A stretch of 64,000 nt of DNA from contig JABAKD010000026.1 of NCBI GenBank assembly GCA_012845835.1, positions 8,852,558-8,916,557 on the forward strand, read 5' to 3'. A model generated the notes under the pieces. It saw only the letters and a program-made list of their open reading frames with translations, was not told the DNA's origin and searched no databases. This document shows, piece after piece, positions 1-64,000 of this stretch. A program made the position numbers and the translations under genes. The stretch's first letter is position 1; every line of letters starts with the position of its first letter. Source of the stretch: Undaria pinnatifida. Taxonomy: Eukaryota; Sar; Phaeophyceae; Laminariales; Alariaceae.

Positions 1-689
1 GGATGCACAAGAGTAAACTATTTCATATCATCGTATTTGCGGAACCACTACAGCAGTAGATTTCATGTAATAGTACTTGCAGAACCACCCCCGCCTCTTC
101 AAAACGTACTTTCTAACGCACACCACAATCAGTACATGATCAATCAGTACATGGACGCCCGCCACTACCACCAGGATACAAAGAAACAAAAACTAAACAA
201 ACACAAAACACAACAAAATATACACACGTACGTAGCAACTACTTTCCGTACCACCAGGGTACAAAAAAACAAGAAACAAAACAAACACAAAACAAAACAC
301 AACAAAATATACGTACGTAGCAAACTACTTCCCGCCCCTCCCTGTTCTTGTGCGGGCGGTGCAACCACTGGTTCAGCGCTTTCCTGAACCGGGGGGTGTC
401 GGCATACCGTACATGTTCGAGTAGCGCATTCGATTTCTTCCCTGAACCCTTGTACTACTAAAGAAAAAAGAAAACAATATTGTTCTCATGTAGTTTGTCC
501 TCGAAAAAGTTTTCAAGTAAATTATCCTCGAAAAAAGTTCCACAGTTCGAAAAGGGTCAACAAACGAACGAACGAATCACAATGCAGATAAAAAACATAC
601 AACATAGTGGTATGTTGCTTGCGTGCGGTAGAGATGCTACTGCTAGTCTAGACTTACTGGCATATATAGTACACCAATCATAGCCCAGG
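1..689. repeat. A-rich intergenic DNA with a two-copy tandem duplication
   Basis: Two head-to-tail copies of a unit of about 85 bases lie at roughly 170-244 and 253-330. Each starts with CACCAGG.TAC, passes through a run of AAACAAAACAC-type sequence and ends in ACGTACGTAGCAA. A shorter duplication (GCGGAACCACTACAGC-like against GCAGAACCACCCC) sits at about 38-92. The open frames here consist only of Lys/Thr/Asn low-complexity sequence and are not credible genes. From 330 to 689 I see nothing else. Confidence 0.6.
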
Positions 690-1465
690 CTTACGACCAT
701 TGTCGTCGACTCCCGAATCGCGGCATCGGCGGCTGGTCATCATCCCCGAATTCCAACTCCCTAATCCCAAATCACGGCAGCGGCAGCTGGTGATCATCAT
801 ACCCAAACCCCGCCTCCCGAATGCCGCATTCCGAATCACGGAGTCAGCGGCTGGTGGCTATCATCCCTGACCACCGACTTCTGAAAGGCGTGATCCGAAT
901 CACGGCATCGCCGGGCGATCACTTCATCCCGGAATCCCGAATCTCAAATCACAGCATCAATGGCTGATGACCATACAGCCGAACTCCGAATCCAAAATCC
1001 CGACATCGGCGGCTGGTGACCATTACCTTCGAACCCTAAACCCCGAATGCAGGTTCCGAATCACGGTATCGGCAGCTGCTGACCATCATCCCCGATCCCC
1101 AACTCATGGTTATCGGCGGCTAACGACCATCATCCCTGAATCCCGGATGTCAAGTCACGGCATCGGCGGACGATGACCAATATTCCCGACTCCCGAATCC
1201 TAAATCACGGCATCGGCCGCTGATTATCACAATCCCCGAACCCCGACGTCTGAATCACGGCATCGGCCGTTGGCGACCATCGTCCCCGAATCCCGAATCT
1301 CAAATCACGGCATAAACGGCTGGTGACCACCATCCCCGAATGAATCCCGAATGCCGAATCACGGCATCAGCGCCTAGTGATCATCATTTCCGAATCCCGA
1401 ATCCCAAACCAGGGCATCGGCGGCTGGTGACGATCATTTCCGAATCCCGCATTCAGTCACCAGAC
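690..1465. repeat. Minisatellite, 45-60 bp unit (CGGCATCGGCGGCTGGTGA type)
   Basis: A degenerate tandem array. Each unit contains AATCACGGCATCGGCGGC, then TGGTGACCATCATC, then CCCGAATCCCGAATC. Around fourteen units can be followed by eye, varying by substitutions and short indels. The open frame inside it (967-1176) simply translates the repeat. Unit length and sequence both drift, so it is neither a CRISPR array nor a coding repeat. Confidence 0.75.
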
Positions 1466-2047
1466 CTTGCCCCCCCCAAAGTATCATAGAATGTCATCAC
1501 ACGGTCACCAGACCCGCAAATCCCCAAAATGTAGAAATGTTGTCAACGCCATTACGAGAGAAGAATCCCTTGTCAAGGAGGGCGGGAGGGAGATCCTGCT
1601 TAGCTTCTGTCGGAGCACTCCCTCCCAAAATTGAAACGCCATCACAAGGTCACGAGACCCGCAGCCCCCGACAATGGTTGTGCACAGTTCTCAAGGACGT
1701 AAAATCTCTCCTCAAGCAGGGAGATAGGGGCCTTTGTCCAGTCTCAACAAAAATTCTGACGCTAAACGCAAACGCCAGCCGCTATTCAAATCCCAGCCTT
1801 TTTCTACTGCTGGAAAAACCAACCTACTCTTAACTCCAAGTGAGTTTGTCCCCCGCCAAAAGAAAGTGCAGACATTCTAAAAAAGTGAAGTCAACCCTTC
1901 TAACACCGCACTCCCGTTTTGGGGACAAAACGCTTAGAATTAGACTACAAAAAAATAGGAGTCGGAAAAGGGTTAAGCCTAGTCATTTTCTGCGGAAAAA
2001 AACGCCAAAGCCATCGCCGACGCGACCGCTACTACACGTCAGAAATC
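1466..2047. other. Intergenic, short local repeats only
   Basis: Three spaced, imperfect copies of a phrase like TCACCAGACCCGCA occur between about 1,457 and 1,680, next to AACGCCATCAC/AACGCCATTAC. No exon with splice sites or recognisable protein is visible. This segment would hold the 3' untranslated region of the minus-strand gene that ends at 2,048; no polyadenylation signal can be assigned with confidence. Confidence 0.4.
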
Positions 2048-5000
2048 TCAGCGGGGAACCGAGCGCAGATCGTCTTTCATCCAGTCACGGCGCAGTTGAA
2101 ACTCCAGGTCAGCCTCGTCTCTGTCCAGAGCCTGGAGCTCATAGATCTGCAAGGCGTTCGTGAGGGGTGCAACGTCCGCGGGCAGGGGGGGGGGGTAGTT
2201 CATCCTTAACGTTATGAGAATTCGAAGAAAGCCTCGTCCAACTGAGAAAGGGTTGCATGTGCTACAACACACGAAATACTTGAAAAAGACTCCACGAGCG
2301 AACTAAAAGAAAATGAAAGGCGAACATAAACCATCCACCCAAAAAATTAGAAGAAAAAAACGTATGAAGGATTTTACGAATGAAACTATTAATTGCGGCT
2401 CCGAACAATATCTCACCGCCGCATTCCGCTGCCTGACAAGCTCCTTGTACAGGAAGTCCAACCTCGAAGGGGAATCCTTCCACCCCTTTAAGTCCGGGTG
2501 AAGCTGAAACTGACCGGGGTCAGGCAACTTATCGAAGCTAGCGTAAGCCACGCGCCGCGTCAACAGCTTCCTCCCTATAGCGGTCCAAGAATGCGAAGGG
2601 TTAGTAGTCGTCACCCCCGCGGCGGCTGCCGCTGCCACCGCCACCGATGCCGACGATGGCACCGCTATAGCAGTAGCATCCGAGGCGGCTTCGCCCCCCC
2701 CCCTCCCATGGCTAGATGATGCCTCCTCCAGCAGCAATTTGCGACGTTCTTCGGGGGTTGGGCGTAAGGTGGCGGCATCTAGCCGCTCGTTGCGCAGTGC
2801 CATAATCTGTGCCGGTGAAAAATGTGAAGAAAGTTAGCAGGCAGGCGGTGAGACGACGGGGAAAAATACACGCGTCACAAGATCATGCTGTGAAGGCAAA
2901 TACTTTACAGGCTCACAAACGCCTACTTACAAACTTGAAGCCCCCTCAGAATTTCACCAATTTTCTTGGGAAATAACTATTTGGAGTTACTGTGGGGTCA
3001 TTTTCGCAGCGGCAAAAGGGCTATTGCACCGATGTTTTATGAAGACACACTGGTGTTAGTGGGCGATCGTTTCAGCAGTCGTGAAAGGGTTCTGGCACCC
3101 ATGCTCCCCCCTCCCCTCTACCACCCCCCCCTCCGCCCTTCTGGAGTCCGCCTCACAAGCGATTCTTACGAGGATGGAGCACCCTCCTTTCACTCGTCGA
3201 ACACCTCACGGGGCTTCGCGCAGCCGTGCAAGCAATGTCTGCCTGGTCGGTGAAAACTCGTCGTGCTCTGTCCCGGCATTGCACGGATGCCAGAGTCTAT
3301 GGTCGAACAGACTACGGCCATCAAGACAATGACTACCCCTCCCCCTTTCCTCCATCCCCTTGCGGCGGCCGCTGCCCTATTTGGCAAAGTAAAATCATGA
3401 ACGCGGCGCCCTCACCTTCTTGTAGCACTGCTCCAGATGCTCCGTCACGTTAGCTCCGGTCGCCTTTCCGCAGTATACGCACATCAGATCCTCCAGCCCA
3501 TCTCGAGGGATGGTGCCCGGCTGCCGCTGCTTCGGCTGCCGTTGTGGCTGCCGTTGTGACTGCTGCTGCCGCTGTTGCTGCGGCTGCTGCGGCAGCTTCT
3601 CTCCCTCTTGCGCCCCCAGACCACCATCGTCGCCTTTAAGCCTTTTCGTCGGCCCATGTCCTTCCGGTTCTCTGCTCCCATTTCCATCCCCGCACCCACC
3701 CCCACCCCTGTTCCGGTGCCCAGGCCCGTGTTCGGCGGCCTCGGGGCAAGGCCTCGCATCACCCCCCTCCTTGCCCACCCCCCCCTTGCTCGTGGCCGTA
3801 ACCCCGGGGGCTCGGGTGGTGTACGACGGCGCGAGATCAGCGCGAGCCGCCCCCGCCCCCGCCGCCACTGCCGCCGTCACCCCTGCCGCAGCGGGACCCG
3901 CCGCTGCCCCCGTCGCCCCCGTCGCCGCCGCCGGCGTCAAAGTACCCCCGTAAGCTGTAGTGGCGGCGGCGGTGGGACTCTCCTCCCCGACGTCGACATC
4001 CATTTCCATCTCCGACTGCCCATCCCCGGGGGAAGGGGCGTTCGACGAAGCCAGACGAACGGCACCACGAGGAGGAAGAGGAAGAGGAGGGGGAGGTGGT
4101 GGTGGAGGAGGCCCAGCGGTGGGGGGAAGGGCCGGGGCCGCGCCCCCCCCCCCGGGCAAGGGTCGTGTTTGACCCGAAGGAGCCGGCTGATGGCTCACCA
4201 CCGATGCAACCGTACCCTTTTCGGAGTGGGCCGCTCCTGTTGCCTCTGCTGTCGCCTCAGTCTCTCCTCCCCGCTTCCGCTTTCTGTCAGCGCTGTCGCT
4301 GTTTTCGCCACCGCCACCGCCGCCCTGTCCTTCACAGTCCGCGTTTCGGTGCTGCAGCTCCGGACAGCCTCCTCCGGCACCCTTTCCGCCAGCTTCAGCC
4401 ATCTCCACGCCTTCGTTGCCTGCGCCGTGCTTTCCTTGCGGTGCTGCCGCTACTGCTGATGCTGCTGGTGCCGCAGCCGGTGCAAGGCGCACGGTTTGTG
4501 TTCCGTTGCCGCTGCCGCTGCCCACACCGCCACCACCACCACCACCACCACCACCACCCCCCCCAAGACCACCACGGCTCTGCCCAGTTTGACCCTCCCC
4601 AGCCTTAGTCCCCCCAGAAGCTATTGCCGCGGCCGCCTGTCGCGGCGACACCTTCGCGGCTGCAGCGTTGGCGGCCGCTAGCAGGTTCGAAGACCCCGAG
4701 ACCTTTTCCCAGTAGGCGCCTATCTCCACCAGACGCTTCCAGAGCCTGCATCTCCTTGCGACCATGCCCTGCAAGACCTTCTCCCTTGCAGTGCTGAAAG
4801 AGGGAGCTCGCGGCTGCTGCACCTTCTTCATCGCTTGCAAAATCTGGAGGGCCGCGGAGAGACGCGTGCGCCGCGACATGGGTGCGAATCGCGATTCCAC
4901 GGTTGAGGGGGGGGGGAGGGGGGGATCAGCGGGTGTGGTGTGCGCGTGACCCTTTTACTAGTGCACTCTGTACAGAACCATACATTCCAAGGAATCCTTC

Positions 5001-8000
5001 GCTCCCGAAACGGTGTGCAGTCCTAAAGGGGGTGAACCCGTTTAGAACTGCCCCGAACGTTTTTCGGCACAAACCGCAACAGGTGTCGCATATATTTAGC
5101 GTTGGTGAAAGGGGATGCGTAACCCCGTTGAGCAAGACGTTTACTAGAGCCAAGAAAACCGAATCAGTTTTATCAAGCGCCTACCATAGACAAAAAAACA
5201 CACACAATGACTTATTAACCCCTTTACAACTGGAAACCCGTTTCTGTGGACAGCATTACTTGGATTTAGTATAGGGAGGGGTTCGGGGGCTCTGAAGGGG
5301 TTGAGCGCCTACTACGATAACAGGACACGTGCAGCAGAACAGCCATCACCATGCTGCGCGCGTGTGGTATGTACAGTTCCTTACCGACGCGTGAGCCACG
5401 AAGAGGTAGCACTTTTTGGCTTATTTGTTTTTTGAATAACGGGGCCCCTTAGCCCAAAATTGCGGGAATGTCATTCTTGTTTCGGTAGTATGCTTTTTTG
5501 CGTATACCTAGGCCATGGGATTGTTCATCACAAAAGCACTCCAAGTTTACTCGAAACAGGTTTTAGGGTGAGATACTACAAAAACAAAAGTACAATCCAG
5601 CTGTGAGATCGAAGATTTCGTCGAAACTCATCTTTGCAAGCTGTGTGTGATACTCCGATCGCGCGTATTACGGGTTGCGTGTCCTCATTAAGGACATAGG
5701 TCGGTGACTCCCCTTGGAACTACAGTGTAGCTTGTACCAGGGTCAACAGGGTGATGTTAGTCAGTCTGTGCGCGGTTAGTGTGAGATATATAATGTATGT
5801 CGTGTATGGCATAATGTATAGAGCTCCTTAAGAAATGAACGTCAGCGAAAAATGGCGAAATGGCGCATCTCCACCGTGCTATGAGTACTATTAGTAATAC
5901 TACATAGTATACTGCTGTATTAATAGTAGCAAGTGCCCACACGTCCTACTACGGCAGACCCGGCTGTTTCGTATTGCCGTTATTGCCGATGCTGCAATCA
6001 AGTAATTTAATCGTCACTTTACTTTACACATTGTTCTCCTCTGACGGTCCCAACGGGTACAACGTTCTAGTTTTGAGCTTTTAGTTTTTACTTTTAGCTT
6101 TAGCTTTACTGTAGTTTTTTTTTTTTTTTTTTTAATTTTATTTATTTTTTCTAAAGGTACACCTTCTGTGAACCTTTCCTTTCACAAGGTCAGCTATAGC
6201 GCAAAAATCCACACAACGTCGGCGAACTGCAAACGGCAGTCGTTGGAAGAACCTTTTCGAACGCCAAAAATCACGCCAACCTCACAGAACGTGGAAAAAT
6301 CCGCACGTTTACTGATTTCTTTATGTTCCAAAAGGTGCTCAAAGGTCGGTCTTTCGCCCACCCTCTACGAGTAATGTTCGACGAAACGGGGAGGGTTCCG
6401 TTCACCCCTGTAGCGATAGACGCGACGCTGTACAAACACCAGCGGTTCCTCCTGCACTCGCAAAAGCATTCACCTCGCACCTCACACCTGGCATATATTT
6501 AATATCGACGGTACTTACTGCTTGTGTAGGCTACAGCCTTGAATCTCGGCCGCTTGAGTGCAAAAATCTTAAATCTCCGATTTCTTTCCGCACAAAAGCC
6601 CTAAACCTTTGCTGTTCCTGCGTAAAATCCGTACGGACATCTTCGCTTTTTATTATTTATGTGTAGGCCACAGATAAACGCCCGTTATTTCTTACCTCCT
6701 GTTTCCGGTTTTTCATCTCCCTGAGCTCGAGAATTCGACGCCCGCGCTCATTGCCCCCTCTCTCCTCCAACGAGTGCCGCAGGGCCTCGGCCAGCAGCTT
6801 CTCCGCATCGATCACGCCGCAGCTATCGCTGCAAAACCTCGAGTCCGGTCGAGACCGTCGCTCGCACCGCTCCGCGGCGCACGGAGGTCTGACCTCTCCT
6901 TCGGTTGCGCCTTCCGCGTCGCCAGCAGCTACACTGCTACTGGTACCGCCGCCGTCGATTTGAGGTGTGACACCGCCTTTTCCGCCGGGGGAGAGAGCAT
7001 TCTGCTCACTTGCGTCGCCGGCCGTAGTCACCTACAGAGGAGGAAGAGGAGGAAGGGGGGAAGGAAGAGGGAGGGGACGAGGAGGAGGGGGAGGAGCAGG
7101 GGGATGCCGAGAAGGGGACGAATATGTCATGCAAAGTTGGTGTGGCATATCAAACGCCAACCATTTTTTCCAAGCCAGGCCGAGTCGCACACACCACTAG
7201 CAACAAAACAGAAAAATGAACGGCTTCAAAATAGAAAATCCGGTGTAGTCGCTCACGTTGAGGTCGAAGACACCATGCAGTTTCCCGCCCCCCTCGGCCT
7301 CCTTCTCCAGGAATTCCAGCATGCTTTTGCGCTTACCCCGGGCCAGCGCCATCTGCTTCAGCACCGAGGCATAAGGCTCCTTGTTCTGAGTGCGGTACAT
7401 CTGCCGCGAGCACGTGCGGCACAGAGCTCCGTTCCTCGCGTCCGTGTGAAACACGGCCTTGCCAAGCCCAACCTTGCCACACGACACGTGAAACGAGCCA
7501 AGACACTTGTCGCAGCGCACGATCGTACCCGGCGCGTCGAGCCCATCGCAGCCGCCCTCTGCCAGGTCGTACGCACATCGCCTAGGACAAAGTGGAAATC
7601 AAATCGTCCGGGTTGGAGTTGGGGTTGTGTTGTGTTGTATTGGGTTGGGTTCGGTAGACAACAGCTCTGAATTGTCTTGCACGAAACATGGAACAGAGTA
7701 GGCAACAACGCCCGCCCGCCCACCCGCCTTCCCAACCGCCTTCCCACCCGCCTTCCCACCCGCGCTGAGAACCGACGTACGCCTGCGCTCGGCTCGGCTT
7801 GACAGCATCTCTCGCTTACCTGACGCTAGGGTCGTCGTTGTCCTCAGTCACCTTCGTTTCGACCACGGCAGCCGAAAAATCCATACCCGTGCGGGGGGTG
7901 CCGAGGAGAGCTCTGAGACACGGAGCCAGCGGAGAGGGAAGAAAAAACTGTGAACCGGAAAGGGCAAGGAGCAGGGATGTGAGTTGGCTGACTATCCGGT

Positions 8001-8981
8001 AGATATTATGATGCCGAAGCAGCTATTGTCGTTGTCCATAACATTGGACGATGAACAAACAAAACAACCAACAGCAACAAGCAACAAACCACCTCAATGA
8101 ACCTATGCCATAACCAATAATAGGAAAAGCACGAAAAACCAACCAACTAACCATCCAAGCACGCAACCAACCGAACGGCCGACCAGCCAACGTACCTACC
8201 TGGCACTTGCCTGCGCAACTTGCCCAAACCAACTAAACAACCAAACAGAGAAACACGAGCCAGCAAACAAAACAAATAAACAAACGGCATCACAACAATA
8301 CATGTAAAAATATTTCGTGGTTACTCCAATAATATGGGGTCTGTTATATGGCGAAGGAGCCCCCCCCCCCCCAATGAACCCCCATATCGCGAAGCAAGCC
8401 GCCCCCAGGAAAAAAAAGACGCGCGGGCCTTACGCGTCCCACGGACCTGGACATCTTTCTCCTCTCGAACTTTCTCTGCGACGTCGGCACCTCGCTGTCC
8501 AGGCACATTTCGTGGAGGAGCTCGGCGACGCTGCTCCTGATATAATCGGCCGTCTGATGCTTCTCGGCCGCCCCCTTCGTGTGAACCCTACAATAAACGC
8601 CCCGTGAGCAAAGTGAAATAACAAAGTGCAAGAACAAGGATGTGAATAGAGGTTCAGATACAAGTTGCTTACCCACTTTTAAGACCACCTGATTCAAGAC
8701 TTTCCGATGGATAACACCAGGTACACCAGTTTGTCCCTTAGCACCAAACTATTTGAAACAATTGGAGAAGAACTTTTGCAGTAGTCCAAGATAAGGCCAG
8801 ACACGGAGATAAGACCACTGGAATGGCCTGTCCCGAGGTGGTCTTAAAGTGGGGATATCGTTGCGCATGGTCGGACACATCGTTCCGCCGAGGAGCAGCG
8901 CCAGCAAGCCATAATAGCGGGCGGACAACTATAAATAAATCGGCCGTTACATGCTTACCGCACCCCTCGCGAGCATTCCAT
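2048..8981 (-). CDS. CXXC1/Cfp1 (Spp1)-like subunit of a SET1 H3K4 methyltransferase complex, 7 exons
   Basis: Minus-strand exons, 5' to 3': 8981-8959, 8587-8447, 7581-7257, 7031-6696, 4843-3416, 2806-2417, 2146-2048. All introns are GT..AG, phases match at every junction, and the frame is 2,742 nt (about 913 aa). Residues 57-120 form an atypical PHD-like zinc cluster (RCDKCLGSFHVSC, then CRTC). Residues 214-234 carry C-x4-C-x10-C-x3-C ending FCSDSCG, followed by an amphipathic helix. Residues 730-748 carry CVYCGK..H..EQCYKK (C-x2-C-x10-H-x3-C). These two motifs in this order match the C-terminal CpG-binding-protein region of Cfp1/Spp1, which guides SET1 complexes to promoters in the nucleus. 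No canonical CXXC DNA-binding domain is visible. Between the helix and the second zinc motif lies a low-complexity insert of about 400 residues (Gly, Ala, Pro, Gln runs). The C-terminal 160 residues are charged and weakly similar at best. Family call fairly firm; exon 1 (8 codons) is the weakest part. Confidence 0.72.
2807..3415 (-). repeat. Intron 6 of the Cfp1-like gene, carrying a dispersed repeat (family R3)
   Basis: The sequence from about 3,130 to 3,350 recurs at 10,320-10,500. Shared phrases include CGAACACCTCACGG.GCTTCG, GCAAGCAATGTCTGCCTGG and ACTACGGCCAT. Upstream at 2,990-3,110 there is a smaller internal duplication (TCGCAGCGGCAAAAGGG against TCAGCAGTCGTGAAAGGG). The repeat lies wholly inside the intron, so the gene should be unaffected. 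Confidence 0.6.
4844..6695 (-). repeat. Large intron 4 of the Cfp1-like gene, holding repeat copies R1 (inverted) and R5
   Basis: An 1.85-kb intron (GTAAGA..CTCCAG on the minus strand). Positions 5,585-5,755 are the reverse complement of part of the repeat found at 30.6-30.77 kb and 41.66-41.83 kb. Positions 5,440-5,530 resemble 40,090-40,180 (CATTCTTGTTT..ATACCTAGGCCATG). The rest is AT-rich filler with a poly-T run at 6,113-6,134. No extra exon is recognised. Confidence 0.6.
8959..8981 (-). CDS. Candidate 23-nt first exon of the Cfp1-like gene
   Basis: An ATG at 8981 opens seven codons and ends CG|GTAAGC. It leaves two bases over, exactly what the exon at 8587-8447 (acceptor TTATTGTAG) needs. 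The join gives an N terminus MECSRGV, then R, then VHTKGAAEK. The intron is 371 bp. Support is only the ATG, a good donor and the matching phase, so a different or additional upstream exon is possible. Confidence 0.35.
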
Positions 8982-10552
8982 AACATCATGCACAGCAGTT
9001 AGAGAAATGACTCCAACAAGCAAGCAGGCGGGCAACCTTAATTTGTTTTACTCATGCGCTTTACAGAAGCGAATGTCCGAGTCTACTTATACGAAATTTA
9101 GCACTGCACCCGCTTTTTCGGGATAAACTACATGGAATTAGTGAGGGACGAATATTGCAAGTGGCAACAGGGCTAACAAAACTTTATCTGATTAATTAAG
9201 CTAGGCTCAAGTTCTCATGCTCTTTTTCATCCCATTTACCACCTTCGAATTTTTCCTTTCGCCTTTTCCCTCCTTAGTCGTAACTCAGATCCGAAGCCAC
9301 TAAGCAGGCTCTTTCCCCCCCCCCGCACTACGGCACGCGCGCCTTTATTTTTATCGCGAGAAGACATCAGCCCTGTCTTCTCTCGTCGACTCTCATCGAA
9401 TAGAACTGCGCCTAGCCATGCTGTTAAGCGCTTTCAGCACGTATCTTTTCATTAACCTTTTGTTATAGGTGCAAATAAACTCAAAAATCCGACCCCACGT
9501 GGGGTTCGAACTCCAGAACCCAACTCTATTAATAGTATTAAGAGTGGCATTCGAGGGCGAAGACAGGGGTGACCAAGTCATGTGGTGGAGGGTGTTTCGT
9601 ACTTGAAATTAAAATTGAGCTTCACATGGTTTCTTGTATTTTGTGCAAAAATTTAGCCAATGCTTCTGTTTCTTAACTCCCAGTTGTTAACCCCAGTAAA
9701 ATTTCCCCTTACTTTTTCGAGGACAATTGTAATTAGAGCAGAATATTTTGGCGGTGTAAAAAGGGCTGTAAGTAGCTGTCGACTGTACCGTCCAATTCAG
9801 TCGTGAATCAAGGGAACATTAAGATTACTTGCCCAGTATTAAAACAAACCATCGTCCCGCACAACTCAGGAAATACAGTAGCTTGGCGGGACGGCTAGGT
9901 ATGAAAAACCGCCTCCTCCCCCGTTCCCTAAAAAATAGATGATAGTTGGCTTCGGTTGGCACCGACGCTGCAAAACATTACATGTATATTGGGGTTGGCG
10001 TTGGTTGACAACAACGCTGTAAAACATGCCAATCACTGCATGAGCTAGACAACCAGGGTACCCTCTTTTTTTCTTTTCTTCTTTTGGCGGTCACCATGAT
10101 GGTTATCGAGTTACTTTAGATCAAAATTGTGCGGGGTGGAGAACCCAAACTCCGCACATGGGGAATAATCGCATCACGTAGTGTGAATATGGTAAGGACC
10201 CACTAGGCAGTTCCATAGTAATGCCGATTGCGGTCTCTGGAGTGGCCATACCAGAAATCAAAGTAAATTATTGGCGCTGTCATCCATAAGCAAGGAAGTA
10301 GGAACATGGTGCCGAAGTCCGTCTTACGAGCGGTTCTTGGAAGGATGCACTTCACCCTTCATGCGACTCGCCGAACACCTCACGGCGCTTCGCGCTTGGT
10401 GCAAGCAATGTCTGCCTGGTTGGTGAAAACCCGACGTGCTCTGCCCCGTCCCGGTATAGTAGGGATGCGAGGGTCTATGGTCATACGACTACGGCCATGC
10501 ACAAACTGAGTACACCCCCAACCCCCTCTTCATCTTCCCACCACCCCCTCCC
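8982..10552. other. Intergenic, with copies of repeat families R2 and R3
   Basis: Positions 9,215-9,400 match 20,325-20,560 and 63,845-64,000 (family R2: CGTAACTCA.ATCC..., AAGCAGGCTCTT, a C/CT tract, TATCGC.AGAAGAC). Positions 10,320-10,500 are a second copy of R3. A sequence with a TTCGAAC core at 9,500-9,530 recalls a tRNA T-arm but does not fold as a tRNA. No gene is seen. Confidence 0.5.
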
Positions 10553-11698
10553 CTATTGGTGGGCCCACCTTAAGTGCTGCTGCATCCACGCGGTCCCACG
10601 GTGCTGCGAGATTTCTGATGTGCAACCACGCAAAGGACATATTCGGAACGGGCTCTTCCCTTCGGCCTCGGCCTTATCAGTCTCCTCACGCCTCGCCTGA
10701 GCCGCCTCGTCGAGCTTCAACTCGCCTTCCGCCTCTACGATAGGCCATGCTAGAGAGTTCGGGTCTACCACCGCCGCCGCCGCCACCGCTGCCGCCGCCG
10801 CTGATCTCGATGTTTTCGCGGATGACGGTCCCGGCGCGTAGCTGGATGCTCCTTGGGCCGCGTCCCGCGCGCCCCAAGAGGCTCGGCGCCGGTGCCCCGC
10901 TAGAGGGCTGTCGTTGCCACTTCGGCTACTAGCGCCCGCCGAGGAGGGTCTAGCGTACTGTTCGTGGGGAGAAGAGGACCCCCTCCAAGGCCGAGAGTCG
11001 TACTGCCGGTGCTGCTGCGGCGCGTGCTGGTCGGAGTAAGACCAAGCTCTACCATTCCCACCCTCGCGATATCTCGCGTCCGCATCCTGTGCCCCGCGAT
11101 ATCGAGCATCCATGCCCTGCGCCGGTCGCGACTGCGGGCCTCTGGAAGGGGTGCCGACGGGAACCCGTTCCGCATCTCTCGGCGACCCCGGTAGGTCGCC
11201 ACGATCAGCACCAGCAGCAGAATAAGAATAAGAGGAGCCGTTCGAGTAGGCAACTCGGGCACGCTTAGCGGCCACCATGGCCGCTCGGGCGTCAGCCTCT
11301 CGGACGTCGGCCTCACGAGGAGACACTTCACCTGACGGCGCCTTGAACGCGGGGGGAGACAGCCTCCCATCCGAAGAGAAGCGCCGCCGTCCGCCCCTCT
11401 CCTCCTCCCCCAGCTCCTCCTGCTGCCGCTCCTCTCTGCCGAAGGAGCGCCTGCCTGTGCCCGGCGCGGGGTAGGAGTACGAGCCGTAGGCGGTGGAAGG
11501 GTTGGGGTAGCGAGATCCCGGTAGTGAGCCCGCTCTTCTGGGTTCGCCGGTGTACGAGGTTCTGCCGCTGTTTCGGGCTGCAGCGGCGTCAGCGGCGGCG
11601 TACGCCGAGGCAGCGTATCCTGCGCTGCCGTCGTAGTTGTCGTAGTTGTAGTTATCGTAGGCATAGCCGTGCGCACGTCTGCCATTTCTGTCTGCCAT
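10553..11698 (-). CDS. Hypothetical low-complexity protein with C-terminal C2H2-like zinc finger (381 aa)
   Basis: A single uninterrupted frame from ATG at 11698 (context GCAGAGATGG) to TAG at 10553. The N terminus (residues 5-45) is Tyr/Asn/Asp/Ala-rich with YDNYNYDNYDG; the middle has many RGxxSRP-, DARYR- and SSSYS-like phrases; an Ala run sits near residue 310. The last 30 residues contain CPLRGC..H.....MQQHLRWAH, compatible with a C-x4-C..H-x3/7-H zinc finger. Arg/Ser/Tyr/Gly disorder plus a finger suggests a nucleic-acid-binding or condensate-type protein, but that is inference. GC content is much higher than the flanks, as in the other coding exons here. No introns are needed. Frames on the opposite strand are shadows of its GC bias. 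Confidence 0.65.
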   Translation of the reverse strand: MADRNGRRAHGYAYDNYNYDNYDGSAGYAASAYAAADAAAARNSGRTSYTGEPRRAGSLPGSRYPNPSTAYGSYSYPAPGTGRRSFGREERQQEELGEEERGGRRRFSSDGRLSPPAFKAPSGEVSPREADVREADARAAMVAAKRARVAYSNGSSYSYSAAGADRGDLPGSPRDAERVPVGTPSRGPQSRPAQGMDARYRGAQDADARYREGGNGRAWSYSDQHAPQQHRQYDSRPWRGSSSPHEQYARPSSAGASSRSGNDSPLAGHRRRASWGARDAAQGASSYAPGPSSAKTSRSAAAAAVAAAAVVDPNSLAWPIVEAEGELKLDEAAQARREETDKAEAEGKSPFRICPLRGCTSEISQHRGTAWMQQHLRWAHQ

Positions 11699-14600
11699 CT
11701 CTGCCAGAAAGCGGGTGGGCGGGCGCGAAGCGTGAGCACGGGCAAGAGCGTTAGTGCAAGCGCGAGCGTGAGGCTCGCGGGACGGGGCGCATATTTTGTG
11801 TATCCCCTTCCCCCTGAATCGCTCCGCCGCTACCCATTAGAGAACTCCTTCCACAAAAAAAAACAGCAACAGCAACATGAACGATAGCAGGAACGACAAA
11901 GCCAACATAGACAACAGCGACGACGGCAGAACGAAAATCTTAACAAGTTGCCGCCTGTTTTCATGGCTCATGTTTTGTCCCTTGACCTCCTGCCTCCTCG
12001 AAGCCCAGTGGAAGGATACCGCGGCGTCGTCGGCAGGACATGCCGTTCAGTCCCCCCAGCATCTCCCTTTTCTCCCTGTTTCGCTTATTTGATATTTTAA
12101 GTTTCGAGTTCTGTTGCACATAGAGTCAGTTCGGGTCCTCGCCGAACAAACACCGGATGGATGTGGTTCAAGTGACACGTTCAACGGGGTCTCGCGCCAA
12201 GCGATACGGTGCTCTGCGCGACCATTAGGACGGACTTTCCGCGGAAGCAGTCAACTTCCTCCACTCACCAGCGTTGTCGGCGTTTACATATAGATTTCGT
12301 GGGTATGGGGGTTCCGGCTTTATGCTCTCTGGGCCAATTCGTCGCGGTAGCCGCCCCTGCAGCCTGAATGAGCGACAGATGGGAAGAAGGGGGCGTGTGA
12401 GCCAAGTCGCAGGAGAAAGATGGAACGCTTGCTGTGTGTGTACGCACGCGCCAGGCAGCCCTCGGGTACGCTTGAACGCTTCATCATGCGGAGGGAGAGT
12501 TTTCAAAGTCGCGCAAAACGCGCCATCAAAACGTTACTTGTACTTATCTACCAGGCACGACTGCCGATATCTTGCGCTGATACATCGATCTCTCTGAAGC
12601 TACCAAGGGGGGCAACTTCAAAAACGAAAATAACAAGAGTGGAGTGCTGAGGCCGAACCAGAAACACGAAGGCGTGGAGCACATGCGACCGACACCAGGG
12701 TAGTACAGTCCTCGGCTCGCTCGCAGGTCGACAACCAACATGCCACAAGCTTGCTGGTGGAAGCTCTCCCGTGAACATCTTTCGTGGCTTTCACGTTGCG
12801 TACGATACTTTTCATCATAAACTCTCGTGAGATAGTCTCGCCCTAACTGAATGGCTATTTGCGACTGGATCTAGCTCACAACATCCGATACAAAGCACTC
12901 ACGAGAGAGATCTTGGTGCTTCCGTCGCAAAAAAAGAGATTGAGGCCCCCAGCCAGCGAGTAGCGCCAGGCAGGATGCCTCTTGGGGAATAAGAAAAAGT
13001 GCGGTATGGGCTTTCGCGGGACACCTGCGTGATCGGCGGGAGGGGGTAGACAAATCAAATCCCCTAAAGGGTTTCAACGTCTAAAAGCATGTATTTCCAG
13101 GGGTCCTTTCGCGTCGTTAACCGACATACAGCAGTAGCTACCCACGCCGCACATTGTAGTGCGAGTGTACGTGTCGTCGGGCGGGGCTATGAAGAATGAG
13201 CGCTACAACACGCTGTCGCAGAACACAAGGACGCCAAGCCGGCGGTTGCCCGGTCTCCCGGGGGTGCCCGCTTTGATCCGAAAGTGAGCCGATATTGATA
13301 TTTCCTCTTTCTGAAAGTACTCCCGAGAGCAGCTCTTGTTTTACGTGAGGACTGAAGTGCGTCGCTCGTTGTCTCATGTTTCTCCTGTGCTGAGCTGAAA
13401 GCGTGTGCCCGCGGTCCTCATCGTTCGCTGTAACAACGGTGAGTCCCTTTAGTCGACGACTCCTGAAGAAGTCGGTCGCCACGGAAAAAGTCAACCCCTA
13501 TATCGATATATCTTGCTCTTGTCCTTGCAGCGGGTGGGTAACTTTTGGATAATGGATTCGTATGGCAGGACAGGCAGTTTGAGCCCTTCCTCACGCTGCT
13601 GAACACCAGCATGCAACATGCCACTCATGGCAAGCTCGCTACTTGGTATGTATTAATTGAACGTGTACAGTAGTCTACGTCGCAGACTATGCGCGTTCCA
13701 TTCTGACAATCTTTGGGTTCTTTCTGTGTTTGGAGCTGCGAACGTTGTTCATGGATCGCATCTAATCGCAGCTAGCTCGTAAAGGTATTAGACTAGACTA
13801 AACTATAGTCGTACTATGGTCACATTGTGCAGGCCGAGAGACTGCTGCTACTGCAGCCTGCTGTGCGATGTCAAACGTAAGGACTGCTGCTTGTACGCCA
13901 GTCCTTGTGCTCGTATAAGGGCTAGTACAAGCATTGCTATGATAGCGTAACCCGTCGCCCGACAGCACACGACCCCGACTTGACCATATGACCCCACATG
14001 TATGCGTGATGGTCATGTGTGATGGGTGCGGTCGACACACCGCCGCACCAGGCATGATACACGATACACCCACACACGAATACAACAACTGGAACCGCTC
14101 ACATAAGCAGCAGCTTGTTCGTGTGATTTCATACCAGATGCTCGGTCGTAGTATCGCGTACGCACCATATCATACCAGGTATCATATCACATTCAGCCAC
14201 TGCAGTACCAGCCGTACCAAGGATTACCTTGCCCATTTGTATGGTAATACGTGGCGGACGGCTGACCTCTCATGACTACTGCTGTGATACTATTAATAGC
14301 ACTCGTAGGGCATACCAGGTAGGATGAAGCCAGTAACCAAGGAAGCAAGGACGTGGTTGCATGAGTGGGGGAGTAAGGTGCTTTGTTGCTCTGTTGGTTG
14401 TTGTATACGTTGATGGTTTGCTTCGTGTTCCTGGTAGGAGTATATATCGTAGTATCAGCAGTAGCGACGCCACTAGGTAGAGCACAGCAGTACCCTGTAC
14501 GTGGCAGCACTGGAATTTTATGCAACAGCCGCAATGTAATGTGCATGCAATGCTTGAGAGATCGCGTTTACGAACGTTCTTCAGGATTGCGGCTATTAAC

Positions 14601-17600
14601 AGTTAATAGTACTGCCATATCAATAGGGGATAGGGAGCAGCCGTCCTATTGCATACATATATCAGCGCTGCTGTGATGCCAAATCGTTTCAAACCAACCC
14701 TAATCCTATTAAAATAGCCCTGACCCTAACCCCTCCCCTATCTACAGTATAACCCTACGAAGTCTTGCCGCGTCTGAGCACGATGAGTCAATTCACGTGA
14801 GCCCTTTTGGAAGTGAAGCGAAAGGCGCGGCGACCTGAAAACGTCAAGCGCGGTGTTTTAAGCGTTCTGCGAAGAGCGTGCGACGGTGCAGGTACTCCTG
14901 TATCATCATATCACCATGCTGCGCACGTGTCGCTCGTCCATCTCCTTCCCTGGCGCTTCGGACACGTGCATCCCCTGGTGTAGATAGTAAAAGGGTGTGC
15001 TGCTTGTGGCTAGTGTTGTAATCGCCGTACCACCTTTTCGACGCGTTTCCCTTTGAACTCCCAGATGGGTTTTCAACCCTACGGTGTTTTAGTTTTTCGG
15101 ACCGGTTTCAATTTCGTATATGCCTGGTATGCCACAACGCTGGTCTCTATCGCGGCTGGTGCCCTGTCCCGTGTCCCCTAGCCATGACTAGACGACTGTT
15201 TTTGCCTAATAGCATTAATAGCTGGCTAGCCGAACCCCAAGGATGAGGATGGCCGTTAATGCGGCTGAAATCTTGACTCTTGAGCATTGCCCGATACGCG
15301 CTATATATAGAGTACCAGCTTCTCCGTTGTCAGATGGTTTTGGGATCGCTTTCACTTCGCGTGGCGGCGTCAGCCGCAGAAGCGTTTGTTCACGTTACGC
15401 GTTTTTAAGAGCACGCCGGGTAGTTCAGTAGGCAGTATTCGTGTATCCCATTATCTTATCCCGCACACATGTTTCGGTGACATACTACTTGGATTTAGAG
15501 TTGTGATACTGCCGTGGTACTTGATAGTACTTGAGGCATCGGGGTGAAGGTTTGGACGAGCTGATCACGACACTGCCACTGAATTCATGCTTTCATGCGT
15601 AGTATTAGTGGTACGTACGTTGTATGTGTAGTCTATCGCAATATGTAGTACACTATTACTTGCCGAACGCGCTCCACGTTGCTCTTGGTTCATTCCATGT
15701 GTTGTTGTTGTTGTTGATGGTGTTGGTGTTGGTGTTGTTGTTGTCTCACGTTAACTCTTGTCAAAAATCTAGAGTCCGTGGTCACACAAAGGTGCTGGAG
15801 TCGTAGGAATATCCAAAAAACCAAATGAAATCAAAATTCGTCCGAGAAATACTTTTCCCGCCTAAAACGCACGATACGAAGAAGGCGCACAAGCGAAATG
15901 GTCCAATGTGCAAACTGAACTCACATGGCCGAAGGTATCCGCTCAACTACAGCATAGAGCTCCCCCGTCCCCACAACTAACAAACTCGCGGCTACAAACT
16001 ACAGCGGTTAGGCTGCCTGCACCGTACGAACCGCACGGTAATCGTGAGCACAGACGAACGCGCCTGCTGTCTGGAGTGCTGTCAGAGTGACGACCCGCGG
16101 GCATGCAGTGAAACAAGGGCAATCGAACCAAAAACCACAATATAAATGTCAATGATCGCCCCGCCTTCCCGAGTTATTTGACAGGTTGCAGCGCAGCTAC
16201 TACGCCCGTGCCTGAAAATTGAAAAAGCGGGGGGTCGTTCCCCATGAAGGGTATACAACTCTTCTACAAACTCTACAAAAATCAGTGACGTAAGTAACAT
16301 GTTGTACTACTGCCTCGTAAAAAAACCCTGAAAGAACGACGATCGCTGCTCTCGTGATGATGGTGTGCGTGCAGGTCGTGGGTCTCCGTGTGCCATCCTC
16401 CTGCTGTAGTTCTCCATGGCCGCCTCATCGCCTTAGCTCACTCGGCCCGCTCCTTCGCACTTGCTCTCGTTGACACTCAATTCCAATTGGTTCCCCTTCC
16501 CCCCCGTCCCAAAAAAGCAAAATGCTCCACGCAGCTTGCGGTGCTGATCTGTAAAACAAAATTCTCGTTCAGGGACAGTTCAATCCGTCTGTTCCCCGCC
16601 CGTCGACGGCCAGTCGCCCTCCTCCTTCGTCGTCGAATCCAGCCTCCTGCCGGCGCAGTTCCCTCCACGCTAATCGAGACTCCGCCGTAGTGTGGCTTGT
16701 GGTGGCGCCTGCCTCCGCGCACGAGCATCCCGATTAAGCGTTGCTGCTCCGCCGCCGCTGCCTAAAAAGACCCGCGAATAGTAGGTGACCATGCCTAAAG
16801 CACCACGTACGACCCAAATCCACCGCCACGCCTAAGCCTCGCGGCCGCTACGCAGCAGCAAGAAGGTAGTACTCCTCGAGGGTGAGTCCGGCGTTACACC
16901 CGCCCGAAAGACGCCCCCCACTCGCTACAAGCCTGCTAGGGCATGCTTCGCAGCATGCCTTACCGAGGCGGCAAGGGAAGCAGAGGATGTGTATCGTGCC
17001 CTGTGGTGGACCTGGAGCATCGCCCCAAAGGTTGACAGGTTGTCGCACTACAACAGTAGTGGTTACACAACAGTGTGTCGTGATTTCGCCGTGTCTTGAA
17101 GTGTTTCGGAGATAATTGGAGAGCAGAAAATGCTGATTTTCGGCAGTTATATAGAACAGCAAGTAACACCAAACCAACGATCAACTTTTGCGCCACGCAC
17201 GGCCGAGGAGGCTAAGAGTAGTGGCAGCAGCAGTGTTTCGTACATCAGCTTATGGTTCGTATCGGTATTCATGTTTTGCTTTTTAAACCCATTTGGTACG
17301 CTGTTTCGGCGACAGCAAATATCAATTTTCGTCACATCGAAAGTCGAGTGTGACGTTGTGAGCGCCCAGCGGTGCGAGTATCATCACGATGCGCGTGTGT
17401 CGTATGGCTCCTTCCGTTGCAGTTACTAAATAGGACACATCCTCCGCCTTAGCCGCCCCAGGGGGCTTTTCCGTGCGGCCAATGCTGTAATAATCGGCGT
17501 TTGTTTTATTTTTCATCTCAAGTTCCCCAAGGGGTTCATACTGTCAATCCGTTGATCGCTCACGGTGCCAACTTGAATCTCCTATCTCTATACATGCTGT

Positions 17601-19140
17601 TTTTCCACCGGATCTGCCGTGAGAACAAAAGCTTGTAGCAAGAAACTTATGAGGAAACAACAAATTTGACCAATGTTGTACATACTGAAGTTAGTGTTGG
17701 ACACACCCTTTCTCGAATATGAAATCCAAGCCTAAAACCGATATCTCGGTTTCTGATCTGAGGGTCGGCACTGCTGTACACGGGGTATTATTTTTGCTTG
17801 TTTTTTCTTATCGTTTCAAGTTCCCCCCACACCTTCTGGACAACCCGGGGGTTCACGGACGTTGTCCCCTTTTCCCACCCGGTACTGGCCTGCCTTCGTT
17901 TATATCGCGCATGGGCTTTGGCATTTCAACTGCTCCTTAAATTTCGTTGAATTTTACTTGCTGGTGCTCTCACACTTTTTGCTTTCAGCGACGGAATCAC
18001 AAGCCCGAGAAAAGGGCCTTGCGGCTGCTCTTTACTGCTATTTCGTACCCTAAGATATAACGAACAAGTATTCTCGCACATCTGACAGATCACGAACTAA
18101 CTACCGCTGTGGGTCATGTAGGTCGTTTTTTACAGTCAGGAGGTGTTGCGCCTGAGCCGTTGACGCGTGTCGAACTCGGAAAACCCTCTGTACACTGTAC
18201 AAGAGCCGTGCCCTGCAAATTCCACATGGCGTATATGGGATCGATGGTGCACTTATTTATATCGTAGCCTGCCCTCATGTCGTCTCATGCCACCCGAGAC
18301 ATGTTAATAGGAAGAATGGCGCTTATTATTCATAGTAGGATTATTGATTAGGGCTGTGATTTTTTTTTACTTCACGGCTAGTCTTTCTTACTATTACTAG
18401 ACACCACGTGTCGAGCCGCTAAAACGCCAGTCAGGTTCATCGACACAGGACTCTGCAACGTACCTCGTACCTCGTACCTGGTACCGCACTATTTTTAATA
18501 GTAGTACAACGTAACAACTAGTTGGTGACGTACTATTAATAGTTACTATTAGCACAGTCAGCCAACTTACAAAACTAACGTTGATGGCATTACTTTTAGT
18601 GTTACTATTAATGTTCATGTTTGTTGATCCCTACGAAGCGTAGAGGGCTTACCCGTTGAGCGAGCACTATTGGGGTAGTGAAGTCACCGGTATGAAGACA
18701 GGTAAAATACGTATATATATTATGTTGCTCCTAGCCAAGGAACATCGTGGAGGGAAGACTCACTCGGTAGAAGAAGAACAACGAGGAGAGACGGCGAAAT
18801 TGCCAGAATATTTCCACCATCCCGATATCCCGCTACCATGTAGGCAACCTATCACTTGAAACCCCTATTGCACTCAACCGTAATCATTTCCGTATAATAT
18901 CCAAGCATACAATCAACAGTTACTATTAATACTTCTCTTAATATTGCTACCGCTATCCTCCTCTCGGTACAAGCATCCTCCTTTTGTCAGTATTAGTATT
19001 CCCGTGACGTGCCAAAGAAAAGAGGCACCGAACGCTCACATCTCACATCATTCGTTTCATACGTACAGCTACTAGTATTGATAGTGTATGACTCTGTCTC
19101 ACGTTCGGGTTGTGTGATGACAGCTTGTATCTCTCTAGTA
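11699..19140. other. Long intergenic stretch, no gene recognised
   Basis: GC is near neutral and open frames are short with no family resemblance. Items seen: a degenerate telomere-type patch at about 14,696-14,745 (CCAACCCTAATCC..., CCCTGACCCTAACCCC); a perfect 8-bp hairpin with TCGC loop at 16,940-16,959; a GTT/GGTGTT run at 15,700-15,740; repeat R4 at 17,676-17,745 (matching 41,030-41,100); and many short TATTAATAG and ACCTGGTA motifs. The frames at 16,388-16,690 and 12,274-12,597 were considered but have no domain, splice or homology support. Confidence 0.5.
16940..16959. other. Perfect 8-bp hairpin, TCGC loop
   Basis: GGCATGCT, TCGC, AGCATGCC. An isolated inverted repeat without a neighbouring gene or T-run, so no terminator role is proposed. 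Confidence 0.5.
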
Positions 19141-19480
19141 TGGAGAATCGTCATTGTTGTTGTTGTTGTTGGTAGTTGTGGTGTCGGTGTTGGTGTCGTT
19201 ATAATTATTCTTGTTGGTGATGGTGCTGTTGCCGTTGTCGTCGTTTTACTGTTGTTATTCCGGTTAATGTCGTCGTCATCGTCGTCGTCGTGGTTGTTGT
19301 TGTTGTTGGTAGTGGTGGTGACGGTGGTTGTGGTTGTGGTTGTCGTGGTGGCGGTGGTGGCGGCGGTGGTGGTGGTGGTGGTGGCGTTGGTGTTGGTGTT
19401 GGTATTGGTGTTGGTGTTGGTGTTGGTGTTGATGTTGATGTTGGTGTCGGTGTCGTCGTTGTTGTCGTTGATGGTGTTGC

Positions 19481-19540
<60 letters not shown>

Positions 19541-19545
19541 CAATT
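19141..19545. repeat. GTT / GGTGTT trinucleotide tract, about 400 bp
   Basis: Almost continuous GTT, GTC and GGT triplets; the last 70 bases are pure (GTT)n. Translating either strand gives long poly-Asn, poly-Thr, poly-Val or poly-Leu frames (for example 19,009-19,677 plus and 18,993-19,592 minus). They arise from the repeat alone and are not proposed as genes. Confidence 0.85.
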
Positions 19546-21359
19546 TTGCCGAATACACGGCGAAGAGGCCGCCGTACATTGCAAGCAAACACAGCATTAG
19601 CATTTCATGCCATTAGCATGTCTATTGACAGGCCACAGAGAACAAAGCGAAACAAAAAACTTTATGTAACAAGCTGAAAACACAACATTGACATATCGTG
19701 CCATTAGCATGTCCATGGACGGACTAACAAGAACAAAGCGAAACCAAAGAATCTTACCATGCAATAAATAAGCCGAAAACTAAAACAGAAACAAAACAGA
19801 ACAAACGTTATTGAAACCTGTGCGGAGCGTGCCCCGATGTGACTGCAGTGCACATCTGCAACTGCTGTACGTACGAGTAGCCGTCGTGGTTTTCTGTGCG
19901 CTGTACCGATACCATTAATAGTATTAATAGCACACCTCAAGGAAAGCTGCGACGATTCGCCGCCAGCACTCGCAACTATTACTGCTGCTGCTGCTGGCCT
20001 TTTCTGGAGTATGAACGACCTGGTACCTGGTATGCCCTGTTAATAGCTCCATCACGACGTACACGGGTTTACAACGGTATGCGTGGCGTTCCCTGGAGTT
20101 CTAGTTGGGATCTCTGACGAGACCCAGCAGCCCGGGCTGCCTCCTGCAGCCTTTTTCATTGTTTTTTATTTTTTATTTTAATCATCACGTTTACTCTCCA
20201 TCTCAACTCATAAGATTTACCCTCAGCGACCTTCTGAACAAACCACAAGGTCATGGTCACAGTTGTCTGGCCTTTTGCATACCTTCCTTTTTTCTTGCGC
20301 ATAGGCTTCCGCATTCCCACGTTTCAGTTTTTTTTTTCTATTTTTCTGTTTTTATTTTTTGCTCATCTCATCTATTATCTTCGCACATTTTTCTTTCTCT
20401 TTCTTCCCCTCTAGACGTAACTCAAATCCAAGGTATCTAAGCAGGCTCTTCTCCCCCCTCCGCCCACGATAGAGCTACTACGGTAGGTGCTTTCGTTTTT
20501 TATCGCAAGAAGACTTGAGCCCTTTCTTCCCTCATCGACTCGCATCGAGCTGCACCTTCTATATTTTAAAAATAAAAATGCACTCCAGCTGTGAGACCGA
20601 AGATTTTGTCGAAACTCATACCCTGGTACGATATGATATGGTGCCTGGTATATCATACTGCAATCGTCATTAGTTTAGTTAGTTTTTCCCTCTACAAAGG
20701 GTTGACGGTACGGCTGGGAGTTGGTTGACTGACTATAGCAATAGAAAGTCGCCGACTGTTGCAATATTCAGTACCTGGTAGTCAACAAAAACAAAACAAA
20801 AAACATTGGGCTAGCTGTCAAAGGGTAAAGTAAAGTTAGTACTACACCAGTAGTTGGGCGCGGTAGTTCGCGGCGTCCTGCGTCTTGCATCTGACTGGCA
20901 AGTTTACGGCTCATGATTCCAACTATGAAATGCACCCCTAAGCTTAAGGGTGTACCTGGTATATACGACATGCACCCGTACTTAATACCAGTATACATAT
21001 GCGGATATACCTGGCACCAGGTCCGATTACAACCAGAAGCGTAAGCCCTAACCTAATGTATCATCCTATCGTATGTTATTATATCCTATCGTAGCCCGAA
21101 TATCATACGGGGTGGGATCAGGGTATGTGTACAAAATGCAATACGCTGGGTAGGGGTGCATGGCTCATAAGTGATACCCGTGTATTATTTTTTCACTCAT
21201 GATTGGTTTTATATCGAGAAATGCTAAATCCAGGTGTTAATAGTTGATGTGGCTCACTACGCCACCCACTTAATCACTACCAGGAATGGTATCAGGGATC
21301 TTAGCTGTCAAGTACAGCCAACTGAGCCAACTGACAGCCCTAACGTTTCGCTGCCTCCT
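19546..21359. repeat. Intergenic DNA with a ~95-bp duplication and repeats R2 and R1
   Basis: Two tandem copies of a ~95-base unit (GCCATTAGCATGTC, GAACAAAGCGAAAC, AAGC.GAAAAC) occupy 19,600-19,685 and 19,697-19,785. R2 lies at 20,325-20,560 and is followed directly by a short inverted piece of R1 at 20,570-20,622. The ACCTGGTA motif is densest here (about 20,017-21,020). No gene is visible. Confidence 0.55.
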
Positions 21360-21939
21360 GTTTTTATAGTCGGAAAGGTTAATGTTTTCTGTCCGTAGGC
21401 CTTTGTCGGCGACGCCTATGTTGATCGGAACTAAAAAATGACTCTTGTGAAATGTGAAAATACTGCTGCTTGCTGCCGTGTTTGAAAGCTCGAACCAACG
21501 ATTGGGCGAACGTCCGCGCCCGTTTTTCCCCGCCCCCCCCCGCTTTTCGTATGCATATATGAATATGCATACCATCTTATGAGGGGAAGCTTACCATCAG
21601 CCGCCATGACATATAGAGTAACTGAAGGGTTTTCGGCCGATTTCCGCGCTGAAAATCATTTTATCGTTGTTTCTTTTTGTCCGCAACGGCTGACCTTTAA
21701 GCCTTTTTCTGTGATTCCTATTTTCAACAAATGACCTAAAGTATGGCCATTGACTTTATTCCATCAATGTTAGTGTGACCTGTACGTACTGCTGCGTGCT
21801 GTCGTGTTAGCTCCTTGAACGAACGATTGAGCCATTCATTGTCCGAGCCCTTTTTTCTCATTCGTTTTTCGTTCTCCTGTTCGTTCTTCTTTTTGTTCTT
21901 GTTGGGATTTTTTTGTCGTCACGAAGGCCTTTGTCGGTG
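21360..21939 (+). repeat. Two diverged upstream copies of the permease 5' region
   Basis: 21,360-21,545 and 21,650-21,880 share an ordered series of phrases: TTTTTGTCCG-like, A(A/G)GCC TTT, TACTGCTGC.TGCTG(C/T)CG, GAACGAACGATTG or GAACCAACGATTG, and a T/C-rich end. The head of the unit (AGGCCTTTGTCGG) recurs just before and across the permease start at 21,925-21,960. This reads as an old tandem duplication of the promoter and first-exon edge. Confidence 0.45.
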
Positions 21940-24900
21940 ATGCTGGCGGAATCGAACGAAGAGACGCTTGTCCGGCACCTGACGCTGTTCGACCTCGTTG
22001 TATTAGGCGTGGCCGGAACAGTCGGCAGCGGCATCTTCGCCATCGTAGGCCTCATCGGACATGACTGTGAGTTTTAGTAGGCGGCAGGAGGCGGTTGGGG
22101 GGGGGGGGGGCAGTCGGCACTGGCATAGTCGCCTTCGTCGGCCTCATCGGGCTCGACTGAGTTTTAGTAGGGGAAGGCGGTAGCGCAGGGGGTGGGCGGG
22201 GGGGGTGGCAGCGGCAACTTCGCCCTCGTAGGCCTCATCGGCTCATCGGTACCGACTGTGAGTTTTAGTAGGGGAGAGGAGGCGGGAGGGAGGGAGGGAG
22301 GGAGGGAGGGAGGGAGGGAGGGAGGGAGGGAGGGCAGTCGGCACTGACATATTCGCCATCGTACGCCTCACCGACAACGACTATGAGTTATGATATGGGG
22401 AAGGAAGGGAGCGGGGGGAATTGGCACCGGCATCTAAAACATCGTAGGCCTCATCGGGCACGATTGTGATTTTTCTTTTTAGCATACAAAGTAGGGGGAG
22501 GGGGGGGATCGGTGGGGACACTTGGCAGCGGTGTCCTCGCCCTCCTAGGCCTCATCAGGCACGACGGGTGCAAAGGCTTTGTTAATGAAGCCACCCGGCA
22601 CTACTGTTGATAGTATCCTATCACGACTTTTAGTGCTTTCTGTTGGTTGCATCGCCCGGCACTATTGATATTAATGTTGTGCCGTTTCAGGGTACGTGCA
22701 AGGTCCACCTGGTATATGATACCGCGCACTCGATAGCCTCTTCTCAACCGACAGTCGAAACGCCACCTTTCTGTGTGCACCCTCCGTTTTTTTTGCCGTT
22801 AAGGGATACACAAAGACAAGGCTGGAGCTCTCGCAATGGGAACTCGTGCTAGTGGACGTTTGTAACCGTTGTGAACTGTTGCCAACCCATCCCAACCTAC
22901 CACAACCCAATCCTGCTGGTACATGCTGCTGTGCTTCTATGCTGGTGCTGCTATCTCACAATTATTGTTATTTTTGTGAATTCTTCCATGTGGGAGATCC
23001 CAGGGTGTTTGGCTGGACATCGAGGTCCGGGCATGACAGGGTGGAAAATAACCCCCTGTGTTTTTGGCGTCAATCACAATTTTTTTCACTTGCTTCGCCA
23101 CGTACTGTACATGCCTGCTGATATGCTGATATGCAGATGCCGGGCCAGCGGGTATCGTGAGCTGGGTGCTGGCGGGAATAGGGTGCATCTTTAGCGGTCT
23201 GTCGTACGCCGAGCTGTCGTCGATCATCCCATCCGAAGGGGGTGCCTACGCGTACGCTTTCGTGGCCTTGGGAGAGCTGCCCGCGACCATCACCGCCTGG
23301 TGCCTCACCCTGGAGGTAGGGTTGGCGCTAGGGCAATGTGGAATGATAACGTTAAGTGACAGGCGGGGTCGGGGGAAGGGGGAAGGGGGCTGATGAAGGA
23401 GGGGAGATGGAGGAGTCCGTTTATCAGCGCTGCGTGTTTTCATGTAGTGCTGGCTGGCGTGGCAAAACTGAGTTCGCAAGAACTACGTATTGTGGTATAT
23501 ATTTTCATTGTAGTTTCATTATAGTCAAGACCGAGAAGACGGGGGGGGGGTTGTACCCTAAGTTACCCCCTAGCCTTCCACTCGAAACCATGTGTGCGAT
23601 GTGCGGTGTGGAGTTCTCACTGTATAAAACTGTTAACATATGGCCCAGTACGGCTTATGTACCATAGTACCAATAAAAGCATAGCTGCAGCGCGAAGCAC
23701 GCCCCCTCCCATCCTCCCCCTTTTCCTCCGTTTCCATTGTTAACTCCCTCCCCCGACTCCTGCTATGCACCCCCCGCCCCCCCCCGCCCCCCCCCGCCTC
23801 CTGCTGCAACACAAAAGTTCGGCGTGTCGGGCGCTGCCGTGGCGCGCGTGTGGGCCGACAAGATTTTGGAATGGGTCGTGATGGGGGACGACTCCGGTAT
23901 ACGGCGATTTTCAGTGACCGTTCTTGACCCATTTCCCTCCTTGGGCATCAGCCCGCTCGCCGCGATTCTTCAGGCGATTTGCGTTTTTATTCTTCTCAGG
24001 GGGGTGACGGTCGGGAAGCGCATCACGACCGTGCTCACGGCCCTCAAGGTAGGTGGTGATTTTGATCGGAATTACTTCTAAATACTAGATTAACGTAGAG
24101 AAATTATAATTATGGAACTGTTGATTTTAGATGATACGCTCAGCTTGGCAAGCGTTGCGTGATACGCTGGCCAATATCTCTTCGCTCGTCGGAAATGGTG
24201 AGACAAACACCCGACTTGGACTTGTTTTGTCTTTTTCCGTTTTCATGACAACCACGATTACAAGGAAACTAGGCGGGCGGGCGGGCGGGCGGGCGGTCCC
24301 GTCATTCGTCCGCGTGTATCGCCCCTGCTATTCTATGTACCACTTTGTTGTTCACACCACGGAAGAGCTCCACACCCGACCACGACCACCAAGGAAACCC
24401 TGCCCCCCCCCCCCCGCCCCCTGCCCCTCCCTTCCTCGCCCTTTCCCCGCGTCTCCCTAAGGAAAGAGAACCACGACCACCAAGGAAACCCCGCCCCGCC
24501 CCCGCCCCCTGCCCCTCCCTTCCTCGCCCTTTCCCCCCGTCTCCCCAAGGAAAGAGATAACATAAGCAAACCTTTTTATGTGCTATACGGAAAAAGCATG
24601 ATGAGCGCCGAAATGTTACAGGTGTCTCTGGTAGGAGTAGGAACGATGCTGTGTCTCGAGAGAGATTTGTGGTCAATGGTCAAAATTACTTCGTAAGGCA
24701 AGCAACAAACGAGTAGTCCCTTTCCTCACTCCCCCTCCCCTCCCCTCCCCTCCCCCCCACTCGTTCCTCCCCCCCTCCCTCTTTCCCCGTCAATTCCTTC
24801 CCCGGGTTTGTTTCGTCTGCGCGAAAACCTCAACTTTGTGCGAAAAAGATGGCCGTCTGCGCTTTCATTATTATTGCGGGCTTGGCGCTCTTCCAAGGCG

Positions 24901-27900
24901 AGAACTTGGTGCCCTTCGCGCCCATGGGGGTTCCTGGAATTGTCAGGGGGTCAGGAGCGGCATTCTTTGGCTACTTGGGCTATGACGAGGTATGCTTGTG
25001 TATGGTATACTATGCGTTCTCGCTCATATGATCGATGACTGGTTTCAACATTTGTTATTTGCCAAAACTCCCAAGCTCAATTCATTGTTTTGTTTTTGGT
25101 CTCGCCTCCCCCCTCTCCCCCGACTGAAAATGGAATGGCTTCAACATTTCTTTTATGAAGCGAAAAATCAAAAGCATCACATTCTCCAGATACGAGAGAA
25201 TATCTGTTTTGGATCATACGCACGGAATTTTTTTTTGGCCAATCAGATCAAAGCAAGGTGATTTTATAGCCTTGAGGCGCACCTGTTCAGTTGTTAAGGC
25301 GATGACCGTTGGGTGGAGCACGCAGTGAGGCAGAGTCAGCGCTACGGGTCCACGGTGTGATGCGTACTTTCATTGTTGACTGTTAGATGTTTTGTTTTCT
25401 TTCTCCGTTTTTTGTTTTTTTCCAGGTTTGCGCACTAGCGGGGGAGTCGATCAACCCGCGCAGGGACGTGCCCTTGTCCATCGCCTACACCCTGGTCATC
25501 GTCGGCACCACGTACGTCCTGTCCGCCTTGGCGCTATCGGGGATGGTGCCCACCGATAGCTCCCCGGCTGCGTCGTCGTTTGTGTTGGCGTTCGACGCTA
25601 GGGGTTGGGGGGTGGCTTCCCAGGTGAGCAGGAGGAGGAGGAGAGGCGGCAGGAGGAGGAGGAGGAGGAGAAGGAGGAGGAGGAGGAGGGGGAGGGGGGC
25701 GAGAAAGAGGAGGAGGCTTTCGTTTTTGTTGAGTTGTTCTTGTCAAGTCCGTGTCGTGGTTCGTCGTTTGTGGTAGCGTTCGACGAGAGGTGGTGGGGGG
25801 TTGCTTTCCAGGCGAAGAGGAGGAAGAGGAAGGGGAGGCGAACGCTGTCGTCTTCGTCTGTTTGATTTTTGCCCTGTCCGTGCTGTACGACTCCTTGGAT
25901 TGCAGTCCGGCCACAATATTGTATTAATGTATCATACCACGACCAGCCAGTGGCTGATGTAATCGGCCGTGTTTGTCGTCACGTTTTCCGTCTCAATTGC
26001 CAAAAGGAATGCACATATCACATATCACATACCGCATATTACACATCACATACGAATCATATCACAATACGGCATATCGAAGCATATCGAATGTCACACA
26101 TCACATATCACATGTCGCATATCACGTATCGCATGAGAAGACAAAACTAATTTATGTCCAGACAGCATGCGATGCTACTCTAAATGTCGTACGCTCCTCG
26201 TCATCCCCGCCCTTACCATGGAAAACGCCAACAATATCTATAGTGGCGACCGATGCCTAATACCCCCCCCCTCTCGTCCCTTCGCCTCGCCTCCCGTACA
26301 CCTGGTTCGTTTTTTCCCTCTCCTCCCTCCCTCCCTCCCTCCCTCCCTCCCTCCCTCCCTCCCTCCCTCCCTCCCTCCCTCCCTCCCTCCCTCCCTCCCT
26401 CCCTCCCTCCCTCCCTCCCTCCCTCCCTCCCTCCCTCCCTCCCTCACTCCCTCCCTCCCTCCCTCCCTCCCTTTCACTTGACGATGCATGTGGCAGCTTG
26501 TTGCTATCGGAGAGCTAGTGTCTTTGCCTGTTGTTGTTCTCGCTTCATTTCTGGTGAGCAAAGGGTATTCCGCGGCTTGAGTTTTGAAGCTTGTTTTTCG
26601 ATCGCGCTTCTGGCTATGGTTGTTCGACCGCTTCGCGCTTCGAGCCACGTTTATTAGGCTACTTGGACTTTCGAGCCAAGTTTGTTAGACTGCGTTGCGT
26701 TTTTTCGAGCCACGTGTATTTTGACTGGTAAGCGTTTCGAGCCGTCCTTGTTCGACTGCTTCGCGTTTCGAGCCACATCAATTCGACTATTTTCGCTTTT
26801 CCAGCGATCTTTGTTCGGCCGCTTTGAGAGGTTAGCTGTTTCGTTGGTCTCGTCCTGACCTGTGCTCTTGTCTTGCCTTCTACCTGGTACCGCCATGCTT
26901 TGTTGCCCCCTCTATAGGTGCAACCGCGGCTGCTGTTTGTCCTTGCGACCGACGGGCTGCTGCCGAAGTCTCTGTCGACCACGGATGAGCAGGGGGTGCT
27001 GAGGACGTCAACTCTGATATCGGGGGCGGCGATGGTGCTCACGGCAGGAGTAGCACCGTTTGCTGCCCTCGATGACTTTATCTCCGCCGGGGTGCTGGTG
27101 TGCTTCGCGATCACCAACTCGTGCGCGATCGTCATCAGGAGGTATGTACGGCGGTAACGCTATGTTCACGCGAGAGCGTGTGCAGTACGGCAATTTATAT
27201 CCGGCAGTTTATATCCACACCACCACCCCCACGTCCACCCCGCAAAACCCCCCCACTCCCACCGCCACCAATCGCGCAAACCAACCCCTGGTTAACTTTT
27301 GGCGGGCGCTCTGATTCCTCTACCACCCCTACCAACCCTCACCCAACCCTACCTCACCCTGCCTTTCGTTGGCATTGCTCGTTCTTGTTGGCCGTGTTAT
27401 TATGTTCAAGTGTCGCTATACCCCCCCCCCGCCGCCCCTGTCTCCGCCTCCCCTACCAGCTTCCTTTCCCATATTTCACTCCTCTCCACTTCACTCCAGC
27501 CCCCCCCCCCCCCCCCCCCCCCCCCTTACCCGCCTTTTCATTGACAACTCCCACTCCACCCCATCTCAACCCCACCCCACCCCCGCCCTTTTCATGACCA
27601 GGTCCAACCTCGATCCAATCCTACCGGGGCCCTGCCGTCCCTTAGTCCTTCTTTTCAATGGACTCTGCCTCGTGGGAGGGTTGCTGGTGAGGGTGGCATC
27701 GGCGGAGGCGGCTTCAGCTGGGAGCACGGCTGCGGCGGAGGCGGGGGAGGCGACGGCGGCGACGGCGGCGGCTTTAGTGTTTTTGGCGGCTGGGCTGGTC
27801 ATCATGGCGGTGTCTGTGTGGTGTCCTGAGCTGCCCCAACCTCTAGGCGGGCCCGAGGTAATGCTGTTGGCTGACGTGGTGGTTTTATAGTAGTTGAGGC

Positions 27901-29142
27901 GTTTTTTGCAGCAATGTGGTGTTGCGGAATGGTGGTGCAGTGTGGTAGTTGCAGCTGTATGGCAAATTGCAGTATGCTGATCCTGTCTGTGTCGGTATGG
28001 TGTCCTGAGCTGCCACACGGTCGTGGCGGTCCCGCGGTAATGTTCGCTGACATTTGGCGTTTTTGTGGTATTGCGGAGGCGTTTCTTGCAGCAGTATGGT
28101 GCTGCAGTATGGTGTTGTGGCTGGCGGTGTCAGTGTGATGTCCTGAACTGCCTCACCCTCTCGTCGGTCCCGAGATGTACTAAGCGTTTGTTGCAGCAGT
28201 ATGGTGTTGCAGTGTGGTGTAGCGGTGCTCTATGCTGTTTCAGTATGGGGTGTTTTAATATGGTGTCGAATGGTGTTGCAGTATGGTAGTGAAATGTGAT
28301 ATTGCAGCAGCACGAGTATGTTGTTTTTGTCTTCGGCGTTGGCGATCCTGTCTGTGTCGGCGTGGTGTCCTGAGCTGCCGCACCCTTTGAGCGGTCCCGA
28401 GGTAATCTTGGCTGATGTTGGGGCTTATTTCCTAACATTGTTCCATGGTTCAGCGCAGATTTTTTTCATGATTTGTCCTGTGGTTTGTTCCATATGATGT
28501 GTTCAACGTTGTGTTTTATTAGGTATTGCATAATTTTTATTGCGTGATTCGGTGCGTGCTTTGTTCCATATGATTTGTTCCATGTTGTTCGTTCTGTGTG
28601 GTTTCTTCTATTTTTTGTCCATTCCTGTCGCATGTTCCCTGACTTGTTCCATCGTCCCATCTTTTATTCCCTCGTATCGTCTCTCTTCTGCTTGGCGGCT
28701 CGACAGGCTTTCCGGGGCCCTTTCTCCCCCTGGGTGCCTGCGTTTGGTACCGTGGTGAGCTGGCTCCTCCTTGCACAGTTGAGCTGGGGCAGCCTTAGAT
28801 GGACGCTCTGGGCTAGCATCGGAGTGTGCATTTGGTACTTCCTCTACGGGTGAGACACGTCATCGTTACGCTGCCACTGCTATTCTATTCATACTATTAT
28901 ATGGAATCGCCTGGGGTAGCCCCAGCCTCGATGTAAATCTCTACCTATTTTCCCCCCTGGGCAGTGTCAGCTGGCACGAGCGCGTTGTTGCTGATCGGGA
29001 CGCTTTGCTCGCACCGTTCAGCGTGTTTTCAGAGCGATTTGCCCCAATGGTGACAATTAGCCCGCGCCTGAAAGTATCACTTAACGCCCTGTTCCCAAAA
29101 CCGGTGTCTTACGGGCTGTTTGGAGCGTTAAATTCGACTTAA
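21940..29142 (+). CDS. Amino-acid permease, APC superfamily / cationic amino acid transporter type, 10 exons
   Basis: Exons: 21940-22066, 23137-23315, 23818-24048, 24849-24989, 25426-25623, 26497-26553, 26918-27141, 27602-27857, 28707-28849, 28965-29142. All introns are GT..AG and phases close over 1,734 nt (577 aa plus stop). Membrane carrier, expected 12-14 helices, for amino acids. Diagnostic sequence: LGVAGTVGSGIF in helix 1 (residues 22-33), the substrate backbone-binding signature of APC carriers; SYAELSSIIPSEGGAYAYAF in helix 3; GVSGAAVARVWADK after helix 4; FFGYLGYDE then ALAGESINPRRDVP in helix 6 and the loop after it; PRLLFVLATDGLLP after the helix-8 segment; a closing RGPFSPWVPAFGTVVSWLLL helix pair. 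The ATG at 21940 is 22 residues before helix 1; a further upstream exon is not excluded. The last junction is least certain: without it the protein ends YFLYG at 28,853. Introns 1, 5 and 8 contain copied exon ends. Substrate is not predictable from sequence alone. Confidence 0.85.
22067..22600 (+). repeat. Intron 1 array: about five extra degenerate copies of the exon-1 3' end with its splice site
   Basis: The true exon end (GGCAGCGGCATCTTCGCC...CATCGTAGGCCTCATCGG.. then GACTGTGAGTTTTAG) is repeated at about 22,110-22,165, 22,205-22,270, 22,330-22,395, 22,420-22,480 and 22,520-22,570, separated by G-rich spacers. The second and third copies keep the encoded G-(S/T)-G...GLIG sense. Donors are mostly altered. 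A pure (GGGA)n run lies at 22,286-22,334. Confidence 0.75.
24376..24556 (+). repeat. Two-copy ~90-bp duplication in permease intron 3
   Basis: Two adjacent units starting CCACGACCACCAAGGAAACC, continuing through a C-rich run, then CTTCCTCGCCCTTTCCCC and ending AAGGAAAGAGA. They differ mainly in C-tract length. Purely intronic. Confidence 0.7.
25624..25865 (+). repeat. Intron 5: GGA-rich tract and a partial copy of the exon-5 end
   Basis: After the exon-5 donor (CCCAG|GTGAGC) comes an (AGG)n-type purine tract to about 25,725. At 25,757-25,822 the exon end returns: TCGTCGTTTGTGGTAGCGTT, then CGACGAGAGGTGGTGGGGGG, then TTTCCAGGCGAAG. It parallels the real exon (TCGTCGTTTGTGTTGGCGTT...) but the GT of the donor has become GC. 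A second short purine tract follows, so tract plus exon end appear to have been copied together. Confidence 0.7.
26322..26473 (+). repeat. (CCCT)n microsatellite forming the polypyrimidine tract of intron 5
   Basis: About 150 bases of almost uninterrupted CCCT, with one CACT interruption near 26,445. It ends 23 bases before the acceptor GTGGCAG of the 57-nt exon. The long Pro/Ser/Leu and Glu/Gly/Arg frames over it are artefacts. Confidence 0.9.
26497..26553 (+). CDS. Exon 6 of the permease, 19 codons
   Basis: Flanked by GTGGCAG and CTG|GTGAGC, in phase 0 at both ends. It encodes LVAIGELVSLPVVVLASFL, matching in place and character the hydrophobic IVA.GAL.GLT..L segment that CAT-type carriers have just before PR.....A.DGLLP. 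Without it exons 5 and 7 still join in frame, but a whole membrane segment is lost. It is too short to stand out as an open frame. Confidence 0.75.
27780..28430 (+). repeat. Exon-8 end plus intron-8 start in four tandem copies
   Basis: Copy 1 is the real exon end (GTGTGGTGTCCTGAGCTGCC...GAG|GTAATG). Further copies are centred at about 28,000, 28,140 and 28,370, each with T(A/G)TGGTGTCCTGAGCTGCC-like sequence; the intervening intron parts share TTGCAGCA.TATGGTG(T/C)TGCAG. Copies at 28,000 and 28,370 keep an open frame in the exon-8 sense, have TTGCAG upstream and end in GTAATG or GTAATC. They are candidate alternative exons; the middle copy has lost the donor. Confidence 0.75.
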
Positions 29143-30239
29143 AAGCCGTTTATTACGTCCAGACACAACGCCGTTACACCGGAAACCCCATAAACAAGGG
29201 ATAGGGTAGATATTTTAGGCATTTGAGCTAGGAAGCTTCTCTCCCTGTGGGCCAAAAACGCATTTCAAATACCTCGCCCGTGTTGACTACTTTTAATAAT
29301 TCCTACCTAAAGGCGTATTGGTTGAACACGATACTCGCCGATTAAGGCAAACAAAGCACTTGGTTCTGCAACAAGTATTTATCTTTAATTCCGAGTAATT
29401 TCCCTCCAAAACGTGGGAGCACGAGCCTTAAAACATGCCTCATCAGCCTTGAAGGTTGGGGCCTAGTGACGGCATAGCGGCCGACGTCCCATGGTATAGC
29501 CTATTGCCACACATGGACAGTTAGTCAATGAGAACAGCCTAACAAGTTGGACAACATTGGTTGGACGGCTACGATCTTGGTGAAGGAGTGCAACTTTTCT
29601 TGTTTCGTAGGCTTCTTTTCTTTCTCCCTTGCTAGTAGTCCGGTGTGCTGGCTGGATATATACATACATATATACTGTACAGGTTTTCCCTTCGGGATGG
29701 GGGTAACGTGAAATACCGGGGGCGTCGCAAGGCGAAAAGGGAGACACGGGTAACACACGCGTATGTATATATACTCTCCTACTTATAATGGTGTTACGCG
29801 TACTCACATAGATGAACCCCACTGCTCTTCTTAGAGGAAACGTGTGGCATGAGCTAGTGCATTGCTCCAAAGAAAGAGCACTACTCAGCGGGAAGAGTGT
29901 GATAAGCGGTGGGTGCACGTTGTACTTATGTACGCGCAAACGAATTATTAGTGGTCAGGGGATGCTGTGTATACCGTACGGGGAATAGTGCCCGTTGCTA
30001 TATAGTACGTCACATATGTTCGCACTTGGTGGTAATGGACAAGGTTAACCGGCCAATGTCAGTCGCTCTTGGATGTTGTACAAGAGCCATCCATGCCGCT
30101 GCTGCAACCCCCCCCCCCCCACCCCCCCCAAAACGCCCCCTCCTTCCCCACCACCCGCACAATCGCCTAGACCTAGCTTTACGCGTATAGCAAACCCCTA
30201 CATCTATGCGACCTAAAGATGTTTTAAAACCCTTCCCCC
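29143..30239. other. Intergenic after the permease gene
   Basis: AT-leaning sequence with no recognised gene. A TATATACATACATATATAC-like purine/pyrimidine patch lies near 29,655-29,680, and poly-C runs are at 30,108-30,129. The frame at 29,463-29,939 has no domain or splice support. Confidence 0.4.
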
Positions 30240-30775
30240 ACCCCCACCCCCACCCCCTCGAACGCTCCGCCTTCTCCTCACTGGTTGTACGACTTACAGG
30301 ATATACATGATAAACTTGTGCATTCTTTCCACAACCGTCAGATTTATCCCCTTGAAGGATTTATAGTTTCCACGCACAGATTGAGCTGCCCCGCCCGTCC
30401 CGCCTCACCCCCCCCCCCCTCCGCTCCCTTTTGATCAAACTCAGCCCCCCACGTCCTTAAAAACTCCGCCCTCCCCTCACCGGTTATTCGACTTACACAA
30501 TTCACTTGATAAACTGATGCATTTCCTTTCACAGCTGTCAGGTTTCGTCCCCCTCAAAAACGGGTTTTATAGGTCCCGCGCACAGACTGGCTAACATCAC
30601 CCTGTTGACCCTGATAGCTACACTGTAGTTGCACGGGGAGTCGCCGACCTATATCCTTAATGAGGACACACAACCCGTAATACGCGCGATCGGAGTATCA
30701 CACACAGCTTGCAAAGATGAGTTTCGATAAAATCTTCGATCTCACAGCTGGAGTGTATTTTCATTTTTATGATAA
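30240..30775. repeat. Dispersed repeat R1, longest copy, with a partial head-to-tail duplication
   Basis: 30,373-30,770 matches 41,440-41,835 closely and in the same orientation (shared: TTTTGATCAAA, CCTTAAAAACTCCGCCCTCC, CATCACCCTGTTGACCCTGA, TATCCTTAATGAGGACACAC). Its left half is itself duplicated once more, with more divergence, at 30,240-30,390. An inverted partial copy lies at 5,585-5,755 and a scrap at 20,570-20,622. No protein is encoded and no terminal repeat or target duplication is clear. Confidence 0.75.
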
Positions 30776-33700
30776 TTAATTGATTGGCGGCAACAATTTT
30801 GGTTATGTGTGGCGTACGTGGTAGGATTTTCCATGAGTTGGAGTTAGTGTTCAACGCTTTGGTACTGTGTTTGCGGGGAACCGAAACCTTGATGTATCCC
30901 TCGTTTATCCCCATAGAAAATAGAGCTAGATCGATAGTGTTCCCGCCTGAACCCGCCACTACTTGATGCATGTGCTCAGAAATGTATGTGTGTATGATAT
31001 GTGTGTGCGATAATAGCAACAGATCTAGAACCGATCCACCCAGCCAATCAGATGGCGTCCTGGAGGCGTGACGAACGCTGAATTATAACTGTAGCCGATT
31101 TTGGCCATAGCAGCACCGTGTATATACCTGTGTTTGGCTATCGCTAATAACGAGCTTTATATCCTTGAACCCTACCCATGGTTCCACTCTGTCCAAAAAA
31201 AATACTTGGCCTGGTCGAGACTCGCGTGAATGCTGCGCTCGCGATGCCCATCTTCCAAGCTTTCCCCGCTCTATGTCCCTGTGAGCCCCGTCTCCCGCGC
31301 GGAGAGATGCAAGCCGTGCTCTGTGGCGCTCGTTCCAACACTCGGCTGCTCCCGGCCTCTACCACCCAGCCTCTCCTGCTGGCATCCGCTCTGTCCGGGA
31401 AATATGAGACCGCGATATGTCTTTTTGTTCAAGCAAAAACGGTCCTTACATTCGGACACGTCTAGTTACCCCGCAAGAGGAGAAGGAACACACCGGGTCA
31501 ACCACGCCCACAGACGCTTTCGCTCCTGCCTCGACGAGCGACCGCCCGCGCGGCGGGAGAGCGCAGGCCGGTTTACCCTTGTCTGAACCCATGCCCACGC
31601 ACCCACGTCGAGATCCGGGGCCGAAACGGCCCAGGGCGGCCCGCCCCCAAACCCCACACCAATCCGATCCGCATGTGTGCTGCTGCTATTAATACTAATG
31701 CTGTATGTTGCTGCTACTGCTGCTATTGTGCTGCTGCTGAGGTTAATTTAGTCCGGGCGGTTGCTGCTACTGCTGCTGTGCTGCTGCTGAGGTTAGTTGA
31801 TTAGCGGGCCATTACCAAAAACAAAAAATTGTAAAAGTTCATCAAAATATCAGAATTTGAAAAACAATTTGGGGTGTTTCCAAGTGACCTGCTCGTCTCA
31901 GGGAGGCGGAACGCAATCCCTTGCCAAATAAAGCCAGCTAAGCGGCGTTTAATGCGCCGAGCGCCGCCACGGAGCTCGGCCGAGATCCAGACATGCTTCA
32001 TGATGTACCCATGGCAGGCTAGCTTGCCCCGCGGCCGAAAGTGCGAGAAGGAACACTCGGCCGCCGGAGAGCAGCGAGCCCAAAAACAACGAAGATCATA
32101 TTTTACGTATACACATACCTGGCATGCCCAGCCCTCACGAAGATCATATTTTACGTATACACATACCTGGCATGCCCAGCCCTCGTTTTCATGGCTGTTG
32201 ACATTGCATATGCATAGCCAAATTACCTTGCTGAGTGTGCGATGTGTGTCTCTGCCATGTAGGTCGTGGCCACAGTTCTCGTCTCTCTAGGAGAGGGCAT
32301 CGGCACGGACACTGGGTGTGCTTGATACACACAGCTGGCAACATCAGCTTAGTGTGAAAACACACACAAGTTTTTTTTTTTTTTCAACAGTTTCAGGCTG
32401 ATTTCTTGTGAGATACCTTAGGAGCGCGCTTGGCACTGTCTTGTACACGTAGACGAGAACGGCATGGAGATTAGTTTTGTATTGGGCACGGGCACGATGG
32501 TGACGGTATGGGCATCACTGCTGCCGTCAGAAACAGTGCGCTGCTGATCAACAATGGTTGTGCTGGATGTACATGGGTGGGAATACAGATATCCGTTCAA
32601 TGTGAAGAACACAAACGCACACACCGAGAGCCCAGAGCCCATACGATAGATACAGACAGACCTTGGTAGAGGGTAGGCGCTGCTGTAGGAAACACGATTT
32701 AGTAATCATTGTGTCGATGTTGAACATTGTTTTGTGTCGCGATTGACGGTTCAATGTCGATTTTTTTACGAGCAACCCAACGCGAACCTGCATGGCTCCG
32801 GACAAGGCCGCATGGCCTTAGATGAAAGCGTCGAGGATTTTAGGATGATTCATGCTCACGGGAAGCTGCGCGAGTTGTGGTGAGGTCTTCCTTTGAAGTT
32901 GTACGAGAATGCTCGTGCTGTTTGCTAGATACATCTCATTGAAGAACGCCGAAAAAAACACGTTTCTTCTCAGCTTTCAGAATTAACAGTTATGACGATC
33001 GACCCTCGACCTAGAGACACACACTACTCGCAGGGCTAACCGATGCTGCTCCGGACAAAAGGCTACATGAATGGAGATGACGCCGTTTAAGCTTTTCAGG
33101 TTGATCCATGTTCTAGAGGTCAAGAGCTTGCCAGCGTTGCTGTTGTGGGTCTTCTCTCGAGATGCGCTGCTGGCGCGAGGCTCCGCTTTTTTTCGCTGAT
33201 TCCCATAATGATGTCGTGTCGCCCCCTTTTAAGGCACTGTTGGTCCCTTAAAAATGATATCGTCCGTTTTAAAGGACCTTATGTTCCTTAAAGACGGCCA
33301 AAATGGATTATACCTGGTATAATTATCTGTAAGGGACTTTCGGGGCCCGACGCACTATGGTCCCTTAAAGGGGACCACCTATTGTAGTATTGACTATTTG
33401 GCGTTTCCGTGATTAGTTAACTGGGGTTATTTGGTTATAATCAAGTAGCTGATAAACCTATACTTTTTCCGGAGGCGATGTCGAAGCGGAGATGCCATCG
33501 CGGAGGGTCTACGTGCCGAGTTCCCTTGTCGATCGCCGTTCACTGCGGACTCGGGCTGAAACTTCATCTTCGTTGTACCAGGGTAGGTAGCAAGGAGGAT
33601 GCACTGCGGACTCGGGCTGAAACTTTATCTTCGTTGTACCAGGGTAGGTAGCAAGGAGGATGCTAAGCTAGATCAGACTCGAGGGGGACCGAGGGTTCCC

Positions 33701-34510
33701 CTGAATCGGTGGCGAGGTTATCGACGGCGGCTACTCTGCGGGGACGGGTCAACACCGTCGATGACGGGGAGACAGCTCGCGTCCCGAGATCTTCATGGCC
33801 TGACCGGTCACGTGTTCCTTCGCGCACGCGTGTAACGAGATGTACGATAGGTATCTACAACCCCGTCTTCCACGTAGCCGTTGATTAAGCACGACCAGTT
33901 GCGCAATCGCGTAATCGCACAACCCTGACCTCGTTGACTGTACAAACAATCGCATAACTTAATCAAGTTGTACGTGGATTATGTGGGTTGATTGCCATCT
34001 CTAGACTAGGTAGTGTCCTTTACGCTGATCATTTAAAACTTGAAAACAGATTTGGTCAAGCGGTCTGTACACTGGTTAGACCAGTATTTTTTTCGCTTGA
34101 ATTGAACAACAGCCACCAGTAGATAGTGGACTGCATCAGCATCCTGGGCGCGTTTATCTTGAGTACAGGGAGTTTAGGCTTTGAGCAAGTTATGTAAACT
34201 CTTTTGGGATTTTTTCGGGATTGCTCGCCGAGCTCAGCCAACACGGCCTCGAGACTTACCAGATGGCGGCGGGTGGCATGTGCGGAGGCACCGCCGCGAG
34301 CACGCGGCCGTTGGGGTTCTGAGGCGGACGTTATCAGCCGCGATGAAAAAACGGTGAAAACAACTGTGGACAAGAAAATATAACCGCCTCAAGAATATTC
34401 AAAACAAAAACTTATCGCGAAAGAGATTTAAAATTGCTGAAATTGTTGCGGCCGAAGGTGTGTTTTTTGTTTTTTACGGCTGTGCATGAAATGAGTACAC
34501 CCCTCCCCCC
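30776..34510. other. Intergenic, two recent short tandem duplications
   Basis: A 47-bp unit is present twice at about 32,090-32,183 (ACGAAGATCATATTTTACGT...). A 61-bp unit is present twice at 33,541-33,662 (CACTGCGGACTCGGGCTGAA...), almost identical. At 33,220-33,380 there is a cluster of inverted GGTCCCTTAA / TTAAAGGACC elements. GCTGCTACTGCTGC runs occur at 31,675-31,800. The frame 31,178-31,465 is GC-rich but unrecognised and lacks splice support. Confidence 0.5.
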
Positions 34511-34523
34511 CCCACCCCCTTAA

Positions 34524-34940
34524 TTGTGCCGCGCCGACTCAAGAACAGCGTGGGACAACAGTGCCTGCCCCGCACCCTCTTCCCCTCCCCACTCCCCCAC
34601 TCCCTCTCGCCCCAACCCCCACCTCAACGCTGTCGTACCACCCAGGCTAAAACACAGCGTGGGACAAAAATCGAGGACCTGGCCCCAACTAGCGGCGGCT
34701 ACGGCCCGAGAAGCATCCGGCGCGTCTGCCTTGTTTGACTCCCCCTCTCCGACCGTGTCCAGCGTGTACCGCAAACCTATTGCCGAGGGCAGGGGTGGTG
34801 GGCCGCGCTCGAAGCTGCGAGCTACGTTCCCCGGCGAACCTCCACTGGATGCGTCCCCTACTAGCAGGGGGGGCGAGGAAGAAGGCTTTGCGCCGGGTGG
34901 GCAGGATGAGGGTTATATGTCCTTTGCTACCCTTAGATAA
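34524..34940. other. GC-rich coding-like island, strand unresolved
   Basis: A 417-base open stretch with GC content like the real exons in this window. The plus frame (138 codons) ends GYMSFATLR then TAA; an overlapping minus frame is also open. No domain is recognisable on either strand, and no convincing partner exon was found. On the minus strand a possible exon end with GTAAGT donor lies at about 34,262. It could be a terminal exon of a short gene or a decayed one. Confidence 0.25.
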
Positions 34941-35039
34941 GGCGTTTTGGGTTTGAGGGGAAAGGGTGGTGGTGGGGTGGGCTTGTTGGCGGGGGTGGGC
35001 GTTGGGAGGGTGGTATGGTATGGCTTTCGCCACTCTAAG

Positions 35040-35600
35040 ATAAGGCGCAGTTTGGGAGGGGAGGGTGCGGTATGGTGTGGTATTGTACGGCATCGTAAGA
35101 TATGGTAGGTATGGTACGGTAGCGTATCGTACGATACTGAGGTATGGTACGCTATCGCATGGGGCTGTGAGGCATGGTATCGTACGGTATGGTATGGTAT
35201 GGTATAGTACGGTCCAGTATGGTATGGTATGGTGTGGTATAGTACGGTCCAGTATGATATCGTAGGGTACGGTCCGGTGTTGTGTTGCGTGATGCGGTAG
35301 AGAGAGAGAGCCGAAGATGTCCGCTTTGCCGCTCGGCGGGAAGATATTAAGGCCGGCATGGACAAATTTATTATTTTCGGGCACGGGAGTAGAGACAGAC
35401 CTCCGAGCCCCCCCCCCCATGCACGAAGTTTCGGCGCACAGCTGCAGAAGAACCGTTTGGATTGTGTGTGGTTGTTGTTGAGCAGCGGCGCTGGACGCCG
35501 TGTGCGCCTTTGGGGGCGGTATGGCATGGCACAATACGATACTGTACGGCATGGCACTGTATGGTATATGGTACGGGACGGTACCACATGGCACGGGGCG
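35040..35600. repeat. GGTAT / GTACGGTAT satellite, two blocks
   Basis: Blocks at about 35,060-35,285 and 35,510-35,605 are made of GGTAT, GGTAC and GTACG words. Between them is 230 bp of ordinary sequence. The long minus frame 34,689-35,885 is mainly the translation of this repeat (HTIPY-like words) and is rejected as a gene. Confidence 0.75.
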
Positions 35601-38600
35601 TACGGGACGGGAAAGGGAAAAACGCGTTTTAACTTGTGTTAGACTTGATGGTGTAGTGTACTGTAGACCTGACTGCTCCTTAGACATCAGCGAGAGGAGA
35701 ATAAAGAGTACCTGGTATATTAGACGGGTATGGCAACCCTGAAGTCGAATAGTTCGTGTTGCTGCAAAACGTATGATAGTGCAGCTGCAGTAGTGTTGGT
35801 CATCGTATCGAAATTTCGATGTGCAAATATCGTACGTTTCATCTGTTGATATATCGAACTTCCGATAATATCGAAAATCGTGCAATATTGGCTTTCGGTA
35901 TGTATCGTATGGAGCGCGTTTTCCCCTTCATCCATGGTTTCCCCGTATGTTTTAGCTGATGTTGAAGGACAAGTTTCGACGCATACATCGGCTATCGGCG
36001 GCGTATGTATCGATGTTTTGTTCGTTTACTATCGGTAGCGAACTCGATTGCCGTTCGATATTCATCGCGAGCTGGAGCGCACTGCTGGGCAGGCGACTGC
36101 TTGCTAAGTTGTCGTTGTCAGGTAGGGGGGTCTCACGTCAGGAAAGAGGCACAATGCTCACGTGTAGGGGGAGGTGGCAGGGGAGGGCGTACTCATTTCA
36201 TGTACGGTCGTAGTCGTATGGCCATACTGGGGGGGGGAGGAGTAGGGGGTGGTTGGTGGAGTAGGGGGTGGTTGGTGGGGGGGGGGGGTATGCGTGGGCA
36301 GGCGACGGCTGGACATTGAGAGACAGTTTGTCGCCGAGGCTGTTTGCGAACCGTACGCACGATTACGGTTCTTGTTATCCGTTCTATCGTTTATTCTGTT
36401 CACCTGGTATATTACTCTACTTTGTTTTTTAGCGTTTTTGTGGTTTAATCGCCGAGTAAAATATATTAGTACTCCGGTTTTCGGTATTTTTTTGTGGTTT
36501 ATACTTCTGGCTTGATATCATACAGTATTTCAGTTTTCGATTATTTTTTTGGGGGGGAGGTTGATGCGAGCCGGGACGTTAAGTGTCCACGAGCTGTTTT
36601 TTATTGTTAGTAGATGTTGGGACGGGACGGGACGGAACGGGACGGAACGGGACGAGACCGGAGTTGAAATGGGGGCGGAGGATATGGGAGGGCAACCGGC
36701 ACACGTGAAATTGTTGACCGTTTTCAGACTACTGTTGTGTTACATTGGGGAGGTATGTTTCGTGTTTGGGCAGTGGTTCGAGTGCGCGAGTTGGGGTTGC
36801 GCTCCAGCAGATTTTTTTTGGGTCGGACAAAAGTTTTACGTGCTATTTTTATAATATTCGTAAAATATTGCACTTTTGATAGCGTATGTCTTGTTTGTTG
36901 GTAACGAAGGCATGGCGCGGGATCTTCGCAGCAAGAAGACATTTTGGTGATGGAAACCCGTTGTGGGGTAGTACGGGGGCGGGGGGGGCGAGGGGGGGGG
37001 GGGGGGCGGTGTTGAACGTCGTTTGATTGGGTGTTCCTTGAGTCGAGTGCATCTTGATACATTTGTACGTGTGTTGAGGGTTGTCTTTTTCTGCGGCGAA
37101 CCGAATACTCGCGTAGAACATCGCCAGGCGCTAGGAGCTGCCGTAGGCAAGCAAGGGATTTCTCGGGTGGTGCAGATGGTGTCCATATTTTACGACCACC
37201 CCTGCCCCCCTCCCCTCCCCCCATCGCGGGTATTTTGTGATGAAGGAAATGAAAGTATACCGTCTTGACATTTGTTTTATGTCTTGGTCTTAATGTCTCA
37301 GCAGTCTTACGTGTCCGCGGGAAAGGGAATTTCGTGCCCTCAAATGTTCTGATTGGCCAATATTTTTATCGGAGTGAGTGTTCTTATTGGCCATTTTTTA
37401 TTCAGAGTATTTTCATTGGCTACTTTTTTGAACGGAGTGTTCTGATTGGTGGCAACTTTGGACGACGACGCATCCTCTCTCCCCACCCCCAACCTCTCCG
37501 CTGTTGGGTGTTGAGAGCGTCAGTAGAAAAGCAAGTGCTTGACTTGTTGTGTGGGGTATTTTACGAGATGTCGATGCTTCTTTTTGGTGCTGTTTTAGCC
37601 CGACGTCTTGCGCGGTGTAGGCGCCGCTATTGAGCCTGGAGTATACCGTACAAACATTACGTTATTTATGTGTGGCAATCGCAAGAACCGGGTTTGCTGT
37701 TCAATACATTGTCATGTGTGACAGGCGCTGGCTTTTCTGCTGGTTAGTACATTTTATTGTGCGACAAGCACTGGCGTTGCTGTTAGGTTCTATACAGCAA
37801 AAAACGTGGGGCGATGGTTTCGTTTCGATGTTTTGATGCAGCCAAGTTCAGTGACACCTGCCTGACTTAGAGGAGTTCGGTGTCATGAGGGATGTGTGTG
37901 GGGGGGGAAGGGGAGGGTGCTGTCGCGCGCTGAAGAGCTGCTATCGTCCCACAGCGCGTATGTTTTGGTGTAGCAAGTTGATAGACCCCTGAAATATGAA
38001 TGTAAAACACGGGGATTTTTTTTTTTTGCGATACAGTATCTGGGTCTGGTGTTTTTTTTTTGGTTTTGGACAATCGGCTGAAAAAGCTTGAGTTCTTTGG
38101 CTTGACGTCGGCGGCTGACGATTATTTTGTGCTCCTTCCGTACAGGAGATTGAGTACGGGATGGGTCGATTTTTCTGCATGCCGCATTATTAATAGTATT
38201 TTATACAACGGCTGCAGTAGTAGCAGCAGTGTTCTGCTGTAGGAGCAGCAACAGTAGACTAGTAGCGCAGAAGTACGGGTAGACCAGCGCGACAACAGCA
38301 GTAGTAGTAGTCATGCAATAGTAGCACTCTACACTCTACAGCAGTATGATAGTAGGACCATAGAAGCGGTACAGAACTCTACGTAATCTGTACACGTGGC
38401 TGTCTGTCCATACATCATTTCCACACGCGTAGGGCACCCACTGATCCAGAGATCGTGGGTGGTTGGTTGGTTGGTTTGTTGGTGATTGGTTGGTTCATTG
38501 CTTCGTGATCGATTGGCTAGTTGATTGACTGAATGGTTGGTTGATTACTTTGATTGGTTGATTGCTTTCCTTCTTGGATTGGTTGATTGGTTGCATAGTC

Positions 38601-39600
38601 GATTGGTTGTTTGGGTGATTGCTTCTTACATGGATTGGTTGGTTGCTTAGACGAAATCGATTTCTTGAATGGTTCTTTACTTTTTGGGGGTGCGAGTAAA
38701 ATTACCCAGGTCATGCGAACTGACACTATGCCCTCCATGTTTTAGCATTCCCTGGGAAACGTTCTCAAATCTGATGTCCTCGTACAGCTACCGCAAACAT
38801 TCAGCTTTTTTTATTATAGTACCGGTATGTGAGTATTCTGCTGCTCCAGACCTCCATGTATACCTGGCACTTGAAAACATTTGTTTGTCTTTAAATTCTC
38901 CAGACCGAAGGGGACTGGAGACTTACGGTCGGAAACTATTTTTTTATTGAAGCCACGGTGAAGCATCAAAATCGGTCAGTAATACCGAAACGGGCCCACT
39001 GTGCTGCGGAATACCGCCTGTTTGATTGACCCTCAAGCCCGTTTTAGCATACCTCTACAGCCTAACACGTAATATCGGCCTCGACCAAGTCTCAGCACGA
39101 GCGATGCAGGGTGTGCGACACTCACGCGGGGGCCTCCCAAGCTCCCGAGTTCAACATCGCATTTTACAGCTTTCATCCAACGATCGATTCAACGGGTCAG
39201 CGGTTTCTCTCGATATGGGGTCTGCAGAATTTGACACATGGGTATATAGGTTTTTGAGTTTCGGCCTTTCTAAGGTCAACACCCGTGCGTTAAGATACCG
39301 ACGGACATTATCAGCAGCGGTCCTCCAGCCCTTTTGGCGTGTTTGTTATACCAGAAACGGGTGCCGACGCTTTCTACGATAGAGATATAGACTAGTCTAC
39401 ATGATAGCTTTTTTTTTTTTTCAATCCTCCGGCGGATTGGGAAAAATAAAAAACTTTAAGCTCACCACACTTCCACGTATTTTCGTACGCGTTGTGTGTC
39501 GATTTAACTCAGTTGCTTTCGCAACCCAACGCTAGCTGGCGCACCCTTCGGATCCCTCTGTAGAATAGCATTTTTTTGGTTCTTTCTGCATGATGACGTC
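35601..39600. other. Intergenic, with simple-sequence patches
   Basis: Contents: a GGGACGGGAC/GGAAC run at 36,616-36,655; G-runs at 36,228-36,290 and 36,980-37,010; a four-fold ATTGG repeat at 37,345-37,462; a TTGGTTGATTGG repeat at 38,460-38,660; and a CAG/TAG-rich patch at 38,205-38,345. No recognised gene. The frame at 39,026-39,382 (118 codons) shows no domain. Confidence 0.45.
37345..37462. repeat. Four ~30-bp units each with an ATTGG (inverted CCAAT) core
   Basis: Cores lie at roughly 37,352, 37,385, 37,414 and 37,445 in contexts TCTGATTGGCC, TCTTATTGGCC, TTTCATTGGCT and TCTGATTGGTGG. Units 1 and 3 also share a CGGAGTG tail. CCAAT is the binding core of NF-Y, so this could be a regulatory cluster, but there is no gene nearby to regulate. 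Confidence 0.5.
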
Positions 39601-39610
39601 TTCCTGCATG

Positions 39611-39975
39611 ACGGGGGACCGAAGATTGTCTGATACGGTAGGACGGTAACTTTTGGCGCCTTTTTTTTCAGTGGCTTGGGGTCACTCGCGAGCGCTTTCG
39701 TGCATGTTTTAAGTTTGCGATATCTATGATGGCATGGTTGGCTACGCTCCGCCAAACAAAACGGAGATGGCCTTCCGCCGGACTTGGTCCAGTTACGGTC
39801 CACCCTACCCATTCGGGCGTTGGCCCTCGGATTGTCTGATACGGTAGGCCGGTCAGTTTTGGCGCCTTTTCGTTCAGTGGCTTGGGGTCACTCGCGAGCG
39901 CTTTCGTGTATGATTTAAGTTTGCGATATCTATGAACTGCAATGGCATGGGCAGCTACGCTCCGCCAAACAAATC
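39611..39975. repeat. ~140-bp unit in two direct copies
   Basis: 39,611-39,750 and 39,830-39,972 share GGATTGTCTGATACGGTAGG, TTTTGGCGCCTTTT, CAGTGGCTTGGGGTCACTCG and GCTACGCTCCGCCAAACAAA with few differences. The frames over it are not recognised. Confidence 0.75.
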
Positions 39976-40089
39976 GCCCAAAGTATTTTCGTCCAAGGGA
40001 GGTGCAGAGTAACTCGTGCGAGTGAGTGGCTCAACCTCGATAGTAGTGAAAAGGGGGTTACTCCCCGTATCTTAGTCTTGCTCGGGAAC

Positions 40090-41439
40090 CCCTAACTCAA
40101 ATTCGTCGGAACGACTGCCATTCTTGTTTTGCAAATTGAAAACTTTTTATACCTAGGCCATGAGTTTTGCCATCGAGCTGTGTAAGGTTATAGGTGGGGA
40201 CACAGAGTACCCCCTGCAGGTCTGCCAATTGAGCAGGTCCTCGGAGAGTACTCACTTTCTTTTCCTTCGTAGAGACGTTGCTTTATTATTCGATCCACCA
40301 GAGCCCCGGATGGCTTCTGAGATCGGAGGCACGTGCCTCCAATCTATTTCCTAACTTTTCCGAATATAAAACGCCAACCTTATCATACGAAACCCATCCA
40401 AGTGATCTCAAATTCGGATAATTACAGGCCTTTCGAGGCCGTATCTTAACACTAGCCCACCCTGATGAGTCGCATATGCAGAAGTATGGGAGATTCGGGG
40501 AAACTCCGGTCCTACGAACTAGACCTAACTTTCCCGAATATGAAACGCCAACCTTATCATACGAAACCCATCCAAATTATATCAAATTCGGATAATTACA
40601 GGCCTTTCGAGGCCGTATCATAACAACAGCTGCACGCTCAGTTGACTCTATTATTAAGTCATTTTTTGGGTGAGGTGTAGAGCTCACCCTCACTCATCGT
40701 GTTAAGAGCCACAGAAGGAAAAATGGCGCACCTTTAGGTTACATGTTTCTTGGCAAAGGCTGGCACGTCTGGGAACTCTACATGCAGGAACACCTGCTCA
40801 ATACCGTTACTAAGAAAGCGAGCAGGGAAAAGGTCAGGCTGGGATTTATAGTAAAATAGGAAATTCGGGATTTTTGGCCGCTCCCCTGCTTTTCAGTCGG
40901 AACAATAATTTGGTTACAACAACCCATACATACCTCCTTCCAACCTTAAGTATGAGCACCCAGGTAACAGCATGGCAACGTATATCGTTGGTGCTGCACT
41001 ACAGGAAACTAAAAAAAAGTCGAGAATCAGTGTATGTACTGAAGTTAGTGTAGAATGCGCCCATTCATTATGAAATAGGAGCTCCAGCCTGAGTCAGCGT
41101 TCAGGACTGCTTCTTCATTCGTGTCCTGCACACGTGGCGAGGCTCGTCAAAACGGCGAGTGAAGGAGGTCCTTTCACCAACCTTAGTCCCCCAAACATGC
41201 CAGGTTTAGCAACTACCAAAAATATTACGCTTTATAGAGGTTTTCACTTTTTCTTTTTCTTTTTCTTTACTGCAACAGGTGATCGAATTGCGGTAATATA
41301 TCGCTGACGTTTCGAACAACAGCAACCCAACGCGTTTGTCTGCGGGTCCTTGTGTTCAAACACACCACGTATGTTTTAAACAACAGCAATCCAACGCATT
41401 TTTCTGCCGGTCCTTGTGGTCAAGCACACTTTGTACGAT
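40090..41439. repeat. Repeats R5 and R4 and a two-copy ~98-bp duplication
   Basis: 40,352-40,450 and 40,530-40,628 are near-identical (AACGCCAACCTTATCATACG, then GATAATTACAGGCCTTTCGA). R5 (40,090-40,180) and R4 (41,030-41,100) have partners at 5,440-5,530 and 17,676-17,745. No gene was found. Confidence 0.65.
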
Positions 41440-41835
41440 ATAGACCTGCCCCACCCGTCCCCTCCCCCCCTCCCCCCTCCCGCCCCCCTTTTGATCAAAA
41501 TCAGGCCCCCACGTCCTTAAAAACTCCGCCCTCCCCTCACCGGATATTCGACTGACAGGATTCACTTTATAAACTGATGCGTTTCCTTCCACAGCTGTCA
41601 GATTTTGTCCCCCTCAGAAACGGGTTTTATAGTTTCCGCGCACAGACTGCCTAACATCACCCTGTTGACCCTGATAGCTACACTGTAGTTGCAAGGGGAG
41701 TCGCCAACCTATATCCTTAATGAGGACACACAACCCGTAATACGCGCGATCGGAGTATCACACACAGCTTGCAAAGATGAGTTTCGACAAAATCTTCGAT
41801 CTCACAGCTGGAGGAGTGTATTTTCATTTTTATAA
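41440..41835. repeat. Dispersed repeat R1, second full copy
   Basis: Direct-orientation partner of 30,373-30,770, differing by scattered substitutions and a 3-bp indel in the CAGCTGGAG segment near the right end. The right limit lies near TTTTCATTTTTAT in both copies. Confidence 0.8.
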
Positions 41836-43480
41836 GGAACAAGTAAATTTTTGGCACCAAAGATTTTTCGTTTTTCACCTGATGAACTGCCCCAATGTTA
41901 TACGAGATGCCATACGTACTCGAAATATCGTTGTGTACTCACGCCCAGACCGCCGAGAGTATGGCCAGACACGATCCTTTTCACGAATATGAGCATCATC
42001 GTATCTCTGCCTCGATCGGGGCAGAGTCCGATGATATCTCGTTGGCGCGATCTGTGATGCGCATGTGCTTGATCATGCTGTAGAAATTGTTGCTATTTCC
42101 CCGTTTATTTTTTTTTCTGCACAAGCAACACAACTCGATCGATCGAACCGTTTCCAAACGCACGCACACGCTCTCGGCCCACCAGTATCGGGGATTGAGG
42201 AGATAAATAACAACCCGTATCTGCACGTAATATCATACTGGTCAAGGCGAGGCCGCTTCTGCGCTCGCTTCCTGTGCCTCGTATGAAGCGCTTCGCCTTC
42301 GATGTTGCTTCTTGCTTTCGCGAATTCCCCGATTCGCCGTCTAGCGATGACCTCGAGAATCACGAATCACGAATTATCTGGTCCAGTGAGCGACCGCTGT
42401 CCAGTTGTAAACAACAGCTCTGTCTGTTCGCGTGTTCTACCAGTCTGCCAGGCACCGTCCCGTGCGGTATCCACTTGGTATCTCCACAAGCGCGATCGAC
42501 CAAACAATGCCAGCTGCTGCTGTAAAAGTAAGCTACGTGCGTACTCCGCAAAAAAAACTGATGAACCATAACGCCGAATTATCTCTATGAACAACAAACA
42601 GGATCTTATTCTTATCGGTTCCCGATTCCTAATAATGTTTCTCTTTATAGAGGTTTTCAGTGTCTGTTTTTTTTTTTTTTTCGCAGATCGCATGAAGGCG
42701 TAGGCCCAACCCAACCCTAACCCTAACCCCGACCCTAACCCTAACCCAGGGCAAAAGCTTCCAACTCTGTGCACGATTAGGACAACCTGAAAATATTATG
42801 CGGCCCGCCCTGAGGCCACCTAACAAAACAATATTCTTGGTACCGCATCTGGACTGTTGGGGGACTTGAGAACTCACTGAAGTCCCACGCGTGCGCGATT
42901 TGCCCTTCTACTACTCGTGGCTGCTGCTGCGGGCGCTGATAAAACACTGCCCAACTCTCCGCCAAAGCGGCGCGTTGTGGTATGTGTGTAGGGTGTGCGT
43001 TTCCCATGCGCACCTCATGTGTTCATACGAATAGTCCCTTAGAGTTCTCGCGCGTAGTTTGGAGATGGCGAACGACAACAACAACAGCCGCAGCAGTTTC
43101 ATACTGCTGTGGGAGGAAGGGCATGGAAGCTGTCCTCCTTCGAAGCCCACGGTTCCCTTCTCGTCGGAACAAGCTCGTAGCAATGACTGCATCTGGTGTG
43201 CTCATGAAGCTGCCGCCGCCCTCTCTCCCTCCCCGCACGCGACAAACACAACAGCCGTTTACAGTCACCTCCACTAAATCATCTGCCTTTTAATGGTCAA
43301 GGCGGATACGTACGCAAGTACGGCAAGCATCCCGCGATTCTTTGGGCCCAAGAGCAACATCCACCTCCTTATGTACCTGGTACACACATGATAATCATCC
43401 ATCCCTTTCACTTTATAGCTCTACTCGCAAGAGCTTTTATCCCGAGCGGCCTTCGGGACAGGCCGTGGTCACAGGTGTCT
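41836..43480. other. Intergenic, with an interstitial telomere-type tract
   Basis: (CCCTAA)n-type sequence at 42,706-42,748. A T17 run ends at 42,681. The region 42,911-43,290 has open frames on both strands without recognisable domains. Nothing else is supported. Confidence 0.4.
42706..42748. repeat. Interstitial telomere-type repeat (CCCTAA)n
   Basis: CCCAACCCAACCCTAACCCTA-type sequence: two perfect CCCTAA pairs separated by CCCCGA, about seven units in total. The same word, degenerate, appears at 14,696-14,745, and in the opposite orientation (GGGTTAGGGCTGGG-like) at 49,977-50,035. Confidence 0.7.
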
Positions 43481-43499
43481 TCCCTTTCTCCCCCTCCAT

Positions 43500-46400
43500 A
43501 CGTGCTGTCATTTGTTTTTACCAGTGTAGACTATAGGGTCCAGCATTTCCAACACCGCGAGCCAGTCCCTCGGCCTGATGACGCTGAAGATACCAGGATT
43601 CGTGGACGGCGCTCCGTAAAGTTTGGTGGTGTAAGATGATGGCAGGAAGTCGATCTTGATCGATCCCGGGTGATAAAGGAAACGGAAGATGGAGAGGTTG
43701 GCGGAATAATTGTCGGTCGAGGCGCGACGGGCTACTTTTCCCAACCACCAGAGGCCGTCGCGGGCTTTGTACCAGAAGTGCACCCTCGCGGGAGCGTAGT
43801 GGAGCTGAAGCGTTCAAGTCAGAGAGTGCGCGGGACGAGGCTATACCCGTGAGTAATTAATAATATTTCGTCTCGGGTCCGCCCTAGTTCGCGGTGAGCG
43901 GCCCCGATCCGCATCTGTCGGTATATGCGGTTGGACTGGCGGTATTGTGAAGGGGTGCCCGACCAATAGCGGAGGATGCGAAGCCGGTGGTGTTGTAGGC
44001 CTTGTTTGTGTTCCCATGAAGGGCTGAGGAATCTGGCCCAATGGGTTTCCTACATGACCGCGAGAACGCCTCCCCGGCCGCGAACTAGTTTATGTCCCGA
44101 CATCTGGCCGAAATTGAAGCGTTCCTGCGGTGGAGAGATGTCGTCGAGGGTGACCTGAAAAGGCGGAGACTTGGAGAAGGAGTTGAGCACGTACTTGATG
44201 AGGTCGACTGGAAGATGTTTTGGTGTGTGGTGAATCTCGTCGGGGATCCGGCATGTTTTTCAGCGGAGAACGGAGACGCGAGATTTGGAGACGCGTCCAG
44301 GCGTGTCGGACGGGAGATCAAAGTGCAGGAGTTTGTCGTGAAGAGGCCGATCATCTGGGACAGCGGAGGCCGGTGCAAGGCCCACGGCGAGGATCTGAAA
44401 GGACCGATCCAGTTGAAGGACAGCTTGGTCTTGAGGACAATGGTGCCGATGCCCTTTCTGGCGCCTTGGCGAATGGTGGTGGCGGAGTTGTAGATTCACG
44501 CGCAACCGTTGACGGAGAATGGGGGTAATAGGCGGAGGGCGTCTATGAGGGGAGCGTTGCGGCGGTTGATACGTGAGTTGTAGATTGCGTGCAATTCCCA
44601 GACGGCGCGTTACTAGCGAGCGGTGGCGAGGTCGATATACGCTAGCTGGTCCCGGTTGAGGCTTTGATGTCCGCCGATGTTAGGGAGATCGAAGACGGTA
44701 AGGGAGAGGCGAGAGAGACGACCCATGTGTACTTTGTTGGGGGCGTGTCCGTTGGCTGCGCTGACGGAGTTGTACTACACGCTCTCGACGTGTGGGAGTG
44801 GAATACACCAATCAGTTCGTTGTTCGTCGCCGACCATGCCGAGTATGAGGGCCATGATGCGGTTTGACGCGCTCGACACCGCCGTTGGTGCACGGGTGGT
44901 AGGTGCTTGTGGCAATTTGGTTGATGCTGAGGTGGTCGTAGAGGGCGAGGGAAAGTTTGGAGCAAAATTGGAGTCCGTTGTCGGGAAGAAGAGTGACGGG
45001 GTATCTATCCCTAGAGAGGGATGTATCGGTGGACAAGAATGTCAGCCTTGCCGGAGGCGGTAAACTGAGCCTCTGCAGTAGCGTACATATCGGCGCAGCG
45101 GCTGAAACGGTCGGTAAAAAGGAGAATGTAGGCGTTGCTCCGAGGTGTTAGAGGCAGGAGGCCGAAGTAGTCGACGTTGATGAGAACGTGGGGGCCGTTT
45201 GGCAACGGCAAGGAAATGGTAGGCCAGCGAACTGTTGCCATGACCTTTCGCGCGCTTGGGACTTGAGGCAGCGCCGGAGCCACCAGCGGGTGGAGATACC
45301 CATGCCGATCCACCGGTAGAGACTCTTAAGCATGCTAAGTGTCTGAAAAATACCCAAGCGGCAAGAGGTGGTGGAGTGGAATGTGTGTAGGACCCATGGG
45401 CTCATCAACTTTGGAACGTAGACGCGGGGGGGTGGGGCAAGGGTCGGGGATGGAAGAGTGCAGGCACGGCGCGTTGAGTCCGCGTGTGGTCGGTTGACAC
45501 GCAGAGCGGTGTTGTCCTAGGTGGTATATAGCCGGCTTATTGTGACGAAGGTTTAGACCTCCGCAAGAGGGGAGCGACGGGTCGAGGTGATCTTGTCCAA
45601 GAGATCTTCCGGTGGTGGCAAAGGTAAACCTAGAGAGAGGAACCGGAGGGTGGCGGAGCAGGGGGACTCGGCGCGTTGCTCGCGCGCCCAATCGGTGTAG
45701 ATGAAGTGCTCGACGCAGAAACGGAGATAAATGTCATCAATATGCTCGACAACGGGTTCCGGTAGACGAGGTGATGCTTGCAGAGCAGGGGAAGGCAGGG
45801 GAACGCAGGGGAAGACGCCTTGAGACGGTAGTCTGCGATGGTGGAGGGGGCTCCGGTTGGAGGGTACTTGATGAGGTCGTGGTTGGAGATGACGACTTAT
45901 TATTTTGCAGAGCGGCTTGGGGTAATAGCAGGTCGTTGGGGCGCCAGCTTGGACCCAAGAGTAGGTGAGCGGCGCTGGGGAGATGGTGGTTTTGAAGTAG
46001 CGGTAGCCGGGACCGACGGCCAAATCCGTAGTCCGCAGGAGTACGGGAAGTTACAGCGGCGGAGCGGTGCCGGGTCCGAGAAGATGTCAGGCCCGACGAG
46101 GCACGAGAAGCTTTAGAGGCCGAAACCGAGACGCCCGAAGTGGACGATGAGGAGACAATGGGTGGCCTGGAAGCGAAACTCGGAGGAGCGCCAGCGACCA
46201 CGGCGGCTTTCTTGAAGCTGGAAGGCGATTCGGAGATGTAGTCGAAAATAGAGATGTGGCCGACAGCAACGCTGCAAGGCGAATTGACGGCGAGGTCGAA
46301 GGCACAGCGTAGGCCAGTGGAAACGCGGTGGGGCGATGCTGCGGCGGGGTCTTGGTCTTGGGCAAAACGTGGGCCGGCGGAAACACGGTGAGGCGATGCC

Positions 46401-48880
46401 ACGGCAGGGTCTTGGTCTTGGACGAAGCGTGGGCCGGCGGGAACGCGGTGAGTCGATGCCGCGGCGGGGTCTTGATTGTAACGTGGACAAGCGAAAGGGC
46501 GGCGAGGCGAGAGGTGGTATGGCCCTGAGAAAAATGGGGGCCAAGGGAAAGGCGGTGAGGTGATCCGGCGGCGGGGTTTGGGGTAGCGATGGTGGCCACG
46601 AATGGCCAAGTAACGGCGGCCGCAAACGGCCGAATAATCTTGGCTGAATCCGAGGTGTCCACACGCGATCCGTGGCGGCCGAAGTCGCCGAAATCGTTGT
46701 TGGCGCAGGGGAACGGGGGATGGGGTTGACGTAGCTGGAGGCAGGTGGGATGAGCCCACTCAAGTCATGCCTGGGGTGAAAGTTTCGATAGCAGTGAGAC
46801 CGCAGGCTTGGATGAGGTGGATGCTGATGGTGTCGGGGCGGGCGAGGTGGTTGGGTCCGGTGCGGTCGAGGGCGGCAACCGGTAGCGGCAGGCGGAAAAG
46901 GAAGTTGGCATTACCGTTACCGTTTGCCTAGCCTTTTCGGTACCCCAAAGTGTAGGAGTACGGAGAGGAACTCCAACCAGCGCCGTACGCAAGTTTTGTG
47001 CTCGTTGACCTTGGTGATATTGTTAAGCGCCTTGTGGTCGGAGTAGATGAGGAACATGGTAGTCCAGAGATGACCGCGGATGCGTTTGATGGCCCAGACG
47101 ATGCTCCCGGCTTCGAGGTCTAGAGGGGTCCTGCCTCGTTTGCTGTCGAGGGTGGTGCGGTTGATAAGACGATGGGGCGAACGGAGCCGTCCGGTTGATC
47201 TTGCTTAAGGATGGCGCCGAACCGTCGATGGTGGCGTCGCAGTAGAGGCGGAAAGGGCGCGAGTTGTCGGCGACGGCGTCCCAGTCCGGGTAGACCAAGA
47301 TCGGGGGAGCGGTGAGCTCGTGGAGAATGTTTAGGAAGATGACCTCGGTTTCTGGGGTGAAACGAAATTAACGCATTGCGTCCGCAGGGAATTAATAGGA
47401 CGGAGGCGAGTGGGAAAATGTTGAGGAATTTTCGATAGTACCCAAATGCCTCCAAACAGTGAACGAATCTGCTTAGTGTTCTTGGGCATGGACATCTTGG
47501 TGAGGGCGGCGACCATGTCAGCGATAGGGCTAACGCAGGAGAAGAAGATTGTATGTCCCAGGAAATCGCCGTCGGTGGCGCCAAGCTTGGCCTTGGTGGG
47601 GGGAAGTTTGAGGTTGTGCTTCCGAAGGCGTTTGAAAAGAGAGCGATTTGGCGAAATGGGCAGTGGCGTCGGGATCGAAGACTATGGCGTCATTAAGAGA
47701 GACGGCGTCGCGATCGAGGTCTTCGATTACCTCGTTGATGATCTCCATAAACCAGCAGGGCGTGGCATTGCTACCTTGGGGCATGACGAGTCTATCGAAG
47801 AATCGGGTGGGAGTGCGGAAGGCGGTAAATGGTATGGTGTCCTTGCGGACGGTTATCTGGTGGAACGAAGACACAAGGAAGATCAGGAAAAATATGCGCC
47901 CTTTTCCCATAGAGTCAAGGACGTCGTCGACGCGGGCGACAGATATCTGACCCATGAGGCTGATGGCGTTGAGCTTTTCGTAGTCCACCGGTATCCGGAC
48001 GCTGCCGTCCTTCTTGGAGATGGCGACCAAGGGGCTGGCGTACGGAGAGGTCGAGTACTGAATGAGGCCTGCGGCTAAGTATTGGTCGAGTACCGCATCG
48101 GCCTGCTGGGCGAGGAGAGGGCTGATACGGTACGGGCGGGAGAACACGGGGGCCCTGTCCTGGGGGATGGTAATCTTGAACGGTATAAGGAAGCACGAGC
48201 CAAAATCGGTTTTGAATGTGGAGAAGACGTCGGAAAGTTTGCAGAGGAACGTTTCCGAGGTTCTCGATGATCGATGGGGACTAGCCAGAACCGTGAAGGT
48301 CGAACGTAATGTCCCGTGAGTGGAGGGGTAGCTGATCCGAGACTCGGAGGAAGCTTATCCGTTGGTCATCGCTCAGGCGCTCCAAGAGCTTGGGGCAGGG
48401 TGTCTTCGGCTGCAGGAAGAGGGTTGGTCCGAGCGAGCACGTCGTCGGCCACGAAAATGTTGTCGTGAAGGGCGTGGATGTCGGTGGGACGAATGGTGGT
48501 TAGTGGTTCCGTGGTGATCTCCTGTAAGACTGATAACGGAATTTGTATGAGGGGAGAAGAAGAGTTGCCAAGGAAGTCGCCTGGTTCGAGGTCAGTGAAT
48601 CCCGAGAGCGGGATTGATACCCACTGGCGTCGAAAAGTTCTGTGTCCGAAGAAACACCGTCGCGGGGAAGCATCTCAACCAGGTAGTGGCCGGTGAGGGC
48701 TGGGATACCCGAGGAACAGACCAAGTTGACTGGGACGAGAGACGACGTAGACGAAAGTGAAGTTGCGTGAACGCCGATGAACACGGATGTTGCCGACCTC
48801 GTTGAGTGATGCATGATACGTGTTATATGCGAGGCTCGACGTGTGCTACATAAAGGGGTACCGCACGTTCGGGCCAAAGT
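43500..48880 (-). mobile_element. Ty3/gypsy-type LTR retrotransposon, broken
   Basis: A fossil on the minus strand. Parts seen, in element order: a linker/protease-side region (about 48.9-48.2 kb), reverse transcriptase (about 48.15-47.5 kb, with palm-domain phrases such as ISKKDGSVRIPVDY), RNase H (about 47.35-47.0 kb), a long GC-rich stretch with no recognised domain (about 46.9-45.6 kb), then an integrase core (about 45.4-44.6 kb, including LLPDNGLQFCSK) and a C-terminal tail to about 43.5 kb. RT, RNase H, then integrase order places it in the Ty3/gypsy group. It is clearly non-functional, with several breaks spread over different frames. I could not recognise flanking LTRs, so the end points are approximate. 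The decay and missing LTRs suggest an insertion older than the LTR element at 50.4 kb. Confidence 0.8.
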
Positions 48881-50392
48881 ATACCTGTCTGAGGAGGCTC
48901 CTCAAATATCACCAATTACTACACTACCCAATATCGCTGGAATCTCCATTGTACTTTACCATATTATTGGTGAAGCACCTATTAACAGGCCACGGGAATA
49001 TTATCGGATAAAACGCACTATTTATCTCAAACTTTTTTTTGGGTGAGGTGGTATAAAGCAGGGCTGTTGACGGGTCAGATCAACTCTCACGGGTCGGGGT
49101 GTCAGTTATCGTGGGTCGGGTCGTGTCAGGGTGACCCGACCGGACCCGTGATACTCCAAACACATGAAACGACCTGACCCGAATCGCGAGATGTCGAAAC
49201 TTCCCTGACCAGGCCTACGGTCGGATCGTGACCCTCTCGTGAAACGCCCTGGTACAAAGCTCCTTGAGAGAGGAACCTTAAATAAATTAGGTCCACCCTA
49301 ACCGTACCCTGCGTCATACCGCCGGTACAGCAACGTTCGCAACCGCACACAACTACTACTGCACGTAGTACTGCACTACCTGATGTACCGCTGTAAGTAA
49401 AGGGATGGACGGCTGTCCGCGATGACAGTAATAATACAAAGCCGTGAGAAATATGTTTTGTTTGTGTGTGCTTATCTCTTTATCCCTTGGTTGTATCTAG
49501 AACCCATGATAAGTAGTGGCAATCGTTGCCCTCCTTTCATTGTATTATACCCTAGATCCCTAGATCTGGGATCTTAAGCACCCCCCATCCTCGCCCCCTC
49601 CCGCAACGACAAGAGCTCGACTTAAGTAGTACGACGGCACTACCAGCGCTAGAGAAAACTGTAACAACTCGCACTCGTGCATCGAATCATATTCTACTCG
49701 GCACACGCGAAAATATGCACCATTACTCTACCGTTGCGCCTGTAGAATATAGGTAGTACTGCCCTTAAGAAAGACAGCCCACATTTCGATGGGAATACAC
49801 GAAACCCTCAACTTCACGACAGTGAACTTCCAGGAATCTTCCTGGCTCAGCGATCCGTCTGGTTACGACATTGAACACACGAAATTCAGAACAGCCAGTA
49901 AACTATTTTATCAAGATCGATATCATTCCCACCGGATTCGGGCCCGGCAACCCCCAAACGAGAGCGTGAGATGGGTCGGGGTCGGAGTTGGGGTCGGGGC
50001 TGGGGTTAGGGCTGGGTTGAGGTTAAGGCTCGGCTTGGGTCCGGATCGCCAAACTCACTGTGCAAAACGAAAGTAGAAATATCCTGTCTATACATTTCTA
50101 CGTCAACCATACGGACATCGTTTACTGCAAATGGATAAACAACCCTCTCGACAAGCGCCAACTCTGACTGAAGCAACACGTTCAAAAACAGGTACACATG
50201 AGTAGACTAACTCAAAACTATATATATATATATGTTGGATAAACAACACGATCCACTAGCCAACTGAAGTTACGTGAAAAAGTAGGCTAGTGACTAGTGC
50301 TGAAATATCAGCATTACTATGAAAAATATATATCATCATCCTTGGACGCATCGTCAACTAACTGAGGGTTTATTTTCGGATCGCCTGCATAA
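48881..50392. other. Intergenic with GGGTCGGGT words and degenerate telomere-type sequence
   Basis: 49,070-49,180 is built of GGGTCGGG/GACCCG words on both strands, giving some self-complementarity. 49,977-50,035 is a G-rich run (GGGGTCGGGG, GGGGTTAGGG, GGGTTGAGG), an imperfect relative of TTAGGG. (TA)n lies at 50,219-50,232. No gene was seen. Confidence 0.45.
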
Positions 50393-50396
50393 AAGC

Positions 50397-50921
50397 TGTT
50401 ACAGCAGCGTGGTGTCCTGGTACCTATCAAGAACGGTCTCACCTTCATGTACCCGAGCGGCCGTGCGTGGAGCTCAAAAAGTGGCTTGCAGCCACGCAAC
50501 GGTCCAGAAGACCACGAATGCCAGCAGTGTTAACGTTGCAAGAACGGGTACACACGGTTTTACGGGCAGGTCTGTTGCGAGTGGGGCAAGAGCAGCGTAC
50601 ACGTGTGATGGCACGGTGTTGGGACGCACTGGGTGGCTTGGACAGGTGGTATAACTTTGATCTCTTTTGTCTCATGGTCGGAGTAAGAACCCCGAGGCGT
50701 CGGTGAGAAATCCCGAGAGGGATTTCTCATGTTTTCCCGGAAGGATTCCTCCGCCGGAGACATCCTTCCTTTTCCTACATCGTGATGTGGAGGGCCTATC
50801 CGACGGCATAATCTCCACTTCACACGATGCACCCTCCTCGTAATACTGGTCCGGTCAGCTATCACGTATCTCAGAATAACCCGGGCCCCTCGGGCGCCCT
50901 GGCGTTCGCAGCGCTGCAACA
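50397..50921 (-). repeat. LTR (3' LTR in element orientation)
   Basis: 525 bp. It contains a perfect 11-bp stem with GAGA loop at 50,704-50,729 (TGAGAAATCCC / GGGATTTCTCA), also present in the other LTR, followed by a T-rich step; it may serve RNA folding or 3'-end formation. Frames inside it are incidental. Confidence 0.82.
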
Positions 50922-53478
50922 CCCCCCCTGCCCGACGCATGGCTATCGTCGGCACAAAGCGGGCGCCCCGGTCACAGCCCGGTTACAGCTTGAACACCTT
51001 CCTCCTCTCTCTGCCACCTGTCTGGCGTTGCCCCCTCCTCTTCCAGCGCGACCCTTAGCTAGCATCAGCGCCGCGAAGATGTTGGGCGTCACTTCTAGTA
51101 TTTTGGCGACGACTAAGCTCTGGGTTCTCTCCTCCATTCCCAAACCTGTCCCACCGTTTCAGCGAACGGTTCCCGTAGACGCCGGTAGACCGGCGATCTT
51201 TAATTTTTCCTTCCCTTCGAGTACACAGAAGGTGCGCTCCATCCCCGTGGACGGACGAACTTGAAATTTCTCCTGCCTTCCAGGAAACAGTAAACGTTGC
51301 AAGTACTAGTGTGCAGCCCCCCCCCAGTTGGGGCATCTCCGAAAACTTGAGCTTCTGGGGAACAAGGGCCTGGTCTGGTTGAACAGGTGATGACATCGTT
51401 CTTGATCGTCTCAGATTATGCCGGCCTGTTGTGAGGTTGTTCTTCGTTTTTGATCGTCTCAGATAATGTCGGCCTGTTGTGAGGTCGTTCCTGATCTTCT
51501 CACTTTACGCCAGCATGATGTCACGCTGTTCTTGATTTAGTCATCTACAGTTCTTCTCCTTTTACACCAGCATTCTCCATTTTTATCCCCCCCCCCACTC
51601 TAGACCGCGCAGGGAGGTGAAATCCTTGGGAGGGGGGTGCTTTGAACTTGCTGGCCAGTCTTGGTTCAGCTTCTCTGCCCACCCAAAGTGTGGTCTTCCT
51701 TCCCAGAAAGCGTGGCCAGCTGCCGCCGTGTTGAGGATGTGCGAGCAACTTGTCGGCTATCATGACTGTATGCCCAATCTGAGTATATTTGCTCTGTCTA
51801 TCCCTCCTCTCTTTATACTCTTCTTCCTGAACGCTCGGCTAGTGCCTTGACATTAGCTCCGTTGTGGGTGCTGGTATACCTGTAAACTTGCCGACTACCA
51901 TTCCCACTTCGAGCATTCATACTGATGAAGACATTTGGTCGCCTGTATAAAACGGCACAAGCGGGCGTGTCATTCCTGTGTCTGTGCGCCTGGAATTTCT
52001 CTTTAAGAACGCGTTGTATGGCGGGTTGATATGTTGCCTAACGATAGACTGAGCGTGCGCCCAGTGAATCTGCTGTGCCGTGGGCGGCGCATTGGTCAGG
52101 TGATGGCCGCTATGCCTGGTGAGGTGCCCGCGCCGTCCGAAGCAAACCCTACGATGGCGTCACGCACGTACGTTATACCGTGATGACGACGCTGTGTATG
52201 GCCGATGGTGAGGTTTCATCCTCGGGTCAGGGCCGGCGTCGCCGTAGCAACCGGACTAGGTGATACCCCCACCGTATCATTTTGCGAAGCAAACGTCTAG
52301 CGACACTGTTACAGTAAAGTAATAGACCTAGTGTTCTTGCACAATGATTAGTGTGTATCCCAATTATAGGTACACCTTTTCGATGACACCGGAAATTGTT
52401 GATCGCCTCCAAGTATGTGGGGTGGAAGACGAAACGGCTGTTTTTACTCCACGGGCAATGAACTGACGCTGTGGGCGCGGAGGCTCGAATTGACTAGGGG
52501 TGACACTTAGCGGCAACCGGCTCTACTGGCTGCTGGTGCTCATTGCAATCTTGTTGTATTTTAAATTCAACAGTTTATATTTGACCATGAAGCATGCCGG
52601 CATTGGTTGGTTGACGAACAGTCATGACTTTAGGCCACGAGATCAGATGAGCAGCTGAGCAGCTATGCAAATGAAAAATATGATCATGTACACGGGTGCC
52701 ACGAGCAACGGACGGACAGGGCGCGGGCAGCAGACGTGCCTGCATGTAATTCAAGACCAAATATAGAGCCGTATTCGGATACGGGCAGATTAATAAACAC
52801 AACAACCCGCGGCCAACGCCGCCTGTTTCGCCGCCTCTAACAGAGGAAAAACCTTGCTGGCGCTCAGGGTATACCCACTCTGCCCCTCCCCCCTTGCCTT
52901 GACGGTTAATCGCATACATTCGTCGTCCTGGCAAACTCGGCGGAGTGGGGAATGCCGTGAAGAAACCTTTGCAAGGAAAAACAAGCTGAGAACAAATTAG
53001 TTCGCAAACATATTCATCCAGCCGTTGTCGCACGTTTTAGATTTACCACACACAGTACCACGACCCGGAGTAAGCAAGAAGCAGATCCGTTAATAGGTTG
53101 CATCCCTGCTGTATCTACCCGTGTACTGACGGTACGCTACAGCGGTACCTCGTTGAGTGTTGACCAAATTGTTTCGTCGAACTCTCAGCTGGTTTGTTCG
53201 TGTAAAAACGCACCGCTAGCGGTACGCTTCGGGCGTGAATCTTTGATGTATAATACTGTAGTACAATAGTTTTTATAATAATAGGTGACCATCTCGTTAG
53301 GGGTCTTTTAAACGTTCGGTTTCAGCACTCATTTCGCGTGTTTTCGTGCGCTGTATCGGTCTGCTCTGGGTTACTTAAGGGGTACCACTACTATTTTAGT
53401 AGTAAGCACACGTTTCACCTTTTTTGTGCGTAATATTATGCAGTATCACGCTCAAAGAGGAGAGACCTGGGTTCACCA
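50922..53478 (-). other. Interior of the LTR element, no gene recognised
   Basis: Contains a local repeat at 51,385-51,540 (GTTCTTGATCGTCTCAGATTA-like phrase in about four versions: TTGATCGTCTCAGA, GATCGTCTCAGATAATG, GATCTTCTCAC...). Open frames (for example 52,575-53,033 minus and 51,055-51,396 minus) show no retroelement domain and no resemblance I recognise. Confidence 0.5.
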
Positions 53479-54005
53479 TGTTACAGCAGCGTGGTGTTCT
53501 TTGGTACCTATCAAGAACGGTCTCACCTTGATGTACCCGAGCGGTCGTGCGTGGAGCTCAAAAAGTGGCTTGCAGCCACGCAACGGTCCAGAAGACCACG
53601 AATGCCAGCAGTGTTAACGTTGCAAGAACGGGTACACACGGTTTTACGGGCAGGTCTGTTGCGAGTGGGGCAAGAGCAGCGTACACGTGTGATGGCACGG
53701 TGTTGGGACGCACTGGGAGGTTTGGACACGTGGTATAACTTTGATCTCTTTTGTCTCATGGTCAGAGTAAGAACCCCGAGGCGTCGGTGAGAAATCCCGA
53801 GAGGGATTTCTCATGTTTTCCCGGAAGGATTCCTCCGCCGGGGACATCCTTCCATTTCCTACATCGTGATGTGGAGGGCCTATCCGACGGCATAATCTCC
53901 ACTTCACCCGATGCGTCCTCCTTGTAATACTGGTCCGGTCAGCTATCACGTATCTCAGCATAACCCGGGCCCCTCGAGCGCCCTGGCGTTCGCAGCGCTG
54001 CAACA
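53479..54005 (-). repeat. LTR (5' LTR in element orientation)
   Basis: 527 bp, near-identical to 50,397-50,921. The same hairpin lies at 53,788-53,813. A primer-binding-site-like TGG starts immediately at its inner edge when read on the minus strand. Confidence 0.82.
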
Positions 54006-54299
54006 AAGCGCCGTCACATTGATGGTGGTATTGGTGGTGGTATTAATAGTGGTATAACCAACAATACACCACAACACTCACCTGCCAATGAGCCTCGTGA
54101 AGAGCATGCTACTGCTGCTGCTATTCTTCGACCGGAAGATTCGCACACCAAAAACGGGAAAGGACTTCAGTACTGTTGGCGGAGACGAGAGGACAGCAGT
54201 AACAGCAGCAGCAGCAATGTCACCATCACCGCACCCCCGGCACCCGCTTCTTCCTCAGAGGGCTGAGCCCACGATCGAGCTCTGTAGGCTGGACCACGC

Positions 54300-55200
54300 T
54301 GCAGCATTCGGCTAATTTCTTCTTTGGACCAATTCGGACCCCATCCTTCTCGAGCTCTGCCCCGATCAAGTCTCCAGGGATACGCCTGTGGGGTCACAAA
54401 GCTCCTGGTTTGCCCCCGCCGTGGGGAGAACACTCACCACGGCGGGATAGCGGAAGAGAGAGGCTTCGTGAAGCAGGCTGAGATACCTCCTTGATTTATC
54501 TTGTTGATCCACTCGGACCGATTCTCCTCCCCGTCGCCCGCGAGCAAGAGTGGGAGGATTCTCGTCGGGCGGAAACAAAGGGTCATGTACAGCGTCGTGA
54601 CCAACACTTCCCCGCCCTCGTAACCTTCGCAAGTGGCTATGATGAACGGACTCATCTCGGCCAGGTCCTCGGGCGCGTCCTGCATCGCTCCCAACGGCAG
54701 CAATTTGGACACCATGTTATCTTGCCCTCCGTAGCATGCCAACAGGAGCGGTGTCTGCTCTTGGGCCGAGTGCCGATTCAGCATGGCGGGCGCTCTGGAG
54801 TACACCATGTCCAACTCCACGTGCCCCTTTAAGGTCACGTAGTGCAGAGGGGTGAGCCCGTGTCGTTCTTCCAAAGTTGGATCGGCGCCCGCCCCGAGCA
54901 GCAAGCGAACGATTTCGATTTTCCTCTCCCTGGCGGTTTTATGCAGGCCCGTTCGCCACGCGAGGCGGCAGCTAGTACGGTAAACACAGGTTTGCCAGGG
55001 TCTTGTCGCTCCAAGCAAAAAATGCTGAAAAATTGTACGATACCAACGCGGTCGCCAGCGGCGGCGATAACAATGGGCGTGCAGGGCTGTGTAGGACACC
55101 CGTCTGCGTTGGCCCCGGCTTGCACTGCGGCCTAGACGGCACCAAGGTTTCCTTTGAGTACGCCCAGTAACCACGTACTCTCTTTCATGTCCTCAGGGAA
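54300..55200 (-). pseudogene. Ankyrin-repeat protein gene, decayed
   Basis: Minus-strand translation gives consecutive ankyrin repeats: WLLGVLKGNLGAV, then AAVQAGANADG, TPIVIAAAGDRVGIVQFF, then in a second frame GLHKTARERKIEIVRLLLGA and LTPLHYVTLKGHVELD, then QTPLLLACYGGQDNMVSKLL, MSPFIIATCEGYEGGE and finally PTAGANQELCDPTG. Ankyrin repeats are protein-binding modules. Two lesions are visible: a TAG at 55,132-55,134 inside the first repeat, and a frame change between about 55,020 and 54,950. The TAG could instead be a splice acceptor (CGTCTAG|GCC), but the ankyrin spacing runs straight through it. This is a host gene remnant; its downstream end lies about 300 bp from the LTR insertion at 54,005. 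Confidence 0.65.
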
Positions 55201-58200
55201 AATACGGATTCCATTAGCAGGGAAGGAGAGACGCGAACACGACAGCAGTAGTACAGAACTTGTTCCACAGACTGGGGAACGGGAAAATGCCAAATAGCAA
55301 CGACGACAGTAACAGCAACACCCACCCAACGCCAAGCACCACCACCAGGCCGAACGGAGACGTTGGGAGAAGTTCAGAGCTAGCTGCTTGGCGCGGGACT
55401 GACTCACAGCTCAGGCGTCCTCCAGCTTGTCCGTCATAAACATTTCATCAGGACAATTTCGAACTCCCCAAATCAAAACTCAAAATTCAAATTCAAAATT
55501 CGACTCTTTAGCCTGCTAATAGCTGCGAGACGTCAGGCATGAACCTTTGGTCGCTACCGGTCGAATACACGTACAATGTGCATATCCATGCTGCAGCGGG
55601 GAATAAAATGTGCACGAAAATGTGTGTGGACACCACGAGCGTGCCCTTGTGGCGAGGAATCAGCAATTTGGCTGTGAGTTCTTCGGCCTGCAGCGAGTAC
55701 AGCGAGCAACAAGAAGAGAATGCAAGATATATCATACCTCGCGTTTTGCACATACAGCTGTACCTACGGTACCACCGCCGTGGTACCAGGGCAGCAAACC
55801 ATAGAGGCACTTTCGCTTTTCGTGTCCAGTTTGTTCGGCGTTGCATGGGCAAATCTGCTTCATCATACGACTGCATTTGCGATGCATATCTCTGTCTTTC
55901 AGGTTGTGACCACAGAGCTTTGGACTGCAGCTTTCTAGGCTGAAGAATGTGCTGTATGTGTTGTCGATTCGCTCTCGCCGTGTATGTGCTGCATACAAGC
56001 TCTGTGCTGTCGATTCGCTCTCGCCGTCGCTCGGTCGGTCGCGCAGTCGTCCAGTACTACTGTTGTAGTAGAAATAACGGAAGAACACACTACGCACACC
56101 GAATTCTACGCGCAACACGGCCGGCCGTCGGAGAGGACACGCCACAGCAGTGCGAATTGATTGGGTGATGGCCCGAAGCCAGAAGTACAGATGATACCTA
56201 ATAATACCTGGATTGGCCAGGTGGTTAGTCTAATTAAGTAGTGCGTATTTTTTTTTCGCAGAAGGATCATCCGTGGAGTACCGCTGTAAGCAAGTTATTA
56301 CACATGAACTGTGTTTATCCCAGTAATTGGGCCAAACAGACAGACAGATGGACGGAGACGTTCCGAATTTCCGCCGCAGGGACCCTAGCTCGTACTATTA
56401 GTACTACTGTTGTTACAGTAGTAGGTGTAGTTTGGGAATAAAAAGCCAAAACACAACACACGCAGCCCCCTACACCCACCATCATCAGGACATTCGTCCG
56501 TCGTCACCACTAGCAACCAGCACTCGTCAGCCGATCGCCAGCACTCACTGCACTGGTGATCCATTTGGATAAAAATTTCGTCCCAAAGGTAGTTGTTATT
56601 GTGTGGTGCCCACAAAAAAACACCAGACAGCCCCCTCCGCCCACGGGCAGCACACTCGCATCGCCCGTCACAAGCACACTCGTTAGCCAATCGAAACCAT
56701 TGATCCGTGTTGCAAACTAATAGTTTGTTGTGTTGTGGGCGTGGTGGTGCCACCACAAACAAGCATCATCATCATTATATGACAAAAACACACACAAACA
56801 AGCAAGGCAATAATAATGTTATTGTTGGTTAAGGCACAGCAGTCGTAGCACCCTAGCACGATAGTTTTTTCATTAATCCGTTCGTCGTGTGAAACAAAAG
56901 CAAAAGTGGACCAACGTCATCAACAACTAACTAAACAGCTCTTGCCTTATCTCCCCCTTTCTACCTCAAGAAAAACCACGGTAAAACAACAATAATAGAC
57001 AAAGATAGAGCAAAAACTGGTGGAATTATAATAATAGTAGACTAGACTATGACACAACACAGGCCGTCACCGTCATAAAATATAGAAAACGAAGAAAACA
57101 GCTACCGGGCAGAACAACAAGAAGACGGGGAAAAGCAAGGGAAACAATTAGAGCGGACCTCATAGATGAAACCCACTCCATCCCGCCCACAAACGAGCAC
57201 CCCCTTGCCCGGAACAGCTAACGCCAATGTACCTGGCCTTCTCACACCCCCGCCTCCCCCAAGCGTGTGCATGCATGCGCCATGGATGGGGGGTCGAGTT
57301 TAGCAAAAAAACGGCAAAATAAAATGCGAGGTTTGTCGACGTCGGGGCATAGATAGGCTCGGGGCATCGACCACCTACCATAGGGGCGACACCGCCTACA
57401 CAAAAGCTACGAGTACCAGCCGTACTACAAGTAATTAATATAAAAAATTGCACTGACCACATCCATTGGGACCTTCCTAACTGCTACTGCCGTCAGGGAC
57501 CCCCCCCCCCCCCCCCCCCCCCCCGGACCAGCGCATGCCAATACTCTCGAGGAAATCCCGATCGGCACTCACCCACGACATTCTTGCTCTCTTGGGAACC
57601 AAAAACAAAATTTGTACTATTCATATAATGAAATCATCGCGCAGCAAACACAACGTTCACAAGCAGAGGAAATATTTCCCGCCCCCCCCGCCCTTCCCAT
57701 ATAGCCTCAATACCCCTCGAAACCCCTTTTTCATCCAGTGGTTTCAGCCACAACAAACGGTGCAAGTATCTTGCCCTCAGCTATAACACGGGTACAGAAT
57801 CTCAACAGCGACCCAAATATAGCAAGAGCACTTGCAATTCTTCCGCACGAGTACGATGATGGGGATGATGGGGGCGGTCATGACAAGAAAGGGGCTCAAA
57901 AATGGTCATCAGTGTCGGACTTTTGGCCCGACCTACTTGCGCCGCGTGGACCGGCTCGCCTGGCTAAGCCCAGGCGAAAAGAGCTGGTGATGCTACGCAA
58001 TTTCAACAGTTTTCCAAGGTCCACGCCTGCATACCTCCCCGCTTTTCCCCCACCCACCCCTATCCGACAACCACGAGCACACACTGCAACACGTTCATAT
58101 CGACGTCACAACCTGGTAACACAAAATGGTTGGAAACATACCCCCGACAAATAAATACCATCCCCACCGCACCTCCTCAACGCTTGCCTCTCCACCCACC

Positions 58201-59376
58201 CGTCAATTAATTACCCGCCCTCACGCCAACCCCATCCTCTCTCCCCCTCCTCCCCTACGTTCCCGCCGAGGAACAAAATCGCAGGCAGCGAGTGATGCAC
58301 GCAGCCCAGCACTTGACGGGGGTAGCCTCGATCACGGCTACACATTACTACCACCACCTTCACCGCCCCCCCGCCCCCCTCTCAAAATAAGGCAAAACAA
58401 AACACAATACACCGCCGTTTCTTTCACGTCGCCATTGAAACTGGCTCCCTCCCTCCCCCGCCCCGCTCTCTTTTCCACCCTCAGCCGCCAACCACGACAG
58501 GACCGCATAACACGGGGGGGGGGGGGGCAGAGGATGAAACCTCGTAGTAACTTATACATTGCGGTAGGGCCTCCAAACACTTTAACTTGCTTCTCGAAAG
58601 TGCGTGCGAAGCTCCTCCCGTCCCGCCCGTCCCAGTACCCCGCACCGCCGACGACTTCCTAAAAATTTCTTCGCGAAACGAACGGTATTATTATTCGTTT
58701 TGCAAATACCATTTTTGAGTTATTACGCCGAAACGCTTGGTTTCGCGGGCGGTTTAGTATCGATACCATACATTACTCCCCCAGTCGCCAGTTTGGCCGT
58801 TTTCAAAAATATGGCTCTCGACAACTTTCCTTTTTCTTTTTTTTTTACCGTTTCGACTCGAAAAGGTGTGAAAAATAAACGAACAAACGCATACCAAAGG
58901 TATAATACAAGCGCATACAGTAGTTAGTAGAATTCGACTTCAAATCCTCTCTCGCCGTGTACACCAGCCGCAGCCGCAGTAGCAATAGCAGGGGCAGCGG
59001 CGGTGCTCTTGAATTTCATGGCTCGCGTGATCACTGCGGCCCCACCACCTACCTATACCTCTCCCGCAACCTCCCGTCCTTTGCCTACCAAAAATAGATG
59101 TACCATACACCGCCGTCTTCAGTCCAAGGTGGCAGTATCTGTGACAGGCGTGTCGCAAGCCAAAAAGTAATACCGCTGGTTTCCTTACACCGACCAATCA
59201 AACAAGCAACCAATCAACGGTCCCCGTCCAGGCCTCCGAAAATTCCAGGGAGCAGCAGCTGCATCAAGAGCAGCGACAGCAGCAGCAGCAGTGGGAGCAG
59301 CAGCAACAGCAGTGGGAGCACCACCATGAGAAACAACGGAAGGGGTAGCAGTAGCTGAAGGAAGAGGCGAAGGGCG
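55201..59376. other. Intergenic, no gene recognised
   Basis: A C25 run at 57,500-57,524 and a G13 run near 58,515-58,527. Two copies of CTGTGCTGTCGATTCGCTCT-like sequence at 55,960-56,025 (GTCGATTCGCTCTCGCCGT twice, about 45 bp apart). CAGCAG/GCAGCAGTGGGAGCA repeats at 59,255-59,320. Frames at 55,508-55,943 and 57,738-58,662 show no domain and lie in simple or C-rich sequence. Confidence 0.45.
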
Positions 59377-61239
59377 TCATGCCGACGAGGGCATGGGAAC
59401 CGGTCCCCACGCGCGCTCCCCAAGCTCCTTCAAGTTCTCTACTGAATCTCTCGCCCTCAAGGAAAGGTTGGACACTCCGTCCGCAGCCATCCGGATCCCC
59501 GCTGCCGCCGCCAACGCCGACGATCCCGGTGAGTCGTTAAGCCCCAACTGGACCACCGGTCGCCCTGTCGCCGCCTCTCCCGCGAAGGCCTCGCCATACC
59601 CACCCCCTACTAACCCTTGCGGCTGTTGAGGCAATCCGAGCTGCTCCGCCTGCTGCGTGCTCGGTTGCGTGTCAAATGCGGTCTGCGCGGTTGGTTCCTT
59701 ATCAAATGCTGCGACCGACGCCGTCACCACCTCCTTCTCCACCGTCGTCGCTTTCGTCACCGCAGCCACTTCCGGCGCCGCAACTGCTGCCGCTGCTGCC
59801 GCCGCCGCTTCTACCGTCGCAGATGCCCTCTCCGCCTGCGCCTTCTCCATCTCCGCCATCTCTGCCTCGGCTTCCCTCTGCTTCCGCTCGAACGCGACCA
59901 TGACCGGAGTCATCAGCGATGCCTTACTTTCCATCAGTGCCGTCCGCGACCCCTGATCGCTCAGCGTACGTCGTTCCTTCTCATCCTCCTGGTCGTCGCC
60001 ACCAGCACCTCCAGGGCTAACACTGCGGTCCCCCTCGCCACCACAATCAGCGCTGCCGCCGCCTCCACCGCCCCCATTTGCCTGGTCCGGCGCAACCGCG
60101 CCCGCGTCTTGACCCAGCCCCAAAAACAGCGCCGTCGCACGACCTCTGCTCGCGTACCCCTTGTTTTGTTGTTGGAGGGACACGGCCCGCCCCCTCTGTT
60201 CCTCCCCGTCGTCGCTTTCCAAGCTGGACAGGGCGTTGCGCTCGTTGAAGTTCTTGCGCCACGCTCTCAGCGACTCCGTCGTCGCCTGCGCCTCCGACAA
60301 GGCGACAGCTTTCAGGTGGCTCGGCGCGGTTGGAGAGCACTGGCCAAAGGTGAAAGATCGACGAAGGGGGAAGGTTCCATTCGCGTCAATCGTAGCCTTC
60401 GGCGAGGGCCAGTCCGGCGAAGGCATCGCATTTGCTCCGTTCCCGCCGCGGGCGCGCGGGGCCACAGAGAAGCTGGTGGAGTGGCGGTGCTGCTTTCCTG
60501 CCTTCTTCTTTTCGCCGCTGCTCTTGGCAGTATTCGCCTCCGCCCCCCCCACCGCATCCTCCCCCTCCTCCGCAATGTCGCTCAGCACGCCACCCCCCCC
60601 TTCTTCGGTCAGAACAGCCGACAACACTCCCTGCGACTGCCCGATCGCGATATCCTTTCCACCTCCAGCCGCCGCAGCTGCGGCAGCTTCTGCATTTCGC
60701 GCATCGAACGATGCTCGAAGCGCTTCTATCATCGCGTCCTCCTCTGCCTCCCTCTCCTGCTGCTCCCGCCGGGCATCCCGCCGCGCAACCGCCGCCGCCT
60801 GCTCCCGCGCGACCACCCGAGCTTCCCGGTTCGCTCGCTCCCCCTCTAATGTGTTAAGCGCCGCCACCTCGGCGGCGGTCGCCGCGGCAGCGGCTACCGC
60901 CGTTGCCGCCGCCGTCGCTGCCGCTGTCGCCGCCGCGGCCGCTACTGCCGCCGCGTTCGCGGCCGCCCTCTCCGCCCTCTCCACAGCCGCCGCAGCCGTA
61001 GCGTCGGCCGCCGCCACCGCCTCATCATGGTCGCGGTCGTGGTCGTGATCATCTTCGTAGTCGGCGTCGATGTCGCCAAGGTCGATGGACAGGATGTTGT
61101 CTGAGTTGGAGATGCGGTGCACGTTCGCGCGCTTCCAGTCGATCAGGACCTGGCGGAAGGTCGCGTAGTCGTCTCGACCCCACCACAGCCGCGCCCGCTC
61201 CGAGTCTGAAAATTCTTCCCTCTTGGGGATTAGCACCAT
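59377..61239 (-). CDS. Conserved-type low-complexity protein with N-terminal WW..DY motif (620 aa)
   Basis: One open frame; I choose the ATG at 61,239 (context AAAAATGG) over an in-frame ATG 25 codons upstream at 61,314, because the extra residues (Pro/Ser/Thr/His) lack character and contain a splice-donor-like CAGGTAAAA. Residues 5-30 read REEFSDSERARLWWGRDDY..FRQVL; an acidic/aromatic W(W/Y)xxxD(Y/F)xxF motif like this heads many stramenopile proteins of unknown function (my recollection of the type, not a search). There follows an Asp/His run (DHDHDRDHDE), an Ala-rich coiled-coil-like segment (about residues 75-200, many AAA, ERA and REQ words), a Ser/Gly-rich disordered middle with SFTFGQCS, and a second Ala/Glu helix near 440-520. 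No catalytic domain. Opposite-strand frames are shadows. Confidence 0.65.
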   Translation of the reverse strand: MVLIPKREEFSDSERARLWWGRDDYATFRQVLIDWKRANVHRISNSDNILSIDLGDIDADYEDDHDHDRDHDEAVAAADATAAAAVERAERAAANAAAVAAAAATAAATAAATAVAAAAATAAEVAALNTLEGERANREARVVAREQAAAVARRDARREQQEREAEEDAMIEALRASFDARNAEAAAAAAAGGGKDIAIGQSQGVLSAVLTEEGGGGVLSDIAEEGEDAVGGAEANTAKSSGEKKKAGKQHRHSTSFSVAPRARGGNGANAMPSPDWPSPKATIDANGTFPLRRSFTFGQCSPTAPSHLKAVALSEAQATTESLRAWRKNFNERNALSSLESDDGEEQRGRAVSLQQQNKGYASRGRATALFLGLGQDAGAVAPDQANGGGGGGGSADCGGEGDRSVSPGGAGGDDQEDEKERRTLSDQGSRTALMESKASLMTPVMVAFERKQREAEAEMAEMEKAQAERASATVEAAAAAAAAVAAPEVAAVTKATTVEKEVVTASVAAFDKEPTAQTAFDTQPSTQQAEQLGLPQQPQGLVGGGYGEAFAGEAATGRPVVQLGLNDSPGSSALAAAAGIRMAADGVSNLSLRARDSVENLKELGERAWGPVPMPSSA

Positions 61240-61314
61240 TTTTACCTGGGAGGTGATGTTTGGGTGGGAATGCGAGAGCGGGGTGGGGTTCGTAAGCGCT
61301 GTGTACGGATGCAT

Positions 61315-62120
61315 TTAGAATAGTATGACATTGCACGAGGAAGGAAGGGGAAGGTAAAGGAAGGAAAATGAAGGGTAGCGTTCGAGCCGTTATACTTCGA
61401 TATGGCGTGGTTTGATGTTTGCGGTATGGATTGATGTATGCAGTTTGGCCTCATGCGGCATGTTGAGGTTCGGCATGGTTCGACGCATTGACGTTTGATG
61501 TGGTATGATTTGATGAGCTATGGTTTGATGCGGTAGGGCCAGACACGGGATGGTTTCATACGGGATGGTCTTACGCAGTACGGTTTGGTGAGAGCTGGCT
61601 CCGTGTGATTCCATGCGGCAAGGTTACACCCATCGGACAGATGATCCATCCCCACTTGATGATCTAGATATTTCAGGATGATCTGTATGGTATAGCTCAT
61701 GTTGCCGGATGGGGGCCGTACGATCTATATGATCTAGCACACGTTTACTGCACTAGCTCTGTACTCTACACACACAGATCCTGAACCTGAACAGAATATC
61801 ATCATGGCAGCCATGGGATCTACTGGAGATTATCTATATGATCTACATGATCTATTTGATCGTCATCTGTTCGAGGTGTGGCAACTTTGGCAAGGGACGT
61901 TTTGACGCGATATGGTTTGATGCGGTGATGCATTACACGGAATGGCTTTGTGCGGTACGGACATAGATGTGATAAGATAGTTATACTGGTATGCGGTAAG
62001 CATTGATGCGTTATGCATTGGTGCTGCATGGTTCGATGCGGTATGGCTCGTGAAGCAGCGAGGTGTTGATAGTCGTGGTGCGGTTTGATGCTTCATGCGG
62101 CACGGGTTGAAGACACCCTG
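61315..62120. repeat. Degenerate GATGCGGTATGGTT minisatellite and GATCTATATGATCTA words
   Basis: Units of about 15-25 bases (TGATG.GGTATGGTTTGA, CATGCGGCA, ACGGGATGGT) fill 61,395-61,625 and 61,890-62,110. Between them, 61,660-61,865 holds seven or so GATCTA(T/C)ATGATCTA words. The minus frames over these consist of MP.QTI and HQTI.. words and are not genes. The array starts right upstream of the 59.4-61.2 kb gene. Confidence 0.65.
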
Positions 62121-63844
62121 CTGTGCCATGCGAGTTTCGCACAGCCCACGGAACACCACCTTGCAGTGACGGAGACAGTCCGCAAGGGTCGCGGCAACTA
62201 ATCTTCGCTTCTTCAGGTTGCGAATCGCGGGAAAACGACCAAAAAATGCCAGGGAAAAAAAAATAGAGAAAATGAGCTGTGCCATCGAGTTCCTACCGCA
62301 ACATCATGCTAGGTGCCAATGGTCACACTAAACCCTGCATGTTACACCCTCCGCGAGGACATGTTGACTTGGCAATATAACCAGTTACTGCCGTGATGCC
62401 GTGTACTCCGTAGGTTGCCCTCGGCATATTCTCCCACCTCTCAGCCATCCTTAATTTTAATTGCCGACGGGAACCAAATATTTCCTCAAGGATCCTCCGT
62501 TTTTTTTCCTTTTTTTATTTTTTCCTTCCTTCCTTTTTTTTTCTTTTGCTTCGTGCACACCGCTAAGGCACAAACCAAGCTCCGATAGCCACAGCATCTA
62601 CCTACCGCAAGCACAGCAGAACAGCCCGCAATCGGCCCTGCACAAAGCAGCAAAGTACACAAAGCAGCACGTTCGTGTCGACCAGACAGCAGAGTGCGAC
62701 AACGCAAGCCAGCAGACAAGCAACATTGTTTTGACGAGAGCCACCATGTACTTACGACTATTTTTGATGTCCTTTCCTCTTTGTTGTTCTTCGGGTAAAG
62801 TGCGTAGCAACAACAAAGACACCAACAACTCATACCAAATAATAACTTGGATTTTCTACGCATCGACATCCAGCACACCCAGTGTCCGTGCCGATTCGTC
62901 ATCCCAGAGAAACAAAAGTTATTTGAGACAAAATCTTCGAGACAGACATACACATCGCGAGTGCAAGATACCAGGCGCATACGGTATACTCATGATGTGA
63001 CGTCGGGGCTCTTTCCCTGGAGCATCGCGGCGGGACACTTGGCGTTTTCAAAGTCGCCCGTTTGCACCTATAATCAATCGTGGACCTCTGTCCGCTTCTC
63101 ATCATTTGTTGCTATTTTTCCTTCCTAAACGAGCGCAGCGGGCGGCGAAATGCCGTCCGCTGAGCGAAGCGCCTTGTACGAATTGAATTTCACACCCTCC
63201 GCAAGGCTAAATTAAAGTTGGTTCAGAAGATGAGAAGACAACAGAGGACCCACGAAAAAAAAAAGAGCGGGCGCCCTGTCGAGCAGCCACGCATGGATGG
63301 GAAGAGCATCCAGGGGCAAGACGAGCTTCTCTCCATCAATACGAATAGTAGCAGCCTCCGTATAAAACTAACATCATCATAAAACATCTACTTACGGGTC
63401 TCGAAACCGTCACGATAAAAGCTACCACAAATAGAGTGGATATAATCCTTGGATCACGTGTTCCAAAACCCGTTCTCGCCATAGCATGCCAAAAAGCATC
63501 CCCTTGAGCGAAAAAAAACTGTCGGCATTTCAGCCCATCTTCATTTCCATGCTCCTTCTCTCGTCGTGTGCCTGCCACAGACCAACCACCACGCCAGCAC
63601 CCAGCGTCGAGCCCCAAATAGAAAACAAACAATACTCGCCAGTTAAAACTTCTACAAGGCACGTGCGTACAGCAACCAGTCTGAAGTCTTCAGCGCTTGC
63701 GCTTCACCGACAACCAGGAAACGGAGAACAAAACAAGAAAGGACTGAACCCGGAAAACAAGAAAGGACTGAACCCGGAAAACAAGAAATCTACACACACA
63801 TATTATACATGCCGCAGTCCAACTTTTTTCGTTGAGGTTTTGAG
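62121..63844. other. Intergenic, no gene recognised
   Basis: T-rich run 62,497-62,545. A 24-bp direct duplication (ACAAGAAAGGACTGAACCCG) at 63,735-63,783. Frames at 62,461-63,000 and 63,336-63,662 have no recognised domain. Confidence 0.4.
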
Positions 63845-64000
63845 GTCAGCGTTTTTTTTTATCCCATTTATTATCCTCGCACTACTCTCGACCCTCCCTC
63901 CCAGTACTACCTCACATCCGGGGTCACATACCGGCCCCTCTTTCCTCCTTCCCACTACGGCGCGCGCCTTCCTGTTTATCGCGAGAAGCATTCGGCATTT
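63845..64000. repeat. Dispersed repeat R2, third copy, cut by the window edge
   Basis: Shares TTTATCCCATTTA, CTCACATCC, a CTCTTTCC tract, CACTACGGC.CGCGCC and TTTATCGCGAGAAG with 9,215-9,400; the copy at 20,325-20,560 is more diverged. Confidence 0.6.

Follow-up and report, generated by a model that had tools for sequence, protein, structure and literature searches.

The stretch of DNA analysed here, a 64,000-nt window on the forward strand of Undaria pinnatifida contig JABAKD010000026.1 (assembly GCA_012845835.1, positions 8,852,558-8,916,557), contains a plus-strand gene, W, whose sequence indicates that it probably encodes an amino-acid transporter of the amino-acid-permease type; its protein matches the Pfam family AA_permease_2 with an E value of 1.9e-40. 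W forms a gene family with three C33 paralogues (P1, P2, and P3) at neighbouring loci. Exon 1 of the modelled gene (21927..22066) ends at the donor GACT|GTGAGT and is probably internal; its AG|GCC acceptor is also present in the three paralogues. The other exons considered below are exon 2 (23137..23315), exon 5 (25426..25623), and exon 8 (27602..27857), all on the plus strand. Introns 1, 2, 5, and 8 are present in P1, P2, and P3 alike (P3 intron 8 was covered except for its 3' end), a distribution that led to the rejection of intron gain by tandem duplication, which needs an intron position absent from relatives.

Copies of exon ends in the transporter gene

The last 60 bp of each of nine exons of W were compared with the following intron by local alignment, with dinucleotide shuffles as the reference. 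The preliminary description had reported that the 3' ends of exons 1, 5, and 8 are copied into introns 1, 5, and 8, and this was borne out, with scores of 32 (z 16.7), 35 (z 18.7), and 37 (z 17.9), respectively, and 0/200 shuffles in each case. The other six exon ends of W gave no counted match to the following intron (z -1.0 to 2.6); the highest of these, the end of exon 9 (z 2.6, 5/200 shuffles), was not counted. Intron 1 contains five copies, intron 5 one, and intron 8 three, with 76-85% identity to the exon. The nine alignments start 26-80 nt inside the exon, and the aligned segments (38-115 bases) take in the exon end, the donor, and the beginning of the intron. Eight of the nine span the donor and end 25-60 nt into the intron, the reach that a tandem duplication would give; the remaining one stops at -1.

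The intron-1 array begins with the 3' end of exon 1 and its donor (22006..22078), followed on the plus strand by copy 1 (22098..22168, 79% identity, donor GT lost), copy 2 (22189..22269, 85%, GTGAGT retained), copy 3 (22335..22389, 80%, ATGAGT at the donor position), copy 4 (22408..22474, 79%, GTGATT at the donor position), and copy 5 (22515..22565, 78%, donor GT lost). Further matches to the intron-1 unit lie at 22808-23035 or further along. In intron 5, a (GGA)n tract (25626..25716, plus strand) separates exon 5 from its copy (25761..25840, plus strand, 84%), which covers -51 to +25 around the donor and has GC in place of GT. The intron-8 copies, also on the plus strand, lie at 27975..28093 (79%, GTAATG retained), 28122..28213 (81%, donor lost), and 28322..28426 (77%, GTAATC retained).

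The preliminary description raised the possibility that selection retains clusters of donors. Under that reading the copies would provide reserve donors, alternative donors, or alternative exons, and it could draw on the four of nine copies that keep GT at the donor position and on a first gene-finder run with a low intron penalty, which predicted five short exons that overlap copies (22162-22191, 22495-22530, 25748-25792, 28079-28134, and 28308-28401). The other five copies have lost GT, however, none of the five calls was among the exons kept after the gene finder was retrained, and the strongest call, 28308-28401, is 94 nt long, which is not a multiple of three. Of the nine copy donor positions, the seven that were checked all lie out of frame, and translation continued beyond the three proximal donors runs into in-frame stops. 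Differences between exons number 9/6/18 by codon position (of 96 each), whereas those between exon and copies number 47/39/64 (of 208/208/207), so that by these counts, which carry no formal test, differences at first and second positions are commoner in the copies. Selection on the copies is thus very unlikely, and judged from the sequence they look like decaying noncoding DNA. Mutually exclusive exons were rejected given the lost donors, the out-of-frame positions, and the codon-position counts. The in-frame stops beyond the three true donors would be consistent with unaffected normal splicing.

The presence of copies in several introns of one gene might also suggest an introner-like or other mobile element inserted at donors. 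Each intron's unit resembles its own exon, however, with no common element, and intron-1 units match the loci of this family alone: in the 511-Mb genome no intron-1 unit was found outside W and P1 to P3 (27/27 candidates scored). This genome-wide restriction to the family is a result for intron 1; scoring for introns 5 and 8 covered 40 of their 244 candidates. A mobile origin is regarded as extremely improbable.

Distribution of the copies among the paralogues

The intron-1 array is found in all four paralogues, with copy numbers of 5, 3, 1, and 4 (W has 5), and on sequence comparison it is probably older than the split between them. The 3' end of exon 2, which has no copy in W, is copied in P1 and P2, where the copies have a common downstream flank; the P2 alignment covers only 29 nt and stops short of the donor. 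The exon-8 end has a copy in P3 in addition to those in W, and the units of the two genes form separate groups in the tree (99). Within the family, exon 5 is copied in W alone. In the tree of intron-1 units, the ultrafast bootstrap gave 89 for W copies 1 and 3, 90 for W copy 5 with the last P3 copy (P3_c4), and 92 for the P2 and P3 exons; the units are short, and other nodes received 17-66. The groupings at 89 and 90 have moderate support only.

The copies in W had been described as three independent duplications. For intron 1 this does not stand, because an array common to four paralogues and probably predating their split represents one old event followed by turnover. The family does gain such copies repeatedly, and by our own count there are about five donor-side origins: an ancestral one at exon 1, one at exon 2 in P1/P2, one at exon 5 in W, and one at exon 8 in W and apparently another in P3. 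Concerted evolution may be blurring which duplication events are independent. The differing copy numbers of the intron-1 array fit copy-number instability, here among paralogues and not alleles.

Exon starts, donor bias, and G-rich introns

The statement in the preliminary description that 5' exon ends are not copied proved incorrect. The start of exon 1 of W is duplicated upstream, in the flank or intron at 21385..21448 (plus strand), as a segment that includes the pyrimidine stretch, the AG|GCCTTTGTCGG acceptor, and the first ~45 nt of the exon; it aligns to 21909-21971, across the AG|GCC acceptor, with a score of 22.5 (z 8.7, 0/1000 shuffles). Paralogue P3 also has an exon-start copy (z 9.2), and the start of a predicted exon of another gene (S2 24723-24812, in the sample described below) is copied upstream as well (z 24.8). 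A weak match at the start of W exon 8 (z 3.3, 1/200 shuffles) was left uncounted because the sequence looks CCAACC-rich, and the remaining seven exon starts of W gave no match in the same alignment and shuffle test (z -1.4 to 1.2).

These exon-start copies argue against a mechanism exclusive to 3' ends, and a donor-side bias is unproven because, by distinct border, four of nine donors versus one of nine acceptors are affected (p = 0.15). Across the whole family, copies were found at 9/25 exon ends versus 2/24 exon starts tested, rows that are related by descent. In W, three donor-side copies were observed versus 0.58 expected under uniform placement (P = 0.010), in a post hoc test with unit lengths chosen by the analyst. 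The donor excess in these two comparisons counts against a reading as ordinary duplication. Should a donor bias hold across the genome, it would suggest that intron growth has a source linked to transcription, but the data presented here do not demonstrate this.

A wider sample of 160 kb, made up of four blocks (S1 to S4; S2 includes 4975 N) from two contigs, was annotated along with the window using a small self-trained gene finder. Exons with a score of <15, a length of <50, low complexity, or overlap were dropped, and 66 predicted exons were kept. At a score of at least 24, copies were found at 3/66 exon ends and 1/66 starts. Two of the three copied ends belong to transporter exons 5 and 8, exon 1 having been predicted with the wrong end and scoring 19; outside the transporter, one of 58 ends and one of 58 starts had a copy. 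That end copy (S3 28839-29004, minus strand) aligns at 100% identity over positions -40 to +60 around the predicted donor, lies 742 nt away, and seems to belong to a longer identical duplication. The predictions are unreliable, with genes merged in chains, transporter exons 1, 2, and 3 truncated, and exon 6 missing from the kept set, and the sample therefore shows only that both kinds of copy occur. Local repeats are common in general: of 6459 anchors, 418 are repeated at a score of at least 24 within the next 1 kb, and 103 of these 418 sit in a 10-kb contig-end block. Four other matches were set aside: a start match at S2 14118-14338 (19.5) lies inside the exon, off the border; end matches at S3 7312-7503 (23.5 in the 60-nt test, 30 with flanks) and S4 48104-48357 (18.5, 23.5 with flanks) fell below the threshold and were not counted; and a start match at S4 45038-45301 (18) dropped to 11.5 with flanks.

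The preliminary description also held each of the three spacers to be rich in G or GGA, which is correct for introns 1 and 5 but not for intron 8, where the first 100 nt are 39% G despite lacking a G run of at least 3. Copy-bearing introns do have G-richer starts: their first 100 nt average 43% G, against 26% for introns without copies, a lead only from 9 versus 12 introns (Mann-Whitney, p = 0.005 before allowing for relatedness); over 250 nt, 8 versus 7 introns differ in the same direction, likewise a lead only among introns related by descent (Mann-Whitney). Copy-bearing introns are also longer (median, 1060 versus 481 nt), partly because the copies themselves add length.

The difference in G content could reflect a donor-specific process in which DNA breaks at R-loops or G-quadruplexes in G-rich intron starts and repair then copies the exon end. 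Such a process is in keeping with the G tracts that border many intron-1 copies as well as the copied exon-2 ends in P1 and P2, and with the larger number of copied exon ends than starts in the family. A G-rich start is, however, neither necessary nor sufficient: no copies occur in two G-rich introns, W intron 2 (52% G) and P3 intron 5 (39% G), whereas P3 intron 8 is 20% G yet bears a copy. The introns are moreover related by descent, the G-rich spacers may belong to the copied unit, and both the exon-start copies and the comparison of distinct borders weigh against a donor-specific process, which appears improbable. Similarly doubtful is the broader proposal that introns in this genome often grow by tandem duplication across splice borders, biased to donors as G-rich starts break and are copied again during transcription.

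Origin of the copies and comparison with known repeats

The copies are most likely minisatellite-like tandem duplications that chanced to span splice borders, or "mirages." They stand in tandem, with the exon as the leading unit and the remaining units intronic and diverged. Such arrays would arise through ordinary processes (slippage during replication, unequal exchange, or repair at microhomologies) acting on a gene that already holds many local repeats, G-rich and otherwise. The duplications would persist where splicing still uses the original outer site and thereby removes the additional units, and the units would afterwards drift and turn over like any minisatellite. Exon starts are the mirror image, with copies upstream. 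If the donor surplus is real, its simplest cause would be that transcription reaches the upstream donor first and this donor prevails, together with the G-rich beginning of many of the introns concerned.

The preliminary description envisaged a new route, but border-spanning tandem repeats have been published for amphioxus (PMC3087553) and human (PMC2630376, PMC2812944) genes, and the present case is a familiar type of repeat at a new location. The mirage minisatellites of Adh3 and of the globins BflGb6 and BflGb9 likewise consist of tandem units over an exon-intron border, affect both 5' and 3' borders, vary in copy number, and carry splice signals in some units but not all (PMC3087553). The unit tree described there indicates turnover with distinct terminal units (PMC3087553), and the tree obtained here, built from short units with three groupings at 89-92 and other nodes at 17-66, may be comparable. 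The algal repeats differ in belonging to another lineage, in varying in copy number between paralogues and not alleles, in their 76-85% identity to the exon compared with 81-100% among BflGb6 units, and in being known from DNA sequence and not RT-PCR (PMC3087553).

Among human genes, CBS has a 31-bp VNTR, c.1444_1467+7(16_21), which by our reading of the notation runs from coding sequence 7 nt into the intron and so spans the donor (PMC2630376). Its units are shorter, far more numerous, and polymorphic in people; a 68-bp insertion at intron 7/exon 8 of the same gene duplicates an intron/exon junction (PMC2630376). The account of human segmental duplications describes minisatellite units at exon-intron borders that differ among recent paralogues; those repeats are linked to novel introns, whereas the introns of W are pre-existing in the paralogues examined (PMC2812944). 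The Rogers model of intron gain by tandem genomic duplication, with its potato RdRp case, similarly involves a tandem duplication inside a gene, but here existing introns grow and no new position appears (PMC4974935).

Among the listed titles and abstract openings of the open-licence literature, none mentions exon-border repeats in a brown alga, nor do the passages from PMC2206037, and no claim is made that they are unreported in algae. Mirage repeats, in print for amphioxus and human genes, are now placed in a brown alga, where the four-paralogue series lets the gain, loss, and decay of units be followed. In two green algae, tandem repeats are reportedly more abundant near intron-exon junctions (PMC3887541).

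Exon-end copies in the transporter gene

The window gene (approximately 21.9 to 28.9 kb, + strand) was modelled with nine exons that have AG/GT borders and consistent phases. Its joined protein matched the Pfam families AA_permease_2 (E value, 1.9e-40) and AA_permease, with a subthreshold match to AA_permease_C, and from these matches we take it to be of the cationic amino acid transporter type. Three paralogues, P1 to P3, were found by searching the genome (511,146,479 bases in 68 contigs) at approximately 8.43 to 8.51 Mb of C33, the contig that carries the window (C33:8852558-8916557), on the strand opposite to the window gene. A match resembling exon 9 (C33:8495847-8495994, - strand) lies about 5.8 kb past the last matched P3 exon and may belong to P3, with a long intron 8, or to another copy.

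The 3' ends of exons 1, 5, and 8 of the window gene are repeated in the introns that follow them, with scores of 32, 35, and 37 (z scores of 16.7, 18.7, and 17.9; 0/200 shuffles each), which bears out, far above chance, the three duplications noted in the preliminary description; the six remaining ends, among the nine tested, had no copy beyond chance in the shuffle test. The nine copy alignments begin at -26 to -80 on the exon side and extend to +25 to +60 on the intron side in eight cases and to -1 in the ninth. A tandem duplication that includes the donor by chance has this layout. If splicing continues to use the first donor, such a duplication necessarily places the extra unit in the following intron, so that this placement, previously regarded as special, is accounted for by ordinary donor-containing tandem duplication and needs no special mechanism.

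Human cases of repeats at exon-intron borders are described in PMC2630376 and PMC2812944. Of five features of "mirages," the border-spanning tandem repeats of amphioxus genes (PMC3087553), the transporter gene family shows three: units that span a border, duplication at donors as well as acceptors, and unstable copy number. On the fourth, concerted evolution that leaves out the terminal unit, the tree of units gives moderate values at best, and on the fifth, undisturbed splicing, the in-frame stops beyond the three true donors are consistent with it. The exon-end copies of the window gene are a real example of this known kind of repeat, recurrent within one small gene family.

Exon starts and the question of a border preference

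The start of exon 1 of the window gene, with its acceptor, is repeated upstream at 21385-21448 (z score, 8.7; 0/1000 shuffles). P3 also has an exon-1 start copy (z score, 9.2; 0/1000 shuffles), and none was found in P1 or P2 by the same shuffle-scored search; the two copies are not clearly one shared event. Exon 1 is probably an internal exon, since a sequence resembling an acceptor is found at the corresponding AG|GCC in each of the three paralogues. Blind sampling of other genomic blocks yielded a predicted exon (block S2, 24723-24812; C1:6,024,723-6,024,812) whose start has an upstream copy; the alignment covers -31 to +81 relative to the acceptor, and the copy begins 316 nt ahead of that site (score, 53; z score, 24.8; 0/1000 shuffles). 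The peptide of this exon had no notable Pfam match; an exon on that strand, 18 kb upstream, matches Tyrosinase (PF00264; E value, 8.6e-6) and may belong to the same gene or to another. The start copies in the window gene, P3, and the S2 exon contradict the earlier claim, taken as a rule, that only exon 3' ends are copied.

Across the family, copies were present at 9 of 25 tested exon ends versus 2 of 24 tested exon starts, these rows being related by descent. The ends comprised all nine in the window gene, exons 1 to 5 and 8 in P1, and exons 1 to 3, 5, and 8 in P2 and P3; the starts comprised all nine in the window gene, 1 to 4, 6, and 9 in P1, 1 to 3, 6, and 9 in P2, and 1 to 3 and 6 in P3. 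P1 exon 4 had just 181 bp of downstream sequence, and the sequence examined from P2 and P3 contained no recognizable exon 4. Counted by distinct border, 4 of 9 donors versus 1 of 9 acceptors had copies (one-sided Fisher P = 0.15) and, counted by event, about 5 were donor side versus 1 or 2 acceptor side (binomial P = 0.11 to 0.23). Random placement of the gene's eight local-repeat clusters spanned a mean of 0.58 donors (P = 0.010 for at least three), in a model that uses estimated unit lengths and a gene chosen because of its exon-end copies. A bias toward exon 3' ends is thus unproven.

Local repeats are common: 75 of 1907 test segments (anchors) in the window, and 418 of 6459 anchors overall, were followed within 1 kb by a copy with a score of at least 24, with 103 of the 418 in one contig-end block. 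Two tandem duplications with almost no divergence, one of 48 bp at 32089-32184 (100%) and one of 61 bp at 33541-33663 (98%), suggest that local duplication is ongoing outside the gene. A contig end (C1:1-10000) contains tandemly arrayed units of approximately 1.65 to 1.73 kb, in which one predicted exon occurs four times (at 3239, 4966, 6622, and 8269).

History of the copies and G-rich intron starts

Intron 1 contains five copies of the exon-1 end in the window gene, three in P1, one in P2, and four in P3, counting every copy with a score of at least 15, including a P3 copy of just 35 nt, and without shuffle control in the paralogues. A tree of 17 intron-1 units grouped the final copy of the window gene with that of P3 (90), copies 1 and 3 of the window gene (89), and the P2 and P3 exons (92), with the remaining nodes at 17 to 66; these ultrafast bootstrap values are moderate, the customary bar being 95. 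Since all four genes have the array, it is most simply explained as predating the gene split and having turned over afterward. The exon-2 end has a copy in P1 (z score, 15.8) and in P2 (z score, 8.8; a 29-nt match stopping short of the donor), with none in the window gene or P3 by local alignment against shuffles; the downstream flank common to the P1 and P2 copies indicates that they are probably a single event. The exon-5 end is copied only in the window gene among the four. The exon-8 end has three copies in the window gene and one in P3 (z score, 19.6; aligned from -89 to +1 around the donor), with none at the tested ends of P1 or P2. The window gene and P3 units separate in a tree at 99, which favors two origins, although homogenization could mimic the split.

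Introns with copies are richer in G over their first 100 nt (mean of 43% in 9 introns versus 26% in 12 without copies; Mann-Whitney P = 0.005, ignoring descent), in agreement with the G-rich starts that had been proposed as a cause. However, G-rich starts without copies occur in intron 2 of the window gene and intron 5 of P3, and a copy is present in intron 8 of P3 despite 20% G. G tracts are neither necessary nor sufficient for copies; they may aid the origin of duplications or may travel inside the copied unit. On the sense strand, several transporter introns (22066-28706), such as introns 2 and 5, are G rich at the start and C rich at the end. The GGA tract of intron 5 (25626-25716) resembles about 100 places among the matches listed, on many contigs and often in arrays (40 of 244 candidates scored).

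Fate of the copies and neighboring elements

Leaving out the first 12 nt of the unit, differences among the exons of the four paralogues numbered 9, 6, and 18 at codon positions 1, 2, and 3 (of 96 each), versus 47, 39, and 64 (of 208, 208, and 207) between exons and copies. The third-position share falls from 55% to 43%; differences at first and second positions are two to three times as frequent in copies (counts without a formal test). GT is retained at the donor position in four of the nine window-gene copies, all seven copy donor positions checked are out of frame, and reading past the three true donors reaches in-frame stops. Given these features, the copies are most likely inert intronic DNA, and we infer that protein production would require the proximal donors.

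Part of intron 1 (22882-22958; query positions approximately 943 to 1019) has short matching places on many contigs and is perhaps an old dispersed repeat. Elsewhere in the window are an interstitial telomere-like AACCCT repeat (42708-42747) and an open reading frame (47530-48354, - strand) that we presume to be a reverse transcriptase fragment of a gypsy-type element.
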